In this document: positions 1 through 64,000 of the stretch, piece after piece
How the letters are laid out: each line of letters opens with the position of its first letter
Position numbering within the stretch: the first letter of the stretch is position 1
Origin: a virus
IMG/VR virus record: IMGVR_UViG_3300036766_000416
Span: 62,001-126,000 of that record
DNA length: 64,000 nucleotides
Strand: one strand, 5' to 3'
The notes under the pieces: generated by a model
What the model was told of the DNA's origin: nothing
What the model saw: the letters and a program-made list of their open reading frames with translations, nothing else
Databases searched by the model: none
Program-made: the position numbers and the translations under genes

Positions 1-1784
1 TAGCCACCCTAGTCACCACAGACAACTGCAATGTGAGAATTTTGAACGCGTCCACTGCGAATATTTCCAACCTCACGGCACCCACTGTCAATGCTTCATT
101 TGCAAACCTCACAACGGCCTCTATAGGAACCTTAACAATCACCACTACAGCAGTGGGTACGGTGACCACCGGAATCTTGAATGCTTCATTTGCGAACATC
201 ACCAGTGCGAACATTGTTGCTGCGAACATTGGGCAGGCAAATATCACACAGATGACAGGCACCACAATTACAACTCTCAATGTTTCCTCGTTGAATGTTA
301 CGGCAATCACCAGCGCACCAACGATGGCCGGCAACCCTACTGCGAACCTGCATATTGCAACCAAGAATTATGCGGATACGGGCGCTGGTGGTAACGTGGT
401 CTGGAAGAATACATTCTCCGCGAAGGGGGATCTTCCTGTTGGTAACGGGGTCAATACGTTCACGAACATTCAATCCGGTGTCAATGGGCAATCACTCATC
501 GTTGATACTCAAACATCTTCTGGGTTGCGCTGGTCAAACACTGCACCTTCACAGAGCTTTCGTGGTCTTTCCTTACAGACGTCTGTCACCGATTTCAAAA
601 ATTCTAACGCCAATAATATCATTCTTGAACATGTTGATGAAATTACAATGGACGATGGAGAACTCGTTAGAGGTTGGACAGACAAGAGTGTGATTATCAA
701 TACAGCAAACTCCGGCGTGGGTGGCCTAGACACCGGCACAATGTTAGCGAACACCTGGTATGAAATCTATGCGATTCGTAAACGTTCAGATGGCACAAAG
801 GGGTTCATCATTCATCGTGCCTTGGATCGTTATGTTGATCAGAATACTGCTGGTGTCGCACAGTTCGCGCACAACGCCACAGTGCAGGTCAATCGAGTCA
901 CCGCCCCAAATGTCAGAGTGGCACAGAGTTTTGTAGCGAACGTATCAGGTCCCTTGACAAGTTTTGAAATGAGAATGTTCAAGACTGGAACTCCAACCGG
1001 CAATGTGTGGATACAACTTCATGCTAATACCGCAGGAGACCCCGGGGCAAGTGCCCTTGCGATCAGTCGAAAATATGATGTGGCACGTATGGTAATCACA
1101 ACTCATTATCCAATACGATTTGTGTTTGATGTAACAGCCAACGTGGTCGCAACAACGAGCTATTTTGCTGTTGCTCAAACTGACTTTACAGCCAGTGACA
1201 CAAATCATATAACTTTGGAAGCCTCCTCAACTGACTATTTCAACGGAGTGGTGAAGGGGAATACGGGGGCATCGTGGGTCGATCTCTCACCTGGTATAGG
1301 TACTTTGATTTTCAAGGAGTACGTTGAAGCCAATAGCACTTCGTTGACATTCCCTGCTGGGTATGACCAGAAGTGTTTGGTTGGATATACTGCCACTGAT
1401 CAGGCCGGAAAACTTCGAGAATTTACGCAACGAGATAGGAAAATTATGTGCCCCCTCACTGCTCAATGGATGGGTTTTGCATCTATAGGTACTGAGAAGG
1501 AAGTGTCGGACCTTACGACTGTCCTGCCTCCGACTACTGCTGAAGTTATGTTTATGATAGTTGGTGGAACAGCAAGTCCTCAGGCTATGTCATTGGGAAG
1601 GCTTCATGCTATCGATCTGACTGCTGTTACCATAGCAGACACCTTGGGAGGTATCGTGTGGTGTCAGGCTAGTGGAGGCACAACCATATCACCCACACCT
1701 CCAATATGGGTTGAGCATCAGGCTCTCAATATGCGTGTTCAGACCGCTGCTGGTAAGCTCTATCCAGTATCGATCACATTCTAA
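1..1784 (+). CDS. Tail fibre paralogue 1, 5' end cut by window
   Basis: The frame is open to the left edge (first full codon at base 3), so the apparent GTG start at 33 is internal. Comparison with the three paralogues downstream suggests about 70 residues are missing, including their Met-(Pro)-Phe-Ile-Trp-Asn start. Order of parts: low-complexity stalk of short repeats rich in ANI, INT and TI; a conserved block with DEITMDDGE and WYEIYAIRKR; a jelly-roll-like segment starting AQSFVANVSGPLTSFE; a block around PAGYDQKCLVGY; then a variable C-terminus. Inferred role: trimeric fibre or receptor-binding protein of the virion. The family's stalk and core look conserved across the four copies while the tip differs, as expected of adhesins. 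The exact receptor is unknown. Confidence 0.8.
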   Translation, partial: ATLVTTDNCNVRILNASTANISNLTAPTVNASFANLTTASIGTLTITTTAVGTVTTGILNASFANITSANIVAANIGQANITQMTGTTITTLNVSSLNVTAITSAPTMAGNPTANLHIATKNYADTGAGGNVVWKNTFSAKGDLPVGNGVNTFTNIQSGVNGQSLIVDTQTSSGLRWSNTAPSQSFRGLSLQTSVTDFKNSNANNIILEHVDEITMDDGELVRGWTDKSVIINTANSGVGGLDTGTMLANTWYEIYAIRKRSDGTKGFIIHRALDRYVDQNTAGVAQFAHNATVQVNRVTAPNVRVAQSFVANVSGPLTSFEMRMFKTGTPTGNVWIQLHANTAGDPGASALAISRKYDVARMVITTHYPIRFVFDVTANVVATTSYFAVAQTDFTASDTNHITLEASSTDYFNGVVKGNTGASWVDLSPGIGTLIFKEYVEANSTSLTFPAGYDQKCLVGYTATDQAGKLREFTQRDRKIMCPLTAQWMGFASIGTEKEVSDLTTVLPPTTAEVMFMIVGGTASPQAMSLGRLHAIDLTAVTIADTLGGIVWCQASGGTTISPTPPIWVEHQALNMRVQTAAGKLYPVSITF

Positions 1785-1792
1785 ATGTGACT

Positions 1793-1800
1793 TATAAATA
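1793..1800 (+). promoter_or_regulatory. T4-type late promoter TATAAATA
   Basis: This is an exact match to the T4 late promoter octamer, just after the stop of fibre 1. The next ATG (1810) lies only nine bases after the octamer and has no visible Shine-Dalgarno sequence, so a transcript from here would have almost no leader. gp55, encoded at 48436, is the factor expected to read it. Confidence 0.6.
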
Positions 1801-1809
1801 CCTTTCACT

Positions 1810-3711
1810 ATGTTTATATGGAATTCCAACCCAAATCCTCCTCCAGTTGTACCCGCACCGGTCATTGGCCCGGATGAGGTTTCCTTTGATGTTCATGTAG
1901 TCGCCAATACTGTCAATGTCCATGGTCTAGTCATTGGTACTCTTTCCTATAATACTGCAAACGAGGGGTATGATGTTATCTATGAACTCCCCTCACTGAA
2001 CGTTCGAAATCTCCACGCACAAACTCTCACAGCAATCCGAGCAACGATCAACTCAGCATTCATCAATACCGCTACTATCAATAACGCGACCATTAACACC
2101 GCAAACATATCCAGTGCGACCATCGCTAATGGAATAATGGGGGTGCACCCAGTTCAGAATCTTCAGATTGCGACGAAGGAGTATGTGGATACTCTCATAG
2201 CGAATTCTGTACCACAGGGTGGAAATTTACAGTTACTCATCATCGCTGCCGGCGACCTCCTGGTGGGTATTGCGGATAACACCGCGGAACGATTGCCCAT
2301 AGGAACATTAGATCGATCTGTGCTGATCGCTGGAAGTGACAGCAATACGGGGGTGCGCTGGAGCACTGGAACCAGGGGGTCTATCTCCACACACCGAGGC
2401 CTCTACATAGGAACGTCTTTTGATTCTCAACTGAGAAATACACATGTCGAATTGGTGACGGTGGATGAGGTAGTAATGGATGATGGTACGCGCATTTCGT
2501 CTGGTTGGAATGGATTAACAGCAGCGATTACCTCGAATGTCGCCACATCAGGAGTGGGATACATAGATACGGGGGTCGTTAAGGCGCAAACATGCTATGA
2601 AATATGGGGTGTTCGTAACAGTAGCAACGGGGCCCAGGGACTCGTGCTGCATCGTGCTATTGAGCGATTTGTTGATGTGTCATACCGGCCAACCATCGTC
2701 GCTGCGTTCCGAAAAATAAATTATGCGCTTGGAGTCGGTCTCACAACCTGTATCAATGCAGCCCAGAGCTTTGTCTCCACCAATACAGGTCCATTTACAT
2801 CGATAGAACTGACGATGTTCCGAGTGGGATCGCCGGTAGGGAATTGTTGGGTGACGCTTGAGGCGAACACTGGGGGAAATGCGAGCGGAGTACCATTGTC
2901 CACCAGTCGATACATGGATGCCGGTCGAATGCCCACTGATGCCACTGGGGGTCGAATTCGGTTTGTTTTTGATACCACGGCCAACGTCGTTTCTGGGAAT
3001 TCCTATTGGGGAGTCTTTCATGTGGATTATCCCCAGGCCTTTGTCGGAAATGAGAATCATCTTTCGTTGTGTGGAGTCGCCACTGAGGCGTTTGCGAACG
3101 GAACAGGAAAACAATTTAGTGCGAACACCAATACGTGGCAATCAGCGAACGCAAGTGCCCCAGCAATCGCCGACTTTTATATTCGAACATTTGTGGAAAG
3201 TTTCAACACCGATCTATTGATGCCAACGGGTTATGACCAGAAATGTCTACTCAGTTACATGTCAACCTCTGGTAATGCCGGAGGTTTTGGTGTCGTCGTG
3301 TCGGAGTATCACCAAAGGGGTACCAAAATTGAAACAAATTTTCATTATAACTGGGACATTAACTATAACTCAGCATTTGGTGGGGGTGCTAACCCCACCG
3401 ATGTGCAAACTGGGCTACTAGAAGTCTTGGATATGCGAAACTATGTACCCCCAGTTCCTTGCCTTGTGACATTTGCAGTGAGTTGTTATAGTGGCGTCCA
3501 TACGTTTACATGCGTGGGGGCTTTGTCCAGCACGGATATGGGAGGAACAGGAGGAACCCCCATAGTCATTGAGTCGAGCGGTCAGATATGTGCGAATATA
3601 CCCGCCTCTTCTCAGATGTTATTTGGACCGGTGCTTGTGGAACACCAATCTGTTGTACTTCGTACTCATGCGTCTACCACAACCTTCTGGACCGCTGAGG
3701 TGGAATACTAA
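1810..3711 (+). CDS. Tail fibre paralogue 2
   Basis: 633 residues. The start is chosen at 1810 because the N-terminus FIWNSNPNPPP matches the starts of the next two paralogues. An N-terminal region of about 70 residues (VHVVANTVN, YDVIYELPSLNVRNL) probably attaches the fibre to the virion. It is followed by a repeat stalk (INTATINNATINTANIS), a block with VDEVVMDDG and CYEIWGVRNS, a jelly-roll-like domain with AQSFVSTNTGPFTSIELTMF, and a variable tip. No signal peptide or membrane segment is present, as expected for a virion protein. A late-promoter octamer lies directly upstream. The next gene begins two bases after the stop, so these fibre genes form one operon. Confidence 0.82.
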   Translation: MFIWNSNPNPPPVVPAPVIGPDEVSFDVHVVANTVNVHGLVIGTLSYNTANEGYDVIYELPSLNVRNLHAQTLTAIRATINSAFINTATINNATINTANISSATIANGIMGVHPVQNLQIATKEYVDTLIANSVPQGGNLQLLIIAAGDLLVGIADNTAERLPIGTLDRSVLIAGSDSNTGVRWSTGTRGSISTHRGLYIGTSFDSQLRNTHVELVTVDEVVMDDGTRISSGWNGLTAAITSNVATSGVGYIDTGVVKAQTCYEIWGVRNSSNGAQGLVLHRAIERFVDVSYRPTIVAAFRKINYALGVGLTTCINAAQSFVSTNTGPFTSIELTMFRVGSPVGNCWVTLEANTGGNASGVPLSTSRYMDAGRMPTDATGGRIRFVFDTTANVVSGNSYWGVFHVDYPQAFVGNENHLSLCGVATEAFANGTGKQFSANTNTWQSANASAPAIADFYIRTFVESFNTDLLMPTGYDQKCLLSYMSTSGNAGGFGVVVSEYHQRGTKIETNFHYNWDINYNSAFGGGANPTDVQTGLLEVLDMRNYVPPVPCLVTFAVSCYSGVHTFTCVGALSSTDMGGTGGTPIVIESSGQICANIPASSQMLFGPVLVEHQSVVLRTHASTTTFWTAEVEY

Positions 3712-3712
3712 C

Positions 3713-5518
3713 ATGCCGTTTATTTGGAATACCAACCCCAATCCTCCACCCCAGGTACCACCATTTGTCATTGGGTCAGACGAAATCACCTACAAAGCTC
3801 ATGTGGTTGCCAACGCGGTGAATGCCGGTGGCGAACTGTCCTACAACACACCTAATGTTGGGTTTGATATTGTCTATGAGCTTGATTCACTCAATGTCAG
3901 GAACCTGAGAGTCACGACACTGAATGGTTCTCAACTCACGATCAATACGGCGACCATCAACACCGCAAGTATCAATCGAGCCACAATCAACACCGCAAAT
4001 TTTACCAATGTATTCATCCAATATGGGTTCATGGGAGGCGACCCTACTTCAAATTTACAGATTGCTACAAAGCATTATGTCGATATTCAATCGGCCAACG
4101 TACCCGCCGGAGGCAGTGACCTACAAAATATCATTAATGCCCGAGGGGATTTATTAGTAGGAATTGCAGCCAATACTGCTGCCCGGCTTCCCGTGGGTTC
4201 CAATGGACAGATACTTATTGCTGATAGCACCTCCAACACAGGTCTACGATGGGCGACTGTCGCTGGCTTGACGTCCTTTAATAATTTATGGATACAGACG
4301 CACTACAATCTTGCAGTGAAAAATCACCAGGTACTTTTGAGACAGGCTGATGAGATTATTATGAATGACGGTTCTCGTGTAGCAGGGTGGTCCAACCTTG
4401 TTGCGGATATTACGGTATCGGGTGCAGGCGGGCTTGATATAGGTGTGGAGGAACCCTCGCATTGGTACGAGGTCTATGCGCTTCACGATAGCTCCAATGA
4501 TGTCGTGTCGCTGGTCCTTCACCGAGCACCTGAAACTCTTTTGGATCAGTCGCTTGTCACGACTACAGACAACGGAAGAAATGTGAGGAATGCCGCAGGA
4601 GGTGAATCGAAGATTGCACAGAGTTTTGTGCCGCTAGTTGCCGGCCCATTGACCAGCGTAGAGGTAGAGGTTAGCAGAGTGGGTTCACCAACGGGGTTGA
4701 TTTGGGTGACCTTGGAGACCGATGATGCTAATAATGTCGGATTCCCTAGTGGTAATGTACTAGCGACGAGCCGTGTGATGGACGTGGCACGACTCCCTAC
4801 AGATAAAGCCAGAATGCGGTTTCTATTCGACACAAATACATCTGTGTCGTTGAGCACGACGTACCATCTAGTGTATCAAGGTGATTATACTGTGAGTGGT
4901 GTGAACTACACAACGATATGGGGGATTGCTGCTGGTGGTTACACAAATGGTCGAGCCAATGAATTTCGTATTCCAACGTCAACCTGGAGACGCTGCACGG
5001 ACTCTGGTGGTCCTGCAGACCTTTGGTTCAAAACATTTGTGAAGGGTACTCCTGCCACCGAGGTTGTGTTACCTGTGAATTACGACCAATGGTGTCACAT
5101 TAGTTACGTGTATAACAATAGTGCCGGGCACTTCAAACCCTATGTTCAAAAAAACCGCAAAATCGTTGCATCGGTGTCGAGCGATTGGAGAGCCTTTACA
5201 GCGGTTACTGGACTCATTGAAGCGGTGGATTTGGGGACCTTTGTTCCTCCGGTGCCATGTGCGGTTCAATTTTATTTGTGGACTGCTCATGCGAGCCCTA
5301 ATGTCCCTAGCCCGATTGGTGGTGTGTCAAGCACTGATATGCTCATTACAGGAGGGACTTCTGTAGGATCAGTGACCGCCAACGTGAAGGGTCCAAGTGT
5401 AACCACCCGTGGTGTGTCTGTGGGTCCATATAATTATATGGTCGTCGAGGACCAGGTGATTCTCGCACGAATGCAGAATGTGGATTCACGTCTCTATTCG
5501 GTTGCCGTAAGTTTTTAA
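3713..5518 (+). CDS. Tail fibre paralogue 3
   Basis: 601 residues from the ATG at 3713 (PFIWNTNPNPPPQVPP). The frame stays open upstream to 3569, but that part lies inside the previous gene and has no paralogous counterpart. Same plan as its neighbours: attachment region, short TI/IN-repeat stalk, ADEIIMNDG and WYEVYALHDS block, jelly-roll-like AQSFVPLVAGPLTSVEVEV domain, then a divergent C-terminal region. It probably arose by tandem duplication with the flanking genes, and the strongest divergence lies in the distal, host-facing part. Assignment as a fibre is by architecture; the receptor is unknown. Confidence 0.82.
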   Translation: MPFIWNTNPNPPPQVPPFVIGSDEITYKAHVVANAVNAGGELSYNTPNVGFDIVYELDSLNVRNLRVTTLNGSQLTINTATINTASINRATINTANFTNVFIQYGFMGGDPTSNLQIATKHYVDIQSANVPAGGSDLQNIINARGDLLVGIAANTAARLPVGSNGQILIADSTSNTGLRWATVAGLTSFNNLWIQTHYNLAVKNHQVLLRQADEIIMNDGSRVAGWSNLVADITVSGAGGLDIGVEEPSHWYEVYALHDSSNDVVSLVLHRAPETLLDQSLVTTTDNGRNVRNAAGGESKIAQSFVPLVAGPLTSVEVEVSRVGSPTGLIWVTLETDDANNVGFPSGNVLATSRVMDVARLPTDKARMRFLFDTNTSVSLSTTYHLVYQGDYTVSGVNYTTIWGIAAGGYTNGRANEFRIPTSTWRRCTDSGGPADLWFKTFVKGTPATEVVLPVNYDQWCHISYVYNNSAGHFKPYVQKNRKIVASVSSDWRAFTAVTGLIEAVDLGTFVPPVPCAVQFYLWTAHASPNVPSPIGGVSSTDMLITGGTSVGSVTANVKGPSVTTRGVSVGPYNYMVVEDQVILARMQNVDSRLYSVAVSF

Positions 5519-5534
5519 CTTTTATAGGAACGTT

Positions 5535-7460
5535 ATGCCATTTATTTGGAATTCAAATCCTAACCCTCCTCCAGCGAACGTTGCTCCTGAGATTGCTTCA
5601 ACGGAGATTAGCTACAAGGTCCATGTGGTGGCCAATACGGTCAACGCCGGAGGCGAGGTATCCTACAACACCCCCAATGCTGGGTACGACGTCATCTACG
5701 AACTTGATTCGCTGAACGTCAGAACCATGAGGGTACAGAGTGGAATCATTGGTGCAGCAAATATTGGAACGGCATTCATCAACAATGCGACGATCAACCA
5801 GGCCTCCATCAACACCGCGAACATCACCCACGCAACCATCAATGTCGGATTTTTCACTGGAAATGCCACAGCGAATTTCAGCATGGTTTCAAAGCAATAT
5901 GTGGACAATGCGATTGCGAATATCTCTGGTGGTTCGGGACCTGATCTTACAGCTAATATTTTCCAATTAAAGGGTGACTTGCTTGTTGGGTTCGCACCCA
6001 ATACAGCCCATCGATTGGGTGTGGGAGATGATGGGGAAATCTTGAGTGTGCGTGGAAGTAGCAACCTCAAGACTCGGTGGATTTCCTCATCCAGCACTCA
6101 ATCATTTTCTGGATTGCGTATTGGTACCCATTTTCATCCTACATTGAAACACTCACAAGTGTTGTTGAATCATGTTGATGGTATCGTAATGAATGACGGG
6201 GAATACGTCACAGGGTGGGATGGTCTCGTTGCGGATATCACTGTTTCGGGAGCAGGTGGACTAGACTCCAACAGTGCAGAAGCCGCGAATACCTGGTATG
6301 AGGTCTGGGCCATCCGCAACAGTAATAGCGGAGCAAAGAGCCTTCTTCTTCATCGTACTCTTAATAGAGAGATCAACCAAGAATGGGTACCCACTACATT
6401 TGGGGGTGTCGGTGTCACGGCAGTCTTACGAATAGGGGATGCTGCTGGATTCAGTCTTCCTAGCCAGAGATATTGCACGAAAGTTTCGCAAAGTTTTATT
6501 CCTTCTTCATCAAATCCCATTGGAATGATACAACTGGCATCGGGAACCAATGTGACACCAAATGGAAATTTATGGATCAGCATACAAAGTGATAGTAGTG
6601 GAAACGCCAGTGGATCGAGTATCGCTACGTCAGAGAGCATTCTTGTAAACGGGTGGGTTTCAGGTAGACTACAACTCAGTTTCATATTTGACACCACTGT
6701 TTCTTTAACACCAGGAGGTCGATACCATATTGTGATGGAGGGTGACTGGGATTATCTTTTGGGTCTGCAGTCCAACGCAATAATTTTTTGGGGGAATAGC
6801 GCACCCATATCGGGTGGTCAGCAACAATGGATGGCCAACGTGGGGTATAATCCAGGTGGCAATGCAGCCCCATATGGGTTTGGGGATTGTAGGATGTATA
6901 ATGTAGTAACTGACAGATGGTCTGTCTCATCAAATATAGGGGGACCATCTGACCTCTGGTTCAAACTCTACACCAACAATAATGACACCTCTTTGGCTTT
7001 GCCTTCGGGGTACAATCAAAGATGCCTTATTAGTTACGTGAACAACAACGGTTCTAGCAATTTTAAGGAATACCACCAAATGGGCAGAACCATTTATGGT
7101 GGTTATGATGATGATTGGCGAGTTCACACCTTGGATTCTTCGACTGATTTTACACTGATAGCATCGGACGTGTCTAGTGGTGTTCCACCGGTACCCTGTG
7201 CGGTTCAGTTTTTGGGTCGTCAATTTCTGAGTTCCGTTGCCGGTATCAATTTGGGTCTCAGAAATATGTATGGATTGACTGTATCTTCTGTCAATGATAC
7301 CTCTCATGGACCATTAGGGAGCTACACCTTTGGTGGGTTTACGGTCCATACGGTACTCTCTCATACCATGCCCCTCGATGGAATACAAGTTGTAAATTGG
7401 AACGGCGCGCCACCTCCTGGAGCAGGGGACACACTTTACATGGCCAACATCACGTTCTAG
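5535..7460 (+). CDS. Tail fibre paralogue 4
   Basis: 641 residues, starting PFIWNSNPNPPPANVAPE after a ribosome site (TATAGGAAC). The first 250 residues are the most similar to paralogues 2 and 3 (attachment region, INNATINQASINTANI stalk, VDGIVMNDGE, WYEVWAIRNS). The middle domain is longer than in the others and contains an extra glycine- and asparagine-rich stretch around codons 400-460. The protein ends in its own tip sequence. It is the last of the four-gene fibre array; a late promoter for the next transcription unit follows at 7472. Confidence 0.82.
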   Translation: MPFIWNSNPNPPPANVAPEIASTEISYKVHVVANTVNAGGEVSYNTPNAGYDVIYELDSLNVRTMRVQSGIIGAANIGTAFINNATINQASINTANITHATINVGFFTGNATANFSMVSKQYVDNAIANISGGSGPDLTANIFQLKGDLLVGFAPNTAHRLGVGDDGEILSVRGSSNLKTRWISSSSTQSFSGLRIGTHFHPTLKHSQVLLNHVDGIVMNDGEYVTGWDGLVADITVSGAGGLDSNSAEAANTWYEVWAIRNSNSGAKSLLLHRTLNREINQEWVPTTFGGVGVTAVLRIGDAAGFSLPSQRYCTKVSQSFIPSSSNPIGMIQLASGTNVTPNGNLWISIQSDSSGNASGSSIATSESILVNGWVSGRLQLSFIFDTTVSLTPGGRYHIVMEGDWDYLLGLQSNAIIFWGNSAPISGGQQQWMANVGYNPGGNAAPYGFGDCRMYNVVTDRWSVSSNIGGPSDLWFKLYTNNNDTSLALPSGYNQRCLISYVNNNGSSNFKEYHQMGRTIYGGYDDDWRVHTLDSSTDFTLIASDVSSGVPPVPCAVQFLGRQFLSSVAGINLGLRNMYGLTVSSVNDTSHGPLGSYTFGGFTVHTVLSHTMPLDGIQVVNWNGAPPPGAGDTLYMANITF

Positions 7461-7471
7461 CTTACCGGACG

Positions 7472-7479
7472 CATAAATA
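7472..7479 (+). promoter_or_regulatory. Late promoter, variant CATAAATA
   Basis: The octamer differs from the T4 late consensus only at its first base. It lies between the fibre array and the gene starting at 7505, with an AGAGGTA ribosome site between. The same variant precedes gp18, gp19, the prohead core gene at 39430 and gp22. Confidence 0.6.
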
Positions 7480-7504
7480 GAGGGAACACTTCAAGAGGTA
7501 ACCA

Positions 7505-7837
7505 ATGGCTGGATATGTCGCAATCAATATTGAGCAGCATGCGAACTTTTCGCGGGTTATTACAGTCAAACAAGCCGATGGGTCAGCCCAAAACCTCACA
7601 GGTTACGCTGCAAACACCCTGATACGCCGATCTTTCTACTCCGAACACTCCAACACCATTACTACGGTTATTACCGATGCCTCCAACGGGCAGATTACCC
7701 TGAGTATGACTGCGGCCAATACAGGGTTATTGAGGGCTGGTCGTTATGTGTTTGACACCACGACGACCACCGGGGGTGGAGTAGTCCAACGTATGATCGA
7801 AGGGGTAGCTGTGGTATCCCCAGGTGTAACCCACTGA
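7505..7837 (+). CDS. Small virion structural protein
   Basis: 110 residues (AGYVAINIEQHANFSRVITV). The pattern of a short beta-rich protein with LTGYAANTLIRRSF, then GQITLSMTAANTGLLRAGRYVFD, resembles small virion proteins found next to fibre or baseplate genes in marine T4-like phages and the N-terminal fold of BppU-type baseplate proteins. It has a late promoter 26 bases upstream and a good ribosome site, so late expression is likely. The family resemblance comes from memory of the pattern; the exact virion position is not known. Confidence 0.6.
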   Translation: MAGYVAINIEQHANFSRVITVKQADGSAQNLTGYAANTLIRRSFYSEHSNTITTVITDASNGQITLSMTAANTGLLRAGRYVFDTTTTTGGGVVQRMIEGVAVVSPGVTH

Positions 7838-7838
7838 T

Positions 7839-8357
7839 ATGTTCACGATTTATCAAGTAACTAATACAGTCAATGGAAAGAGGTATGTAGGGTTTACAAG
7901 TCAGAATCCACCACTCAATCGATGGACCGATCATAAGCGCAATGCCAAAAATGGATCAATGACACACCTTCATTGTGCCATCAGGAAATATGGTTTCGAA
8001 TCGTTTCTTTGGAGTGTATTGGAGGAAGGTCTGGAAACTGAAGTTGGGCAAAATGCTAGGGAACCCTATTGGATTTCTGTTATAAACCCTGAATATAATA
8101 AAACGCGAGGTGGAGAAGGGAGAGTGGGTTTTACTCAAGGAGCCGCAGAACGAGAGAAAAGAAGCAAAACAATGAAAATAGTAATGTTAGGTAACAAAAA
8201 CGGAAGAGGTCGCAAAGGGGTTAAAAATAAGGAAGAGCAAAACAGAAAACACTCAGAATTCATGATGGGGAAACACCATCTCCTCAGACCCTTGAAAAAA
8301 GACGAACCTCTATGCTCGGAAAAAACACGGGACCACAAATCAAGGTTACCTGCTTGA
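7839..8357 (+). CDS. GIY-YIG homing endonuclease, frameshifted
   Basis: 172 residues. The N-terminal nuclease domain is intact: FTIYQVTNTVNGKRYVGFT carries the two paired motifs, followed by the basic residues of NRWTDHKR, the metal-binding glutamate region NAREPYWI and YNKTRGGEG. After about codon 147 the protein goes out of frame. From base 8282 the -1 frame reads PQTLEKRRTSMLGK and then a Cys-Cys-His-Cys finger like the ends of the endonucleases at 27064 and 37188. A one-base deletion near 8277-8283 explains this. The gene starts two bases after the previous stop and ends against the giant fibre gene, a typical free-standing homing gene insertion. It may be a decaying copy, or the break could be a sequencing error. 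Confidence 0.8.
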   Translation: MFTIYQVTNTVNGKRYVGFTSQNPPLNRWTDHKRNAKNGSMTHLHCAIRKYGFESFLWSVLEEGLETEVGQNAREPYWISVINPEYNKTRGGEGRVGFTQGAAEREKRSKTMKIVMLGNKNGRGRKGVKNKEEQNRKHSEFMMGKHHLLRPLKKDEPLCSEKTRDHKSRLPA

Positions 8358-8428
8358 TTTGTAAAAGGACTGGAGGACTTCCTAATATGATTCGTTATCA
8401 TTTCGGAAATTGTAAGGAAAAGAAATAA
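8282..8428 (+). pseudogene. Out-of-frame C-terminal finger of the GIY-YIG gene
   Basis: In the frame ending at 8428 the sequence reads as the missing tail of the upstream endonuclease: CLICKRTGG, then MIRYHFGNC and a basic end. The Cys-x2-Cys ... His-x3-Cys layout matches the finger at the ends of the genes at 27064 and 37188. Its TAA overlaps the ATG of the giant fibre gene by one base (TAATG), the coupling expected if the endonuclease were once one reading frame. Confidence 0.65.
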
Positions 8429-11400
8429 TGCCACTCGATCCCATAGTTGTCCAGATTAAAGGCGGTCCTACCAAGGTTATCACAGGTCCTGCTGGTGCAG
8501 CTACACGTCTTGTTGAACTCTCAGACGTCGATGCAACACCAGTTGCCAATGGTGACGTGCTCACCTATGTCTCGGCCAACGGAAAATTTGAATTCCATCC
8601 AACAGCCGACAGTTCCAATGCCTTCGGTGTTGTCAACGTCGCGGGGCAGAACAATGTCATTGCCACAACACCTTCCGATACGCTTGAGCTAATCGCTGGA
8701 ACAGGCATCCTGGTTCTCACCGATAACGTCAATAATTCAGTGACCATCGTGGCTACAGGTGGATCGGCGTTTGACCAATATGCGCGTGATGTAGCCAACG
8801 GTGCATACGACCAAGCCAACGCGGCCTACGCAAATGCGAACACGGCGATTTATACCGCGGCGCAAATCCGCGCCAACATCAGTAACACTGCACCAATCAA
8901 CTACAGTGCGACAACAGGGATCATCAGTCACGCGGATTCCGGTGTCACCGCAACAACCTATGGTAACACCACGTATGTTCCCACGGTCACGGTGGATGCC
9001 CGTGGTCATGTGACGTCCATCACCAATACAGCAATCACATTCCCACCAAGTGGCGTCACATCGGTTGCAGGCAAGACTGGAGCAGTTCTCCTAGACACGT
9101 ATGACATTGCGGAGAACACTTCAAGCAACCTCTGGTTCACTGCTGCAAGAGTCCGTTCGAACATTTCCAATACCGCTCCAATCAACTATGAGCCCACGAC
9201 CGGTGTTGTTTCCCATGCGGATTCTGGAGTTGTCGCTTCTGGATATGGTGATGCCGCAACGGTACCTAAGGTTGTCGTAGACTCTAAGGGGCACGCTACC
9301 TCGGTCACCAATACTTCCATTGCTATCTCAGCAGTAGCCATCACGTCAGGAACCTTAGCAGTCGCTAGAGGTGGTACCGGGCAGACAGCAATAACAGTTA
9401 ATGGATCATTGCTAATTGGAAATACCGTCAGTGGTGGATTCGACGTCAACCCGATCACGCAGGGTGCGGGAATTCTGGTCACCAATGACAAGGGTTCAAT
9501 TACAATTACAGCGAACGTCACTTCAGCGACCGATCAATTCGCCCGAGACCAAGCGAATGCTGCATATAATCAAGCGAATAATGCCTATGCGAATGCGAAC
9601 ACGGCCATCTACACAGCGGCTCAGATACGCGCCAACATTTCCAACACAGCACCAATAAACTATGACCCTACAGCAGGTGTAATCAGTCATGCGTTATCTG
9701 GAGTAGCCGCATCAGGATATGGTGACGCTGCCACCGTAGCCAAAGTTGTTGTAGATTCGAATGGTCACGTCACCTCGGTCGTAAATACAGCCATTGCGAT
9801 TTCTGCGGCAGCAATCACCAGCGGCACCCTAGCAGTCGTTCGCGGAGGTACCGGCCAAACCGCCATCACGGTCAATGGATCATTACTTATTGGCAACACG
9901 GTCTCTAGTGGTTTTGACGTCAACCCAATCACCCAAGGTGCCGGAATCCTTATCACCAATGATAAAGGTTCGATCACCATCACTGCAAATGTGACCTCAG
10001 CTACAGATCAATTTGCTCGTGACCAAGCCAACGCTGCATTCAATCAAGCGAATACAGCGAATGTCACCGGACAAGCGGCATTTGATAAAGCGAATGGTGC
10101 CATCTATACGGCCGCACAAATCCGAGCTAACCTGTCCAATACAGCACCAATCAACTATGACGCTACTACTGGTGTCATCAGCCACGCACTATCCGGTGTG
10201 ACCGCTTCTGGATATGGCGATGCGGCCACAGTGGCCAAAGTCGTGGTGGATTCCAATGGTCACGTCACTTCCGTAGTGAATACTGCCATAGCAATCTCCG
10301 CTACGCAAATCACATCAGGAACGCTCGCGGTTGTTCGTGGGGGTACCGCACAGACTGCGATCAATGGCAATGGTTCTCTGCTCATCGGCAATACCGTATC
10401 AGGTGGTTATGATGTCAACACCCTCACTCAAGGCACCGGTATCATCATCACCAACGATAAGGGCTCAATCACGATTGAAGCGACGGGTGGGGCGGCAACC
10501 GATCAGTATGCCCGCGACAAAGCTAACGGGGCCGCACAGAATGCCTTCGTCACGATCAACATTGCTGGACAGTCCGATGTGGTGGCGGATTCCAATGTAG
10601 ACACCCTGATTCTCGTAGCTGGTACAGGCATACTACTCACCACTGATTCACCAAACGACACCATCACCATTACAGCAACGGGTGGATCAGCGACCGACCA
10701 ATTCGCCAGAGACACAGCTAATGGTGCGTTCGCAAAGGCCAATGGGGCCGCACAAAATGCCTTCGTCACACTCAATGTAGCGGGTCAATCGGATATCGTA
10801 GCGGATTCGAATACCGATACCTTGACGATTGTTGGTTCAGGTATCACGATTACGACTGATGCGGGAACCGATACACTGACCATTCAGCACCCGGCATCAG
10901 GTGTTGTGGCCTCTGGATATGGTGACGCTGCGACAGTGCCGAAGTTTGTGGTCGATGCCAATGGTCACGTCACTTCGGTCACGAATACAGCCATCGCTAT
11001 CTCAGCGACACAGATTACTTCTGGTACTCTTACCGTAGCACGGGGGGGTACCGGTCAAACCGCCATTACAGTGAATGGTTCATTGTTGATTGGCAATACC
11101 GTTAGTGGTGGTTTCGACGTGAACCCGATTACCCAGGGCACTAACATTACGGTCACCAATGACAAAGGTTCGATCACCATATCGTCAAGTGATGCCTTCG
11201 CGCAGTCTCAAGCCAATGCGGCCTATGATCGTGCCAATGCCGCCTATGCGAACGCGAATACTGCCATCTACACCGCAGCACAAATCCGTGCCAATTTGTC
11301 TAATACCACACCGATCAATTATGACGCGACGACGGGTGTTATCAGTCATGCGCTCTCTGGAGTCGCGGCAAGTGGTTATGGTGATGCAGCCACAGTGGCG

Positions 11401-14400
11401 AAGGTTGTGGTGGATTCGAATGGTCACGTCACTTCAGTCACCAATACTGCTATAGCAATATCCGCAACACAAATTACTTCAGGCACCTTAGCGGTTGTTC
11501 GTGGGGGTACTGGGCAGACCGCAATCACGGTGAATGGTTCGTTGTTGATTGGAAACACAGTGAGTGGGGGATTCGACGTCAATCCAATCACACAGGGAAC
11601 CAATATCACCGTTACGAACGATAAAGGTTCGATTACCATATCATCTAGCGATGCTTTCGCGCAATCCCAGGCCAATGCCGCTTATGACCGAGCGAATGCC
11701 GCCTATGCCAATGCGAACACCGCTATCTACACTGCGGCTCAAATCAGGGCTAATCTTTCGAACACCGCGCCGATCAATTATGACGCCACCACTGGTGTTA
11801 TTTCCCATGCGGTATCGGGTGTCGCCGCGAGTGGTTATGGTGATGCAGCTACGGTGCCGAAGGTTGTGGTTGATGTAACAGGGCACGTCACTTCCGTAGT
11901 GAATACCGCCATAGCAATCTCTGCTGCTGCAATCACGTCAGGTACTCTAGCGGTCGCTAGAGGAGGTACCGGTCAAACTACCATCACGGTGAATGGATCA
12001 CTCCTCATAGGTAATACAGTCTCCGGTGGCTTTGACGTCAACCCCATTACTCAAGGGACCAATATCACCATCACCAATGATAAGGGTTCGATCACGATTG
12101 CATCGTCAGATGCCTTTGCCCAGTCTCAAGCGAATGCGGCTTTTGATCGTGCCAATGCCGCCTATGCCAATGCCAATACAGCAATTTACACCGCTGCTCA
12201 AATAAGAGCCAATCTTTCCAATACTGCCCCAATCAATTACGATGCCACAACAGGAGTTATCAGTCACGCAATATCAGGTGTAACCGCTTCTGGTTACGGT
12301 GACGCGGCTACAGTAGCCAAGGTTGTTGTTGATACCTTTGGTCATGTCACTTCAGTCACCAATACTGCCATAGCAATCTCTGCTGCTGCAATCACCAGTG
12401 GCACCTTAGCGGTCGCTAGAGGTGGCACAGCACAAACGGCGATCAATGGCAATGGTTCTTTGCTCATCGGCAACACAGTCTCCGGTGGCTACGACGTCAA
12501 CACCTTGACCCAGGGAACTGGTATCGTCATCACCAACGATAAGGGATCGATCACGATTGCCGCAACAGGTGGCTCTGCGACCGATGATTATGCGAGAGCA
12601 CACGCCAATGGTGCGTTTGATAAAGCTAATGGTGCCGCACAGAATGCGTTTATTACACTCAACGTCGCTGGTCAATCCGATATCGTGGCGGATTCGAATG
12701 TAGACACCTTGATTCTTGTGGGTTCTGGTATCACCCTTACGACAGATGCGGGTACCGATACCCTAACCATCCAGCACCCGGCGTCTGGTGTTGTCGCCTC
12801 AGGTTATGGTGACGCATCGACAGTGCCGAAGTTTGTGGTCGATGCCAATGGTCACGTCACTTCGGTCACGAATACAGCCATAGCAATATCCGCAACACAA
12901 ATCACTTCAGGAACACTTGCGGTCGCCCGAGGTGGCACAGGTCAAACCGCAATCACTGTAAATGGTTCTCTCTTAATTGGAAATACTGTGTCCGGTGGTT
13001 TCGACGTCAATCCAATTACTCAAGGAACCAATATCACTGTTACAAACGATAAAGGTTCGATCACGATTTCGTCAAGTGATGCCTTTGCTCAGTCCCAAGC
13101 CAATGCGGCCTTTGATCGTGCGAATGCAGCCTATGCGAATGCCAATACAGCTATCTACACCGCGGCTCAAATAAGGGCCAATCTGTCCAACACAGCACCA
13201 ATAAATTATGACGCAACCACTGGAGTCATCAGCCATGCCTTGTCTGGTGTAACGGCCTCTGGATATGGTGACGCGGACACAGTAGCAAAGGTTGTAGTAG
13301 ACTCCAACGGGCACGTCACTTCAGTAGTGAATACGGCCATAGCAATATCCGCCACACAAATCACATCGGGAACTTTAGCAGTTGCTAGAGGTGGAACGGG
13401 TCAAACCGCGATTACGGTAAATGGCTCCTTGTTGATCGGCAATACCGTTAGTGGTGGTTTTGACGTCAACCCGATTACTCAAGGAACCAACATCACAGTT
13501 ACGAACGACAAGGGTTCAATTGCAATCTCGTCCAGTGATGCCTTTGCCCAGGCTCAAGCCAATGCGGCCTTTGCTCGTGCCAATGCGGCCTATGCCAATG
13601 CGAACACCGCTATCTACACTGCGGCTCAAATCAGGGCTAATCTTTCGAACACCGCGCCGATCAATTATGACGCCACCACTGGAGTTATCAGTCATGCTCT
13701 GTCTGGTGTAACCGCTTCGGGTTATGGTGACGCAGCTACTGTCGCAAAGGTTGTCGTGGATTCGAATGGTCATGTAACTTCAGTAGTGAATACTGCTATA
13801 GCGATTTCTGCAACACAGATTACTTCAGGCACCTTAGCAGTTGTTCGTGGAGGTACTGGACAAACCGCTATAACGGTCAACGGTTCCCTGCTCATCGGCA
13901 ACACGGTCTCTGGTGGATTCGATGTAAACCCGATTACTCAGGGCACCAATATCACGGTCACCAATGACAAGGGTTCGATCACCATATCCTCATCGGATGC
14001 GTTTGCCCAGTCTCAAGCGAACGCTGCGTTCGACAGAGCCAATGCTGCTTACGCGAATGCGAACACCGCGATTTACACCGCTGCCCAGATTCGAGCGAAC
14101 CTTAGTAACACAGCCCCAATCAATTATGATGCCACCACTGGTGTTATTTCCCATGCGTTATCTGGAGTAACGGCGAGTGGTTATGGCGATGCAGCAACGG
14201 TGGCAAAAGTCGTCGTGGACTCAAACGGTCATGTAACTTCAGTAGTGAATACTGCTATAGCAATTTCCGCTACGCAAATCACCAGTGGTACCTTAGCAGT
14301 TGTTCGCGGGGGTACCGCACAAACGGCGATCAACGGCAATGGTTCCTTGTTGATCGGCAATACGGTGTCCGGTGGCTACGACGTCAATACCTTGACCCAG

Positions 14401-17400
14401 GGTTCTGGTATCGTCATCACCAATGATAAGGGATCAATCACCGTCGCAGCCACTGGTGGTGCGGCGATCGACCAATATGCCAGAGACAAGGCGAATGGTG
14501 CTGCACAGAATGCCTTCATCACCCTGAATGTCGCCGGACAGTCGGACATTGTAGCCGACTCCAATGTAGACACACTGATTCTCGTCGGATCGGGTATCAC
14601 CCTCACGACTGATGCAGGCACCGACACATTGACGATTCAGCACCCCGCGTCGGGCGTCACACCATCAGGTTATGGTGATGCGGCCACGGTACCTAAGTTT
14701 GTGGTGGACGCAAATGGGCATGTTACATCCGTCACCAATACAGCCATCGCCATCTCCGCGACACAAATTACTTCAGGAACCTTAGCGGTCGCACGAGGAG
14801 GTACAGGACAAACAGCCATCACGGTCAACGGCTCCTTATTGATTGGAAACACGGTCTCTGGTGGATTTGACGTCAATCCAATCACCCAGGGAACGAATAT
14901 CCTCATCACCAACGACAAAGGCTCAATCACGATTGCTTCTAGCGATGCTTTCGCACAAACTCAAGCGAATGCGGCCTTTGATCGGGCGAATGCGGCCTAC
15001 GCGAATGCGAATACCGCCATCTATACTGCAGCACAAATTCGCGCCAACATCAGCAATACCGCTCCGATTAGGTATGATGCCACAACCGGAATTGTGAGTC
15101 ATGCAGATTCGGGCGTTGTCGCCTCTGGTTACGGTGATGCCGCAACCATTCCCGTCTTTGTCGCCAATGCGACCGGGCACATTTCTTCTGTCACCAATAC
15201 AGCCATCGCCATCTCTGCGACACAAATCACTTCAGGCACCCTTGCGGTCGCTCGTGGAGGTACCGCACAAACCGCCATCAACGGAAACGGTTCACTATTG
15301 ATAGGTAACACCGTCAGCGGCGGCTACGATGTCAATACCCTCACTCAAGGAACCGGAATCGTCATCACCAATGACAAGGGATCAATCAGTATAGCAGCCA
15401 CCGGTGGTGCGAGTGCTAATGGATTTGGGATCATAGAGGTTGCTGGACAAGCTAATGTGGTCGCCGACCAAGCCAATGATACCCTGTTGCTCGTCGGATC
15501 GGGTATCACCCTCACGACTGATGCAGGCACCGACACATTGACGATTCAGCACCCTGCCTCTGGAGTCGTAGCATCTGGGTACGGTGATGCAGCGACAGTA
15601 CCTAAAGTAGTGGTGGATGCGAATGGACATTTAACGTCTGTGGTCAATACTTCCATAGCGATTTCAGCAACACAAATCACCTCAGGAACCTTGGCTGTGG
15701 TGCGTGGTGGTACTGGACAAACAGCAATCACTGTAAACGGTTCCCTGCTCATAGGTAACACAGTGTCGGGTGGGTTCGACGTCAATCCAATCACTCAGGG
15801 CACCAATATCACGGTCACGAATGATAAAGGTTCAATCACCATATCGTCTAGCGACGCTTTCGCCCAATCCCAAGCCAACGCAGCCTTTGATCGCGCCAAT
15901 GCCGCCTATGCTAATGCGAATACGGCGATTTATACCGCAGCACAAATTAGGGCTAACCTTAGCAACACCGCGCCAATAAATTATGATGCGACAACGGGTA
16001 TTGTGTCTCATGCGCTATCCGGCGTGACAGCAAGTGGTTATGGTGACGCCGCCACGGTAGCGAAGGTTGTAGTAGACTCCAACGGGCACGTCACTTCCGT
16101 AGTGAACACTGCGATAGCGATTTCCGCAACACAGATCACTTCAGGTACCCTTGCAGTAGCCAGAGGTGGTACCGGTCAAACAGCGATCACTGTCAATGGT
16201 TCCCTACTGATCGGAAACACAGTTTCGGGTGGATTTGACGTTAATACACTGACTCAGGGTACTGGTATCGTTATCACCAACGACAAGGGATCGATCACCA
16301 TAGAGGCCACTGGTGGTGCGGCGACCGATCAATTCGCAAGGGATACAGCCAATGGTGCCTTCGCAAAGGCCAATGGTGCCGCACAAAATGCGTTTGTTAC
16401 ACTCACCATTGCCGGTCAATCCGATGTGGTCGCCGATTCCAACGTCGATACACTGACCTTGGTGGCTGGTGCGGATGTTGTCTTGACGACTGATGCGGGC
16501 ACCGATACGATCACGTTTGCGACTTCACGTTATGCCAAGAACGCAGTCAACAATGAGATGGCGTTTATTTACTCGGACTATGCGGCTAATGGTGTCTATA
16601 CCTCCTGGTCCACACTTCACGCCGCTTATGTGGCCTCAGGTTCCCCAGTCTGTACGATAGGATTCTGGCAGCAGGCTCCATTCAACCCAGCGTATCTTGA
16701 TATTCCTGCAGGCGCCTGGGCCTTCGAGTTTGGTACACGATGGAAGGGGTTAGGTAGCTACAGCGATGGTACTAGCATCCGTTTCCTTGAGGGCGCTACA
16801 ATATCTGGGGTACAATTCTTTGAAACGATTTATATTCTATCTAATTCTGCTGGTGGTGTTCAGCAAATTGGAAGAACAACCGACGCCAATGGTGCCTTTA
16901 CAATTGTCAATCAACCTATTCTTCATCGCGCAGCTATCCAAGGTGGTAACTCATCACAAACAGTATTCCAGTCGATAGATACTTTAACAGAGATATGGTT
17001 GGGTGAAGAATGTGTTCTCTATGCCAATTGCGTGGGTCTAGGGGCCAATGCAAATACATTCTTTGTGAACTATGCCGGACCTAGGTCGGATATAGCAGCC
17101 AATTCTTTCGTATCCACCAATGCATCTGCCGTTCTCCAATACCGAAGATTTGATGCGAGAACGTCAACAATTAGTGCCACACAAGCATTTTTTGCTGGTA
17201 TCACTCGCACTGAAGATATACCAGAGCAAATAGGTACCACGGCCGCACGTCCTCCGGTGCCATCTAACGGCCACATGTATTATGATTCCACCATAGCGGT
17301 TCCAATCTGGTGGTATAACGGCGCCTGGAGACGCCTAGTGACTGCGAACATCCCAGAATCCACCAGCAACCTATACTTTACAGCGGCCCGTGTTCGCGCC

Positions 17401-19488
17401 AACATCAGCAACACTGCTCCAATCAATTATGACTCCACCACAGGCATAGTATCACACGCGACTTCAGGTGTCACCGCAACCGGGTACGGGGATGCAAACA
17501 CCATACCCGTAGTGGTCGTTGATAACAAAGGTCACTTGTCCTCTGTGACCAATACAGCCATCACATTCTCTGATGGGTCCGCCACATCTCCCTCTATTCC
17601 TCACCGTGGAGACCTTGATACTGGATTCTGGTTCCCTGCAGCCGATACGATTGCAGCAAGCACCAATGGTCTTGAAAGACTGCGAATCACGGATGCGGGT
17701 TACATTGGCATCGGCACCAATAACCCTGTAGCCGACATTGAATTGCTGGCCAATGCTCCAGCCGCCTACATTGTCGTGACACAATACAGCGGGGCCCCTG
17801 GAGACGCCACTGATCCTGAATTCACCACACAGGCAGCCAGAGGGACACCAGGTACCCCAGCGGCCGTTCAACAGAATGATACATTGTTTGTGTTCGGAGC
17901 AGCAGCCTACAATGGCTCTGCATTCACCCCGAACAAAGTCTACTTAGAGATGGCTGCAGCCGAGAATTGGACAGCGGCCAACAACGGCACACTCATAGGA
18001 TTCAATACGACAGCAAATAATTCTACCCTTGTTACGCGGAGGATGTTGATAGACGGAAACGGCAACATCGGTATTGCGAATAGCTCACCAAAGCACAAAT
18101 TATCCATTACGGGAAATCTTTGGGTACGCGATACTGTCGTACTCCAAGACGGATTGATCGCCAACGGGACTCTAGGTGTTGTGGGTTCTGTGCTGACATC
18201 CAATAGCGCGACACCTCGATGGACTGGGGCCTCAGCGAATGGACAATTGTTTATTGGCAACACTGTGAGTGGCGGCTATGACGTCAATACGTTGACACAA
18301 GGTTCTGGTATCGTTATCACCAACACAAAGGGTGCTATTGAGATTGCTGCCACTGGTGGAGCGGCGACCGATCAGTTTGCTAGAGATACAGCCAACGGTG
18401 CCTTTACAAAAGCCAACGGGGCTGTTCAAACGGGGTTCACGATTTACGCTGTCAGTGGTCAATCGGATATCGTACCGGATTCCAATACTGACACGATAAC
18501 TCTCGTGGGTTCAGGTATTACTCTGACGACTGATGCAGGCACCGATACACTGACGGTTCAGCACCCCGCCTCTGGTGTGACTGCAAGTGGCTATGGAGAT
18601 GCAGCCACAGTTCCTAAATTTGTTGTGGATGCAAATGGTCATGTCACAAGTGTCACGAATACGGCTATCGCAATTTCCGCTACAGCGATCACCAGTGGTA
18701 CCTTAGCGGTTGCCAGAGGAGGTACTGGTCAGACGGCCATTACCGTCAATGGTTCGTTGCTCATCGGCAACACAGTCTCCGGTGGCTTCGACGTCAACCC
18801 GATCACCGCCACAACTCCAATCGTCGTTACAAACGATAAAGGCTCTATCGCACTTACTCATGCGACCTCAGGTGTCGTAGCAACTGGTCATGGTGATGCC
18901 GCGACGGTGCCTAAGTTTATTGTAGATGACAAGGGGCACGTCACCTCGGTCACCAATACGACTATCGCCATTGCTGCATCAGCGATCACTTCAGGTGTCT
19001 TGATCCAAGCCCAAGGAGGCACAGGGTTCTCTGGTGCCACAGCGAACGGACAATTACTTATTGGAAATACAGTAAGTGGTGGATTTGATCGTGCCACGTT
19101 GACACAGGGCACCAATATCACGATCACGAACGCAAAGGGATCGATCACGATTGATTCTACGGGTGGTGCTGGCAGCAATGGATTTGGTATTGTCAGTGTC
19201 TCTGGACAATCCGACGTCGTTGCAGACCAAGCCAATGATACCCTGACCATAGTTGCGGGATCGGGAATCACAATCACAACGGCTGCTGCTCTGGATCGTG
19301 TCAACATATCAGGTCAACCAATAGGAAATACCGTAGTTGGAGATTCGGTGTTCTTTGAGAATGGTCAAACTGTTACGGGTAACTATACAATTACCACAGG
19401 CAAATCCGCGATTTCTGCTGGACCCATCACACTCAACCCAGATATTATCGTGACTGTTCCTGGGGGAAGTCGCTGGGTTATCGTATAA
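8428..19488 (+). CDS. Giant repeat-built tail fibre, 3686 residues
   Basis: A single uninterrupted frame of 11 kb. After an N-terminal region of about 110 residues come tandem units of 153 residues. Each unit has SGYGDAATV-type, TSGTLAVARGGTGQT and GSLLIGNTVSGG motifs, an alanine-rich heptad-like stretch (QANAAFDRANAAYANANTA) and AAQIRANLSNTAPINYD. About nineteen SGYGDA-type motifs can be counted. A different segment (bases about 16500-18150) holds the only non-repeat domain, with IGTTAARPPVPSNGHMYYD and GYIGIGTNNP. The last residues (NYTITTGKSAISAGPITL ... VPGGSRWVIV) are the kind of end seen on many marine phage fibres. The ARGGTGQT motif is common in trimeric phage fibres. Inferred role: a very long side or long tail fibre, probably a trimer. 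Confidence 0.85.
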   Translation: MPLDPIVVQIKGGPTKVITGPAGAATRLVELSDVDATPVANGDVLTYVSANGKFEFHPTADSSNAFGVVNVAGQNNVIATTPSDTLELIAGTGILVLTDNVNNSVTIVATGGSAFDQYARDVANGAYDQANAAYANANTAIYTAAQIRANISNTAPINYSATTGIISHADSGVTATTYGNTTYVPTVTVDARGHVTSITNTAITFPPSGVTSVAGKTGAVLLDTYDIAENTSSNLWFTAARVRSNISNTAPINYEPTTGVVSHADSGVVASGYGDAATVPKVVVDSKGHATSVTNTSIAISAVAITSGTLAVARGGTGQTAITVNGSLLIGNTVSGGFDVNPITQGAGILVTNDKGSITITANVTSATDQFARDQANAAYNQANNAYANANTAIYTAAQIRANISNTAPINYDPTAGVISHALSGVAASGYGDAATVAKVVVDSNGHVTSVVNTAIAISAAAITSGTLAVVRGGTGQTAITVNGSLLIGNTVSSGFDVNPITQGAGILITNDKGSITITANVTSATDQFARDQANAAFNQANTANVTGQAAFDKANGAIYTAAQIRANLSNTAPINYDATTGVISHALSGVTASGYGDAATVAKVVVDSNGHVTSVVNTAIAISATQITSGTLAVVRGGTAQTAINGNGSLLIGNTVSGGYDVNTLTQGTGIIITNDKGSITIEATGGAATDQYARDKANGAAQNAFVTINIAGQSDVVADSNVDTLILVAGTGILLTTDSPNDTITITATGGSATDQFARDTANGAFAKANGAAQNAFVTLNVAGQSDIVADSNTDTLTIVGSGITITTDAGTDTLTIQHPASGVVASGYGDAATVPKFVVDANGHVTSVTNTAIAISATQITSGTLTVARGGTGQTAITVNGSLLIGNTVSGGFDVNPITQGTNITVTNDKGSITISSSDAFAQSQANAAYDRANAAYANANTAIYTAAQIRANLSNTTPINYDATTGVISHALSGVAASGYGDAATVAKVVVDSNGHVTSVTNTAIAISATQITSGTLAVVRGGTGQTAITVNGSLLIGNTVSGGFDVNPITQGTNITVTNDKGSITISSSDAFAQSQANAAYDRANAAYANANTAIYTAAQIRANLSNTAPINYDATTGVISHAVSGVAASGYGDAATVPKVVVDVTGHVTSVVNTAIAISAAAITSGTLAVARGGTGQTTITVNGSLLIGNTVSGGFDVNPITQGTNITITNDKGSITIASSDAFAQSQANAAFDRANAAYANANTAIYTAAQIRANLSNTAPINYDATTGVISHAISGVTASGYGDAATVAKVVVDTFGHVTSVTNTAIAISAAAITSGTLAVARGGTAQTAINGNGSLLIGNTVSGGYDVNTLTQGTGIVITNDKGSITIAATGGSATDDYARAHANGAFDKANGAAQNAFITLNVAGQSDIVADSNVDTLILVGSGITLTTDAGTDTLTIQHPASGVVASGYGDASTVPKFVVDANGHVTSVTNTAIAISATQITSGTLAVARGGTGQTAITVNGSLLIGNTVSGGFDVNPITQGTNITVTNDKGSITISSSDAFAQSQANAAFDRANAAYANANTAIYTAAQIRANLSNTAPINYDATTGVISHALSGVTASGYGDADTVAKVVVDSNGHVTSVVNTAIAISATQITSGTLAVARGGTGQTAITVNGSLLIGNTVSGGFDVNPITQGTNITVTNDKGSIAISSSDAFAQAQANAAFARANAAYANANTAIYTAAQIRANLSNTAPINYDATTGVISHALSGVTASGYGDAATVAKVVVDSNGHVTSVVNTAIAISATQITSGTLAVVRGGTGQTAITVNGSLLIGNTVSGGFDVNPITQGTNITVTNDKGSITISSSDAFAQSQANAAFDRANAAYANANTAIYTAAQIRANLSNTAPINYDATTGVISHALSGVTASGYGDAATVAKVVVDSNGHVTSVVNTAIAISATQITSGTLAVVRGGTAQTAINGNGSLLIGNTVSGGYDVNTLTQGSGIVITNDKGSITVAATGGAAIDQYARDKANGAAQNAFITLNVAGQSDIVADSNVDTLILVGSGITLTTDAGTDTLTIQHPASGVTPSGYGDAATVPKFVVDANGHVTSVTNTAIAISATQITSGTLAVARGGTGQTAITVNGSLLIGNTVSGGFDVNPITQGTNILITNDKGSITIASSDAFAQTQANAAFDRANAAYANANTAIYTAAQIRANISNTAPIRYDATTGIVSHADSGVVASGYGDAATIPVFVANATGHISSVTNTAIAISATQITSGTLAVARGGTAQTAINGNGSLLIGNTVSGGYDVNTLTQGTGIVITNDKGSISIAATGGASANGFGIIEVAGQANVVADQANDTLLLVGSGITLTTDAGTDTLTIQHPASGVVASGYGDAATVPKVVVDANGHLTSVVNTSIAISATQITSGTLAVVRGGTGQTAITVNGSLLIGNTVSGGFDVNPITQGTNITVTNDKGSITISSSDAFAQSQANAAFDRANAAYANANTAIYTAAQIRANLSNTAPINYDATTGIVSHALSGVTASGYGDAATVAKVVVDSNGHVTSVVNTAIAISATQITSGTLAVARGGTGQTAITVNGSLLIGNTVSGGFDVNTLTQGTGIVITNDKGSITIEATGGAATDQFARDTANGAFAKANGAAQNAFVTLTIAGQSDVVADSNVDTLTLVAGADVVLTTDAGTDTITFATSRYAKNAVNNEMAFIYSDYAANGVYTSWSTLHAAYVASGSPVCTIGFWQQAPFNPAYLDIPAGAWAFEFGTRWKGLGSYSDGTSIRFLEGATISGVQFFETIYILSNSAGGVQQIGRTTDANGAFTIVNQPILHRAAIQGGNSSQTVFQSIDTLTEIWLGEECVLYANCVGLGANANTFFVNYAGPRSDIAANSFVSTNASAVLQYRRFDARTSTISATQAFFAGITRTEDIPEQIGTTAARPPVPSNGHMYYDSTIAVPIWWYNGAWRRLVTANIPESTSNLYFTAARVRANISNTAPINYDSTTGIVSHATSGVTATGYGDANTIPVVVVDNKGHLSSVTNTAITFSDGSATSPSIPHRGDLDTGFWFPAADTIAASTNGLERLRITDAGYIGIGTNNPVADIELLANAPAAYIVVTQYSGAPGDATDPEFTTQAARGTPGTPAAVQQNDTLFVFGAAAYNGSAFTPNKVYLEMAAAENWTAANNGTLIGFNTTANNSTLVTRRMLIDGNGNIGIANSSPKHKLSITGNLWVRDTVVLQDGLIANGTLGVVGSVLTSNSATPRWTGASANGQLFIGNTVSGGYDVNTLTQGSGIVITNTKGAIEIAATGGAATDQFARDTANGAFTKANGAVQTGFTIYAVSGQSDIVPDSNTDTITLVGSGITLTTDAGTDTLTVQHPASGVTASGYGDAATVPKFVVDANGHVTSVTNTAIAISATAITSGTLAVARGGTGQTAITVNGSLLIGNTVSGGFDVNPITATTPIVVTNDKGSIALTHATSGVVATGHGDAATVPKFIVDDKGHVTSVTNTTIAIAASAITSGVLIQAQGGTGFSGATANGQLLIGNTVSGGFDRATLTQGTNITITNAKGSITIDSTGGAGSNGFGIVSVSGQSDVVADQANDTLTIVAGSGITITTAAALDRVNISGQPIGNTVVGDSVFFENGQTVTGNYTITTGKSAISAGPITLNPDIIVTVPGGSRWVIV
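8761..16500 (+). repeat. Tandem 459-bp coding repeats
   Basis: The unit is 153 codons, for example the copies whose GGTTATGGTGATGC motifs fall near 11371 and 11831. Protein identity between units is very high, while many third positions differ, so selection is acting at the protein level. Shortened or variant units with an inserted FVTLNVAGQSDIVADSN block occur about every third unit. Further partial units lie downstream (about 17340-17560 and 18230-19260). Confidence 0.85.
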
Positions 19489-19500
19489 TGGGGGCGTGAT

Positions 19501-20883
19501 ATGGATACCACTCTGAGCAGCATAACGGGTGCGGTGACCACAAACACATTTTTTCTCGCAGGAGACACATCGGGCATCTCCAACCTCTCAGCCAATTCTG
19601 TGGCTGGCTCGACCTCACTCACTCTGCCAGGTGCCAATGGGTCGTTGATGACGGGCACTGAACCCGGCACGCTTTCTGTAATATCAGTGATCACCCCGGC
19701 TCAAATTACTGCTGATGTTGATGACTGGGTACCTGGAGGTTATACGAATGAAAAAGTCATTCGCGCCAATACCAGTGACACCTGGTCGATAGGTGGCCTA
19801 AAGTTTGGATCGACCTTGTGCGTCTCGTTGATCAACATTGGATCGAATACGTTTCTGCTGAATCATAATGTGAGTACCTCCGCGGCCGTCAATCGTTTCA
19901 GTCTCACTGAGGACCAGGTGAGCGTGTATAGCAACACCAAGGTTGTGTTGATCTATGATGTGCCTTCGAGCCGTTGGTTTGTGAATGGTGGGGAACGCAA
20001 GGTGGGGAAGGGATTCTTCTCTGGGGGCATCGCAGGTTCCCCTTCTGCTGTGGCCGACCGGACGACCTATGCGACTGAAACGACTGCAGCGGTCTCAGGG
20101 GCCAACCTGTCACTGGCCCGATCTGGTCTTGCCGGGGCCGGGACTGCAACCAAAGGCTTCTTCATTGGAGGATTCGCGGGTGGCAACTCTGCTGTGGCTG
20201 ACCGGACGACCTATGCGACCGAAGTGACTGTAGCGGTCCCTGGAGCCAATTTGCCAGTGGCACGCAATCTTCTGGCGGCCGCTGGTAATGCCTTCAAAGG
20301 ATTCTTCTCAGGAGGCAGCGGCTCGTCTGTTGTCGCCAACCGGACGACCTATGCGACCGAGGTTACGGTCGCGGTCCCTGGTGCGGACCTGTCGGTGGGA
20401 CGAGACAGTCTTACGGCCGCCGGCAATGCGACCAAAGGATTCTTCTCAGGAGGCACCACGACCGATACTGTCGAGTCCCTTGTCGCTGATCGAACGACCT
20501 ATGCGACTGAAACGACTGCAGCAGTTCCGGGTGCGAATTTATCGCTAGCCCGATGGGGACTTGCGGCCGCTGGTAATGCAACCAAAGGATTCTTTTCTGG
20601 AGGAGACCCAGTGGGTCCTGTTACCGCGGTTGCTGACCGAACGACCTATGCAACTGAAACAACTGCTGCAGTCTCTGGGGCCAATCTGTCGATGGCGAGA
20701 AATACCCTGGCCGCGACAGGTAATGCGTCCAAAGGGTTCTTCTCTGGAGGGTTCAACGACACTATTGACGTCGCTGTGGCCGACCGGACGACCTATGCGA
20801 CAGAAACAACCGCGGCGGTCTCTGGAGCAAACTTGAGCCTGGCACGAGAGGGACCTGCGGCAGCCGGCACAGGTATTTTCTAA
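19501..20883 (+). CDS. Kelch-repeat adhesin, paralogue 1
   Basis: 460 residues. The first 170 carry a fibre-type domain (ITPAQITADVDDWVPGGYTN, NRFSLTEDQVSVYSNTKVVL, SSRWFVNGGERKVGKG) found in similar form in paralogues 2 and 3. From base 20008 to the end come six tandem units of about 48 residues: KGFFSGG, a variable loop, AVADRTTYATETTAAVSGANLS, AR, three variable residues, and AAAGN. The double glycine followed by spaced aromatic residues is the kelch pattern, so a beta-propeller of about six blades is expected. Inferred role: receptor binding at a fibre tip. It starts 13 bases after the giant fibre and is followed directly by two close paralogues. Confidence 0.8.
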   Translation: MDTTLSSITGAVTTNTFFLAGDTSGISNLSANSVAGSTSLTLPGANGSLMTGTEPGTLSVISVITPAQITADVDDWVPGGYTNEKVIRANTSDTWSIGGLKFGSTLCVSLINIGSNTFLLNHNVSTSAAVNRFSLTEDQVSVYSNTKVVLIYDVPSSRWFVNGGERKVGKGFFSGGIAGSPSAVADRTTYATETTAAVSGANLSLARSGLAGAGTATKGFFIGGFAGGNSAVADRTTYATEVTVAVPGANLPVARNLLAAAGNAFKGFFSGGSGSSVVANRTTYATEVTVAVPGADLSVGRDSLTAAGNATKGFFSGGTTTDTVESLVADRTTYATETTAAVPGANLSLARWGLAAAGNATKGFFSGGDPVGPVTAVADRTTYATETTAAVSGANLSMARNTLAATGNASKGFFSGGFNDTIDVAVADRTTYATETTAAVSGANLSLAREGPAAAGTGIF

Positions 20884-23663
20884 AGGAGTCTATGGGTATC
20901 ACAATCAGTGGCGATGGGTACATTGCCGCACGTAAAATTTTCTTGCGAGGCAGCACATCAGGGAACACCACACTGTCTGCGAGTGAGAACGCAGACCTGT
21001 TTGTGGCGACTCTGCCTGCAGCCAATGGCACCCTGTTGATCGACGCGTGGTCTGATGCGGCTGTGCTGGCACCTAACATTACTCCGACACAGATCACCAG
21101 TGATACCGATGACTGGGCACCCACAGGGTACGCGAACGCTCGCATCATCCGTGCGAATACCAGCGACACCTGGTCCTTGGGTGGCCTGACGCACAGCACC
21201 ACTGACTTTGCGAACACGAATTTTGTGGTCCTACTCAATGTGGGACCGAATAGATTGCTCCTGAACCATGAAGCGAATACCTCGACGGCTGCGAATAGAT
21301 TTTATTTAGGTGAGGACCAAGTGGTTCTGTATGCGAATGCCTGTGTGTTCCTGACCTATAATAATACCTTGAGCCGTTGGGTGGCAAATGGTGGCGAACG
21401 AAAGGTTGGGAAAGGATTCTTCTCTGGAGGTCACACAGGTTCCGTTTCTGCTGTGGCCGACCGGACGACCTATGCCACAGAGACAACCGCAGCGGTCCCT
21501 GGAGCAAACTTGAGCCTGGCACGGCAGTTGCTTGCGGCTGCTGGCAATGCCTCCAAAGGATTCTTCTCAGGAGGCACCACAGGTGTAAGGTCTGTTGTGG
21601 CTGACCGGACCACCCATGCCACTGAAGTCACCGCAGCGGTCTCTGGTGCGAACTTGAGTGTAGCACGAGAGGGACCTGCGGCCGCTGGAAATGCCTTCAA
21701 AGGCTTTTTCTCAGGAGGTTCCACAGGTGCCGATTCTGCTGTGGCCGACCGGACGACGTATGCCACAGAAGTGACCGTTGCGGTCCCTGGAGCAAACTTG
21801 AGCCTGGCACGGCAGTTGCTTGCGGCTGCTGGCAATGCCTCCAAAGGATTCTTCTCAGGAGGCTTCACAGGTTCCTATTCTGCTGTAGCCGACCGGACGA
21901 CCTATGCAACCGAAACGACGGCTGCGGTCTCTGGAGCCAACTTGAGTGTGGCACAATCCGACCTTGCGGCTGCTGGTAATGCCTCCAAAGGATTCTTCTC
22001 AGGAGGCTTCACAGGTTCCTATTCTGCTGTAGCCAACCGGACGACCTATGCAACCGAAACGACGGCTGCGGTCTCTGGAGCCGACTTGAGTGGGGCCCGA
22101 GCCATTCTCGCTGCCGCAGGCAACGCCTCCAAAGGGTTCTTCTCAGGAGGCGACACGGGGTCTGATTCTGCTGTGGCTGACCGGACCACGTATGCAACCG
22201 AAGTAACTGTAGCGGTCTCTGGTGCAAACCTCAGCGTGGCACGTGACGGGACAGCGGCCACAGGCACCGGTATTTTCTAAGAGGAACGAATGAGTCTTAT
22301 TCTCGACGGCAACACAGCCACAGTCACCGCGAACTCCATTATTTTTAGGGGGAATACCTCAGGTACGATCACGCTCACTGCAAATGCAGTTGCCGATACT
22401 ACGAACATTTACTTGCCCGGTGTGACTGGCACCCTACAGACGACCTCGAATACCGCGAATGTCGTCACCACGGCACCGATGATTACTCCGACACAGATCA
22501 CCGTGGATACCGATGACTGGGCACCCACAGGGTACGCGAATGCCAAGGTGATCAATGCCAACACCAGTGACGTGTGGTCTCTAGGTGGCCTGACCTATGG
22601 ATTGACGAATTCTGTCATCATAAATAATGTTGGAGCAAATAGTTTTCTATTGAACCATGAGGCGAATACCTCCACGGCGGCAAATAGATTTCAGTTAGAC
22701 GAAGATCAAGTCACCGTGTATGCGAATGTCTCGATTTTCCTCATGTATGACGTCACTGGGACCCGTTGGGTTGTCAATGGGGGTGAACGAAAAGTCGGCA
22801 AAGGGTTCTTCTCAGGAGGCTTTACAAGTTCCGACTCTGCTGTAGCCGACCGGACGACCTATGCGACTGAAGTCACTGCAGCGGTCTCTGGTGCGAACCT
22901 CAGTGTAGCCCGAGATGGCCCTGCGGCTGCCGGTAATGCGTCCAAAGGATTCTTCTCAGGAGGCCATGCAGGTTCCGACTCTGCTGTAGCCGACCGGACG
23001 ACGTATGCAACTGAAGTCACCGCAGCGGTCCCCGGTGCGAACTTGAGCCTGGCACGGCGTTACCCGGCAGCCGCCGGTAATGCCTCCAAAGGATTCTTCT
23101 CAGGAGGTTTTACAGGCACCTATTCTGTTGTGGCCGACCGGACGACCTATGCGACCGAGGTTACCGCTGCAGTCTCTGGTGCGAACTTGAGCGTGGCGCG
23201 GAACGAACTGGCGGCCGCCGGTAATGCCTCCAAAGGGTTCTTCTCAGGAGGCGGCACAGGTGCCGACTCTGCTGTGGCCGACCGGACCACCTATTCGACC
23301 GAAGTGACTGCAGCGGTCTCTGGTGCGAACTTGAGCGTGGCGCGAAACGGACTTGCGGCCGCTGGTAATGCCTCCAAAGGGTTCTTCTCAGGAGGCCATA
23401 CAGGTTCCAATTCTGTTGTGGCCGACCGGACGACGTATGCAACTGAAGTGACTGCAGCGGTCTCTGGTGCGGACTTGAGCGTAGCCAGGCAGTTGCCCTC
23501 CGCTGCTGGTAATGCGTCCAAAGGATTCTTCTCAGGAGGTGATCCAGGTCCTTCTGCTGTGGCCGACCGGACCACGTATGCGACGGAAACGACTGCAGCG
23601 GTCTCTGGAGCGAACTTGAGCCTGGCACGATACGGGTTGGCTGCAGCCGGCACTGGAATTTTC
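20008..23663 (+). repeat. Three arrays of six 144-bp kelch-like repeats
   Basis: Units occupy 20008-20880, 21411-22277 and 22800-23663, interrupted by the N-terminal domains of the second and third genes. Each unit is about 48 codons and the DNA is nearly constant across units, except two short windows per unit that hold the loop after GG and the residues after AR. This is coding repeat DNA, not CRISPR: there are no separate spacers and the frame runs through every copy. Confidence 0.85.
20892..22280 (+). CDS. Kelch-repeat adhesin, paralogue 2
   Basis: 462 residues with the same plan as the genes on both sides: N-terminal fibre domain (ITPTQITSDTDDWAPTGYAN, TAANRFYLGEDQVVLYAN), then six kelch-like units from base 21411. 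Unit loops read HTGSVS, TTGVRS, STGADS, FTGSYS, FTGSYS and DTGSDS. Two units are nearly identical even at DNA level around 21850 and 21990, a sign of recent unit duplication or conversion. The ribosome site AAAGGAG lies just after the previous stop. Function is inferred as a virion adhesin; no enzyme motif is seen. Confidence 0.8.
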   Translation: MGITISGDGYIAARKIFLRGSTSGNTTLSASENADLFVATLPAANGTLLIDAWSDAAVLAPNITPTQITSDTDDWAPTGYANARIIRANTSDTWSLGGLTHSTTDFANTNFVVLLNVGPNRLLLNHEANTSTAANRFYLGEDQVVLYANACVFLTYNNTLSRWVANGGERKVGKGFFSGGHTGSVSAVADRTTYATETTAAVPGANLSLARQLLAAAGNASKGFFSGGTTGVRSVVADRTTHATEVTAAVSGANLSVAREGPAAAGNAFKGFFSGGSTGADSAVADRTTYATEVTVAVPGANLSLARQLLAAAGNASKGFFSGGFTGSYSAVADRTTYATETTAAVSGANLSVAQSDLAAAGNASKGFFSGGFTGSYSAVANRTTYATETTAAVSGADLSGARAILAAAGNASKGFFSGGDTGSDSAVADRTTYATEVTVAVSGANLSVARDGTAATGTGIF

Positions 23664-23666
23664 TAA
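22290..23666 (+). CDS. Kelch-repeat adhesin, paralogue 3
   Basis: 458 residues. The N-terminal domain (ITPTQITVDTDDWAPTGYAN, NRFQLDEDQVTVYAN, TRWVVNGGERKVGKG) closely follows paralogue 2. Six kelch-like units run from base 22800, with loops FTSSDS, HAGSDS, FTGTYS, GTGADS, HTGSNS and DPGPS. Framework residues barely change while the loop and the three residues after LS(L/V)AR differ in nearly every unit. Ends TGIF like its two neighbours. The three genes look like successive tandem duplications that supply alternative or hetero-oligomeric tips. Confidence 0.8.
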   Translation: MSLILDGNTATVTANSIIFRGNTSGTITLTANAVADTTNIYLPGVTGTLQTTSNTANVVTTAPMITPTQITVDTDDWAPTGYANAKVINANTSDVWSLGGLTYGLTNSVIINNVGANSFLLNHEANTSTAANRFQLDEDQVTVYANVSIFLMYDVTGTRWVVNGGERKVGKGFFSGGFTSSDSAVADRTTYATEVTAAVSGANLSVARDGPAAAGNASKGFFSGGHAGSDSAVADRTTYATEVTAAVPGANLSLARRYPAAAGNASKGFFSGGFTGTYSVVADRTTYATEVTAAVSGANLSVARNELAAAGNASKGFFSGGGTGADSAVADRTTYSTEVTAAVSGANLSVARNGLAAAGNASKGFFSGGHTGSNSVVADRTTYATEVTAAVSGADLSVARQLPSAAGNASKGFFSGGDPGPSAVADRTTYATETTAAVSGANLSLARYGLAAAGTGIF

Positions 23667-23688
23667 TGTTCACTATGAGGAGGTTATA

Positions 23689-24255
23689 ATGAATTTACCA
23701 GAAATTATTTCACAACATGATGCGCTCTTTGCCGCGTTTGACGCCGTTAGTCAACCACGAAGCGATTATCAACTGAGAAAGTTTGTGGTGGGAGAACACG
23801 AAACACCCGAGAGACAGTATCTTCAAGTCGTGGTCGAAATGCAACGAAAAGTGTCGTCCCTTCGACGCGCTGTGATTGAGCGACGAAAGAAAATCGCCGC
23901 CATAGAGAAGGAAACGGATCTCGACGAGAAAGAATTGATGCAGATTGATCTTGATGACATGAACTTTGCGATTACGGGGGCCATGCGCGAATTCAACACG
24001 CTCTATGACATCTACATGAGCCTTCCGACATTCACGACCCAGCAACTTCAGGATGCGGAAGAAGGTTACTGGATTCGCCGATTGATTCGTCAATCACAGG
24101 TTGATATCGATTCCTGTGGGCAAGTGTCACCTGGCAACATGGATGCCCTGAGACAAGCAGGGATTGTCACCGGATTTGAGGAACGATTCAATTTGGTTTC
24201 ACAGTCACTTCGAGGAGTCAATCATGATTTACTTCAGTTACCAACTCAAGGCTAA
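23689..24255 (+). CDS. Conserved coiled-coil virion-region protein
   Basis: 188 residues with a strong AGGAGG site upstream. Recognisable features are the start SDYQLRKFVVGEHETPERQYLQ, a long charged helical stretch (RKVSSLRRAVIERRKKIAAIEKE) and EEGYWIRRLIRQSQVDI near the C-terminus. The pattern of a FVVG-H-TPE-Q motif followed by a coiled coil resembles a conserved protein lying among fibre genes in marine T4-like phages, which may be a fibre assembly or connector factor. No enzymatic motif is present. Function is unassigned; the family resemblance is from memory. Confidence 0.65.
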   Translation: MNLPEIISQHDALFAAFDAVSQPRSDYQLRKFVVGEHETPERQYLQVVVEMQRKVSSLRRAVIERRKKIAAIEKETDLDEKELMQIDLDDMNFAITGAMREFNTLYDIYMSLPTFTTQQLQDAEEGYWIRRLIRQSQVDIDSCGQVSPGNMDALRQAGIVTGFEERFNLVSQSLRGVNHDLLQLPTQG

Positions 24256-24826
24256 TCCTGATGGGTCGCGGTCAGGACCCGCGAGTATTCTTCCGGCCAA
24301 TTCCGTCACTGGGATCACGGCCAATGGAAATTACTACGGAAAAGCCAGTATCGGTTCGATTTCCATTTTGACGAATGCTGGATTTCAGGCGAACGTGCTC
24401 AATAGTGCGTATCAGTATGTCATGGCCAATGCGGCGAACGGTGTGATTACAGGGGTCGAGCGTCGTGCTGACCATCTTCTGATTACAAACAATTCGGCCA
24501 ATACCGCCAATGCAGAGAATATCGCCTTTACAGCCTATACGACCTGGATCAGCGAGGGGAAGGTACCACTACCACCAACACTCCCCTATGAGACACCTGA
24601 TTATGAAGGATTTAGTAGCTGGCTGAACAATGCGCTCTCGGTGGTCAATATCAATGCGTTTTGCGCCGCGTACCCAGGGTTCGCATGGTTTGTGATGTCA
24701 CACAATAATGCTGGTATCTCAGCGGTGATGATCGACGCCTTCAACACCGGAAAAATTACGGCCGGGCAACTCTTGGCCGTCAAGAACTCGATGATCGATT
24801 TCAACATTCCTATTGTGCTACCATAA
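24224..24826 (+). CDS. Hypothetical virion-region protein
   Basis: 200 residues from the ATG at 24224, chosen because GAGGAG stands eight bases upstream; the longer frame from 24164 lacks a ribosome site. It overlaps the previous gene by 32 bases. The first half is asparagine- and alanine-rich and fibre-like (NSVTGITANGNYYGKASIG). The second half (PDYEGFSSWLNNAL, FAWFVMSHNNAGISAVMIDAFNTG) looks globular and helical. Not recognised as a known family. Its place in the adhesin operon suggests a structural or fibre-associated role. Confidence 0.65.
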   Translation: MIYFSYQLKANPDGSRSGPASILPANSVTGITANGNYYGKASIGSISILTNAGFQANVLNSAYQYVMANAANGVITGVERRADHLLITNNSANTANAENIAFTAYTTWISEGKVPLPPTLPYETPDYEGFSSWLNNALSVVNINAFCAAYPGFAWFVMSHNNAGISAVMIDAFNTGKITAGQLLAVKNSMIDFNIPIVLP

Positions 24827-24838
24827 AGGGATCACTCC

Positions 24839-25630
24839 ATGGCTCTACTGAGAATTGCAGGAGACACTTCGGGATTCTCCAACCTCGCGGCCCCCGCGGT
24901 CGCGGGGAGTAACACCTACACCTTTGACTACCCCCAAGGATCACCTGTCACCACGCTGACGCCTGTCGTCATCGCCAACGGCACTCTGTTGATGGGCAAT
25001 ACGATCTCAGGACGTCTGGAGGCCAACACCCTTGTTGCCGGAACCAGCATCACAATCACCAATGGACCGAGTACCATCACGATTGCTTCGACCGTTACGG
25101 GCACCGCGGGTCTCCATACCATTTGGGTGCCTGCATGGGCCATGTATCCCACGACCACCAACGGGGCCTCAGCAGCGAACGGTGCGTTCCAAACAGTCAC
25201 CAACATCCTGATGTTCAAGACCCTGGACTATGATACGACCACCTCAGAGAAAGCCCAGTTCAGTCTCAAGCTTGGCAACTCGTGGAACCTGAGCACGGTG
25301 ACTGCAAAGGTCGTCTGGTCTCACGGTACGACCGCGACCAACTTTGGAGTCTCGTGGTCTGTCGCAGGACATGCGTTCAGTGACAACGAAGCGGGTGACG
25401 CAGCACTCGGTACTCCAATGGTGTTCAGTGACACCGGTGGTACCGCGAACAACATTTATATTTCACCTGCATCGGGAGGCATCACGATTGGTGGTACCCC
25501 TGCGGATGGTGATTGGATCATCATGGAAGTCTTGCGCTCAGTCGCCAATGCGAGTGATACCATGGCGATTGATGCCCGACTGCATGGCGTCGAATTGACC
25601 TACACCACCGATGCCGAAACGGATGCTTAA
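24839..25630 (+). CDS. Beta-rich virion protein, probable fibre accessory
   Basis: 263 residues. The start resembles the first part of the fibre genes (LRIAGDTSGFSNLAAPAVAG, then NGTLLMGNTISGRLEAN, which echoes the GSLLIGNTVSGGFDVN motif of the giant fibre). The second half is a beta-rich domain (MFKTLDYDTTTSEKAQFSLK, VKVVWSHGTTA-like core) seen in many phage capsid or fibre decoration proteins. It is therefore likely a short fibre or head-fibre component built from the same modules. AAAGGGATC upstream is a fair ribosome site. Confidence 0.65.
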   Translation: MALLRIAGDTSGFSNLAAPAVAGSNTYTFDYPQGSPVTTLTPVVIANGTLLMGNTISGRLEANTLVAGTSITITNGPSTITIASTVTGTAGLHTIWVPAWAMYPTTTNGASAANGAFQTVTNILMFKTLDYDTTTSEKAQFSLKLGNSWNLSTVTAKVVWSHGTTATNFGVSWSVAGHAFSDNEAGDAALGTPMVFSDTGGTANNIYISPASGGITIGGTPADGDWIIMEVLRSVANASDTMAIDARLHGVELTYTTDAETDA

Positions 25631-25639
25631 GAGGAACCT

Positions 25640-26062
25640 ATGATACCCTATGTCTGTCTCTATGCCGATACGTTGATTGTGCACCACTATCATGATTTTT
25701 TTGATCATGAGGTGTTGCCGATTGACCTGCTCCACAAGAACCTCATCTGGCGCAAGCTCGTGGTGGTCCATCCACCCTTTGATCACAGGACCGAACACGA
25801 AGCGGGGACCACTCAGGAGGTCACCGACACGGACTGTATCATCACCTATATCATTGAGCCCAACGTACCTGTGCCACCAGAGACCCCTGAGCAACGCCAG
25901 AGCCGAACGCTTCGAGTGGTCCAGGCACAATTTTTCAGTAATGAGAAGTTTCTTTTGACGACATTCATATTCGCGCTGTATAATGAGGTTCTGACACTCA
26001 AAGGTCTCCCGACTATTGAGATGGAAGAATTCAAGAAAGTGTTGCAGACCTATGTTGCCTAG
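25640..26062 (+). CDS. Hypothetical protein
   Basis: 140 residues after an AAGAGGAAC ribosome site. The first half is rich in His and aromatic residues (VHHYHDFFDHEVLPIDLLHK, WRKLVVVHPP), then a proline-rich link (NVPVPPETPEQRQ) and a helical C-terminus (NEKFLLTTFIFALYNEVLTL). Not recognised. It lies between a fibre-like gene and the glycine-rich adhesin and overlaps the latter by 11 bases, so a chaperone or assembly role for these adhesins is possible but unproven. Confidence 0.6.
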   Translation: MIPYVCLYADTLIVHHYHDFFDHEVLPIDLLHKNLIWRKLVVVHPPFDHRTEHEAGTTQEVTDTDCIITYIIEPNVPVPPETPEQRQSRTLRVVQAQFFSNEKFLLTTFIFALYNEVLTLKGLPTIEMEEFKKVLQTYVA

Positions 26063-27044
26063 TACCCAACAGACAGGATTCAACGCAGGTCGGCGCATCG
26101 AATTCAGCGTGAGAACGGTCATCACTGGTGTCACCGGAAACACCGTTTATACTGTGCCACAAGATTGTTATAATATTTTTGTCAAGATGTGGGGCTCAGG
26201 TGGAGGTGGTGCCCACGCAGGTTCCACGGTCTCCTCAGGTGGGGGCGGCGGCGGCGGCGGTGGATTCGTTCAAGGCGTGATCCCCGTCACTCCAGGTGAA
26301 ACATTATTTTATGCGCTCGGTGCTGGTGGTGCGCTGACGTCCGCGACACGCAATGGTGCGGGTGGCGGTGGCATGACGCATGTTATGCGCGGACCCACCT
26401 ACCTCAGTTCTGCTGGAGCCGGTGGCGGCGGAGGTGGTGGCGCCAACTTGAACGTGGAAGACGGAGGCGGTGGTGGCGCAGGTGGAGGCACAACGGGAGG
26501 CGCGGGAACCACGGGTGCTGGTGGAGGAGGTAACGGAGGTGGTGGAGGCACTGCCTCTGCAGGTGGTGCAGGTGGAACAGGAACAACTGGATCGGATGGT
26601 GAGGCCGGTGAAGTAGACGGCAGAAACTTTGGTGGTGATGGTGGGCAGAACGCCGGTGGCACCCAGGGCGGTGGCGGCGCAGGTGGCGCGACTGGTGGTG
26701 GCGCAGGTGGATCGAATGTCACAGATGCGGGCGGAGCAGGTGGTGGTGGCGGGGCAGGATATTTTGGTGGTGGGGGTGCCGAGGGTGGTCCCGTAGGAGA
26801 AGCGGGTGGCGGTGGCGGTGGAGCATCCAGCTACACGGGTGGCATGGTTGAAGGTGGAACAGGACGCGCAATCACCAACACTCAAGGTACTGTAGGAGGT
26901 ACCCCAGGAGCAGGTGGTGCTTCAGCGAACCAAACAGATGTGGATTGGGTCGCCAGCGCAGGAAATGGTGGAGCAGGTGGAGCCGGATCAGATGCGACTG
27001 GTGCTGTCGGACAGGACGCACGAATCGTGATTTATGCCAACTAA
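26052..27044 (+). CDS. Glycine-rich adhesin
   Basis: 330 residues from the ATG at 26052, chosen because it overlaps the preceding stop; the frame upstream lies inside the previous gene. The start (VRTVITGVTGNTVYTVPQDCYNIF) is typical of phage glycine-rich fibre proteins. More than half of the rest is runs of glycine in blocks GGGG, GAGG and GGTG. Glycine-rich tip adhesins such as gp38 of T-even relatives form packed polyglycine helices with receptor loops at the ends; the same fold is plausible here. No transmembrane segment or catalytic motif. It closes the adhesin region and is followed by a homing endonuclease. Confidence 0.75.
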   Translation: MLPSTQQTGFNAGRRIEFSVRTVITGVTGNTVYTVPQDCYNIFVKMWGSGGGGAHAGSTVSSGGGGGGGGGFVQGVIPVTPGETLFYALGAGGALTSATRNGAGGGGMTHVMRGPTYLSSAGAGGGGGGGANLNVEDGGGGGAGGGTTGGAGTTGAGGGGNGGGGGTASAGGAGGTGTTGSDGEAGEVDGRNFGGDGGQNAGGTQGGGGAGGATGGGAGGSNVTDAGGAGGGGGAGYFGGGGAEGGPVGEAGGGGGGASSYTGGMVEGGTGRAITNTQGTVGGTPGAGGASANQTDVDWVASAGNGGAGGAGSDATGAVGQDARIVIYAN

Positions 27045-27063
27045 ATAGAATCAGAGGAAACCT

Positions 27064-27828
27064 ATGTTCACGATCTACCAGGTAACTAATAGGGACAACG
27101 AAGAAAGGTATGTTGGGTTCACAAGCGAGAATCCACCAAAGAATAGATGGGTTGCTCATCAGTACCTAGCTCGTAAAGGTTCTATGACCCACTTCCACTG
27201 TGCGATTAGGAAATATGGTGTTGGTGCATTTGAATGGAAAATTTTGGAGATGGGTGAGAATGGGGATTATGGGAAGAATGTTGCTGAACCGTTGTATATT
27301 GCTTGGCTGAAGCCAGAGTATAACAAAACCAAAGGTGGCGACGGAATAGTGGGCTATAAGCATACACCCGAACATTGTCTAGCACAATCGGAACGAAAAA
27401 GAGGAAAGAAGTATGCCTTAGGTCACAGACACACTGAGGAAACCAAACGAATTATTGCCGAAGCAAGTAGAAGCCGTAAGCGCACCCCAGAACAAAATAA
27501 AGCAGCATCCATTAGAATGATGGGCAAGAAAATGGGGCTTGGACACAAAAAATCCGAGGAGTGTAAGAGATTGATGTCGGAGAAAATGAAAGGTCGGACA
27601 GGAATTTCCCATTCAAAAGAACGGAAACTCAAATCATCAGAACGAATGAAGGGTAATCAATATTCTTTGGGAGTCAAACATTCAAAAGAACAAAATTTAT
27701 CCAAATCCTCTCGTCAAAAGGGAAGAAAACAAATGTTAGTTCGGTGCCCTCATTGCGAAAAATCAGGAGGGCATAGAAATATGAAACGATGGCACTTTGA
27801 CAACTGCAAACAAAGAACGGGTGTATAA
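27064..27828 (+). CDS. GIY-YIG homing endonuclease with NUMOD repeats
   Basis: 254 residues, good ribosome site (GAGGAAACC). Residues 1-90 are the nuclease: FTIYQVTNRDNEERYVGFT, NRWVAHQY, CAIRKYG, NVAEPLYI and YNKTKGGDG. The middle holds repeated basic helical motifs of NUMOD3 type (GKKMGLGHKKSEECKRLMSE and similar, four to five copies) that contact DNA. The end is a Cys-x2-Cys ... His-x3-Cys finger (CPHCEKSGGH, HFDNC) shared with two other endonucleases here. It is a free-standing mobile gene sitting between the adhesins and gp13; its last base overlaps the gp13 start. Confidence 0.9.
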   Translation: MFTIYQVTNRDNEERYVGFTSENPPKNRWVAHQYLARKGSMTHFHCAIRKYGVGAFEWKILEMGENGDYGKNVAEPLYIAWLKPEYNKTKGGDGIVGYKHTPEHCLAQSERKRGKKYALGHRHTEETKRIIAEASRSRKRTPEQNKAASIRMMGKKMGLGHKKSEECKRLMSEKMKGRTGISHSKERKLKSSERMKGNQYSLGVKHSKEQNLSKSSRQKGRKQMLVRCPHCEKSGGHRNMKRWHFDNCKQRTGV

Positions 27829-28793
27829 TGAGTATACCAACGACCAGAGCACAATTTATCGACTACTGCAAACGCAATAACGGCTGGCCCGTGATCGACA
27901 TAAATGTGGATGACGATCAAGTTGAGGATAGAATCGATGAAGCCCTGGAATTCTTTTTTGATTATGCGTACGACGGTTCAGAAAAAACTTATTTGAAACA
28001 CCGGATCACTCAACAGGACCGGGACCGCAAGTATATCCTGATACCCAATCGGATCATTGGTGTCACAGCGGTGATGCCATTCGATGATTCGGCAGCCAGT
28101 GTTAATATGTTTGACTTGAGGTATCAGCTTCGCCTGCACGATTTATATGATTTTACTTCGGTGAGTTACGTGCCGTATGCCATAACAATGTCGCATTTAC
28201 GGACCATGCAGATCCTCTTTTCTGGTACCCCACAGTTCCGATTCCACAGGCACCGCAATCGGTTGAACCTGGACATCGATTGGGAGGCCTCAGCACAACT
28301 GGGTTCCTATGTCGTCATGGAGTGCTATGCGACCATGAATCCTGATCGAATCGACTTTGCTGGTACAGTGAGTACCATAGCAGGTTCCAACACGATCACG
28401 AGCACTGGTGCAACATTCGACTCCGCATTCTTCAGGGGTGATGAGATTGTCATTGCGAACACTGGAGGCGACATTGCGACCACTGTAGATTTTCTGGCCA
28501 ATGCGAGTACCATGAACGTCTTAACCACTATGGTCTCTACAGAGACCGGGCTCTCTGTGTACCAAGTAGGGAACAGCGATGTTTGGAATGACCGATGGCT
28601 CAAGAGGTATGGAAGCGCACTGATCAAGAAACAGTTTGGTACCAACCTCAAGAAATTTGGAGGCGTGCAGATGCCAGGAGGTATCGTGCTGAACGGACAA
28701 ATTATTTTCGATGAAGCGGTCAGAGAGATCAAGGAACTTGAAGAGGAAATGTTCAAATTGTCGGTTTTGCCGAACGATTTTTATATTGGTTAG
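27828..28793 (+). CDS. 13: Neck protein gp13
   Basis: 321 residues. The N-terminus (PTTRAQFIDYCKRNNGWPVIDINVDDDQVEDRIDEALEFF in pattern) and the C-terminal WNDRWLKRYGSALIKKQFG followed by GGIVLNGQ are the hallmarks of the T4 gp13 neck protein, which with gp14 forms the collar joining head to tail. An extra domain of about 70 residues (DFAGTVSTIAG through VYQVGN) is inserted just before WNDRWLKRYG, where most relatives run straight through. Gene order gp13-gp14-gp15 is kept but is interrupted here by an endonuclease and the Fe-S genes. Confidence 0.9.
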   Translation: MSIPTTRAQFIDYCKRNNGWPVIDINVDDDQVEDRIDEALEFFFDYAYDGSEKTYLKHRITQQDRDRKYILIPNRIIGVTAVMPFDDSAASVNMFDLRYQLRLHDLYDFTSVSYVPYAITMSHLRTMQILFSGTPQFRFHRHRNRLNLDIDWEASAQLGSYVVMECYATMNPDRIDFAGTVSTIAGSNTITSTGATFDSAFFRGDEIVIANTGGDIATTVDFLANASTMNVLTTMVSTETGLSVYQVGNSDVWNDRWLKRYGSALIKKQFGTNLKKFGGVQMPGGIVLNGQIIFDEAVREIKELEEEMFKLSVLPNDFYIG

Positions 28794-28804
28794 GAAATAA
28801 TACT

Positions 28805-29440
28805 ATGCCTGCTATTGTCTATGTGACCACTAATCTAGTTAATGGAAAGAAATACTTGGGGAAGCATAGCGGGAAAAGGATTGATTATTTGGGTTCCGGT
28901 TTAGGTATAAAACGCGCAATTAAGAAATATGGCAAAAATAATTTCATTAGAGAAGTAGTCGCTGAATGTTCGACAGATCAGGAAGCATTTGATGTCGAAG
29001 AGAGTTTATCAAAAAAATGGAATGTTGTATCTGATCCTAAATGGTATAACAATACAATTGGGGGAAAAGGATTTCAGTCCGGTTTGGGGCATCCATATTT
29101 CGGGAAGCCACTTCCCAAAGATCAGATAAGGAAGATTGCAATAGCTAGACGGGCGCGCCAGCCGGAAATTTGTTTGAAATTAAAGGAATCTGGAATACGG
29201 GCTTGGTCAGACCCAAACACACGTCAGAAAATAAAAGATTCTATGAACACCGAAAGGGCTATCAGAAATCGTAGCGATGCGGGGAAAAAACGATATGATG
29301 ACCCAATTGAAAGACAACAACAGAGTTTAAGAATGAAGCTGCGATATGAAAACACATCGGAAAGACAAAAAACAAGTGAAGCCGGAAAATTAGGATGGAT
29401 AAAAAGAAGGCGAAGAGGGTCTGATGTCCTATTCAAGTAA
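28805..29440 (+). CDS. GIY-YIG homing endonuclease next to iscU
   Basis: 211 residues. The nuclease core is at the N-terminus: IVYVTTNLVNGKKYLGKHS, then YLGSG, IKKYGKNNF and the YNNTIGGKG motif. The rest is very basic (lysine/arginine rich, repeated KMRYENTSERQ-like helices) and should bind DNA. It belongs to a different subfamily from the others in this window and lacks their finger. The last 17 bases overlap iscU, so the ribosome site for iscU (AGAGGG) lies inside this gene. A separate homing insertion between gp13 and iscU is the simplest reading. Confidence 0.85.
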   Translation: MPAIVYVTTNLVNGKKYLGKHSGKRIDYLGSGLGIKRAIKKYGKNNFIREVVAECSTDQEAFDVEESLSKKWNVVSDPKWYNNTIGGKGFQSGLGHPYFGKPLPKDQIRKIAIARRARQPEICLKLKESGIRAWSDPNTRQKIKDSMNTERAIRNRSDAGKKRYDDPIERQQQSLRMKLRYENTSERQKTSEAGKLGWIKRRRRGSDVLFK

Positions 29441-29810
29441 AGTTATCGACCATTTCAATAATCCTAGAAATATGGGAAGCCTTCCAAAAAATGATAAGGA
29501 TGTAGGAACTGGATTAGTGGGTGCACCTGAATGTGGGGATGTTCTCAAACTCCAAATTAGAATCGACAAAGATGTAATAGTTGATGCCAAGTTTCGTGCT
29601 TTTGGTTGTGGTTCTGCTATAGCCAGCTCAAGTCTTGCCACAGAATTTCTTAAAGGCAAGACCGTTCAGGAAGCGCAAACAATCAGGAACACGGACATTG
29701 TGCAGGAACTGAACCTGCCACCCGTAAAAATTCACTGTTCGGTGCTCGCAGAGGATGCGATTAAGGCAGCGTTGGCGGATTACCAGAAGAAACAGGTGGT
29801 CTCAATATGA
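29424..29810 (+). CDS. iscU: IscU-type Fe-S cluster scaffold protein
   Basis: 128 residues, full length for IscU. It aligns almost without gaps with bacterial IscU: SSKVIDHFNNPRNMGS, GAPECGDVLKLQI, FGCGSAIASSSLATEF, LPPVKIHCSVLAEDAIKAAL. All three cluster-binding cysteines (37, 62, 105), the assisting Asp39 and His104 are present. The LPPVK motif (98-102), the binding site of the Hsp70 HscA, is intact. Known role: builds 2Fe-2S clusters with sulfur from the cysteine desulfurase IscS; neither IscS nor HscA/HscB is encoded in this window, so the host machinery would be used. The gene lies in the late neck operon and overlaps the next gene by four bases (ATGA). Confidence 0.95.
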   Translation: MSYSSKVIDHFNNPRNMGSLPKNDKDVGTGLVGAPECGDVLKLQIRIDKDVIVDAKFRAFGCGSAIASSSLATEFLKGKTVQEAQTIRNTDIVQELNLPPVKIHCSVLAEDAIKAALADYQKKQVVSI

Positions 29811-30124
29811 TCACCGTGACACCGGAAGCAGCCAGCAAAATCAAGGCATTCATAGCTGACGAACCAGATGCCCTGGGTCTCAGAATATACGTCAAGGGCG
29901 GCGGGTGCTCCGGTTACAGCTATGGCATGGCCCTCGAACCCACGATCAGTGAGGACGATACGGTCATTGAGAAAGACGGTATCCAGGTGATTGTTGATCC
30001 ACAATCGCTCCCGTTGATTCAAGACTCCGTTGTAGACTATTCCGATAGCCTGATGGGCGCTGGGTTCCAGATCAAGAACCCCCAAGCCAAAACGACCTGT
30101 GGTTGCGGAAGTTCCTTCTCATGA
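29807..30124 (+). CDS. erpA: A-type Fe-S carrier, ErpA-like
   Basis: 105 residues. The conserved cysteines Cys34 (GGGCSGYSYG) and the C-terminal pair Cys98 and Cys100 (CGCGSSFS) are all present. The C-terminus (VDPQSLPLI, VDYSD, NPQAKTTCGCGSSFS) is closer to ErpA than to IscA. Known role: accepts a cluster from IscU and delivers it to target apoproteins. Its ATG overlaps the iscU TGA and its own TGA overlaps the next ATG, so translation is coupled. Together with iscU it forms a minimal scaffold-plus-carrier set without its own sulfur source. Confidence 0.92.
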   Translation: MITVTPEAASKIKAFIADEPDALGLRIYVKGGGCSGYSYGMALEPTISEDDTVIEKDGIQVIVDPQSLPLIQDSVVDYSDSLMGAGFQIKNPQAKTTCGCGSSFS

Positions 30125-30402
30125 CAGAATTTGTGATTAGTTGGATTATGTGGGCGCTCGTAGCCTCCACAACTCCCAACGTGAATATGATTGTGGTGCT
30201 TGATGAATTTCCGAGGCAGGATACCTGCCTGGGAATTGCAGAGCAGGTGGCGATCAGTGCGGCCAAGGATATTGAAGTCAAAAAGATTTCAGGTGTCGAG
30301 AGTATCACCGTGGTCTGTCTCCCGGTGCTCACGCGAGAGTCAGAAGATGCAGAATCTGATGGCAAACCCAAAAAGCATGTGCGAACCGAACCCGTAGGAT
30401 AA
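30121..30402 (+). CDS. Small protein with N-terminal hydrophobic helix and two Cys
   Basis: 93 residues from the ATG at 30121, which overlaps the erpA stop by four bases. Residues 4-16 are hydrophobic (FVISWIMWALVAS) and may be a signal peptide or membrane anchor. Two cysteines follow (Cys36 in DTCLG and one in TVVCLPV), a layout like the protein at 44592. The C-terminus is hydrophilic and charged. Not recognised. Translational coupling to the Fe-S genes is notable, but both positions could simply reflect tight packing of late genes. Confidence 0.65.
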   Translation: MTEFVISWIMWALVASTTPNVNMIVVLDEFPRQDTCLGIAEQVAISAAKDIEVKKISGVESITVVCLPVLTRESEDAESDGKPKKHVRTEPVG

Positions 30403-30403
30403 C

Positions 30404-31300
30404 ATGAGCACGAATCACTACTTTTCGTTTTTCCCCGAACAGATTACCTCCGAGCAATTGCTCGTTGAAGACCTGGTCATCGAGTCCCTAAAAATACACG
30501 GCATGGACGTCTACTATCTGCCCAGAGAGTCCAGGGACCAAATTGATCCTCTGATGGGTGAGGAGCAACTGAAGTTATTTGGTTCCGCTTACACCATTGA
30601 AATGTACCTTGAGAATGTGCTGGGTATGGAGGGCGAACAGGACCTTATCACTCGCTTTGGTCTCGAAATACGCGACGAGATGACCTTACTGGTGTCTCGT
30701 AGACGCTTTCAGTTCACCATCCCCTCAATGGTACGCCCACGCGAAGGTGACCTGGTGTATGTACCGCTGCTCCAAAATTTCTTTGAGATTATGCATGTTG
30801 AGCACGAGAACCAGCAAGCCGCATTCCACACTCTCGGAAGAGGCCGCGGGGGAAATGTGAATGTGTTTGCGCTCAAGCTCAAACAGTTTGTGTTCAGCAA
30901 CGAACAGATTCAAACAGGGGTATCCGAGGTGGATGAAGAAATCATTGAGAACTATCAACTCACCAACCTTGTGCTCTCAACGGGCACTGGGACTTTTGAC
31001 GTGGCCAACAGTGAACTGGTGTTTCAGGGTGCCAACATTGCGTATGCGAATGCGTTCGGTACAGCGCACACCTGGGATTCAGCGAACACCACGCTGTCGA
31101 TCTACCTGGTCAATGGTCTGTTCGCCAATACCGCGAACGTCAAGGGTGCGAATTCAGGAGCACAGTGGATCATGTCGTCGTTGGACACGGATACACCATC
31201 GGGTTCACAGTTTGAAGATCCTAGTGACAACAAGCAAATCGAGACCGAGAGCAACGCGATCCTTGACTTCGACGCAACCAATCCGTTTGGAAACCCATAA
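30404..31300 (+). CDS. 14: Neck protein gp14
   Basis: 298 residues. The pattern SEQLLVEDLVIESLKIHG, VYYLPRE, GEQDLITRFGLEIRDEMTLLVSRRRF and PREGDLVYVPLLQNFFEI is diagnostic of T4 gp14, the partner of gp13 in the head-tail neck. The usual C-terminus is interrupted by an added domain of about 70 residues (NLVLSTGTGTFDVANSEL through AQWIMSSL), after which the normal end (NKQIETESNAILDFDATNPFGNP) resumes. The gene directly follows the small two-Cys protein in the neck operon. Confidence 0.9.
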   Translation: MSTNHYFSFFPEQITSEQLLVEDLVIESLKIHGMDVYYLPRESRDQIDPLMGEEQLKLFGSAYTIEMYLENVLGMEGEQDLITRFGLEIRDEMTLLVSRRRFQFTIPSMVRPREGDLVYVPLLQNFFEIMHVEHENQQAAFHTLGRGRGGNVNVFALKLKQFVFSNEQIQTGVSEVDEEIIENYQLTNLVLSTGTGTFDVANSELVFQGANIAYANAFGTAHTWDSANTTLSIYLVNGLFANTANVKGANSGAQWIMSSLDTDTPSGSQFEDPSDNKQIETESNAILDFDATNPFGNP

Positions 31301-31309
31301 AGGACTACG

Positions 31310-32335
31310 ATGCTGGGGCACAGACCATTTTTTCACAACACGATAAGGAAGTATGTCGTCCTCATGGGCTCCATATTCAATGACATCTTCGTGGTCCGCG
31401 AGACCTCTGTGGGCACAGAGAAGGAACGCCAGAAGGTACCGATTCTTTATGGGCCCAAAGAAAAGTGGCTAACCAGTCTCCGCACGGACCCGTCGCTCAC
31501 GAAGTCCATCCTGACCACAGTACCACGTATGAGTTTTGAACTACTGTCTTTGACGTATGACCAAACACGTAAGCAGGAATCCACCATACGGCACAGGGTT
31601 CCCAACTCCGCGAACAGTGCGTTCCCACAGACCCAGTACGTCGGGGTACCCTACAATTTTGAATTTGGTGTCTCGGTGTATGTGCGGAACATCACCGATG
31701 GTCTCCAGATCATCGAGCAGATCCTTCCCTTCTTCTTGCCTGACTACACCGTGAGCGCGGAGGTCTCGCAGGAACTCAACATCATCAAGGACCTGCCAAT
31801 CATCCTCAAGTCTGTGACCGAGAAGGTGGATTACGAGGGCGCGATGGCCGACGGTACCCGCATCGTTACCTGGGACCTTGAGTTTACGCTGAAGGGGTAT
31901 ATCTTTGGACCTGTCGCTGAGACTGCCATCATCAAGGGTGTCCAGACAGGCAACACAATCACCGGTGGTGTCTATGCGAACCTGTATACCGATGTCAACA
32001 ACAAGACCCTCCAGAAAGTCATGCTCACAGGGGGTATCACAGACTATCGTGACCTGGAGGCTGTGCGGGAACCAGAGAACGATGTGACGGGGGTGGTCTA
32101 CTCGTGGAGCAACACCTCCAACACGCTGATCCTGTCAGGCATGACAGGGGTACTCAAGGCCAACGATGAGGTCTGGGGTCTGGTCACTGGGGCGCATTGG
32201 ACTGTGCAGAGCGTCGAGGTATCGAACCTCAAGGATGCAGAAATTTGGATCACCCAGAATCCTATCACTGCAAACGCTGATAGTGACTATGGGTTCACAA
32301 CGGTTATAACCGAGTGGCCCGACACGATACCTTAG
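31310..32335 (+). CDS. 15: Tail sheath stabiliser/terminator gp15
   Basis: 341 residues. FFHNTIRKYVVLMGSIFNDI, KVPILYGPKEKWL, VPRMSFELLSLTYDQTRK and FEFGVSVYVRNITDGLQIIEQILPFF (in separate stretches) match T4 gp15, the ring that caps the tail and joins it to the neck. The C-terminal third carries an added beta domain with VVYSWSNTSNTLILSGMTG and GAHWTV, similar in pattern to the domain inserted in gp14. A late virion gene, in the canonical place between gp14 and gp16. Confidence 0.9.
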   Translation: MLGHRPFFHNTIRKYVVLMGSIFNDIFVVRETSVGTEKERQKVPILYGPKEKWLTSLRTDPSLTKSILTTVPRMSFELLSLTYDQTRKQESTIRHRVPNSANSAFPQTQYVGVPYNFEFGVSVYVRNITDGLQIIEQILPFFLPDYTVSAEVSQELNIIKDLPIILKSVTEKVDYEGAMADGTRIVTWDLEFTLKGYIFGPVAETAIIKGVQTGNTITGGVYANLYTDVNNKTLQKVMLTGGITDYRDLEAVREPENDVTGVVYSWSNTSNTLILSGMTGVLKANDEVWGLVTGAHWTVQSVEVSNLKDAEIWITQNPITANADSDYGFTTVITEWPDTIP

Positions 32336-32349
32336 AGGATGACTAGATC

Positions 32350-32826
32350 ATGAGCGACACAAAACTCAATGAAATTCTCGACGTAGAAATTCCCGCTGGT
32401 CAAACTGAGACGTGGGTGGACATCACACCGATTGAGCCTCCCAACCTCGCGCACTATGCGAACAACTCCGTCGAACAGGATGCGCTGGAGTCACGAACCT
32501 ACATCCGTCAATCGATGGCGCAACTGTCCACCGCGATCACAGAGATGCTGGCGATTGCGAAGGCCTCAGGGAAACCCAGAGCCTACGAGGTCGTCACACA
32601 GATGCTACGGTCCCTCGCTGAGATGCAGCAGGACCTCATGGGTAGCCATCAGTCGGAGCAGGTGCTCTCGCAACCCGAAGAAGCTGGTGGTGAAGTTCAC
32701 AACCACTTTGAGAACGCGGTGTTCATTGGATCAACCAGCGAACTGAGCGAACTGGTTCGACGCAAGCGAGCCGAACGCGAGGCCAATACCATCACCGTGA
32801 GTGCGTCCAATGCAGCCAACACCTAA
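32350..32826 (+). CDS. 16: Terminase small subunit gp16
   Basis: 158 residues, the usual size for T4-type gp16. A central helical region (LESRTYIRQSMAQLSTAI, YEVVTQMLRSLAEMQQDL) fits the oligomerising coiled coil of small terminases. Assignment rests mainly on position directly before gp17 and on size and helical content. Known role: recognises DNA and stimulates the gp17 ATPase during packaging. The end overlaps the gp17 start by 17 bases. Confidence 0.82.
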   Translation: MSDTKLNEILDVEIPAGQTETWVDITPIEPPNLAHYANNSVEQDALESRTYIRQSMAQLSTAITEMLAIAKASGKPRAYEVVTQMLRSLAEMQQDLMGSHQSEQVLSQPEEAGGEVHNHFENAVFIGSTSELSELVRRKRAEREANTITVSASNAANT

Positions 32827-34546
32827 AAAGAAACCCAACGCCTTCAGCTTCAAGGTCAAGCCGGTACCCAATGGATTCTATCTCAAGAATCCAAAACTCA
32901 AGCAGGTCGGCGTCAAGGTGCCGTTCACTCAAGAGCAGGTGTCTGAATGGGTGAAGTGCAGCCAGGACCCGGTGTATTTCATCAAGAAATACTGCAAGAT
33001 CGTTCATGTCGATAAAGGTGTCATACCCTTTGACATGTGGGACTTCCAGGAAAAAATTATTGAGACCTACTTCTGCGAGCGCAAGGTCATCGTCAAGCTC
33101 CCTCGTCAGATGGGGAAATCGACGGCCACCGCGGCCTTCTTCGTGTGGTACATCCTGTTCAACAACAACAAGGTCTGTGCAATCCTCGCCAACAAGGCCG
33201 AGATGGCCCAAGAAATTCTAGGTCGCCTCAAGTTCATGTATGAATTTATTCCACTGTGGCTCCAACAGGGTATCGCTGAGTGGAACAAACGGTCGATCAC
33301 CCTGGAGAACGGTTCGCGTATCCTCGCTGCAGCGACGAGTTCGAGTGCCATTCGAGGTTACTCGCTGTCTATCGTGTTTCTCGACGAATTCGCGCACGTA
33401 CCCAACAACATCGCCGAGGACTTCTTCACCTCCATCTACCCCACGATTTCATCGGGAAAGGACACCAAGATTCTGATTGCCTCAACGCCGTTTGGGATGA
33501 ACCATTACTATAAATTCTGGACCGAAGCGACCAGTGGAGCCAACGACTTCATACCCATCATGTACCCATGGAATGCGGTGCCTACTCGTGACGAAGCCTG
33601 GTTCAAGGAACAGCAGCGAGCCCTGGGGCCCGTCAAGTTCCGGCAAGAGGTGCTCTGTGAATTTTTGGGTTCATCTGGTACCCTTATCTCAGGTGAAAAG
33701 TTGGCCGCACTGGCCATGACACAACCCATCTACACTGAGGACGACTGGAGTGTCTACGAGCACCCACAAGAAAACCGAACTTACGTGATTGCCTGTGACC
33801 CTGCGAGAGGACTGGACCAAGATGCCTCAGCATTCTGGGTCATAGACATCACCAACATACCCTACAGGTGTGTCGCCCGCTACAAGAGCCACACGGTGTC
33901 ACCGATCATCCTACCTAACTTTCTCTACAACGCGGCCGTTAGGTACAACCATGCATTCATTCTCGTGGAGATCAATGACAACGGGCAACAGGTAGTCGAC
34001 CTGCTACACTATGACCTGGAGTATGAGAACATTTTCAAGCTCGAATCCACCATGAAAAGTGGCTCACAAGGTGCCAAGATCAGCGGTGGTTTCAAAAAAC
34101 AGATGCGCCTGGGCCTCCGCATGACGGAATCTGTGAAGCGTATTGGGTGCCTGAACCTTAAGACCTTTATCGAACAGGACAAGCTTTTGGTGACCGATTT
34201 TGATACCATCTCGGAATTGTCCACCTTCACCCAGCAACTTCAGACATACAAGGCCGAAGAGGGGTACCATGACGACCTGGTGATGTGCCTGGTTATGTTT
34301 TCCTGGCTGATGACCCAGAAGTATATCCGCGAATCACAGGGCATGGGCGTCGATATACGAAAAGCCCTTGAGGATGAGCAAAATTCGCGTATCGATGAGG
34401 ACCTGGTACCCTTTGGATTGATTGATAATGGACTGGAGGAGGATGCCTTTGTCGAAGGCAATGACCTCTGGGTTAGGGCCAACAAAATGTACCCAGGGGA
34501 TACCGGGGTCAAGTCCAATGACTATATCCGCAGAGGTGAAAGATAG
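32810..34546 (+). CDS. 17: Terminase large subunit gp17
   Basis: 578 residues from ATG 32810; a GTG nine bases earlier is possible. N-terminal packaging ATPase: Walker A PRQMGKST (about residues 98-105), Walker B IVFLDEFAHV with Asp192-Glu193, and coupling motif IASTPFG. C-terminal RNase H-like nuclease: ACDPARGLDQDAS, ILVEINDNG and YHDDLVMCL supply the acidic metal ligands. Length and motif order agree with T4 gp17, which drives headful packaging at the portal. The last gene before a late promoter for the sheath gene. Confidence 0.96.
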   Translation: MQPTPKKKPNAFSFKVKPVPNGFYLKNPKLKQVGVKVPFTQEQVSEWVKCSQDPVYFIKKYCKIVHVDKGVIPFDMWDFQEKIIETYFCERKVIVKLPRQMGKSTATAAFFVWYILFNNNKVCAILANKAEMAQEILGRLKFMYEFIPLWLQQGIAEWNKRSITLENGSRILAAATSSSAIRGYSLSIVFLDEFAHVPNNIAEDFFTSIYPTISSGKDTKILIASTPFGMNHYYKFWTEATSGANDFIPIMYPWNAVPTRDEAWFKEQQRALGPVKFRQEVLCEFLGSSGTLISGEKLAALAMTQPIYTEDDWSVYEHPQENRTYVIACDPARGLDQDASAFWVIDITNIPYRCVARYKSHTVSPIILPNFLYNAAVRYNHAFILVEINDNGQQVVDLLHYDLEYENIFKLESTMKSGSQGAKISGGFKKQMRLGLRMTESVKRIGCLNLKTFIEQDKLLVTDFDTISELSTFTQQLQTYKAEEGYHDDLVMCLVMFSWLMTQKYIRESQGMGVDIRKALEDEQNSRIDEDLVPFGLIDNGLEEDAFVEGNDLWVRANKMYPGDTGVKSNDYIRRGER

Positions 34547-34557
34547 GTAGCAAGAAT

Positions 34558-34565
34558 CATAAATA
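34558..34565 (+). promoter_or_regulatory. Late promoter CATAAATA upstream of gp18
   Basis: The octamer lies 12 bases after the gp17 stop and 67 bases before the gp18 ATG, leaving a leader of about 60 bases with an AAGGAG ribosome site. One mismatch to the T4 late consensus. Confidence 0.65.
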
Positions 34566-34632
34566 GACTGAAGGAAACCCTTACCATACGACCACTATAA
34601 TTTGTTGTTCCTATAAAGCAAGGAGATCACCC

Positions 34633-36534
34633 ATGGCTTTCCAGTTGAGCGCCGGCGTTAATGTTTCAGAGGTCGACCTTACAACAATAGTTCCTACCGT
34701 CTCCACAACCGTAGGAGCATTTGTCGGGCAATTTGTGTGGGGACCCGTGGATACCCGCATCTCAATAGACCAGGAAGTGAAGTTAGCCACACGATTCGGT
34801 AAGCCCGATTCCAATACCTTTGTGTCATTCTTTACGGGTGCCAATTTTTTGGCTTATGGAAACAATCTTCTCCTCACCCGTGCAGCCAACACACTTTCGA
34901 AGAATGCTGTCGCTAACACGACTGCGGGTGCCGCACTGTCGATCACGAATGAAGTGGTCTATGAGAACAGTTACTTCGATGGATCAGGAAACTTTGGTTC
35001 TTTCGCTGCTCGTTACCCAGGAGCCCTTGGAAACAATCTCAAGGTTTCGGTATGCGGTTCTGCCAATGTGTTCGCAAGCAACGTGTCAGTTCAAACTGGA
35101 CAATACGCACAAACATCCAGTGCAGGAGCCACCACGATTCCTACAACGGGAAACACCGCCGCCTATGTGCGACCTGGTGACCTGGTCAAGCTGGATGCCA
35201 ACCCCTACATCACGGTGACCTCAGCAAACGCAACCTATATCACTCTAGCCGCTGGGTTAACCACGGCGATTACTTCCAACGTTTCGATTCTTCGAAAGTG
35301 GGAATATGCTGATGAGTTTGACAGCGCCCCAGGTACCTCAGAGTATGTTTCTTCACGACTCGGATCAGGCGACGAACTTCACGTCATTGTCGTTGATCAG
35401 GATGGTGGTATCACCGGTTCAACCGACATCGTGCTTGAGAAATACCCATTCGTATCCAAGGCATCGGATGCCAAGCAAAGCGATGGCTCTTCAATTTATT
35501 ACCCAGTCGTAATTTTCAACAAGTCTGTTTGGATTTACTGGGGAGATCACGATCCTCTTGGCACGAACTGGGGCAATACCGCTCTCAGCACCATTTTCAC
35601 CGATGTCACGGTGGCCGAACGACTGTCATTGGTTGGTGGGGCCGATCAAACGGTTTCAACTGGAGACTTGGAACGTGGATGGGACCTCTATGCCGATGCA
35701 GATACCGTTGATGTGTCCTTGTTGATCACAGGAAACACTGACGCAACACTCGCCAACTACATCATCGACAACATCGCACTCGCCCGCAAGGATTGTGTGG
35801 TGTTCTTATCACCTCCTCGTGCGACTGTGGTTGACAATGTGGATTCTGAAGCTGATGACATTGTGACCTATCGCAATACCCTGTCCTCGACGTCCTATGG
35901 GGTTCTGGACAGTGGTTGGAAATACCAGTATGACAAGTATAACGACACCTATCGTTACCTTCCATTGAACGGTGACATTGCGGGACTCTGCGTTCGCACA
36001 GACACCACCAGAGACCCATGGTTCTCACCAGGTGGATTTGATCGTGGACAGATCAAGAATGTTGTGAAGCTTGCTTGGAACCCACGCAAGAATTTCCGTG
36101 ACACCCTCTACAAGAACGGGATCAACCCAGTCGTGACATTCCCTGGGGATGGCACCGTGCTCTATGGTGACAAGACCCTGTTGAGCAAGCCTTCAGCATT
36201 TGATCGTATCAATGTGCGCCGTCTGTTCATCGTGTTGGAGAAGTCGATTGCTCGTGCAGCAAAGTTTTCGCTCTTTGAATTCAACGACGAATTCACTCGC
36301 GCAGCGTTCCTCGCATTAGTAGAACCGTTCCTTCGTGACGTGCAGGGTCGTCGAGGTATTTTTGATTACCGAGTCGTCGCTGACAGTACCAACAATACTC
36401 CTGAAGTAATTGATCGTAATGAATTTGTTGGTGACATCTATGTGAAGCCGGCCCGCAGTGTAAATTATATCCAATTAAACTTTATCGCAGTAAGAACTGG
36501 GGTTTCGTTTGACGAAATCGTAGGAAAGTTCTAA
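34633..36534 (+). CDS. 18: Tail sheath protein gp18
   Basis: 633 residues. The N-terminus (SAGVNVSEVDLTT, GAFVGQFVWGPVD) and the conserved C-terminal sheath core (FDRINVRRLFIVLEKSI, FEFNDEFTRAAFLALVEPFL, GDIYVKPARSVNYIQLNF) identify the contractile sheath subunit, close to T4 gp18 in size. Known role: forms the outer tail tube that shortens to drive the inner tube through the host envelope. Central protease-resistant domains are more divergent. It is transcribed from its own late promoter and followed by the tube gene. Confidence 0.96.
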   Translation: MAFQLSAGVNVSEVDLTTIVPTVSTTVGAFVGQFVWGPVDTRISIDQEVKLATRFGKPDSNTFVSFFTGANFLAYGNNLLLTRAANTLSKNAVANTTAGAALSITNEVVYENSYFDGSGNFGSFAARYPGALGNNLKVSVCGSANVFASNVSVQTGQYAQTSSAGATTIPTTGNTAAYVRPGDLVKLDANPYITVTSANATYITLAAGLTTAITSNVSILRKWEYADEFDSAPGTSEYVSSRLGSGDELHVIVVDQDGGITGSTDIVLEKYPFVSKASDAKQSDGSSIYYPVVIFNKSVWIYWGDHDPLGTNWGNTALSTIFTDVTVAERLSLVGGADQTVSTGDLERGWDLYADADTVDVSLLITGNTDATLANYIIDNIALARKDCVVFLSPPRATVVDNVDSEADDIVTYRNTLSSTSYGVLDSGWKYQYDKYNDTYRYLPLNGDIAGLCVRTDTTRDPWFSPGGFDRGQIKNVVKLAWNPRKNFRDTLYKNGINPVVTFPGDGTVLYGDKTLLSKPSAFDRINVRRLFIVLEKSIARAAKFSLFEFNDEFTRAAFLALVEPFLRDVQGRRGIFDYRVVADSTNNTPEVIDRNEFVGDIYVKPARSVNYIQLNFIAVRTGVSFDEIVGKF

Positions 36535-36559
36535 GCACAATATCGGGATGAAAGAGTCG

Positions 36560-36567
36560 CATAAATA
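36560..36567 (+). promoter_or_regulatory. Late promoter CATAAATA upstream of gp19
   Basis: The octamer is 26 bases after the gp18 stop and 25 bases before the gp19 ATG, with AAAGGAG as ribosome site between. A dedicated promoter for the tube gene fits its very high copy number in the virion. Confidence 0.65.
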
Positions 36568-36591
36568 AGTCTGTAAGTAAAGGAGTCTAAT

Positions 36592-37146
36592 ATGGCTTTC
36601 AACGTTTTTGAGTTCCGAAGTCAAATGCAGGGTGACGGCGCACGCCCAAACCTATTCGAAGTACAACTGACATTCCCAACAGCCGTTAACCCAGGGGCTG
36701 CCAACAAAAAGTTGACCTTTATGTGCAAGACCGCTTCGCTTCCAGGTTCGACCATCGGGCACGTGCCGGTGTTCTACTTTGGTCGTGAAACAAAGCTCGC
36801 TGGAAACCGCACATTCCCAGAGTGGACCTTATCAATCTTGAACGATGAAGATTTTGCGGTTCGTAACGCATTTGAAAAGTGGATGAATGGCATCAACCGT
36901 CATGTCAGCAACGTGCGCGACCTCTGGGCCGGAAATTCCTTAGGGTACTCAACGCAGGGATTGGTCAAGCAGTACAGCAAGACCGGTGACGTGTTGAAGC
37001 AATACACCTTCGAAGGTATATTCCCTGTGGATATTTCACAGATCGACCTGGATTGGGGCAGCAATGATACCATCGAAGAATACAGCGTGACACTTGCATA
37101 CCAATATTTCGTTTCTACATCTAAGGATAACACGGTCATTGTATAA
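36592..37146 (+). CDS. 19: Tail tube protein gp19
   Basis: 184 residues. RPNLFEVQLTFP, CKTASLPGSTIG, FPEWTLSILNDEDFAVRNAFEKW and the closing YSVTLAYQYF are the pattern of T4 gp19, the inner tube subunit through which DNA passes. Size and position (directly after gp18) agree. A GC-rich hairpin terminator follows eight bases after the stop. Confidence 0.95.
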   Translation: MAFNVFEFRSQMQGDGARPNLFEVQLTFPTAVNPGAANKKLTFMCKTASLPGSTIGHVPVFYFGRETKLAGNRTFPEWTLSILNDEDFAVRNAFEKWMNGINRHVSNVRDLWAGNSLGYSTQGLVKQYSKTGDVLKQYTFEGIFPVDISQIDLDWGSNDTIEEYSVTLAYQYFVSTSKDNTVIV

Positions 37147-37153
37147 TAGGATT

Positions 37154-37177
37154 GGGGCGTCCTCGGGCGCCCCGTTT
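37154..37177 (+). terminator. Hairpin terminator after gp19
   Basis: GGGGCG (37154-37159) pairs with CGCCCC (37168-37173) across an eight-base loop and is followed by GTTT. The T-run is short, so termination may be partial. It separates the sheath/tube unit from the HNH gene and portal. Confidence 0.7.
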
Positions 37178-37187
37178 GTGATTTATT

Positions 37188-37670
37188 ATGGATAATGTTC
37201 ACCATATCATTCCTCGCCATGAATGGAAGAGACGATTCGGAAACTTTAGCGGTTGCAACTCACCTGATAATCTTGTGGTTCTCACCACCGAGCAACACGC
37301 TCAAGCCCACCTCTTTCTTTTTGAATTGAATCGACACCCATATGATCTAATTGCCTATGAGACCATATCTGGGAGAATAGGAAAAGACGAAGCCACTTTG
37401 CGGGCTTGGAAAGCCAGAGGTGCTCCCAGACCTAAGGGGTTCAAGATGGACCCGGCTCATAAAAGAGCTATTAGTTTAGCTAGCATGGGAAAACCAGGAA
37501 CTCGTAATGGTGCGACCTGCTCGCCCGAAACTCTTCGGAAACGATCAGCATCCTTACAAAATTTATCTAGGTTAACCTGTCCTAATTGCGGAAAAGAAGG
37601 TGGGCATTGTGCTATGAAACGTCACCATTTTAATAATTGTAAAATGAAGAAAGTGAGTAATATATCATGA
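37188..37670 (+). CDS. HNH homing endonuclease
   Basis: 160 residues. The nuclease motif is at the very N-terminus: VHHIIPRHEW, then NSPDNLVVLTTEQHAQAHLFLF, the His-His-Asn-His pattern of HNH enzymes. A basic middle contains a NUMOD-like helix (MDPAHKRAISLASMGKPGTRNG). The end is a finger CPNCGKEGGH ... HFNNC, nearly the same as on the GIY-YIG enzyme at 27064. It lies between gp19 and gp20, and its stop overlaps the portal start by four bases. Confidence 0.88.
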   Translation: MDNVHHIIPRHEWKRRFGNFSGCNSPDNLVVLTTEQHAQAHLFLFELNRHPYDLIAYETISGRIGKDEATLRAWKARGAPRPKGFKMDPAHKRAISLASMGKPGTRNGATCSPETLRKRSASLQNLSRLTCPNCGKEGGHCAMKRHHFNNCKMKKVSNIS

Positions 37671-39382
37671 GTTTTCGTCTCTTCGGGTTTTCATTAGGTA
37701 AAACCCCTGAAATAACACAATTAGAAGATCCCGCCAAGCAGAATCTAGTTATCCCACAATCCCAGTTGGATGACGGAGCCGTCACGATAACCCAGGGCGG
37801 GTACACAGGGACGTATGTGGACCTGGAGGGTTCGGTTCGCAATGAACTGGAACTCATCACAAGATATCGTGAAATGTCCCTGCACCCAGAATGCTCTGAA
37901 GCGATTGAGGAAATCATCACCGAAGCGGTCACTGCAGATGAAGATGGTGAGATTGTTGGTCTGAACCTCGATAAACTCAATGTCCCCGCGAGCATCAAAA
38001 AGAAAATCATCGACTCGTTTGACAAGATCAAGTCCATGCTGTCGTTCCAGGACCTTGGTGAGGACCTGTTTAAGCGTTGGTATGTCGATGGTCGTCTGTA
38101 TTTCCAGGTCGTCGTGGATACCACAAAACCCAAAGAGGGTATCCAAGAACTCCGCTATATCGATCCTCGTAAAATTCGCAAGGTCCGCGAAATCCTCAAA
38201 GACCGCGACCCTCGCAGTGGTATCGAAATCATCCGTGCGACCAGCGAATACTACGTCTACAACGAGAACGGTCTCACCGCTCAAGCCTATACCGCAAGTG
38301 TGAATCAAGGTACCCGTATCGCCCCAGACTCCATCGTGTTCGTGCCATCTGGATTGCTGGATGCCAAATCCGTGATGGTGATTGGATACCTACACAAGGC
38401 CATCAAGTCTCTCAATCAACTTCGCATGATCGAAGATGCCGTTGTGATCTATCGGTTATCACGCGCCCCCGAACGCCGCATATTCTACATCGACGTGGGC
38501 AACCTACCCAAAGCCAAAGCTGAACAATACCTCAAGCAGATCATGACCCAGTATCGCAACAAGCTGGTCTATGATGCATCGACCGGCGAACTCCGCGATG
38601 AACGCAAGCACCTTTCTATGTTGGAAGATTTCTGGCTCCCTCGCCGTGAAGGTTCCAAGGGTACTGAAATCACCACGTTACCTGGTGGAGAGAACCTAGG
38701 TAAAATGGAGGACGTCGAATACTTCCAAAAGAAACTCTACAAGTCTTTGAACGTACCTATCGGACGACTCGATTCCCAATCAGGTGGTACAGGTGGCCTC
38801 CAGGGTCTTGGTCGTGTCGCTGAACTGACTAGAGATGAGGTCAAGTTCCATAAGTTCGTCCTACGACTTCGCAACAAATTCTCTCGGGTCTTCGATGAAG
38901 CATTGGCAAGAGACCTTGTCCTCACTGGGGTCTGTTCGCAAGAGGAATGGAGTGACTTTCGTGAGTATGTGACCTATGAGTATAAAAATGATAATAATTT
39001 CACCGAACTTCGTGATTCAGAATTGCTGAGGGAACGTATTGCGACCCTGATGCAGGTTCAACCGTTTATTGGCACCTACTATTCGAATACCTGGGTCAAG
39101 CGACATGTGCTCATGTTTGACGACAAAGAAATTGAAGAGATGCTGGATGAGATAGACGAAGAGACTAAACGTGGTGAGTTGCCCTTGGCACCATTGCCTG
39201 GACAAGAGGGACAACCTGGGCAAGGCGGTCAGCCTGGACAACCGGGTGGCGGAGGTGCAGCAGGTGCCCCGGCACCAGAACCGGTCGATAACACCGTAGA
39301 TACCTCAGAGGAACCTACGGAATCACTGACGCCGGGGTTGGATCGGGCAGTGGATAAGGCATTCAAGAAACGAGGCAAGTAG
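37667..39382 (+). CDS. 20: Portal protein gp20
   Basis: 571 residues. GGYTGTYVDLEGSVRNELEL, YREMSLHPECSEAIEEIITEAV, RWYVDGRLYFQVVVD and YIDPRKIRKVREI are diagnostic of T4-type portals; PRREGSKGTEITTLPGGENLG and LNVPIGRLDSQSG also match. Known role: twelve-subunit ring at the head vertex for DNA passage. The C-terminus is extended by a glycine/proline/glutamine-rich tail (GQEGQPGQGGQPGQPGGG), an unstructured end. Length is slightly above T4 gp20. Confidence 0.96.
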   Translation: MSFRLFGFSLGKTPEITQLEDPAKQNLVIPQSQLDDGAVTITQGGYTGTYVDLEGSVRNELELITRYREMSLHPECSEAIEEIITEAVTADEDGEIVGLNLDKLNVPASIKKKIIDSFDKIKSMLSFQDLGEDLFKRWYVDGRLYFQVVVDTTKPKEGIQELRYIDPRKIRKVREILKDRDPRSGIEIIRATSEYYVYNENGLTAQAYTASVNQGTRIAPDSIVFVPSGLLDAKSVMVIGYLHKAIKSLNQLRMIEDAVVIYRLSRAPERRIFYIDVGNLPKAKAEQYLKQIMTQYRNKLVYDASTGELRDERKHLSMLEDFWLPRREGSKGTEITTLPGGENLGKMEDVEYFQKKLYKSLNVPIGRLDSQSGGTGGLQGLGRVAELTRDEVKFHKFVLRLRNKFSRVFDEALARDLVLTGVCSQEEWSDFREYVTYEYKNDNNFTELRDSELLRERIATLMQVQPFIGTYYSNTWVKRHVLMFDDKEIEEMLDEIDEETKRGELPLAPLPGQEGQPGQGGQPGQPGGGGAAGAPAPEPVDNTVDTSEEPTESLTPGLDRAVDKAFKKRGK

Positions 39383-39390
39383 TCAAAACA

Positions 39391-39398
39391 CATAAATA
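39391..39398 (+). promoter_or_regulatory. Late promoter CATAAATA upstream of prohead core genes
   Basis: The octamer lies eight bases after the gp20 stop and 31 bases before the ATG at 39430, with AGGAGAA as ribosome site. One mismatch to the T4 late consensus. Confidence 0.62.
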
Positions 39399-39429
39399 AC
39401 AGCACTAACCTATATCAGGAGAATTACCC

Positions 39430-39813
39430 ATGTTGAACGAAGAATTATCCCCTATTGCTGACGTCATCACTCTGGTCGCCAACGGTCAAGCCGGAGAGGC
39501 CACTGGGCTTGTCCATGACCTTCTGGGTGCCCGGGTTCTGGATGCCTTGCAGAGTCACAAACAGGAAATCGCTCAGACGTTGTTTGCACCAAGTGCAGAT
39601 AGTCTCACAGAAGAGTCCGAACAGTTGGATGAACTCAGTAAGGGTACATTGGGAAACTATGTAAAAAAGGCGTCTCACCGAGCGGCCGATAAAGCCTATG
39701 AGACTGGTTATCAGGGTGGAAAAAAGTCAAGTACCGGATTTGGAGATGTCAGTGGAGAAATCAAGCGACACCGAGGTATCCGCCGTGCCGTCGATAAATT
39801 AGTGAAGAAATAA
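39430..39813 (+). CDS. Prohead core protein (gp67-like)
   Basis: 127 residues. The central EEVEQLDELS-like stretch (here EESEQLDELSKGTLGNYVKKASHRAADKA) is a module found in many T4-type prohead core proteins. The gene occupies the gp67 position directly after the portal. The C-terminus is basic. Expected role: component of the internal scaffold, cut up by gp21 during maturation. Assignment by motif and synteny; it is larger than T4 gp67. Confidence 0.65.
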   Translation: MLNEELSPIADVITLVANGQAGEATGLVHDLLGARVLDALQSHKQEIAQTLFAPSADSLTEESEQLDELSKGTLGNYVKKASHRAADKAYETGYQGGKKSSTGFGDVSGEIKRHRGIRRAVDKLVKK

Positions 39814-39816
39814 TCC

Positions 39817-40308
39817 ATGAAAGAATTTACCGAGTTCCGCACAGAATTGAATGAAGGTATCGAGGACCTCGTCGAGCATGTGACGATGCCACCGAACATT
39901 TTAGTGCTCAGACGCCGAACCGTTCGTCAGTTTCCCGATGGCGTCATGGTCGCGTTGTATTACAATGACAAACTGGGTCTCCAGTTCAGCATCCCCTATG
40001 GTGGTCACGAAGAATCAGTGGTGACACCGGTGGCACTGAAAGAAGAGGAATTGACCGAATCGAGTGAAGAAGCTGCCGAGCACGGTGTCATTCAGCGACT
40101 TCGTAACATAAAAGATTTTCATGCTATCAATCATATCACACACGCTGACAAGACCAAGACTCATGTAGACCCAACGACCGCCCACGCGCTCTTGACGGTC
40201 CATGATGCGCTGCATCCAGACAATCAGAAAAAGTTTGCCGATCACCTGGGGCACTCAGCGATAAAATTCAATCGTATGGTGGACTTCGCTTGGAAGAGTG
40301 TGAAATGA
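39817..40308 (+). CDS. Hypothetical prohead-region protein
   Basis: 163 residues. PPNILVLRRRTVRQFPDGVMVALYYNDKLGLQFSIPYG forms a beta-rich first half, resembling a conserved protein between portal and gp21 in marine T4-like phages. The second half (HAINHITHADKTKTHVDPTTAHALL, VHDALHPDNQKKFADHL) is helical. It stands where T4 has core genes 67 and 68, so a head-assembly role is likely. The next gene starts inside its stop codon (ATGA). Confidence 0.6.
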   Translation: MKEFTEFRTELNEGIEDLVEHVTMPPNILVLRRRTVRQFPDGVMVALYYNDKLGLQFSIPYGGHEESVVTPVALKEEELTESSEEAAEHGVIQRLRNIKDFHAINHITHADKTKTHVDPTTAHALLTVHDALHPDNQKKFADHLGHSAIKFNRMVDFAWKSVK

Positions 40309-40613
40309 GCACCATAGAGGTAGTCGGTGAATTGCTGACTGAGATTGCCAGCAGGAACCGCATGAAGCAGGGGCGCACGATTCTGATTCGCCGAAGAATC
40401 CGTAAGGGAAAACTTCAGCGCAACATTCGTCGTTCGGCCGTCAAAGGGTACACAGTTCGCCGTGGTAAGATTACTCGGATACCTGTGGCGCGAAGAATCC
40501 ACATGAGGATCGTGCAGAAGCGAGCAGCGAGAAAACGAAAATCTCATATGCAGCAAACACTCCGTAAGAGGAAGTTGAGTCTCAGGAAAAGAAAAGCACT
40601 TGGAATAAAATAA
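40305..40613 (+). CDS. Very basic prohead core protein (gp68-like)
   Basis: 102 residues from the ATG at 40305, which overlaps the previous stop. Nearly 40 percent of the residues after position 20 are Lys or Arg (IRRRIRKGKLQRNIRRSAVKGYTVRRGKI, and RKRKLSLRKRKALGIK at the end). Small arginine-rich proteins of this sort sit in the gp68 position between the portal and gp21 in T4-like phages. Possible role: core component or internal DNA-binding protein. The assignment rests on composition and place. Confidence 0.65.
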   Translation: MSTIEVVGELLTEIASRNRMKQGRTILIRRRIRKGKLQRNIRRSAVKGYTVRRGKITRIPVARRIHMRIVQKRAARKRKSHMQQTLRKRKLSLRKRKALGIK

Positions 40614-40622
40614 GGGGATACC

Positions 40623-41006
40623 ATGGGATTAGAAATTATCAATAAATTTCGGGGGCCTTCAATCATTCGCGTGACCAATGCGCTAGGTGCAACCACGATC
40701 AATCTGTCACAGTTGTCAGCTAACACGAACACTGAGAATGTCATCTCTGCAGTCATCACATCAGCAAAGTGGTCTCTGCAACCCACAACGGGCAACTTCA
40801 TTGTGAGCCGTGGGAACCCAGTCAGTCAAACAACCAACACGGTCCTGAACACCTGGCAAACAGGGTATTGGCAGCACGACGAAGGTGCGAAGGCCCTTGG
40901 TAACACCCCAACCGGAAATATTATCATAACCTTAGTGACCGATGGTACTGCAATTTTCACGCTGTCAAAAGATTGTACCTATAACGTCGATACCTCGATC
41001 CTGTAA
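40623..41006 (+). CDS. Hypothetical virion protein
   Basis: 127 residues, ribosome site AAGGGGATACC. Beta-rich and uncharged (GPSIIRVTNALGATTINLSQL, GNIIITLVTDGTAIFTLS), with no recognisable catalytic motif. The make-up resembles small head decoration or virion structural proteins. Located between the basic core protein and the prohead protease in the late head operon. Function is unassigned. Confidence 0.6.
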   Translation: MGLEIINKFRGPSIIRVTNALGATTINLSQLSANTNTENVISAVITSAKWSLQPTTGNFIVSRGNPVSQTTNTVLNTWQTGYWQHDEGAKALGNTPTGNIIITLVTDGTAIFTLSKDCTYNVDTSIL

Positions 41007-41015
41007 GGGAGAACT

Positions 41016-41693
41016 ATGAAGTTACTTAGAGAGCATTTCGAAAACGTCAAGGTCCTCACGGAATCGGATAAGCTGTCAGGCAAGAAATCCTTCTACATAG
41101 AAGGTATCTTCATCCAGACTGAGCGGCCGAACAAGAACCGCAGACAGTATTGCTTTGAATCAATGGACCGAGAAATCCAGCGATACACCAACACCTACAT
41201 CAAGGAAAACCGGGCGTTTGGTGAACTGGGTCACCCTGATACCCCAACGATCAACCTAGAGCGCGTCTCGCACCTCATCAAGGAACTCAGGGCCGATGGC
41301 AAGGACTTCTATGGCAAGGCCAAGATCCTCACCACCCCCTATGGCAAGATTGTGGAATCCTTGCTGGAAGAGGGCGCCAAAATCGCGGTGAGTACCCGTG
41401 GCCTAGGGTCTCTCGTAGCCGGACCTAATGGTGTCAACATGGTCCAGGACGACTTTCAGTTGGCCACAGCGGCCGACATTGTGGCCGACCCCTCAGCCCC
41501 CGATGCCTTTGTCCAGGGCATTTGCGAACAACGCGAATGGATTTTCGAGGCCGCCAAGGGTACCTGGGTGGAAAAGCAGGTCGAACAACTCTATGAGACC
41601 CTCCCAAAATACAACACCAAACAGCTACATGAAACCGCCGTCAAGCTCTTTATGGATTTCATGGACGGGATCACTGGTAAGGGCCGAAAATAG
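41016..41693 (+). CDS. 21: Prohead protease gp21
   Basis: 225 residues. KSFYIEGIFIQTERPNKNRR, GHPDTPTINLERVSH, KIAVSTRGLGS and DIVADPSAPDAF are the conserved blocks of T4 gp21-type serine proteases. Probable catalytic residues: His73 (ELGHP), Ser126 (VSTRG) and Asp in the DIVADPSAPDA block. Known role: degrades the scaffold and trims gp23 at sites such as L-x-E/A before packaging. A fitting target site is visible in the capsid protein encoded downstream. Confidence 0.95.
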   Translation: MKLLREHFENVKVLTESDKLSGKKSFYIEGIFIQTERPNKNRRQYCFESMDREIQRYTNTYIKENRAFGELGHPDTPTINLERVSHLIKELRADGKDFYGKAKILTTPYGKIVESLLEEGAKIAVSTRGLGSLVAGPNGVNMVQDDFQLATAADIVADPSAPDAFVQGICEQREWIFEAAKGTWVEKQVEQLYETLPKYNTKQLHETAVKLFMDFMDGITGKGRK

Positions 41694-41714
41694 ACAGAGA
41701 CAGCGTCAAAGAAT

Positions 41715-41722
41715 CATAAATA
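41715..41722 (+). promoter_or_regulatory. Late promoter CATAAATA upstream of gp22
   Basis: The octamer lies 21 bases after the gp21 stop and 23 bases before the gp22 ATG, with AAGGAGAA as ribosome site. No separate octamer is seen before gp23, so gp22 and gp23 probably share this start. Confidence 0.65.
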
Positions 41723-41745
41723 ACACTCACAAGGAGAATTTTTCA

Positions 41746-42834
41746 ATGAAAACTTACAAGAGTAACCTACTTGAGGCAGCGGCCGAGATATTGAAGGGAA
41801 GCCTTGCTTCTGCCCCTAAAGAAGAGATGCGTAAAGTCGAGGGAGAGGTTCAGGACCTTGGTGGCGACACACCGACTAAGCACAGTGACGAAAAACTCGA
41901 CGTTCATGCGAAAGAAGCAACACCTCCTGGCAAGCAGCCAGACTCCAGCACCAAAGCCCCAGCCCAAAAGCTTGCGGGTTCTGATGCTCCAGTCATTGAC
42001 CCCACTGATGAAGGTGACGCGAGTGACGAACAGGAAGAAATTGAAAGCCGCGTTCACGCAGGTTTGTCAAAGGGCGACTTGACCGAAGAGTGGAAGCAAT
42101 CCATCTCTGAGGACGTTGCTGCAATTCTCGCATCCGAAACAGGACTTCCCAAGGAATTCTCATCCAAGATTGGTACCATCTACGAAGCTCGCGTGACCGA
42201 CAAGATTCAGAGCATTGCAGAATCCATCGAAGCCGAATACGCTAAAAAGTTTGAAGCCGCTGTGATCGAAGTGCGCGACAACTTGACCGAGCAAGTCAAT
42301 GACTATCTCGATTATGTCGTCGAAGAGTGGATGACCCAGAATGAACTCGCTATCGAAAAGGGACTTCGTTCCGAATTGACTGAGGAATTCATTGGTGGAC
42401 TCCGCAACTTATTCCTCGAACATTATATCGACATTCCAGTTGAGAAAGTTGACCTCGTTGACGAACTCGCCACCAAGGTTGAGGAATTGACCGGATCACT
42501 GAACGAAGAAGTCGCCAAGAGTATCGAACTCAAGAAGCAGCTTGGCGAATCCAAGAAAACCGAAATTCTCCAAGGCGTCTGTGAAGGATTGACACAGACC
42601 CAAGTTGAGAAAGTTCGCTCACTCGCAGAGAGCGTCGAACTCACCGCAGAAGGTGATTACAAGGAGAAGTTGTCCACAATCCGAGAGAACTACTTTCCCG
42701 CAACAGCAGGAAAGAAGATCGATGCGAAAGTGTTGACCGAAGCTCAGGAACCATTGGCTGAAGATAAACCAAAGGCCTACGTTGAAGCTGGAGTCTCCGC
42801 AGTCGCAGCAGCATTGAGCCGAACGAACAAATAA
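41746..42834 (+). CDS. 22: Prohead scaffold protein gp22
   Basis: 362 residues from ATG 41746, chosen for its AAGGAGAA ribosome site; the frame upstream lies inside gp21. A long acidic helical protein: DEGDASDEQEEIESRVHAGL, then coiled-coil-like stretches (KVDLVDELATKVEELTGSL). The N-terminus (YKSNLLEAAAEILKGSL) and C-terminus (KAYVEAGVSAVAAALSRT) match T4-type gp22. Known role: internal scaffold of the prohead, removed by gp21. Place between gp21 and gp23 is canonical; longer than T4 gp22 (269 residues) because of the disordered N-terminal third. Confidence 0.9.
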   Translation: MKTYKSNLLEAAAEILKGSLASAPKEEMRKVEGEVQDLGGDTPTKHSDEKLDVHAKEATPPGKQPDSSTKAPAQKLAGSDAPVIDPTDEGDASDEQEEIESRVHAGLSKGDLTEEWKQSISEDVAAILASETGLPKEFSSKIGTIYEARVTDKIQSIAESIEAEYAKKFEAAVIEVRDNLTEQVNDYLDYVVEEWMTQNELAIEKGLRSELTEEFIGGLRNLFLEHYIDIPVEKVDLVDELATKVEELTGSLNEEVAKSIELKKQLGESKKTEILQGVCEGLTQTQVEKVRSLAESVELTAEGDYKEKLSTIRENYFPATAGKKIDAKVLTEAQEPLAEDKPKAYVEAGVSAVAAALSRTNK

Positions 42835-42859
42835 GATCACCTTCACAAGGAGTATGACC

Positions 42860-44200
42860 ATGTTTTTATCAGAGAACCTAGAGAAAAAGTGGGCAGCCGT
42901 CCTCGACCACGAGGGTTTGCCTAAGATCACTGACAAGTACCGACGCGCGGTCACCGCAGTCGTACTGGAGAATATGGAAGTCGCCCTCAAGGCGGAATCC
43001 AGAATGCTCAACGAAGCAGCCCCAATCAACGCAACAGGCGGTGGTTTGACGGGTGCAGCGACCGCAACGGGACCGATGGCGGGATATGACCCCATCCTCA
43101 TCTCGTTGGTTCGTCGTTCACTCCCCAACCTCATTGCTTACGACGTATGCGGTGTTCAGCCGATGACCGGTCCTACTGGACTGATCTTCGCTATGCGTAC
43201 CGTCTATGCCAACGCGGCACTGGGTCGTTTGGATGAAGCATTCTACAACGAAGCCAACACAGGTTGGTCTGGTGCACAAGCAGCTCAGACAGCCTTGACA
43301 CTCACTGCCTCGGGTAACACCGCGGTGGTTTTTCAGACACCAGTGAATCCTGGAGTGGGTATGTCTACGGCCGCAGCGGAAGGTTTGGGTGCCTCGGGTA
43401 ACAACGCATTCCAAGAAATGGCCTTCTCAATCGAGAAAGTCACCGTCACAGCAGTCACCCGTGCATTGAAGGCTGAATACAGTCTTGAACTCGCACAGGA
43501 CTTGAAGGCTGTTCACGGATTGGATGCAGAGACCGAGTTGTCGAACATCCTCTCAGCCGAAGTGCTCTCAGAAATCAACCGCGAAGTCATTCGCTCCATC
43601 TACTCGATTGCTCGCGTGGGATGCCAAGTGGGTACCACCGCAGTCGGAACCTTCGACCTCGACACTGACTCCAACGGACGTTGGATGGTGGAAAAGATCA
43701 AGGGCTTGGGCTTCCAGCTTGAGCGTGAAGCGAACACCATCGCCAAGACGACTCGTCGTGGCAAGGGCAACGTGGTCATCTGCTCGTCAGATGTCGCGTC
43801 AGCGTTTGCTATCGCCGGATTGCTTGACTACGCAAGTGCCTTAGCAGGCAATGTGAACCTCAATGTTGACGACACAGGCAACACCTACGCAGGTATGCTC
43901 TTGGGTCGCTTCAAGGTCTACATTGACCCCTACTTCCCAGTGTCACAGTCACAGGAGTTTGTGGTTGTCGGATACAAGGGATCGAACGCCTATGACGCAG
44001 GACTGTTCTACTGCCCATACGTTCCTCTCCAGATGGTCCGTGCCATTGACACCAACACCTTCCAGCCGAAAATCGGATTCAAAACCCGCTACGGCATCGT
44101 TGCGAACCCATTCGCTGAAGGTTTGACCCAGGGATCAGGTGCCTTGACGGTGCGCTCGAATAATTATTATCGCAGTTTTAAGATCGCTAATATTGCCTAA
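42860..44200 (+). CDS. 23: Major capsid protein gp23
   Basis: 446 residues from ATG 42860. This start is preferred over ATG 42854, which would sit one base after AAGGAG. The N-terminal 52 residues end in SRMLNE/AAPIN, the gp21 cleavage pattern, so the mature protein would begin at Ala53. Conserved core blocks: VRRSLPNLIAYDVCGVQPMTGPTGLIFAMR (in pieces), SIEKVTVTAVTRALKAEYS and GKGNVVICSSDVASAF. Known role: main shell subunit with the HK97 fold. Followed by a very strong terminator. Confidence 0.96.
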   Translation: MFLSENLEKKWAAVLDHEGLPKITDKYRRAVTAVVLENMEVALKAESRMLNEAAPINATGGGLTGAATATGPMAGYDPILISLVRRSLPNLIAYDVCGVQPMTGPTGLIFAMRTVYANAALGRLDEAFYNEANTGWSGAQAAQTALTLTASGNTAVVFQTPVNPGVGMSTAAAEGLGASGNNAFQEMAFSIEKVTVTAVTRALKAEYSLELAQDLKAVHGLDAETELSNILSAEVLSEINREVIRSIYSIARVGCQVGTTAVGTFDLDTDSNGRWMVEKIKGLGFQLEREANTIAKTTRRGKGNVVICSSDVASAFAIAGLLDYASALAGNVNLNVDDTGNTYAGMLLGRFKVYIDPYFPVSQSQEFVVVGYKGSNAYDAGLFYCPYVPLQMVRAIDTNTFQPKIGFKTRYGIVANPFAEGLTQGSGALTVRSNNYYRSFKIANIA

Positions 44201-44250
44201 TCGCCAATATTGTGTAATTGAAACTACGTAGGCTCGTGACAGACAGGATT

Positions 44251-44282
44251 GGGGGTTCCGAAAGGGACCCCCTTTCTTTTTC
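44251..44282 (+). terminator. Strong terminator after gp23
   Basis: GGGGGTTCC (44251-44259), GAAA tetraloop, GGGACCCCC (44264-44272), then TTTCTTTTTC. The nine-pair stem with a stable GAAA loop and a T-rich tail is a classic intrinsic terminator. It ends the late head operon just before an early-type promoter. Confidence 0.93.
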
Positions 44283-44284
44283 TC

Positions 44285-44313
44285 TTGACATTCCCTACAA
44301 ACTCCTGTATAAT
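44285..44313 (+). promoter_or_regulatory. Sigma70 promoter before the mini GIY-YIG gene
   Basis: TTGACA (44285-44290), a 17-base spacer and TATAAT (44308-44313): a perfect consensus. The only usable ATG of the gene (44319) starts six bases after the -10 box, so the transcript would begin at or next to the start codon. Confidence 0.88.
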
Positions 44314-44318
44314 GAACT

Positions 44319-44510
44319 ATGCTTACTGACACCACCAACAGCTACGGGGTCATCTACACGATCACCAACCTTGTCAATCACAAGGTCTATGTGGGTCAAA
44401 CCAAGACCCCCAAGCTTCGCTATAGACAACACCTCCAAGAGCGATCCAATCGCCCGGTCGCATCACAAAGGCTATTCTTGCAGGAGGTCTTGACAATCCC
44501 TCCTAAATAG
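44319..44510 (+). CDS. Mini GIY-YIG endonuclease, possibly truncated
   Basis: 63 residues. Contains the two paired motifs (YGVIYTITNLVNHKVYVGQT) and the following basic helix (KLRYRQHLQE), then stops before the glutamate and asparagine motifs found in full nucleases. It has a perfect sigma70 promoter of its own and no Shine-Dalgarno sequence. It could be the remnant of a homing gene next to gp23, or a short regulator reusing the fold. The start is fixed because the GIY motif begins ten residues in. Confidence 0.6.
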   Translation: MLTDTTNSYGVIYTITNLVNHKVYVGQTKTPKLRYRQHLQERSNRPVASQRLFLQEVLTIPPK

Positions 44511-44591
44511 TGCTATCATGTATCACTCAGGTCTCAAAGGTCGCCTGTAGACCCTCTGTGTTCGTTCTGGGGGTATCCCTGAAGGAGTTTC

Positions 44592-44831
44592 ATGGTTCTT
44601 CATTTCTTTCTCTGGCTCGCATTGATTCCCATTGGTTTTGGGGCAGTTTCTACAAGCAAAATGGAGCATCACCTCGTCAACCAGTTTGGCCCAGATTATG
44701 AGACAATGGAAGAGTGTGAATTGGAAGCCTCAAGAATTCTCCGTGAGATGCAACTTTCGTACCCAGATGATAAGACCATGTATACCTACTGCACTGATAC
44801 CAAGAAACCAATCATGAAGGAGAATCTATAA
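44592..44831 (+). CDS. Small exported protein with two Cys
   Basis: 79 residues behind an excellent ribosome site (GAAGGAG). Residues 2-18 are hydrophobic (VLHFFLWLALIPIGFGA), a likely signal peptide or anchor. Two cysteines follow (MEECELE and YTYCTDT) that could form a disulfide outside the cytoplasm. The layout matches the unrelated-looking protein at 30121. Not recognised; possibly an envelope-directed early protein such as a superinfection or lysis modulator, which is only a guess. Confidence 0.65.
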   Translation: MVLHFFLWLALIPIGFGAVSTSKMEHHLVNQFGPDYETMEECELEASRILREMQLSYPDDKTMYTYCTDTKKPIMKENL

Positions 44832-44832
44832 T

Positions 44833-45366
44833 ATGTCGCTACCCAGCATACCCCACACCCCGGCCAACCCGAACCTGATGCACCCCAACAAGTTCGTGGT
44901 GACCTTTGTGTCGCTACCGAACGTCGAATACTGGGTACAGTCAGCGAACCTTCCGGGTCTCTCACTGGGGGAAGCACCTCGACAGACCCCGTTCATTGAC
45001 CTTTATTCACCCGGTGACAAGTTGATCATCAACCCCTTTTCGTTTACCTTCCTGGTTGACGAGGACCTCTTTGGTTGGAAAGAAATCTATACCTGGATGC
45101 GCGGCATGACATTCCCCAAAGACTTTACCGAGTACCGTGACCTCAACAAACGACCAGGTACCTTTGGGGCCGTGATGCCACAATTCTCTGATGCCACATT
45201 GACGATCCTGGACTCCAAGCAGAACCCACAGATTCGTGTCAAATATTTTAATTGCTTTCCCATCACCCTTACCGACCTGCTGTTCTCAGCGACCTCAACA
45301 CCCGATGACCCCGTGACGGCTGATTGTACCGTACGTTTCGATTTGTACGAAATTGAGAATTGTTGA
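44833..45366 (+). CDS. Tail-tube-fold protein
   Basis: 177 residues. HPNKFVVTFVSLPNVEYWVQSANLPGLSLGEA, TFLVDEDLFGWKEIYTWMRGMTFP and the end SDATLTILDSKQNPQIRVKYFNCFPITLTDLLFS (in pieces) share the pattern of tube-type proteins such as gp19: a first strand pair, a W-helix, then a strand-rich end. In cyanophage-like genomes the slot between gp23 and uvsY holds a tail completion gene (gp3), which this could be. The fold call is fairly firm; which tail ring it makes is not settled. Confidence 0.7.
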   Translation: MSLPSIPHTPANPNLMHPNKFVVTFVSLPNVEYWVQSANLPGLSLGEAPRQTPFIDLYSPGDKLIINPFSFTFLVDEDLFGWKEIYTWMRGMTFPKDFTEYRDLNKRPGTFGAVMPQFSDATLTILDSKQNPQIRVKYFNCFPITLTDLLFSATSTPDDPVTADCTVRFDLYEIENC

Positions 45367-45992
45367 TGTATATTATTTACCAAATGATCAATACAATCAA
45401 CTCAAAAGACTACATAGGGTTTACCACCACGTCTGTTGAAGAACGATGGAGTCAACACAAATCATCGGCAAAACACGGCGCCAGAAACCACTTTCATGAT
45501 GCAATTAAGAAACATGGGCCCGATGTATGGATGCACAGAATCTTATGTTGGGGCGAAGACCACGATTCTGGCCTAAGGATTGCTGAACCTTTGATGATAG
45601 AAATTTTCAAACCTAAATATAACGAAACTAAAGGTGGTGAGGGGGTGCTTGGCTACAAACCATCTCCAGAAGCCAACGCCGAGCGTTCCGCTCGCATGAC
45701 GGGAATAACTAAGGGTCCCTATTCACCAGAACACTGCCAGCGTATTTCCGAGTCATTACGGGGTAACAAGAATTGTCAGGGCAAGAAGAATGCCATGGGG
45801 CACCGCTGGTCTATTGGGCAAAAAGCAAAAAAGTCTCACAAATGGGAAATCATATCTCCCACTGGAGAAATATCACAAATTGTCAATCTAAGAGAATTCT
45901 GCCGCAATAACGGTTTGAACAACGGTCACATGGTCCAAGTGGCCAAAGGTCGTGTAACTCACCATAAACAATGGACTTGCCGAAAAATTTAG
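45366..45992 (+). CDS. GIY-YIG homing endonuclease with distinct C-terminal module
   Basis: 208 residues from ATG 45366, which overlaps the previous stop by one base. Nuclease motifs: YIIYQMINTINSKDYIGFT, EERWSQHKSS, HDAIKKHG, IAEPLMIEIF and YNETKGGEG. A NUMOD3-like basic stretch follows. The end (HKWEIISPTGEISQIVNLREFC, ..., HHKQWTC) is a different DNA-binding module from the finger of the 27064 enzyme; the minus-strand enzyme at 60850 ends the same way. The uvsY promoter begins on the base after its stop. Confidence 0.88.
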   Translation: MYIIYQMINTINSKDYIGFTTTSVEERWSQHKSSAKHGARNHFHDAIKKHGPDVWMHRILCWGEDHDSGLRIAEPLMIEIFKPKYNETKGGEGVLGYKPSPEANAERSARMTGITKGPYSPEHCQRISESLRGNKNCQGKKNAMGHRWSIGQKAKKSHKWEIISPTGEISQIVNLREFCRNNGLNNGHMVQVAKGRVTHHKQWTCRKI

Positions 45993-46021
45993 TTGACAAC
46001 CCTCTGATACTCTGTTATAAT
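45993..46021 (+). promoter_or_regulatory. Sigma70 promoter of the uvsY-uvsW operon
   Basis: TTGACA (45993-45998), a 17-base spacer and TATAAT (46016-46021), a perfect host consensus. The uvsY ATG (46029) follows the -10 box by only seven bases, with no ribosome site. Expected to be active from the start of infection. Confidence 0.9.
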
Positions 46022-46028
46022 ACTCGTC

Positions 46029-46493
46029 ATGATCCTCGACACTTCTCACCCATCAACTGCCCAGGTCGACGCACTCTTGACTGAGTGGCAAAAAGACTCG
46101 GCCCTTAATCGCCTGGAGCCATCTGCGGAACTCCAAAAAATAGGTTCTCTACACTCCAAATATCTATTGATCCTTAGTGCCCACAGACGAACCTTCCAAG
46201 AGGGAGAACGAAGGGTGTTCAAACTTAGGCGACTCAAATATGAATATTACTCAGGACGACTCGATAAAGACACCTTGGACAAATATGGGTGGCCACCATT
46301 CCCATATACACTCAAGGGTGACCTCAACACTTATCTCGATTCCGACAAAGATTTACTAAACGCAAAAATAGTTCAAAACATCCACGAAGAAATCGTGGAC
46401 ATTTGTGAGAGAATTCTCAAGGAACTAGGGTCAAGAACATTCGCTCTCCGCGACATCATAAAATGGGAAATGTTTATACAGGGTACCCACTGA
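46029..46493 (+). CDS. uvsY: Recombination mediator UvsY
   Basis: 154 residues. The stretch LRRLKYEYYSGRLDKDTLDKYG, then YLDSDKDLLNAK, and the end LKELGSRTFALRDIIKWEMFIQG match T4 UvsY (137 residues: DYYSGR, SADKDVL and SRGFAIKHI at the same places). Known role: loads the UvsX recombinase on ssDNA coated with gp32. ATG 46029 gives an N-terminus only about eight residues longer than T4 UvsY, and no later Met is usable, so the leaderless start is well supported. The stop overlaps the uvsW ATG. Confidence 0.92.
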   Translation: MILDTSHPSTAQVDALLTEWQKDSALNRLEPSAELQKIGSLHSKYLLILSAHRRTFQEGERRVFKLRRLKYEYYSGRLDKDTLDKYGWPPFPYTLKGDLNTYLDSDKDLLNAKIVQNIHEEIVDICERILKELGSRTFALRDIIKWEMFIQGTH

Positions 46494-47971
46494 TGGAACA
46501 GATCACCCTTACCAAATTCAACGAGGCCTTTGTCAAGTTTGACTGTGAACGAGGTGTGGGGCAGGAAATTTGGGACTTCTTTTCATTCTATGTACCTGGG
46601 TTTCAATACATGCCCGCGTTCAAGAAGAAATTTTGGGACGGCAAGATGCACCTGGCAAACCTCCAGACACACACAATCCCAGGTGGTCTGGTAGGATACC
46701 TCAAGACATTCGCCGAGGAACGACAGTATCGCCTGGTCATTGACGAATCCATCTTACTGACCACAAGCTTTTCGTTAGCGGAGGCACAAGCATTCGCGGA
46801 TTCTTTGAGACTACCTCATGTGCCCAGAGATTATCAGATCGAAGCCTTTGCGAAGAGTATTCGAAATCGTCGGTTACTCGTGGTCAGTCCAACGGCATCG
46901 GGCAAATCGTTGATCATCTATCTAATCGTTCGGCACCTCCACCTCACACACCTCAAAGGTTTGGTGATTGTCCCGACGACCTCACTGGTCGAACAACTGT
47001 TTGGTGACTTCAAGGCCTATGGGTGGGACTCTGACAGGTATGTGCATCGCATTTATTCGGGAAAAGAGAAACACACGAATCATTTTTTGACGATTTCAAC
47101 ATGGCAATCACTACACCGACAAGGACCCGAGTACCTCAAGCAATTTAATTTTGTGGTCGGTGACGAAGCGCACCAGTTCAAAGCGAAATCTTTGACAGAC
47201 ATCATGGGGAACCTCACGAATGCTGACGTCCGAATCGGCACCACAGGTACACTGGATGGCGCCAAGGTCCATAAGCTGGTCCTCGAAGGTCACTTTGGTC
47301 CAGTATTTCAAACAGTAACCACCAAAGAACTGATGACCTCTGGACACCTCGCAAACCTCACGATCAAGTGTCTGGTACTCAAGTACCCCAAAGAGGTCTG
47401 CGCTCAACTACGAAAGTCCACGTACCCCGAAGAGTATGAGGCCGTTGTCCAGCACCTAGCGCGAGCAAAGTTTGTTCGAAACCTTGCGTTATCATTGAAA
47501 GGAAACACCCTGATTCTCTTTCAACTCGTCAAGAAACATGGGCGTCCCCTCTATGAGGACATTGCAAGTCACATAGTAGACGGTCGCTCGGCGTTTTTTG
47601 TTCATGGTGGTGTGGAAACCGAGGACCGTGAATCAATTCGTAAGATCACTGAGGAGGGTGAGAACGTCATTGTGGTCGCTTCCTATGGGACCTTTAGCAC
47701 GGGTATCAACATCAAGAATCTCCATAACGTGATCTTTGCTGCGCCGTCCAAGTCCAAGATTCGGAACCTTCAATCTATTGGTCGAGGTCTTCGCACAACA
47801 GACAGCAAGACTCAAGCGACGTTGTTTGACATTGTGGACGACCTTCGCATCGGGAAACACCAGAACTTCTTGCTCAAACATTTTATAATACGCACACAGA
47901 TTTACCATGATGAGAAATTCTCATTTCAACAATACCTGATCGACCTGAAGGGACCTGATGCCACACGATAA
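46493..47971 (+). CDS. uvsW: Helicase UvsW
   Basis: 492 residues from ATG 46493, which overlaps the uvsY TGA; an ATG at 46463 is an alternative. Superfamily 2 motifs: PRDYQIEAF (Q-like), SPTASGKS Walker A (about 132-139), GDEAH, GTTGTL, and QSIGRGLR (motif VI). The first 90 residues (FVKFDCERGVGQEIWDFFSF, KKKFWDGKMHL) match the small N-terminal domain of T4 UvsW. Known role: unwinds R-loops and branch-migrates recombination intermediates, switching replication from origins to recombination. Confidence 0.94.
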   Translation: MEQITLTKFNEAFVKFDCERGVGQEIWDFFSFYVPGFQYMPAFKKKFWDGKMHLANLQTHTIPGGLVGYLKTFAEERQYRLVIDESILLTTSFSLAEAQAFADSLRLPHVPRDYQIEAFAKSIRNRRLLVVSPTASGKSLIIYLIVRHLHLTHLKGLVIVPTTSLVEQLFGDFKAYGWDSDRYVHRIYSGKEKHTNHFLTISTWQSLHRQGPEYLKQFNFVVGDEAHQFKAKSLTDIMGNLTNADVRIGTTGTLDGAKVHKLVLEGHFGPVFQTVTTKELMTSGHLANLTIKCLVLKYPKEVCAQLRKSTYPEEYEAVVQHLARAKFVRNLALSLKGNTLILFQLVKKHGRPLYEDIASHIVDGRSAFFVHGGVETEDRESIRKITEEGENVIVVASYGTFSTGINIKNLHNVIFAAPSKSKIRNLQSIGRGLRTTDSKTQATLFDIVDDLRIGKHQNFLLKHFIIRTQIYHDEKFSFQQYLIDLKGPDATR

Positions 47972-48419
47972 CATTCGTATGTTTTTGCTGACCAACAACG
48001 ACCTGGTCATTGCTGACGTGTTCGACACCAGTACCGACACCGTAAACCTTAACATGCCGGCTGTGGTCCTCTCCAATCGCATACCACAAGGTGACCTAGG
48101 GTTTATCATTCTGCCCTGGCAGCCCTTTGAATTGCTGGACAGCACCATCATGGTCCTGTCACGAACCAAGAATGTTTTCTGTGACCTACTACCCAGTCCA
48201 GGATTGATAGAATACTACCGGTCCTGGAAGCACAATGAAGAGGATAAGCGCAACAAATTCTCAAAACGTCTTGCTGAACAACTCCAGCAGATCACCAAGC
48301 TCACCAACATGAGGCACCATGAGATGGTCGCGGGTGATAGCTACGAGGATTTTACGGCTGCTGTCAATGAGAAATTTGAACACGACACCGAGTGGGGCGA
48401 TCCGTCAGCTAACAACTAA
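47958..48419 (+). CDS. Conserved hypothetical protein, possible Sm-like fold
   Basis: 153 residues, overlapping uvsW by 14 bases. The first 90 residues (MFLLTNNDLVIADVFDTSTDTVNLNMPAVV, IILPWQPF, TIMVLSRTKNVF) look like a five-stranded barrel as in the small conserved proteins next to uvsW/gp55 in marine T4-like phages. The C-terminus is helical and charged. No enzymatic residues. Its place between uvsW and gp55 suggests a link to replication or late transcription, but the role is not known. Confidence 0.65.
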   Translation: MPHDNIRMFLLTNNDLVIADVFDTSTDTVNLNMPAVVLSNRIPQGDLGFIILPWQPFELLDSTIMVLSRTKNVFCDLLPSPGLIEYYRSWKHNEEDKRNKFSKRLAEQLQQITKLTNMRHHEMVAGDSYEDFTAAVNEKFEHDTEWGDPSANN

Positions 48420-48435
48420 TGACTGGAATCACATT

Positions 48436-48999
48436 ATGGCGACGAAAACAACTGAGTATGTCAATAATGCCACGCTTTTGCAGGAATTGGTGGCCCACAG
48501 AAAGGCTATACGGAAGGCCAAGAGGAATAAGCAAGAACCTCCGTTGCTCAATGACTACATTGGCACCTGCTTTCTCAAGATTGCGGACCACATGTCACGC
48601 AAACCCAGGTTTCTCTATTACAGTTTTCGCCAAGATATGATTTCAGAAGCCGTGGAATTGTGTGTGCGCTATGTGAATAATTTTGACCCAGCGAAGTCCA
48701 AGAACCCGTTTGCGTATTTTACCCAGATCACGTACCATGCGTTTTTCCATCGGATCAACAAAGAGCGCAAGCAACTCTACCTGAGGTACAAATCGACAGA
48801 ATTGTTGGGGTTACTCCAGGGCACCGCGCTCCACGATACCAAAGACCTTGGTATCGAACGTGCCAAGTCCTTCAAGGTCTATGAGAACATCAGCGATTTT
48901 ATTCAGACCTTTGAACAAAGTCGGAAGCAGAAAAAACGACGCAAAATTGTGAAGCCCACAACACGCGGTACCCTGAAGCATTTTATAGGAGATAAATAG
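48436..48999 (+). CDS. 55: Late sigma factor gp55
   Basis: 187 residues from ATG 48436; the open frame upstream lies in the preceding gene. YVNNATLLQELVAHRKA, FRQDMISEAVELCVRYVNNFDPAKSKNPFAYFTQITYHAFFHRINKERKQ (in pieces) follow T4 gp55 (185 residues) closely. Known role: binds host RNA polymerase core and reads the late octamer, with the sliding clamp as co-activator. It fits the six TATAAATA/CATAAATA octamers found before virion genes here. Confidence 0.95.
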   Translation: MATKTTEYVNNATLLQELVAHRKAIRKAKRNKQEPPLLNDYIGTCFLKIADHMSRKPRFLYYSFRQDMISEAVELCVRYVNNFDPAKSKNPFAYFTQITYHAFFHRINKERKQLYLRYKSTELLGLLQGTALHDTKDLGIERAKSFKVYENISDFIQTFEQSRKQKKRRKIVKPTTRGTLKHFIGDK

Positions 49000-49170
49000 G
49001 TGGCACTGAAACCAGAATTACAGAACCCAAAGCGGTCACAATTTGACCCCACTGAATCAGAGGCAAGACTGGCTTCCATTGAACAGACACTCGCAGATCA
49101 TGAACAACGTCTAGCAGTTGTCGAATCTTTTGTCTGGCGATTATTGAAACCTACACGGAGAACGGAATGA
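49000..49170 (+). CDS. Small hypothetical protein, GTG start
   Basis: 56 residues beginning directly after the gp55 stop, with AGGAG eight bases upstream of the GTG. Reads ALKPELQNPKRSQFDPTESE, then a heptad-like helix (ARLASIEQTLADHEQRLAVVESFVWRLL). Its TGA overlaps the gp47 ATG, so the three genes gp55, this one and gp47 are coupled. A short coiled coil with no known family; it fills the gap exactly and has a good ribosome site, hence probably real. Confidence 0.6.
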   Translation: MALKPELQNPKRSQFDPTESEARLASIEQTLADHEQRLAVVESFVWRLLKPTRRTE

Positions 49171-50243
49171 AAATCGCATTGATCAATGACAGCCACTTCG
49201 GTGCGCGGGGCGAGAACCCTCACATCAACGAATATTTTCACCGGTTTTATCAGAACATCCTATTCCCATACCTCAAGGAACACGACATCAAAACCTTGGT
49301 CCATCTGGGTGATGTGGTAGACCGTAGAAAATTTATCAATTTTCAAATTTGGAACTCTTGGCGCACACGGGTCTTTGATCGTTTGCGGCGTGAAGGCATC
49401 ACGGTCCACATGCTCACGGGCAACCATGACACCTATTTTCGCAACACGAACGATGTCAACGCACTGGATGAACTCCTGGGTGGCTACACCAACATCAAAA
49501 TTTATACCGAAGCTTGCGACGTGGTCTTCGATGGTCTCACAGTTACGATGGTGCCCTGGATCAACAGTGGGAACCTTGAACGGACCTTGGACTACCTCAA
49601 GCACACCACATCTCAGATCATCTTTGGACACCTGGAAATTTCAGGGTTTGAAATGGACCGTGGCAACGTCTGCCAGACTGGGTTGACCAGAGAGGTGTTT
49701 GACAAGTTTGATATGGTCCTTAGTGGACACTTCCATCACAAGTCCAGCGATGGTACCATTTATTACCTGGGCAACCAAGTGGAGATTACCTGGGCAGACT
49801 ATGGCGACAAGCGAGGGTTCCATGTGTTCGATACGGATACTCGTGACCTGACGTTCATCGAGAACCCCGATCACCTGTTCTATCGGCTGACCTACGATGA
49901 CAGTATCCAGAATTTTGAGTATTGGAAGCACCAAGACTTCAGTGCCTATGCGAACTCGTATGTCAAGATGGTGGTCACACGCAAGCAGAACCCCTATCTA
50001 TTCGATACGGTCATGGACCAACTCTACAAGGTCACCCCCATCGACGTCACCGTTGTTGAGGACTACACCGAACAGGTGATTGGCGAACAGCACGAACTTG
50101 ACCAAGCAGAAGACACAATCACCATCATTCAGAAATGTGTGGACACCATGAAACTCGAAAACCATGTGCAACCAGCGGCCCTCAAGCAATTGCTCCAAGA
50201 ACTGTACGTCGAGGCCCTGAACACAGAAACGGCAATCCAATGA
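49167..50243 (+). CDS. 47: Recombination nuclease subunit gp47 (Mre11/SbcD type)
   Basis: 358 residues, close to T4 gp47 (339). Calcineurin-like phosphoesterase motifs in order: INDSHFGAR (Asp-x-His), HLGDVVDRR, LTGNHD, FGHLE and LSGHFHH, the metal ligands of Mre11 nucleases. Known role: with gp46 it resects DNA ends to feed UvsX-driven strand exchange and degrades host DNA. Its TGA overlaps the gp46 ATG. Confidence 0.96.
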   Translation: MKIALINDSHFGARGENPHINEYFHRFYQNILFPYLKEHDIKTLVHLGDVVDRRKFINFQIWNSWRTRVFDRLRREGITVHMLTGNHDTYFRNTNDVNALDELLGGYTNIKIYTEACDVVFDGLTVTMVPWINSGNLERTLDYLKHTTSQIIFGHLEISGFEMDRGNVCQTGLTREVFDKFDMVLSGHFHHKSSDGTIYYLGNQVEITWADYGDKRGFHVFDTDTRDLTFIENPDHLFYRLTYDDSIQNFEYWKHQDFSAYANSYVKMVVTRKQNPYLFDTVMDQLYKVTPIDVTVVEDYTEQVIGEQHELDQAEDTITIIQKCVDTMKLENHVQPAALKQLLQELYVEALNTETAIQ

Positions 50244-51952
50244 TTCGGTTTTTGTCTATTGAGTGGCGGAACATTCTCAGTACAGGGAACTACTACACCC
50301 ATATCGACCTCAACGCCTCTCAGAACACTCTCATTGTAGGTGAGAATGGGTCGGGGAAATCAACCATTTTAGATGCTCTGTGCTTTGCCCTTTACAACAA
50401 ACCCTTTCGGAACATCACCAAGCCGGCGTTGCTGAACTCCATCAACCAGAAGGAAGCTCTTGTCAAGGTAGAATTCACTACGGATAACCACACGTTCAAG
50501 ATTGTGCGGGGGATCAAGCCGAATGTGTTCGAAATTTTCAAGGACGGGGTGCTGCTGAACCAAGAGGCCGAAGCCAAGGATTACCAGGGGTACCTGGAAA
50601 AATTCATCCTCAAGCTGAATTACAAATCATTCACCCAGATCGTCATTCTGGGGTCCGCTTCGTTCACTCCCTTCATGCAGCTTTCTGCCTCAGACAGGCG
50701 AGCGATCATTGAGGACCTTCTGGACATTCAAATTTTCTCAGTGATGAACGGGTTGGTCAAAGAAAAGTTTTCGGGTATCTCATCACAGCGTAACGAAAAC
50801 AGACTCTTGATTGAGGGTGCCCACGAGAAGATTGCGATTCAGGAACGGTACCTCAATGAGATGCAGCAGGACCACGAGAAACTGATTCTTGAGTACCAGA
50901 AGGAACACCAGCAACACACCGAGGAAATCAATCGTCTGTCGGCCAACATCCTGGACTGCAAACATGCGATCAACACCCTATCCACCACGATTCTCGACAA
51001 ACCAAAGGTCGAAGCAGCCATCAAGAAAGTCACCCAGCTTGAGGCGCAAATCGAGAACGTATCGAGCAAGCACGTCAAGGCCGTTCAGTTCTTTGAAGCC
51101 CATGACAACTGCCCAACGTGTACCCAGGTGATCGATGCGACCTTCAAGACCGAGCACCTGGCACAACTGAACGACAAGATTGCCGAGTGTGCCAAGGGCC
51201 TCATGCAACTGGAAGAGAAGTTTCTGGTTCAACAAGCTCGGCTCACTGAGGTTCACGACACCGAAGCTCAGATCGACAAGAAGAAGCACGAGCTAGCCGT
51301 CGATACCACCACGGTGTCACAGATCAAGAAGTTCATTGGCAAACTCAACGAAAAAATCACGGGTTTACAAGGCACTCATCACTCCGTTGAACGCGAACAC
51401 GAACGCTTAGACACCCACCGTCAGGAACTTGGTCAGCTAGAGGAGACCAAGAAAACCTTGGTGGAGCAGTCGTCCTACTACGAGGTCGCTGGTAGTCTTC
51501 TCAAGGACACAGGTATTAAGACCAAAATTATTCGCCAGTACCTTCCGATCATCAACATGTTTGTCAACAAGCACCTGGCCCAGATGGACTTCTTTGTGAA
51601 CTTCAATCTGGATGACACGTTCAAAGAAACCATTAAGTCAAGACACCGAGATGAATTTACTTACCCATCTTTCTCGGAGGGTGAGAAACAACGTATCGAC
51701 ATGGCACTCATGTTGACATGGCGAGCAGTGGCCAAACTCAAAAACTCGGTGAACACAAACTTGTTGATACTGGATGAAATTTTCGATTCCTCAATGGATA
51801 CCACTGGGGCAGAGGAACTGATGAAGATACTACATGGTCTTGATACGGCCAACGTGTTTGTTATCTCACACCGCGGAGACATTCTTGGTGACAAATTTCA
51901 GCGAGTGATCAGGTTCCAGAAGAATCAAAACTTTAGCCATATTGTCAACTAA
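50240..51952 (+). CDS. 46: Recombination ATPase subunit gp46 (Rad50/SbcC type)
   Basis: 570 residues from ATG 50240. Walker A GENGSGKS (34-41), two long coiled-coil arms on either side of a zinc hook Cys-Pro-Thr-Cys (291-294), then FSEGEKQRIDMALMLTW (ABC signature) and LLILDEIFDSSMD (Walker B). Length matches T4 gp46 (560). Known role: ATP-driven partner of gp47 in end processing. Confidence 0.96.
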   Translation: MIRFLSIEWRNILSTGNYYTHIDLNASQNTLIVGENGSGKSTILDALCFALYNKPFRNITKPALLNSINQKEALVKVEFTTDNHTFKIVRGIKPNVFEIFKDGVLLNQEAEAKDYQGYLEKFILKLNYKSFTQIVILGSASFTPFMQLSASDRRAIIEDLLDIQIFSVMNGLVKEKFSGISSQRNENRLLIEGAHEKIAIQERYLNEMQQDHEKLILEYQKEHQQHTEEINRLSANILDCKHAINTLSTTILDKPKVEAAIKKVTQLEAQIENVSSKHVKAVQFFEAHDNCPTCTQVIDATFKTEHLAQLNDKIAECAKGLMQLEEKFLVQQARLTEVHDTEAQIDKKKHELAVDTTTVSQIKKFIGKLNEKITGLQGTHHSVEREHERLDTHRQELGQLEETKKTLVEQSSYYEVAGSLLKDTGIKTKIIRQYLPIINMFVNKHLAQMDFFVNFNLDDTFKETIKSRHRDEFTYPSFSEGEKQRIDMALMLTWRAVAKLKNSVNTNLLILDEIFDSSMDTTGAEELMKILHGLDTANVFVISHRGDILGDKFQRVIRFQKNQNFSHIVN

Positions 51953-51963
51953 CGAGGTACCCC

Positions 51964-52623
51964 ATGAAAGAGTTTACCTACAATACATCGACACCCCCAA
52001 CCATCGTGCAGAAGAAGTATGACCCGCTACCTCTTTACAATGATAAGAATCCGATGCTCGCACAACGACAGGAGGCCATGGACCTCAATCCACTGCCTGT
52101 GGACCTCATCGAGACCTGTAACCGATTGCTGGCGACCATGAATCAGTATGGTGGCGTAGGTCTCGCTGCTCCTCAATGTGGGATACCCTTGAGGCTCTTT
52201 GTCATGACTGGTGGAATGGTGTGCATCAACCCTCGGATTCTCACAGCTTCTATTGAGACCCTACGCGAGAAAGAGGGGTGCCTCTCGTTTCCTGGACTCT
52301 ACCTACCTATTACACGGTCCAGGACCATTGAGGTCGAATACTTCAACGAGTTTGGTGTGCAGAAGCACGAGACATTTTCTGGTGCCACGGCGAAAGTCTT
52401 TCAACATGAGACCGATCACCTCAATGGCATTGTCTTTACGTCTCTGGTGGGAAACCTGACACTCCAGATGGCCAAGAAGAAAAAACAAAAGCTCTTCAAG
52501 CGCATGGAGCGCATTGTGGAGGTCAAGGAAATGCAGCGCAAGATGGCTGATCTGGTCAGCAAGAGCGCGATGGCCAAGGTGGCACCTCGTGCAGTTCAGG
52601 TTCAGTCAAACAGAGTGACATAG
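51964..52623 (+). CDS. def: Peptide deformylase
   Basis: 219 residues. The three active-site motifs are complete: GVGLAAPQ (64-71), EGCLSFP (104-110, metal ligand Cys106) and QHETDHLNG (147-155, ligands His148 and His152, catalytic Glu149). Known role: removes the formyl group from new proteins. Phage versions are usually very short; this one has about 40 extra residues before the first motif region and a basic helical tail of about 60, so it is closer to cellular size. It stands directly behind gp46. Confidence 0.95.
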   Translation: MKEFTYNTSTPPTIVQKKYDPLPLYNDKNPMLAQRQEAMDLNPLPVDLIETCNRLLATMNQYGGVGLAAPQCGIPLRLFVMTGGMVCINPRILTASIETLREKEGCLSFPGLYLPITRSRTIEVEYFNEFGVQKHETFSGATAKVFQHETDHLNGIVFTSLVGNLTLQMAKKKKQKLFKRMERIVEVKEMQRKMADLVSKSAMAKVAPRAVQVQSNRVT

Positions 52624-52629
52624 GGTGGC

Positions 52630-53787
52630 ATGATGAAAAGTTGGCAATGTGGTTTCGAAATTGATGAACTGAAAACCTTGGAGGCCTTCTACGAGCCATA
52701 CAATCGCTATGCCCTGTCACCGTTCGGAAAATTTAAGAAGAATGACATCGCCACCAAGCTGGACAACAAGGCCTTCAACCAGGTCAACGACCGAGACGGG
52801 CACGTCGAGGCAGCTTGGGTGCGTGAAAGGTCAAAGGTACCCAGCAAGATCACGATGCACGGCAAAACCATCATTGGTGAGAAACTCAAGGGTGACGTGA
52901 CCCTTTCAAGACTCTGTGGTGACCCAGAGACCTTAGAGACCTCACTGATGCATGAGGGGTACACGATGGACAACTGCTGGCTCCTGTCCTACGGTGGGGA
53001 CACCGCGATCTGCCGGCTCGCTGAACGCCTGGGGTTCAAGAAAATTGGCTACAAGGTCACCTCGTTTGCAGAGATCATGGCGGTCTATTTTCGGGACAGT
53101 GACCTCAGTTTGGCACCCAGGAACCACCCAGTGGTGAACAAGGCTGACTTGGTGGGTATGGCAAAGATTGCGAGCATAGGGTCCACGTTGCCCTTGTTGA
53201 TTCTGCAGAAAATCCAACTCAAAGGTCTCCAATACACCAATCACTACAGCAACTACAACACCAAGAATGCCTGGTCTGCATTGGCCCTTCGAGGTTACTC
53301 AGCGGACGCCGCGTTCATCACGAAGCCCGCTGAGATGAATGACAAGTGGCATGAGGCCCACACACACGAACACTTCGAACTTCAAGATACCCCACTCTAC
53401 GCACAGTTCCCCGAAGTCAGAAAACTACTTACGTTTTTAGACGGGGAGTGCCACCGAGTCAGATTTATGCGTCTCGCCCCTGGTGGGGGAGAACTTACTC
53501 GTCATACAGACCAGGTAGACCCCGACGCTGGCAACTCACTAGGCGCGCTGGCTCGCTTGCACTTCCCTCTCAAAACCAACAAGGACGTCCTATTCAGCAC
53601 ATGGAATGGTGACGACCAAGAGGAACGCTATCACTTTGGATTCGGTGAGTGTTGGGTCATTGATACTCGGAAACCTCATATGGCTGTCAATGGGGGCACA
53701 GAGGAACGGATACACCTCGTGGTTGACGTGATTGTGACACCTAAAATCGAACGCATGATCACCGAAGGACTCTCTATTCGAGCCTAA
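52630..53787 (+). CDS. Putative GNAT/aspartyl-hydroxylase fusion
   Basis: 385 residues. C-terminal part (about 255-370) has the pattern of the aspartyl/asparaginyl beta-hydroxylase family, Fe(II)/2-oxoglutarate enzymes: RLAPGGGELTRHTDQVDP with His292 and Asp294, GFGECWVIDTRKPHMAVN with His350, and Arg360 for 2-oxoglutarate. All expected ligands are there. The N-terminal 160 residues (WLLSYGGDTAICRLAERLGFKKIGY, then a strand) resemble the end of an N-acetyltransferase fold, less certainly. Substrate unknown; protein or small molecule both possible. Lies after def and before the modification island. Confidence 0.7.
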   Translation: MMKSWQCGFEIDELKTLEAFYEPYNRYALSPFGKFKKNDIATKLDNKAFNQVNDRDGHVEAAWVRERSKVPSKITMHGKTIIGEKLKGDVTLSRLCGDPETLETSLMHEGYTMDNCWLLSYGGDTAICRLAERLGFKKIGYKVTSFAEIMAVYFRDSDLSLAPRNHPVVNKADLVGMAKIASIGSTLPLLILQKIQLKGLQYTNHYSNYNTKNAWSALALRGYSADAAFITKPAEMNDKWHEAHTHEHFELQDTPLYAQFPEVRKLLTFLDGECHRVRFMRLAPGGGELTRHTDQVDPDAGNSLGALARLHFPLKTNKDVLFSTWNGDDQEERYHFGFGECWVIDTRKPHMAVNGGTEERIHLVVDVIVTPKIERMITEGLSIRA

Positions 53788-53805
53788 TCAACCACTTAGC
53801 ACCCC

Positions 53806-53834
53806 TTGACACCTGGACCTGGTTGTGATACCCT
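53806..53834 (+). promoter_or_regulatory. Promoter of the modification island
   Basis: TTGACA (53806-53811), 17 bases, TACCCT (53829-53834) with an extended TGA before it. The same TGATACxCTTAGT element recurs at 61577-61589. The large gene starts at 53874 with AGGAG upstream, so this promoter leaves a normal leader of about 33 bases. Confidence 0.65.
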
Positions 53835-53873
53835 TAGTATGACAGTTGAAGAAACACCAGGAGCCTTTATATT

Positions 53874-56800
53874 ATGAGTACCCTCAGCAAACTTACAAAG
53901 ATTGTCAGACACAATTACAAAAAGTCTCTGGCCAGGGAACCCAAGGTTCTTCTCTATGTCTATCAGATGATGGACCACAAACCCCTGAATTCTGCCGACG
54001 GGATATACAGTCTCAAGGTGGGGGACCATTGGTGTATCTTCAGGGACATTTATGCGGCCGCCAAAAGGCGAATTCGAGAGGGGTTGGGGTGCCACAAAGC
54101 TGCCCTGGATGACGGTCGAATCAAGATTCTCGCAGTATTCGATGTGACTGTGTATGCCAAGCACCACAAGAAATATAAAAAACATGGCAAGATCGACCTC
54201 AATGTTCACAAAGTTATTCCAGGTCACTATCGAGATGACAATTTCCATGTCAACGATATTGGTGAAGTTCTAGCTCTCATCACCAAAGAAATCAACCGCT
54301 ATTCGACAGCACAACAGAAGGACACCCTCAAACTCAGCCCTCTCCAACACGATCTGCTCAGAGATTCCATTGTGGCCTACAAGGCAGGGAAACTCCGACA
54401 GTTGTTCGCCGCGGCAGCACGAATCGGAAAAACCTGTATGGCTCTGGCTCTCATGCGGGAACTGAACCTTCCGTTTATGGTGTTCGCCAGCTACGTCACG
54501 ACTTCACTCAATTCGATGATTCAGGATGCCGCAAAGTTCGCGCAATTCCACAACATCCTTGTGGTCGATACGCGAAAAAATGACTACCAACAACTCATTA
54601 GTGAAGGTCTTGCGGCGGGTAAGCAAATCGTGGCGCTCCTGAGTATGTGCAATGGTGATGATCGACAGGAACGCATCGACTTTCTCTTCAAGCTGAACCT
54701 TCTTCAAACGTTGGTGGTCGACGAGGCAGACTATGGGTCACATCAACCGACGCAAACCGAACCACTTCAAGCAGCGGTCTCTGTAAACGAATTGGTGATC
54801 CTGATGTCAGGGACCAATCCAGAACGGTCTATGAGTACCTGGAAAATCGACTTCCAGCGACACATCAGTAATCAAGACATGCAAGTGGCCAGAGGGCTGT
54901 ACCTCAGAGGTGAGTACAAACAGTCACCGAGCAAGATGCTCTTCTTCAAGAAGGACTACAGCATTCTCGGCGCGGTTGTTCCGGCTCGCTACTACCAAAT
55001 GACCCTCAAGAAACTTCAGGACCTCGCCAAACTCCAGCACCCAGAGGCCTTCACGGATGATGAACTGTGGGGTTCGTGGATCAAGTGGATGAAGAACCCA
55101 GCGAAGGCCAGTGGCCCACTGTCCATGTTCTTTGAGTCAGTCTTTGAGGGCAAGTGGAACCTCGAAGAAGTCAACACCAGGTATCAGTTTAGTATCACCC
55201 CAGGTGGACAACAAGTGGTGATGGTCTGGCTGCCTTCCTGCACCGAGACCGAGAAGATGAACTTGTTCGCTGAGATTGCTCAAAAAAGTCTCAAAAACTG
55301 GGACGTGATTCCGCTCTCTGGTGGAGTGACGACCCCCGATGGCACCAGGATGACAGGCGCGAAGGCTGAACGCCATGTGAATGAACGTATTGCCTCAGCC
55401 AAATTCAATGGCAACCGCAACGTCATGATCATCTCAGCGATCATGGGTGCCCGCTCATTCGGGATCAAGGAAATCACTGAGGTCTATCTGTGCTACGATG
55501 AGGGAGCGGTGGGTTCGACGATTCAGAAAATGTCACGAGCCCTCACACCGTTCTTCGACGGGACTGAGAAACTTGCTCGCATTGTCTCGTGCAGCTTCGA
55601 CCCTAACCGTGACGAGAAATTCGACCCACTGGTCCTTGAGTGTGCCAAGCACACCAAGGCTCTGTATGGGATACCCCTGGTCAAGGCCATCAAACTCGTG
55701 CTACGCACGTCAGACTTCTTTGTGATGACCCAGGATGGACCGAAACCCTATGAAATCTCCGCGTACCTTGAGGGTGTGTTGGCCCGCAAGAGTACCGCGC
55801 GGGTGTTCGGGAAAATTTTCAAGCTGGAAAACATTCCCACTGACCTGTTGGAGTCTATCGCCAGGGTCTCTGGAAAAATCGGCAAGACCACGAAACAAGA
55901 AGTTGCTCAACGAGGCAAGACGCTCGCTGAGGTCCTCAAGAAATCACCAGGAACCAAGAATACTCCGGCTCAAGACAAAATCTGGAAAGACATCCACAAC
56001 GGCCTGGTCTACATCGCGTCCAACATCGATTGGATCATGTGCTTCGGTCGCCGTGGGGCCTCATTGGTGGAGTGCCTGGACATTCTCGATAAGGAAACTC
56101 AGAGGACCCGGGATGGCCTCGCTGAGGATTATGGTATCCCCTATGCGGACCTCGCACGATTGCTTCGGTGCGACGTGAGTAGCCATGACCTCCTGGAGTT
56201 GGAGTCCTACGCGGGCACTGGGACCGCTAGCAACCGCACAAAATTTTCTATCGACCCAGTGGTGATGGAGATGTTGGCGATCATTCCTGAGAAGGATTGG
56301 CAGTCGTCTACCAAGACCTTTGCGGACCTGGCGATGGCAGGAGGTCAGTTTATTGTTGGGCTGGTGCGAATGCTGAGAACCTACGGACACTCAGACGAGA
56401 ACATCAGGAGTCGTGTGTTCGGATTCGACACCTGCAAGCACAGAATTCTCGCTGCTAAATACCACTGTCCAGACCTCATCGGAACCTTTGAGGTCAAAAC
56501 AATCGAGGAGTTGATGAAGATGACCCAGAAATTTGACGTGATCGTTGGGAACCCACCGTTTCAACAAAATAGCAAAATCGCAAAAGACAGCGGCACCAAT
56601 AAACTCTGGAATAAATTTACAAAACTCGCTATCGATCTTTCACCGGGGGGATATGTGACATACATCACCCCCCAATCATGGTTGGTGGGAAACAGGACAT
56701 TCGACCTGCTCACCAGTAAGAAATCAATAAGTGTTAATACCGAAATCTCTCATTATTTTCAGGGTGTTAATAGTTCTTTCTGCTCGTGGGTTCTGTCAAA

Positions 56801-57404
56801 CAAAGACAAGGACGACGCAGAAACTGGGAAGATATTTGTGAACGGCAAACCACTTGACAGTTCCCTAGGTTTGATACCCAAAGACAGATCACACAACGGT
56901 CTTTCTTTAGTTGCTAAGTTTTTTTCAAAGAAAGATAAATTTTCATTCGACCGACTTTATAATCATGGATCAACAGCCATTAAAAACGACCCAACACTAC
57001 TAGGCAAAAAAAGTCAACGATACCAACACCCAATTACATTCACCGCCTCAAAACAAGGCATTGCGTGGAGTCGCATACCAAGCCCAGTGCAGGGGAAAAA
57101 GAAAGTGATTATATTTCGTAGCGCCCCTATAAAACCCACGTATTCAACTAATGGTGTTGGTGCTGACGCCTTCTTTAAGTTAGTGACCTCGAAAGAGGAA
57201 GGAAAGAATATGGTTGAAATTTTCAACTCAAAACTCTACTCATACATTTTCAAAACCACACTCTATAGTGGATTTTTCTCTATGTCAGTGTTTAACCACA
57301 TTCCCTATCTCGATTACACCAGGTCCTGGAGTGACGCTGAAATCTATGAGCACTTCAACATCACCAAGAAAGAGCAAGCACACATTGAAGCCTACCTTGC
57401 GTGA
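53874..57404 (+). CDS. SF2 helicase-N6-adenine methyltransferase fusion
   Basis: 1176 residues. Domains in order: N-terminal region 1-145 of unclear type, perhaps a derived nuclease; superfamily 2 helicase 150-600 with Walker A AARIGKT (181-187), DEAD (283-286), SGT (312-314) and QKMSRA (551-556); helical linker 600-800; methyltransferase with motif I FADLAMAGGQF (816-826), FGFDT (849-853) and motif IV NPPF (893-896); target-recognition-like C-terminus 940-1176 ending in a helix (YEHFNITKKEQAHIEAYL). The order nuclease?-helicase-methylase-recognition resembles type ISP single-chain restriction-modification enzymes, which are longer (about 1600) and start with an Mrr-like nuclease. It could modify phage DNA or attack a rival's. 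The nuclease call is weak; helicase and methylase are firm. Confidence 0.85.
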   Translation: MSTLSKLTKIVRHNYKKSLAREPKVLLYVYQMMDHKPLNSADGIYSLKVGDHWCIFRDIYAAAKRRIREGLGCHKAALDDGRIKILAVFDVTVYAKHHKKYKKHGKIDLNVHKVIPGHYRDDNFHVNDIGEVLALITKEINRYSTAQQKDTLKLSPLQHDLLRDSIVAYKAGKLRQLFAAAARIGKTCMALALMRELNLPFMVFASYVTTSLNSMIQDAAKFAQFHNILVVDTRKNDYQQLISEGLAAGKQIVALLSMCNGDDRQERIDFLFKLNLLQTLVVDEADYGSHQPTQTEPLQAAVSVNELVILMSGTNPERSMSTWKIDFQRHISNQDMQVARGLYLRGEYKQSPSKMLFFKKDYSILGAVVPARYYQMTLKKLQDLAKLQHPEAFTDDELWGSWIKWMKNPAKASGPLSMFFESVFEGKWNLEEVNTRYQFSITPGGQQVVMVWLPSCTETEKMNLFAEIAQKSLKNWDVIPLSGGVTTPDGTRMTGAKAERHVNERIASAKFNGNRNVMIISAIMGARSFGIKEITEVYLCYDEGAVGSTIQKMSRALTPFFDGTEKLARIVSCSFDPNRDEKFDPLVLECAKHTKALYGIPLVKAIKLVLRTSDFFVMTQDGPKPYEISAYLEGVLARKSTARVFGKIFKLENIPTDLLESIARVSGKIGKTTKQEVAQRGKTLAEVLKKSPGTKNTPAQDKIWKDIHNGLVYIASNIDWIMCFGRRGASLVECLDILDKETQRTRDGLAEDYGIPYADLARLLRCDVSSHDLLELESYAGTGTASNRTKFSIDPVVMEMLAIIPEKDWQSSTKTFADLAMAGGQFIVGLVRMLRTYGHSDENIRSRVFGFDTCKHRILAAKYHCPDLIGTFEVKTIEELMKMTQKFDVIVGNPPFQQNSKIAKDSGTNKLWNKFTKLAIDLSPGGYVTYITPQSWLVGNRTFDLLTSKKSISVNTEISHYFQGVNSSFCSWVLSNKDKDDAETGKIFVNGKPLDSSLGLIPKDRSHNGLSLVAKFFSKKDKFSFDRLYNHGSTAIKNDPTLLGKKSQRYQHPITFTASKQGIAWSRIPSPVQGKKKVIIFRSAPIKPTYSTNGVGADAFFKLVTSKEEGKNMVEIFNSKLYSYIFKTTLYSGFFSMSVFNHIPYLDYTRSWSDAEIYEHFNITKKEQAHIEAYLA

Positions 57405-57825
57405 AGTGATTGAACACGTTCGCAACAGGTCCTACATGTCAGGGGTCCAACGGGATGCCCTGCGCGTCAAGGCCACTGGTGAAATCTTCACACCGACACC
57501 ACTGGTCCAGGAACTTCTGGACCAACTCCCCACTGAGGTGTTCAGTGAGCCCTCCGAGACCTTCCTAGACCCTTCCTGTGGTGACGGACAGTTTCTCGGC
57601 GAGGTCCTGATCCGCAAAATGGAGCATGGTAGCACGTTCGCTGAGGCCCTCAACACGATCTATGGTGTCGAACTGATGCCCGACAACAGGGCCCTCTGTG
57701 TTGAACGGCTCCTGTGTGGTCACGAAGAATACCGGGACCTCGTGGAGTCGCACATCGTCTGCGCTGATGCCTTGAGCTATGATTACTCGTTCGGTAAACC
57801 TGTGGGTCTGGAGAACCTGTGCTGA
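57346..57825 (+). CDS. N6-adenine methyltransferase, N-terminal half
   Basis: 160 residues if started at ATG 57346; TTG 57397 or GTG 57406 are also possible, since the recognisable domain begins at REVIEHVRNRS. The helicase-methylase gene ends at 57404, inside this one. Contains GEIFTPTPLVQELLDQL, motif I FLDPSCGDGQFLGEVL and motif II IYGVELMPDN, then DALSYDYSF, and stops just before the expected motif IV. Motif IV opens the next frame. Either a split enzyme or a frameshift. Confidence 0.75.
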   Translation: MSTSTSPRKSKHTLKPTLREVIEHVRNRSYMSGVQRDALRVKATGEIFTPTPLVQELLDQLPTEVFSEPSETFLDPSCGDGQFLGEVLIRKMEHGSTFAEALNTIYGVELMPDNRALCVERLLCGHEEYRDLVESHIVCADALSYDYSFGKPVGLENLC

Positions 57826-58394
57826 TCATTGGGAACCCTCCATTCGGCAAGAGGGCCTCTCTGGCGATAGAGTTTTTCAATCGAGCCACCCGGCTCTCCG
57901 ATGTGATTGCGTTCGTGGTGCCAGTACAGTTCAGGAAGTGGTCGGTTCAGTCCAAACTCAACCCGGAAATGCGACTGGTCCTAGACAAGGATGTTCCTGA
58001 ACACACCTTCGACGGGATACGCTGCTGTTTGCAAATCTGGAAACGGGGAGGGTCGGGTCCCGATCTACGACTGAAAGCGGCACCCACGATCACCCACAAA
58101 GACTTTTTCATGTGGCAGTATAATAATACAGAAAAGGCCAAGCGAGTGTTCGGCATCACGTTCGATTTCGCGGTACCCCGTCAAGGGTACGCAGATTACA
58201 CCAGGCGTGAGACAGACTACAGGGCCTGTGAACTGACAACCCAATGGATACTCTTTCGAGCACCCAATCCAGTGGTCTTGTCGAGACTCAAGCAATTAGA
58301 TTTTGAGGCACTTGCAAAGAAGAATACGACGATCCCTGGGTTCGGCAAAGCAGACGTGGTGAGATTGTATCATGAGGTGTATGGTGACAACTGA
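57819..58394 (+). CDS. N6-adenine methyltransferase, C-terminal half
   Basis: 191 residues from GTG 57819, which overlaps the previous TGA (GTGCTGA). Begins LIIGNPPFG, the catalytic motif IV of N6-adenine methylases, followed by SLAIEFFNRATRLSDVIAFVVP and a recognition-like region (QIWKRGGSG, FMWQYNNTEKAK). Joined to the frame before it by a single -1 shift it gives one normal methylase of about 340 residues. It overlaps the PLP-enzyme gene by 23 bases. Confidence 0.75.
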   Translation: MLIIGNPPFGKRASLAIEFFNRATRLSDVIAFVVPVQFRKWSVQSKLNPEMRLVLDKDVPEHTFDGIRCCLQIWKRGGSGPDLRLKAAPTITHKDFFMWQYNNTEKAKRVFGITFDFAVPRQGYADYTRRETDYRACELTTQWILFRAPNPVVLSRLKQLDFEALAKKNTTIPGFGKADVVRLYHEVYGDN

Positions 58395-59301
58395 ACGAGA
58401 CATCGATCACGCGCTAGACCTGATTACCCCGGTCCAGTTCGACCAGGGTCTCTATTGGAAACGCGACGACCACTTCCAACCTTTCGGGCCCCTACATGTC
58501 AATGGCGGAAAAGTCCGACAGGCGATCATGGTCTTTCGGTCCAAGCTGGAAGAGCTTCGTGACCCTGAGTGCTACGACAATGGCGTGGTCACCGCCGCCT
58601 CAGTGTACTCCCCACAATCCGCCAACATCGCCAAGGTCGCGCAGCACTATGGGGTGAAGTGTATCTCGACAGTAGGGGGAACCACTGAAGCAGGACTCCG
58701 TAAGCACCATATGATGCGGCTCACGCGGCACTACGGGTCCGAGATTCGTATTGTCGCAGGGCACGGCATGACCGCGGTGATCCACAGCCGGATGCACGAC
58801 ATTGCGAAGCAGCTTCGGTACCTCCCAATCGAAATGGGTGAACTGATGGAGGAGAACCCCACTGCAATCTTTGAGTCAACCGCTCGCCAAGTCCAGAACC
58901 TACCCGATGACCTGGACAACCTCATCGTGCCCACTGGTGTTGCCATCCAGTTGACGGGTATCCTGCGGGGCCTCAGGGAGTTTGACAAAAAAGTTGGACG
59001 GGTCGTGTGTGTCTGTGTGGGACCGACCAGAGAGAAGCAACTGAGCCACTACCTCCGTGACATTTACAAGGAAGAGGTCTCGCGGTACCACAGTGTCGAG
59101 ATGGTTGCCCACAAGGCTCCGTATTCGAAACCCTACGAGGTCAAGGTCAACGGTGAGCATATCGATGACCTCTATGAGGGCAAGGCCTTTGACTGGATGA
59201 CCAAGAACGTGGATTACCGTAACCAGAAAACCTGCTTCTGGGTCGTCGGCAAGAGGCCTAGAGTGACCGATGTTGATACCATCATCCAGGACATGCTATG
59301 A
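58372..59301 (+). CDS. PLP-dependent enzyme of the ACC deaminase/desulfhydrase type
   Basis: 309 residues. TPVQFDQGLYWKRDDHFQPFG and NGGKVRQA carry the pattern T-P-(x)-LYVKRDD-GG-K-R of fold-type II PLP enzymes; Lys47 would bind the cofactor. SVYSPQSANIAKVAQHYGVK and VPTGVAIQLTGILRGL fit the substrate/phosphate-binding loops. Substrate cannot be read from sequence. Such enzymes appear in phage base-hypermodification pathways, and this gene lies between two DNA methylases, so action on a modified base or its precursor is plausible. An ATG at 58381 is an alternative start. The stop overlaps the next ATG. Confidence 0.8.
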   Translation: MRCMVTTERDIDHALDLITPVQFDQGLYWKRDDHFQPFGPLHVNGGKVRQAIMVFRSKLEELRDPECYDNGVVTAASVYSPQSANIAKVAQHYGVKCISTVGGTTEAGLRKHHMMRLTRHYGSEIRIVAGHGMTAVIHSRMHDIAKQLRYLPIEMGELMEENPTAIFESTARQVQNLPDDLDNLIVPTGVAIQLTGILRGLREFDKKVGRVVCVCVGPTREKQLSHYLRDIYKEEVSRYHSVEMVAHKAPYSKPYEVKVNGEHIDDLYEGKAFDWMTKNVDYRNQKTCFWVVGKRPRVTDVDTIIQDML

Positions 59302-60878
59302 ACTACTTCTATGAACGGGGCACCGAACTACTCGAATCACCCGTCAACAAAACGTTCGACGAACTGTTGGTCATGAGCACCGAGGAATTTCGACAATGGG
59401 TCATCGACCTTCGCAAGACCGTCGTGTACCTCTGGGATACCAAGGGACAGCCGCCACGGGTGGGCTACGACGAAGCAGGGATCATCAAACAGTTTCGGGA
59501 ACTAGAGCCCTTCATCACCGAGACCTTCGAGCAGCTTGACGAGTGCACCGGTGAACGGAACGTGATCCGCAACACCTCGAACCTTGGGAACGCGGTGAAC
59601 CAGTGGTTTCCCACGATGATGAAGGTGCGTATCAACTACACGAAGGACGTCGACGCAGGGAAATCTATCTACGATTTTTTCGCTAAGGACTCTTTGCTCG
59701 ATACGTTCGTGACCTATGCGTCAAGACATTTTCACAGAGACTCGTTCTACAACTTCTCGCTGACCTTGCAGGCCTCTGACACCACACGGTACGGTCAGGT
59801 CCCTGTGGCGACAACGGGTCTGGAGTGGGTCCGACAATTCGAGACTGATGGGTACCGCAACCGTGGACAGTGGGATTACTGGCTCGAAACGATAGCTGCC
59901 ACGAAAACTTATACGGGCTACAACGAAGTTCTCAAAGACCGTCAGTACCTCCAGGTGTCTCAGCAAGAATTGGAGACCCTAGGTGACCTGGTACCCGCCC
60001 GATGCACAACCAACATCAACAGGTCCAAAGGTGACCTCTGTGCCATCAGGGTCTATGAGACCGGGCAGAAGGTGTTTCCAGTAGGCCTCAAGGCATTCCG
60101 TATGAGCTTCTGCCAGTACGCGGTCCAATGGCCTCCATTGACAGCCAAGCATATCATTGAACGGTTTACAAACGAGTGGAAATCTGAACCCACAATATAT
60201 TGTTGGGACCCTAGTGCTGGGTGGGGCGGGCGATTGCTCGGTGCTTTGGCAGTCGAGGATAAGCGTCACATCACCTATCTGGCCAATGACCCCAACAGCG
60301 ATCATACAACAACTCTAGGGCGGACTAAGTATCACGAGGTATACGACTTCTATTGCCAGCACGTTCCTAAAGGTGGAATTTTTGGTGCGGAGCACACTGA
60401 ATTCAAATTTTGGCAACTGGGGTCGGAGCTGATGCACCGTGACCCCGGCTTTTGTGAATATAAAGGAAAAATATCTCTGGTGTTTACCAGCCCACCATAT
60501 TTTTGCAAAGAAGCCTACTCGGAGGACCCCTCACAGTCCTACAAGAAATTCTCGCAGTACGATCAGTGGCGCGATGGGTTTCTCAAGAGGACCTTGGAGA
60601 CTGCTGTTGAGTGGTTGCGACCCGGTGGGTATCTGGCTTGGAATATAGCGAACGCCACATTTAGCGGAGATAGATTGCCCTTAGAAAATGATTCCAATGT
60701 TATCCTAAAATCGCTTGGTATGGAGTACGTGCAGGTGCTGAAAATGTCCCTTGCTCAAACCCCGGGCGGCAATAGACTAGACAAAGTTACAGGACTTCCA
60801 AAAACAGAGCATTCCTGCAAAGTGGGAGGGTTGTGGTTGAAATGGGAACCTATTCTAATATGGCGCAAACCGAAATAA
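59298..60878 (+). CDS. DNA methyltransferase-like protein
   Basis: 526 residues. The C-terminal 240 form a SAM-dependent methylase: motif I WDPSAGWGGRLLGAL (303-317), FTSPPYFCKEAYSED (396 on) and WLRPGGYLAWNI. TSPPYF is the N4-cytosine/N6-adenine type of motif IV. The N-terminal 290 residues are not recognised (IRNTSNLGNAVNQWFPTMMKVRI, GDLCAIRVYETGQKVFPVG) and are unusual for a simple methylase. It starts in the stop of the PLP-enzyme gene (ATGA). The coupling implies the two act together, perhaps in a modification beyond methylation. Convergent with the next gene, overlapping by 29 bases. Confidence 0.8.
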   Translation: MNYFYERGTELLESPVNKTFDELLVMSTEEFRQWVIDLRKTVVYLWDTKGQPPRVGYDEAGIIKQFRELEPFITETFEQLDECTGERNVIRNTSNLGNAVNQWFPTMMKVRINYTKDVDAGKSIYDFFAKDSLLDTFVTYASRHFHRDSFYNFSLTLQASDTTRYGQVPVATTGLEWVRQFETDGYRNRGQWDYWLETIAATKTYTGYNEVLKDRQYLQVSQQELETLGDLVPARCTTNINRSKGDLCAIRVYETGQKVFPVGLKAFRMSFCQYAVQWPPLTAKHIIERFTNEWKSEPTIYCWDPSAGWGGRLLGALAVEDKRHITYLANDPNSDHTTTLGRTKYHEVYDFYCQHVPKGGIFGAEHTEFKFWQLGSELMHRDPGFCEYKGKISLVFTSPPYFCKEAYSEDPSQSYKKFSQYDQWRDGFLKRTLETAVEWLRPGGYLAWNIANATFSGDRLPLENDSNVILKSLGMEYVQVLKMSLAQTPGGNRLDKVTGLPKTEHSCKVGGLWLKWEPILIWRKPK

Positions 60879-61464
60879 CTTCAGTACATTTCCATCCTTT
60901 ATGATGCCTCCTTTCCCCGCGAGATGTTGACCACATGTGGCTAACATTCAGCTTATTGGTTCTACAGAACCCCTTCAGGTTTGTTATTTGAAAAGTACTC
61001 CCGGCAGGTGATGTCACCTCCCAGTGTTTATCTCTCTTTCCGCGTATAACTTCAGCAACTTTCCTAACATGTTCTGGGGATTGTGGACCCGTTTTTATTC
61101 CTCTATTCCAGGGAATTCTTCTCTTGAACCTCGCAATAGTCTCTGGCGAGTGTCTGAAACCAAGTTGTCCCTCTCCGCCGTAGGGCATATTATAGCCCTT
61201 GCCAGTAGAGTAGTGTGAATCATAAAGACGAATAAAATAACCCTCCATAATGTTCAACACAAAATCTTTATCAGGTGACTCATACTCAATAGTCCAATCG
61301 AATCCAGACGCACCATATTTCTTGATGGCTTGATGAAACACAACCCCCTGAGCTTTTGACTTTGCTTCCCATAGATGGATATACTTTCGTTTAGGCCAAG
61401 CAGAGTCGTACCCGATATAGACTTTTCCGTTGGTCTTGTTTGTCGCTTTATAAATGACAGGCAT
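60850..61464 (-). CDS. GIY-YIG homing endonuclease, minus strand
   Basis: 204 residues and the only minus-strand gene in the window. Nuclease motifs: PVIYKATNKTNGKVYIGYD, HQAIKKYG, NIMEGYFIRL and the YNMPYGGEG block. A NUMOD-like segment (HSPETIARFKRRIPWNRG) follows. The C-terminus (KHWEVTSPAGSTFQITNLKGFC ... HHKGWKC) matches the end of the GIY-YIG enzyme at 45366. Start ATG at 61462-61464; a weak -10-like TATAAG on the minus strand ends seven bases before it. Mobile insertion in antisense orientation downstream of the methylase. Confidence 0.88.
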   Translation of the reverse strand: MPVIYKATNKTNGKVYIGYDSAWPKRKYIHLWEAKSKAQGVVFHQAIKKYGASGFDWTIEYESPDKDFVLNIMEGYFIRLYDSHYSTGKGYNMPYGGEGQLGFRHSPETIARFKRRIPWNRGIKTGPQSPEHVRKVAEVIRGKRDKHWEVTSPAGSTFQITNLKGFCRTNKLNVSHMWSTSRGERRHHKGWKCTEVISVCAILE

Positions 61465-61556
61465 AACGTTACTTATACGCGATCCACTGTGACAAAAATC
61501 CCACAGTTTTATAATGCTGGTCTAATCTAATTCTAATCTTCCCGCCCGTTTCCTGC

Positions 61557-61585
61557 TTGACACCCACCCCGGTACATGATACGCT
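61557..61585 (+). promoter_or_regulatory. Sigma70-like promoter
   Basis: TTGACA (61557-61562), 17 bases, TACGCT (61580-61585) with TGA before it. The surrounding TGATACGCTTAGT matches the promoter at 53806. The ATG of the next gene (61592) lies six bases after the -10 box, at the expected transcription start. Confidence 0.7.
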
Positions 61586-61591
61586 TAGTGT

Positions 61592-61855
61592 ATGAACAAA
61601 GCACTCATCCCTGTCAATTCAGTTGTCACCCACCTCAGCAAGTATGGCATGAAGAAACAAGCCGGACTCGTTGTGGCTGATGCCGGGACCAAGTATGGTC
61701 GGCAGTATGTTTGGGTGTCGTGGGTCGCCCCTAAGACTCTCGTGGTCATGCAGACCGCCTTTTGGACCCAGGTTTTGAGGGTTTCCGACCAGACTGCCCA
61801 AGAATTTATTAAACAGACAGCAAAATCAATGAGTTACGCCGAGAATAGGGCTTGA
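61592..61855 (+). CDS. Small hypothetical early protein
   Basis: 87 residues (NKALIPVNSVVTHLSKYGMKKQAG, then a strand-rich YGRQYVWVSWVAPKTLVVMQTAF and a helical end). No ribosome site; the start codon lies at the predicted transcript start. An internal Met at residue 20 (YGMKKQAG) is an alternative, also without a ribosome site. Not recognised. Small early proteins of this sort often take over host functions, but nothing here shows that directly. Confidence 0.6.
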   Translation: MNKALIPVNSVVTHLSKYGMKKQAGLVVADAGTKYGRQYVWVSWVAPKTLVVMQTAFWTQVLRVSDQTAQEFIKQTAKSMSYAENRA

Positions 61856-61879
61856 CATTCCGGTAGGATATGATAGAAT
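61852..61879 (+). promoter_or_regulatory. Sigma70-like promoter of the VWA gene
   Basis: TTGACA (61852-61857), 16 bases, TAGAAT (61874-61879). It overlaps the end of the small gene before it. A GTG at 61886 follows six bases after the -10 box, at the expected +1. Confidence 0.65.
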
Positions 61880-61885
61880 TAAGAC

Positions 61886-64000
61886 GTGGATAAGAGAGAA
61901 AACCTAGAGACCAAAAAAAGCATGTTTACCGTTGAAACCAAGAGTATGCTCGCCAAGCTGATGGCCGCTGAGAATATCAAAGTTGAGCACCGAGTCTGCA
62001 AGACCGCTAGCTTCAACCTCAAGACCCGCACGTTGACCTGCCCGATCTGGAACAATATGTCAGGCGACCTCTATGACCTACTGATGGGGCATGAGGTTTC
62101 TCACGCCAAGAACACTCCGATGAACGGATGGCACGATTCTGTAGTCTATGCCGGGGGTGACAAAAAAGCCTCTGCGATGGCACAGAAAGCCTTCAAGAAC
62201 TTCCTCAATGTCGTTGAGGATGCCCGTATCGAAAAGCTGATCAAGCGAACCTACCCCGGGCTCCGACAACCAATGATCCGGGCCTACAAGGAATTGGTCG
62301 CCAAAGACTTTTTTGGACTGTCTGCAATCTCGGACTTCAATGAACTGTATCTGATCGACCGCTTGAACCTCGCTGCGAAGTGCGGGTCATCGCTCAATAT
62401 TCGATTCTCGAAAAAAGAACAACCCCTCTATGATGAAATGATGACCCTGGAGACCTGGGATCAAGTTGTGGCCCTTGCGAAAAAACTCTACAAGCATAGT
62501 GTCGATGAGCAAAAAGATGGCGAGCAAAAAAAGAAAGAGTTAGCCGATCACCTCAAGGATTCTTTACAGGATCAAGATGAGGGCGAGGATGGAGAAGAGG
62601 GAGAAGAATCTGATTGGGATGAGGATTATGATTCTGAGGAAACTGAGGATGGGGACCGCAATGAAACGGGTTCCGATGACCTCGATTCTGATGAAGAAGA
62701 TCCTGATTCTGAGAAAGCTGATGGTCAGGATAGTGACGCCGAGGGCGAAGATGCCGATGGCGACAAAGAAGAAAAGGCCGACGATAAGACCACCAAGAAG
62801 TCGAAGGACGAGGGTGAGGGAAACCGAACCAAGGATTCTGACAAGAAACCTGCCGGAAACAAGAGCGACGGGGAGGGTGCTGGGCAGCAAGAAACGACTC
62901 AGGACCAGGAATTTATTCCCAAAGCGAAAACCGACGAGTCATTCCGTAACATGGAGCAAAATCTTGTCGCGGATAGCAATGTGGTCCCAATGGACGTCAT
63001 TATCCCGACCCCGAACCTCAAGGACCTTGTGGCCCCCGCTGCTGTAGTCAATAAGGGTCTCACGTCGTTCTATGCTGGATACCGAGCCAAGGGTATTCAA
63101 CTGCTGAACGAATTCAAGAAAAAGAACGAGGATTATATCTCATTGCTCGCCAAAGAGTTCGAGATGAAGAAAGCTGCGCGGTCCTACGCGAAAGCAAAAA
63201 TTTCCGACACTGGGGATATCAATGTCAACAAGCTTGCGAACTATAAGTTGGAAGACAATATGTTCAAAAAACTCATGGTGGTCCACAAAGGAAAGTCACA
63301 TGGGCTTGTATTGATCCTGGACAAGTCTGGGTCGATGTCCGAGCATATCAAAGGGGCCATGGAGCAGATTCTTGTGATGGCACTCTTCTGCAGAAAAGTC
63401 AATATCCCGTTCGTGGCGTATAGCTTCAGTGACAATGTAGGATCTGCTCGCAGCCACGATTTTCCTGGGCGAGAGGTATATTCACCGAACCCCCTGAAGC
63501 CGTTCAGCACCAAAGAGGGTGAGATGTTCATGGGAAACCTCGACCTTCGGGAGATGTTCAATTCGAAGATGCCCGCGCACGAATTTACGCAAGCGATTGC
63601 CAATCACCTGTTATTGTTGAATGGATTCAAGGGACGAGACGGCATGGGTATCCCTGAGCACGAACGAATGGGTTCGACGCCGCTCAATGAGGCGTTGGTC
63701 GCCTTGAGAGACATGATCCGAAACTTCAAGAAAGCTCATCGCCTGGACATTGTGAATGCCATCGTGGTACATGACGGAGATTCTGACGGGAACAGGGAAG
63801 TGCATGGACCTACTCAGAATTCTAGCTGGCAGAGAAAACGGTTTGACCCTCAGCATATGCGAGTAACCCTGATCGACCACAAAGAACACCTGCGCGTGGA
63901 CGTGCCCAAGGATTATCGGGGCGTGACCATTGCCCTGATGAAGTGGGTTCAAATGACCGCCGATTGCGGGGTCTTTGGATTCTTCATCACCGGGAACACC
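61886..64000 (+). CDS. CobT-like HExxH plus VWA protein, cut by window end
   Basis: The frame stays open from GTG 61886 (or ATG 61922) to the right edge, about 705 codons with no stop. N-terminal part: LLMGHEVSHAKNTP supplies a His-Glu-x-x-His metal site, and VVEDARIEKLIKR gives a likely third ligand. Then about 140 very acidic residues (DEGEDGEEGEESDWDED and on). C-terminal part: VLILDKSGSMSEHI, a VWA domain with the metal-dependent adhesion motif Asp-x-Ser-x-Ser. The acidic link plus VWA plan is that of CobT-like partners of MoxR/CobS AAA+ ATPases; such an ATPase should lie nearby, outside this window. Inferred role: chaperone-like remodelling of a metal or protein complex. Confidence 0.8.
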   Translation, partial: MDKRENLETKKSMFTVETKSMLAKLMAAENIKVEHRVCKTASFNLKTRTLTCPIWNNMSGDLYDLLMGHEVSHAKNTPMNGWHDSVVYAGGDKKASAMAQKAFKNFLNVVEDARIEKLIKRTYPGLRQPMIRAYKELVAKDFFGLSAISDFNELYLIDRLNLAAKCGSSLNIRFSKKEQPLYDEMMTLETWDQVVALAKKLYKHSVDEQKDGEQKKKELADHLKDSLQDQDEGEDGEEGEESDWDEDYDSEETEDGDRNETGSDDLDSDEEDPDSEKADGQDSDAEGEDADGDKEEKADDKTTKKSKDEGEGNRTKDSDKKPAGNKSDGEGAGQQETTQDQEFIPKAKTDESFRNMEQNLVADSNVVPMDVIIPTPNLKDLVAPAAVVNKGLTSFYAGYRAKGIQLLNEFKKKNEDYISLLAKEFEMKKAARSYAKAKISDTGDINVNKLANYKLEDNMFKKLMVVHKGKSHGLVLILDKSGSMSEHIKGAMEQILVMALFCRKVNIPFVAYSFSDNVGSARSHDFPGREVYSPNPLKPFSTKEGEMFMGNLDLREMFNSKMPAHEFTQAIANHLLLLNGFKGRDGMGIPEHERMGSTPLNEALVALRDMIRNFKKAHRLDIVNAIVVHDGDSDGNREVHGPTQNSSWQRKRFDPQHMRVTLIDHKEHLRVDVPKDYRGVTIALMKWVQMTADCGVFGFFITGNT

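Follow-up and report, generated by a model that had tools for sequence, protein, structure and literature searches.

Locus and domain layout of the fused chain

The DNA analysed here, referred to as the window, is a stretch of 64,000 nt (positions 62,001 to 126,000 of IMG/VR record IMGVR_UViG_3300036766_000416). The source record is viral, phage T4-like and 178,609 bp long, and the window also encodes myovirus terminase, portal, scaffold, major head/capsid and tail-sheath genes. A single uninterrupted, ATG-started frame of 1176 aa (protein P0001, termed ABC) was found on the plus strand, and the opposite strand contains stops throughout. The system is larger than this frame, to which the sequence-only reading had confined it: a conserved partner gene, D, overlaps the 3' end of ABC and lies mostly beyond it. 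The features, with the evidence for each where it is of a particular kind, are:

53874-57404 (+): ABC, fused helicase-methylase chain (P0001); ORF, Pfam, family profiles, AF2 and Foldseek
53943-54308 (+): N-terminal domain, aa 24-145, probably a diverged T5orf172/GIY-YIG-like domain; AF2, conservation, Pfam matches of relatives, BFVD
54321-54908 (+): RecA1 of the SF2 motor, aa 150-345, with ARIGKT, DEAD and SGT; together with the N-terminal domain it corresponds to gene A of relatives
54909-55757 (+): RecA2 of the motor, aa 346-628, with QKMSRA and SFDPNRD; together with the coupler it corresponds to gene B of relatives
55758-56228 (+): linker/coupler-like helical region, aa 629-785, low confidence; AF2 secondary structure
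56229-56753 (+): gamma-type N6-adenine methylase domain, aa 786-960; Eco57I Pfam, alignment of C
56754-57401 (+): target-recognition-like C-terminal region, aa 961-1176; position, and the variable part of tandem C genes
57346-57825 (+): D, 159-aa half-methylase; motifs, and a homologue in 59 of 80 distinct A/B loci
57819-58394 (+): E, 191-aa catalytic half without SAM head; begins VLIIGNPPF, GTG start

The frame and every motif named in the sequence-only reading were located in P0001, namely AARIGKT (aa 181-187), DEAD (283-286), SGT (312-314), QKMSRA (551-556), FADLAMAGGQF (816-826) and GNPPF (892-896). The motor motifs are not a chance occurrence, since R183, G185 and K186 are present in 49/49 and Q551 and R555 in 52/52 aligned relatives. 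In Pfam, the Eco57I family matches aa 878-953 above its cut-off (E 2.4e-13), and ResIII matches aa 152-225 weakly (E 0.09). A single-sequence phmmer search of P0001 against the PDB gave no match. The coupler-like region (aa 629 to about 785-790) is predicted to be helical with an AF2 pLDDT mostly below 50, and it shows a weak profile match to the corresponding part of plasmid and bacterial motors.

Upstream, an sbcCD-like gene pair precedes ABC, which lies away from the head genes, and an aspartyl/asparaginyl beta-hydroxylase-like protein is encoded directly upstream (52630-53787, +).

Fusion states and methylase halves of the viral module

A tblastn search against annotated phages returned distant matches only, in Synechococcus and Tenacibaculum phages. 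The single protein retrieved no relatives from viral contigs; alignment A1 succeeded and yielded 154 relatives in IMG/VR, from which 76 loci were kept. A second search with an alignment of the motor gave 96 relatives and 77 kept loci, many of them on contigs shared with the A1 search. Alignment A8, a full-length one that also took in fragments of A, B and C, was discarded because it misplaced the B pieces.

Four parts were delimited by profile: A comprises the N-terminal domain and RecA1, B comprises RecA2 and the coupler, C comprises the methylase and the target recognition domain (TRD), and D is a half-methylase. The four parts occur collinearly in almost all of the 80 distinct viral loci, variously fused or split, and the chain in the window is the fused form of this module. 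A and B are fused in about half of the loci and separate in roughly thirty; fully fused chains are confined to a handful. D was found in 59 of the 80 distinct loci having A or B, and some of the loci without D are contig ends. The split between A and B, which separates RecA1 from RecA2, is found in L016, L019, L025-L032, L042, L055, L060, L068, L002 and others. It is not a sequencing error, as numerous contigs, and also the finished genome of S-CAM7 0809CC03, share this boundary. The equivalent of P0001 is encoded by two or three adjacent genes in S-CAM7 and by one gene in MA01. The enzyme is not self-contained: a half-methylase gene lies alongside, and most relatives carry the same domains in two or three genes. 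Two enzyme architectures stand out as unusual: a helicase divided between RecA1 and RecA2, and a SAM-binding half-methylase that stands alone.

In a phylogenetic reconstruction based on RecA1, the window chain groups within a clade with strong support (100/99) whose other members are unfused, apart from the other fused systems, which indicates that the fusion arose more than once. Its branch is long (1.39), and some long-branch joins in this tree were flagged.

The methylase parts differ in the motifs that they retain. Across the family, D keeps motif X (GE[VI]FTP) and the canonical SAM motif DPSCGDGQF and is missing NPPY. C nearly always keeps NPPY; many lineages have a C with an altered SAM motif or none, for example L065, L047, L037 and L006 as well as the cyanophages S-CAM7 0910CC49 and ACG-2014f. 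Catalytic proteins without any head are encoded in L005, L059, L073 and L027. The window follows this pattern: the SAM motif of its C domain is altered to FADLAMAGGQF (usually DPAMGGGQF) with GNPPF intact, and its D carries the motif X-like EIFTPTPLV and the canonical FLDPSCGDGQF without NPPY. As judged from these motifs, D would supply or complete SAM binding for both C and E. Relatives of E with a complete or degenerate head are present in XbC2 and ACG-2014f.

The GTG start of E overlaps the stop codon of D (GTGCTGA). A frameshift artefact was considered for the D/E split; dozens of relatives without E have a D that terminates at a similar point, and the stop of D is therefore probably genuine. 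A programmed shift between D and E is conceivable.

In some loci there are two to five C genes whose heads are conserved and whose tails are unrelated. One such array, L029:3311-9814 (IMGVR_UViG_3300025139_000012), encodes five C genes after one motor, with heads 92-96% identical and tails 22-46% identical. The same pattern is found in L052 (four of its five C genes, heads 64-85%), L042 (73-74%) and L019 (77%). Between loci, the mean identity of C genes is 56% for heads and 28% for tails. Since the variable tails coincide with the recognition region, the arrays look like specificity cassettes, and they suggest a route by which DNA specificity could be diversified in phages. No tandem C array is present in the window.

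Predicted structure and the N-terminal domain

The AlphaFold model of the whole chain (1176 residues) has a pLDDT of 79 and a pTM of 0.53. In Foldseek, LlaBIII is its top PDB match (1363 columns, E 1.8e-16); lower ranks are taken by the CamA methylase, nucleosome remodellers and, at rank 5, SauUSI. With TM-scores of about 0.2 and an unreliable placement of domains in the model, the LlaBIII match supports the domain order and the class and not membership. A phage-encoded single chain with an SF2 motor, a gamma-type adenine methylase and a C-terminal recognition-like region, as first proposed from the sequence, is borne out, with LlaBIII as the nearest solved structure.

The Type ISP enzymes LlaGI and LlaBIII are likewise single chains in which an N-terminal domain, an SF2 motor, a helical coupler, a gamma N6A methylase and a TRD follow one another; their N-terminal domain is an Mrr-family nuclease (PMC4666363, PMC4872093). 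ABC differs in that no Mrr nuclease was detected, in the lack of a sequence match and in the additional subunits D and E. It is also shorter, at 1176 aa, than the LlaBIII chain in 4xqk (about 1500 residues). No sequence kinship with LlaGI or LlaBIII was detected by phmmer or by profile search of PDB sequences; profiles of the chain reach M.TaqI. The likeness to Type ISP stands for the domain order and the structural match, and fails for the nuclease and for sequence kinship. ABC is not a Type ISP member; judged by its model, it has an ISP-like order of helicase, coupler-like region, methylase and recognition-like region. A Type ISP enzyme proper, with an Mrr nuclease diverged beyond recognition, would show this order and have LlaBIII as its best structural match, but it is highly improbable given the missing sequence match in single-sequence and profile searches, the D subunit, which is absent from the published ISP description, and an N-terminal domain that by its topology, its motifs and its relatives resembles T5orf172.

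For the N-terminal domain, the AF2 prediction from 46 sequences reached a pLDDT of 82 (core above 90) and shows the topology beta-beta-alpha-beta-alpha-beta-alpha, an order of elements that fits T5orf172/GIY-YIG. G50 and D108 are invariant across these 46 very diverged sequences, and Y28 and K48 are nearly so. Among the relatives, Pfam matched MUG113 in 10/49 and T5orf172 in 9/49 N-terminal domains (best E 8e-12); those of L076, L077, L078 and L072 exceed the T5orf172 cut-off, and that of ACG-2014f matches GIY-YIG weakly (E 0.064). The domain of the window protein itself has no Pfam match. A Foldseek search of this domain against the PDB gave none at E<0.001 (best, a ribosomal protein, E 0.25). 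Against the viral structures of BFVD, nothing was found at 0.001; the best match has E 0.006, the first named T5orf172 follows at E 0.05, and the named matches near the top are mostly T5orf172, GIY-YIG or BRO-type proteins. Pfam and the PDB fold search gave no support for an Mrr/PD-(D/E)XK nuclease.

Direct comparison of the window domain with T5orf172 by hhalign was weak (P 0.003-0.011; 0.0057 in a further run). With one T5orf172 seed, hmmsearch placed it above decoys (E 0.019/0.0093); this separation was lost with a wider seed and with the reverse profile. A chain of intermediate sequences leads from T5orf172 to the intermediates (E 1e-11) but does not link these to the window clade (P 0.095). 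In view of these weak tests and the broken chain, the T5orf172/GIY-YIG fold is regarded as probable, with some reserve. A diverged T5orf172 (GIY-YIG) domain with a Glu to Asp exchange is what the motifs, the topology and the aligned relatives jointly suggest; pure sequence support for it is weak.

This exchange bears on activity. The catalytic Glu of GIY-YIG nucleases, which ordinary cellular T5orf172 domains carry, is Asp (D108) in the window subfamily and in bacterial helicase-fused relatives. At position 123, only the window protein has Asn (Glu/Asp in 48/49), and the position of R66 is occupied by Tyr in 12/49 relatives. Given the Glu to Asp exchange and the window-specific Asn123, nuclease activity of the window copy has an even chance at best.

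Asn123, together with the long RecA1 branch and the departure of FADLAMAGGQF from DPAMGGGQF, would also suit a diverging or decaying copy that has lost restriction, and perhaps methylation, and survives as a scaffold or motor. This is unlikely in light of the uninterrupted 1176-aa frame, the intact Walker A, DEAD and NPPF motifs and the intact D and E alongside.

Related systems and proposed function

The nearest annotated cellular kin are plasmid-borne or chromosomal sets of D (small N-6 methylase), C (Eco57I methylase) and a T5orf172-helicase:

Sphingopyxis plasmid NZ_CP012704: 208-aa N-6 methylase (D), 526-aa Eco57I methylase (C), 852-aa T5orf172-helicase (AB)
Enterococcus plasmid NZ_CP091211: 248 aa (D) and 1445 aa (ABC)
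Pediococcus plasmid NZ_CP023006: 279 aa (D) and 1410 aa (ABC)
L171, bacterial chromosomal contig: homologous set with an FRG-type gene inserted

The inserted gene (L171:2701-3570, -) is an FRG/PDC-S15-type candidate defence gene located between the methylase and the T5orf172-helicase.

As in the window, a homologous motor A, a methylase C with NPP(Y/F) and a D-like half-methylase are encoded side by side, and these sets match the viral profiles of A (E 1e-27 to 1e-34) and C (E 1e-41 to 1e-74). In the plasmid and bacterial sets, however, D precedes C, whereas in the window the fused chain is followed by D and E; several of them have a clear T5orf172 domain, and their identity to the window system is distant only. 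The PADLOC model PDLC03626 (REase_MTase_IIG, Type IIG) gives 1.7e-39 for the bacterial motor and 2.8e-59 for its methylase; on the phage proteins it is weak (P0001 1.7e-7, S-CAM7 1.8e-7). Scanning GTDB with a pattern from the A alignment gave one short MAG match only, which is no sign that cells lack the system, as more distant plasmid and bacterial relatives were found by other searches. Neither a published description of the family of T5orf172-helicase, Eco57I methylase and D nor a restriction assay for it was found in the literature searched, which largely excluded subscription journals; restriction is assigned to it by annotation only.

Among phages, the cyanophages S-CAM7, MA01 and ACG-2014f encode the same A/B, C or E-type and D parts (annotated as 'type II R-M restriction subunit' or hypothetical), in other fusion states and with degenerate SAM heads in several catalytic subunits (S-CAM7 0910CC49, MA01, ACG-2014f). 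The window system is a real and conserved phage-carried member of a widespread restriction-modification-like family of phages and plasmids, with an ISP-like build, probably a T5orf172-like N-terminal domain, and extra half-methylase subunits.

ABC with its partners D and E may constitute a phage-borne, ATP-driven, translocating restriction-modification-like machine, which is the most likely reading, at about even odds. The C-terminal region of ABC would read a DNA site, at which the C methylase domain, together with the better SAM pocket of D, would methylate adenine; E would probably act as a second catalytic half for D. At an unmethylated site, the SF2 motor would translocate along duplex DNA and the T5orf172-like domain would nick or cut it. 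Unmarked host or competitor DNA would thereby be attacked and marked phage DNA spared. This reading draws on the LlaBIII match, the collinearity of the module, the homologous plasmid sets, PDLC03626, the conserved motor motifs, the invariance of G50 and D108, the T5orf172 matches of relatives and the SAM motif kept by D. A further precedent is ICP1 Odn (gp88), a DNA-attacking phage protein with an assigned T5orf172 fold and proven nuclease activity (PMC8263062). Odn differs from ABC in its RepA-like DNA-binding domain and the lack of a motor and methylase, and it retains the catalytic Glu (E180), the E180A mutant being dead (PMC8263062). Weak T5orf172 sequence homology, the Glu to Asp exchange, Asn123 and the altered SAM motif of C count against the machine.

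A modification-only or anti-restriction device, in which the motor would bring the methylase along DNA of the phage itself, with an N-terminal domain that is dead or a DNA-binding relic, is a less probable though serious alternative, functionally similar to P1 DarB. Self-methylation benefits phages, and the Glu to Asp exchange across the subfamily, Asn123 in the window only and Tyr at R66 in 12/49 relatives are consistent with it. Methylase-helicase dyads such as DarB are known in phages (PMC5512222), and ABC resembles them in joining a phage methylase to an SF2 ATPase. DarB-type dyads, however, are virion proteins in which the methylase comes before a SWI2/SNF2 motor; in ABC this order is reversed, the motor matches ResIII weakly and not SNF2, and the gene is located outside the head region, after sbcCD-like genes. 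The invariance of G50 and D108 over 46 very diverged sequences also suggests that function was retained.

Phages are the usual targets of restriction systems. Extended to the family, the restriction-modification-like machine leads to a tentative proposal, about as probable as the modification-only device: large phages may carry a modular, multi-specificity translocating machine, in which one motor with a GIY-YIG-like cutter and a shared SAM-binding D would serve exchangeable methylase/reader subunits, arranged as tandem cassettes with conserved heads and variable tails. The machine would be used offensively, distinguishing marked phage DNA from that of the host or a rival, and its RecA halves and methylase halves would work as separate chains. 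A common phage module with a motor, a methylase, a possible cutter and, in some loci, reader arrays would make phage-on-phage and phage-on-host restriction directly testable.

Further genes of the window include a PLP-dependent enzyme (58372-59301, +; Pfam PALP, E 1.4e-12), an unusual metabolic gene within the cluster, and a 526-aa protein (59298-60878, +) with a C-terminal N6_N4_Mtase-like domain and an SPPYF motif, which is a further putative DNA methylase. Right after this methylase cluster, a GIY-YIG/HNH-type homing endonuclease-like gene is located on the opposite strand (60850-61464, -). An open frame of 3686 aa spans 8428-19488 (+).

Follow-up and report, generated by a model that had tools for sequence, protein, structure and literature searches.

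The window, i.e., the whole 64,000-nucleotide stretch analysed here, belongs to a virus record of 178,609 bases that carries a T4-type portal. Two ATG-start ORFs from its ORF list follow each other on the plus strand: a gene for a fold-type II PLP enzyme of 309 aa (58372–59301) and a gene for a methylase-like protein of 526 aa (59298–60878). At their junction (59298–59301, plus strand) the sequence reads ATGA, in which the TGA stop of the PLP gene overlaps the ATG of the methylase gene, so that the PLP ORF indeed ends inside the methylase start codon, as a preliminary description of this DNA had claimed.

The same description had counted two DNA methylases and a helicase–methylase directly upstream of the pair as a DNA-modification setting. 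A helicase-like protein with an Eco57I-type methylase (1176 aa; 53874–57404, plus strand) is encoded there, but the two methylases are apparently a single N6-methylase-like gene, split or chimeric, that lies directly before the PLP gene (57214–58394, plus strand), since its C-terminal half shares 71% identity with a portion of an uninterrupted 276-aa ORF in the locus L113. The split may stem from a sequencing error or a frameshift, or the gene may truly consist of two parts. Its two ORFs (57214–57825 and 57819–58394, the second being the C-terminal half) overlap by 7 bases, its last 23 bases overlap the start of the PLP gene, and its membership of the module is uncertain. Since no helicase–methylase was found beside the PLP–methylase pair in the related loci searched, the one in the window is probably a separate insertion. 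An aspartyl/asparaginyl-hydroxylase-like 2-oxoglutarate oxygenase (52630–53787, plus strand) lies further upstream; in related contigs it is conserved beside the methylase, and it may be a tailoring enzyme. Right after the methylase gene, a weak GIY-YIG match (E 0.03–0.05) was located on the minus strand (60850–61464), and dozens of GIY-YIG- and HNH-like ORFs were seen by eye to be scattered over the 178-kb record.

The PLP enzyme and its family

In profile searches, the PLP enzyme matched PALP (PF00291; E 1.4e-12, 48 bits vs. a cut-off of 35) and phrog_3650 (E 2.3e-38), and its AlphaFold2 model (pLDDT 91) matched D-cysteine desulfhydrase and ACC deaminase in a structure search (Z 24.6 and 24.2, respectively). 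Lys47 was invariant across the aligned PLP relatives, and Lys47, Ser80/Gln82 (within S80-P81-Q82) and Tyr268 (within YEGK) aligned with positions of ACC deaminase that we take to be active-site residues. The early assignment as a fold-type II PLP enzyme with Lys47 is therefore borne out by the PALP match above cut-off, the predicted fold and the invariant lysine. While the fold and the active-site Lys, Ser, Gln and Tyr (YEGK) are common to ACC deaminase and D-cysteine desulfhydrase, the window enzyme is only 16–20% identical to these proteins and represents a phage-specific family with another genomic setting. A defence system was rejected as a candidate, as the PLP enzyme had no match among the PADLOC defence profiles and the methylase only matched a type II MTase profile.

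The modified nucleoside 5-NeOmdU is found in Ackermannviridae (PMC11721090), and a PLP enzyme is listed in the M6/SN1 hypermodification cassette (PMC9476957). The PLP enzymes of the Ackermannviridae cassettes (ViI, 5-NeOmdU) belong to phrog_3650, as does the one in the window, and those of the Yuavirus cassettes (M6, 5-NedU) to phrog_7093 (e.g., PAE1 orf44, which adjoins the amino acid:DNA transferase, ADDT); both subfamilies are homologous (hhalign E 2.2e-14). As judged from its sequence, the window enzyme is thus a member of the phage thymidine-hypermodification PLP family (phrog_3650), and the tie to thymidine hypermodification that had been suggested for it is upheld at the level of family membership by the phrog_3650 match, its position in a tree and a survey of its neighbours.

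For this survey, viral contigs were scanned with the PLP alignment, which yielded 80 loci, 79 of them usable. An aGPT-Pplase-like, 5-hmU-kinase-like and/or thymidylate-synthase-like gene, i.e., a thymidine-hypermodification cassette, adjoined the PLP gene in 55 of the 79 loci; a methylase of the window type accompanied it in 12, and another 12 had no callable setting, partly since contigs end. No locus among the 79 combined the thymidine-cassette and methylase settings. The nearest relatives of the window PLP enzyme (60–91% identity) all had the methylase setting wherever the contig permits a call, with gene orders such as oxygenase–PLP–acetyltransferase–methylase in L115, L116, L117 and L003. 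Distant PLP genes (about 30% identity) in L123, L126 and L128 come after a methylase rather than before it, which constitutes a different setting. In a tree of 101 sequences, the window enzyme obtained a supported placement beside the ViI-like clade, and the methylase setting appeared in separate places, with at least seven label changes forced by starred branches; because of long branches, it is uncertain exactly where Pam4, Vincenzo and PAE1 attach.

When bacterial and archaeal genomes were scanned, a single relative of the PLP family appeared, adjoining an aGPT-Pplase-like gene. A housekeeping amino-acid enzyme was rejected as a candidate on this result.

Some PLP neighbourhoods were of other kinds. 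In L127 and L129, a ParB-like gene, a radical SAM gene and a PLP gene lie together with the known thymidine genes not in reach, which is possibly another hypermodification variant. Proteins of 358 and 325 aa without a family match follow the PLP gene in L128 (4219–5934) and L130 (6844–7821), respectively, and in L128 a spermidine-synthase-like protein (PF01564, E 1.3e-7) comes next after the 358-aa protein.

The methylase-like protein and its variable upstream neighbour

The second ORF is predicted to encode a SAM-methyltransferase domain preceded by an N-terminal region without known sequence relatives. Motif I (WDPSAGWGGR, residues 303–312) is followed by motif IV (TSPPYF, residues 397–402), and the residues of both motifs (DPSxGWGGR and TSPPYF) were mostly invariant in an alignment of 28 relatives. 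Against N6_N4_Mtase (PF01555), the protein scored 25.3 bits (E 1.7e-5), just below the curated cut-off of 26.7, and its relative in L003 scored above it (34.9 bits, E 2e-8). The type II MTase profile of PADLOC matched with an E-value of 3.6e-9 and phrog_12517 with 3.5e-5 (1e-7 to 1e-13 for the relatives), and the methylase of mycobacteriophage Vincenzo was a match in a viral structure library (1.3e-8). Profile and sequence searches gave no match for residues 1 to about 280, a structure search was dominated by the methyltransferase domain, and profile searches revealed no ParB domain. The protein therefore agrees with its initial portrayal as a methylase carrying both motifs and an unmatched N-terminal part, the latter spanning some 280 residues.

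Methylase relatives were encoded on at least 217 viral contigs, of which the best 80 were fetched (56–61% identity over nearly the full length). Among these best 80 of at least 217, the gene forms part of a T4-like cluster for replication/recombination, in the order UvsW-like helicase, SbcD, SbcC, peptide deformylase, 2-oxoglutarate oxygenase and methylase (neighbour names were assigned partly by eye), followed on the 3′ side by a vWA-like protein or by further genes up to the clamp and clamp loader. The position directly upstream of the methylase was scored in the 64 of these 80 loci with enough sequence, and was occupied by a GNAT acetyltransferase in 27, an oxygenase in 19, a phrog_7093 PLP gene in 7 and other genes in the rest, with a PLP gene within 3.5 kb upstream in 13; since the loci are best matches that include near copies, these figures are counts and not independent events. 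Many junctions between the upstream gene and the methylase in related contigs were 4- or 1-base overlaps. In T4-like relatives, it is the different subfamily phrog_7093 that lies just before the same methylase, in six cases with a 4-base overlap.

Since the upstream place is variable and the methylase mostly occurs without a PLP gene, the methylase is the fixed member, conserved in many T4-like contigs, and the PLP enzyme is one of several accessories; an obligate PLP–methylase pair was ruled out for the same reason. The locus is thus a methylase-centred module with swappable tailoring enzymes (PLP, acetyltransferase or 2OG oxygenase). The GNAT acetyltransferase family of the sister cassettes (143 aa; e.g., L044:7573–8001, and 28 further loci) was not found in the window genome, nor was a relative found in cultured phages. 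Methylase homologues of 25–32% identity were also present in cultured Twortvirinae (L099 and L101, Mammaliicoccus and Staphylococcus phages), between DnaB-type helicase and SbcCD-type genes, a setting that resembles that of the T4-like contigs.

Fused and two-gene versions in cultured phages

PLP enzymes are paired with DNA-methylase-like proteins in other, unrelated phages as well, in some of them as gene fusions. In Erythrobacter phages, R6L gp1 and ZS04 gp7 are single ORFs that encode a ParB-like part, motif I, an inserted PLP domain of the phrog_7093 type and motif IV (FSCPPY). Pseudanabaena cyanophage Pam4 gp70 has the same layout in one ORF (ParB, phrog_498/12517 methylase and PLP), with the insert in the same place between motifs I and IV, but its PLP domain is of the window's own family (phrog_3650, 8.9e-34). 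In mycobacteriophage Vincenzo, gp1 is a methylase without insert that overlaps a separate PLP gene, gp2 (phrog_3650, 2.7e-106), and Microcystis phage Mae-JY30 has a row of overlapping ORFs that comprises a ParB-annotated, a methylase-like and a PLP ORF.

The Pam4, R6L, ZS04 and Vincenzo proteins combine a related methylase, by fusion or overlap, with a PLP enzyme of the window's family or of its sister family. Unlike the window methylase, they contain a ParB domain, and nothing related to its N-terminal 280 residues was detected in these proteins. Links between the window methylase and the ParB-methylases come from phrog_12517, from structure and, weakly, from profile comparison (hhalign probability 91 for T4-like methylases vs. 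ParB-methylases, the similarity being mainly confined to the motif IV region). Annotations of these proteins are limited to methylase, ParB-like or PLP/carboxylate-deaminase. R6L gp1 appears in the literature as a CcrM-like methylase, and the passages that present it so do not mention its PLP domain (PMC5463345). The preliminary description had asked whether the pair co-occurs across phages; it does recur in unrelated phages, fusions included, but most methylases of the neighbourhood survey lack a PLP gene.

Known thymidine-hypermodification genes

The preliminary description had noted that no hydroxymethylase, kinase or pyrophosphorylase of the known pathways occurs in the window. Profiles PF00303, PF18723 and PF18724 were searched with phages PAE1, aagejoakim and Cygsa01 as positive controls, all three of which matched. 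Throughout the 178,609-base record, of uncertain completeness, no match was obtained for the Thymidylat_synt (PF00303) hydroxymethylase, for the 5-hmU DNA kinase (HMUDK_hel) or for ADDT, the only pyrophosphorylase clade searched, so that the earlier statement extends beyond the window for these three families. A canonical thymidine pathway elsewhere in the genome was rejected accordingly. The three profiles likewise had no match in 11 methylase contigs, R6L and Mae-JY30, although absence from some of these contigs is weak evidence because several of the 11 are fragments. Compared with the ViI and M6 cassettes, the window therefore has a DNA-methylase-like enzyme in place of matches to the hydroxymethylase, 5-hmU kinase and amino acid:DNA transferase.

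Proposed function

Taken with the observed gene structure, family memberships, recurrent adjacency and fusion, and the lack of matches to three key thymidine-pathway families, we consider it likely that the PLP–methylase pair serves a T4-like phage as a module for DNA base hypermodification, by a route that does not proceed via 5-hydroxymethyluracil. Since the thymine-pathway genes searched for were absent, a base other than thymine is probably decorated by a new route; the different chemistry that had been thought possible is, with the recurrent methylase pairing, the better reading. DNA as the target is suggested by the DNA methylase profiles, by the ParB fusions and by the company that the PLP family usually keeps.

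The neighbourhood data also bear on a metabolic reading, in which the methylase is an ordinary anti-restriction DNA amino-methylase, and the PLP enzyme an auxiliary metabolic serine/threonine or D-amino-acid lyase that is in the operon fortuitously or for the timing of its expression. Deaminases and desulfhydrases, rather than known decarboxylases, come closest to the PLP fold; the place upstream of the methylase is taken by other genes as well; and most methylase loci lack a PLP gene. All three points fit such a lyase, and the first and third also count against a hypermodification module. We nevertheless regard the metabolic reading as improbable, given the Pam4 and Erythrobacter phage fusions, gene overlaps that involve two PLP subfamilies as well as Vincenzo, and a PLP family that otherwise resides in hypermodification cassettes and is almost absent from the scanned cellular genomes.

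The module might also modify RNA, i.e., phage or host tRNA. The nearest solved folds of the methylase were the tRNA m2G methyltransferases TrmN/Trm11 (Z 15.5), so an RNA target is possible; TrmN/Trm11 share the xPPY type of motif, and aminocarboxypropyl groups are known in tRNA. However, fold matches among methyltransferases are broad and do not decide the substrate, whereas type II DNA methylase and phrog DNA-methyltransferase profiles match the protein and its PLP partner family travels with DNA hypermodification genes. Some relatives are moreover fused to ParB domains, which often fuse to DNA methyltransferases (PMC12783734), and we hold an RNA target to be quite unlikely.

Still less credible is a canonical hydroxymethyluracil-derived base whose enzymes were overlooked or come from the host or a coinfecting phage. 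In its favour, the PLP family is that of the canonical pathway, and the record may be incomplete or the homologues too diverged, but the three defining families were matched in all three controls and not in the record, the 11 methylase contigs, R6L or Mae-JY30, and thymidine and methylase settings were never combined in a PLP-anchored locus.

For a DNA hypermodification module, the methylase-like enzyme would use SAM for attaching a group to an exocyclic amine of a base, most likely adenine or cytosine, as the type of motif IV suggests. If it resembles its counterparts of the ViI and M6 pathways, whose PLP step reportedly acts on DNA-bound amino acids, the PLP enzyme would then act on an amino-acid part of the base adduct or, less likely, prepare the donor. 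On chemical reasoning, the simplest concrete scheme would be transfer of the 3-amino-3-carboxypropyl group of SAM, giving an alpha-amino acid on the base that the PLP enzyme might decarboxylate, after which the acetyltransferase or 2OG oxygenase of sister cassettes could cap or hydroxylate the product; this order of steps and product are conjectural. This version as a whole, with an enzyme of methylase fold that attaches an amino-acid-bearing group such as this one to adenine or cytosine at the exocyclic amine, and a PLP enzyme that, with or without acetyltransferase and oxygenase, tailors it on DNA with no hydroxymethylated base involved, is tentative and more apt to be wrong than right.

Enzymes with an ACC-deaminase-like fold handle SAM-derived amino acids, but we give very little credence to a PLP enzyme and methylase that act on SAM or a SAM-derived metabolite (for instance to yield an unusual SAM donor, or to use up SAM against host defences) and leave only the methylase product on DNA, the PLP step in the nearest functional settings of the family, ViI and M6, being the reported one on DNA-bound amino acids. 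The use of a modified SAM (Cx-SAM) for DNA by phages (PMC12783734) is in its favour.

The hypermodification module proposed here bears some likeness to the CmoA/CmoX/CmoY carboxymethylcytosine system of Synechococcus phage S-B43 (PMC12783734), in which CmoX, a C5-cytosine methylase homologue, uses Cx-SAM and works with an amide ligase (PMC12783734). There too, an enzyme of methylase fold introduces a chemical handle on which other enzymes then build, and ParB-domain proteins are often nearby; in the window, by contrast, motif IV is of the amino-methylase type and the partner is a PLP enzyme.

No description of PLP–methylase DNA modification was found in the open-licence literature; because subscription papers and preprints were outside the scope of this search, its novelty is provisional. 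To our knowledge, known PLP-dependent phage DNA hypermodification starts from 5-hydroxymethyluracil. A PLP–methylase module that lacks this start and recurs in T4-like phages, cyanophages, Erythrobacter phages and mycobacteriophages suggests a new modified base, and since several of the methylase–PLP phages are in culture, the modification is amenable to test. If true, a new base would be relevant to the escape from restriction and Cas nucleases, and to artefacts in the sequencing of viral metagenomes.
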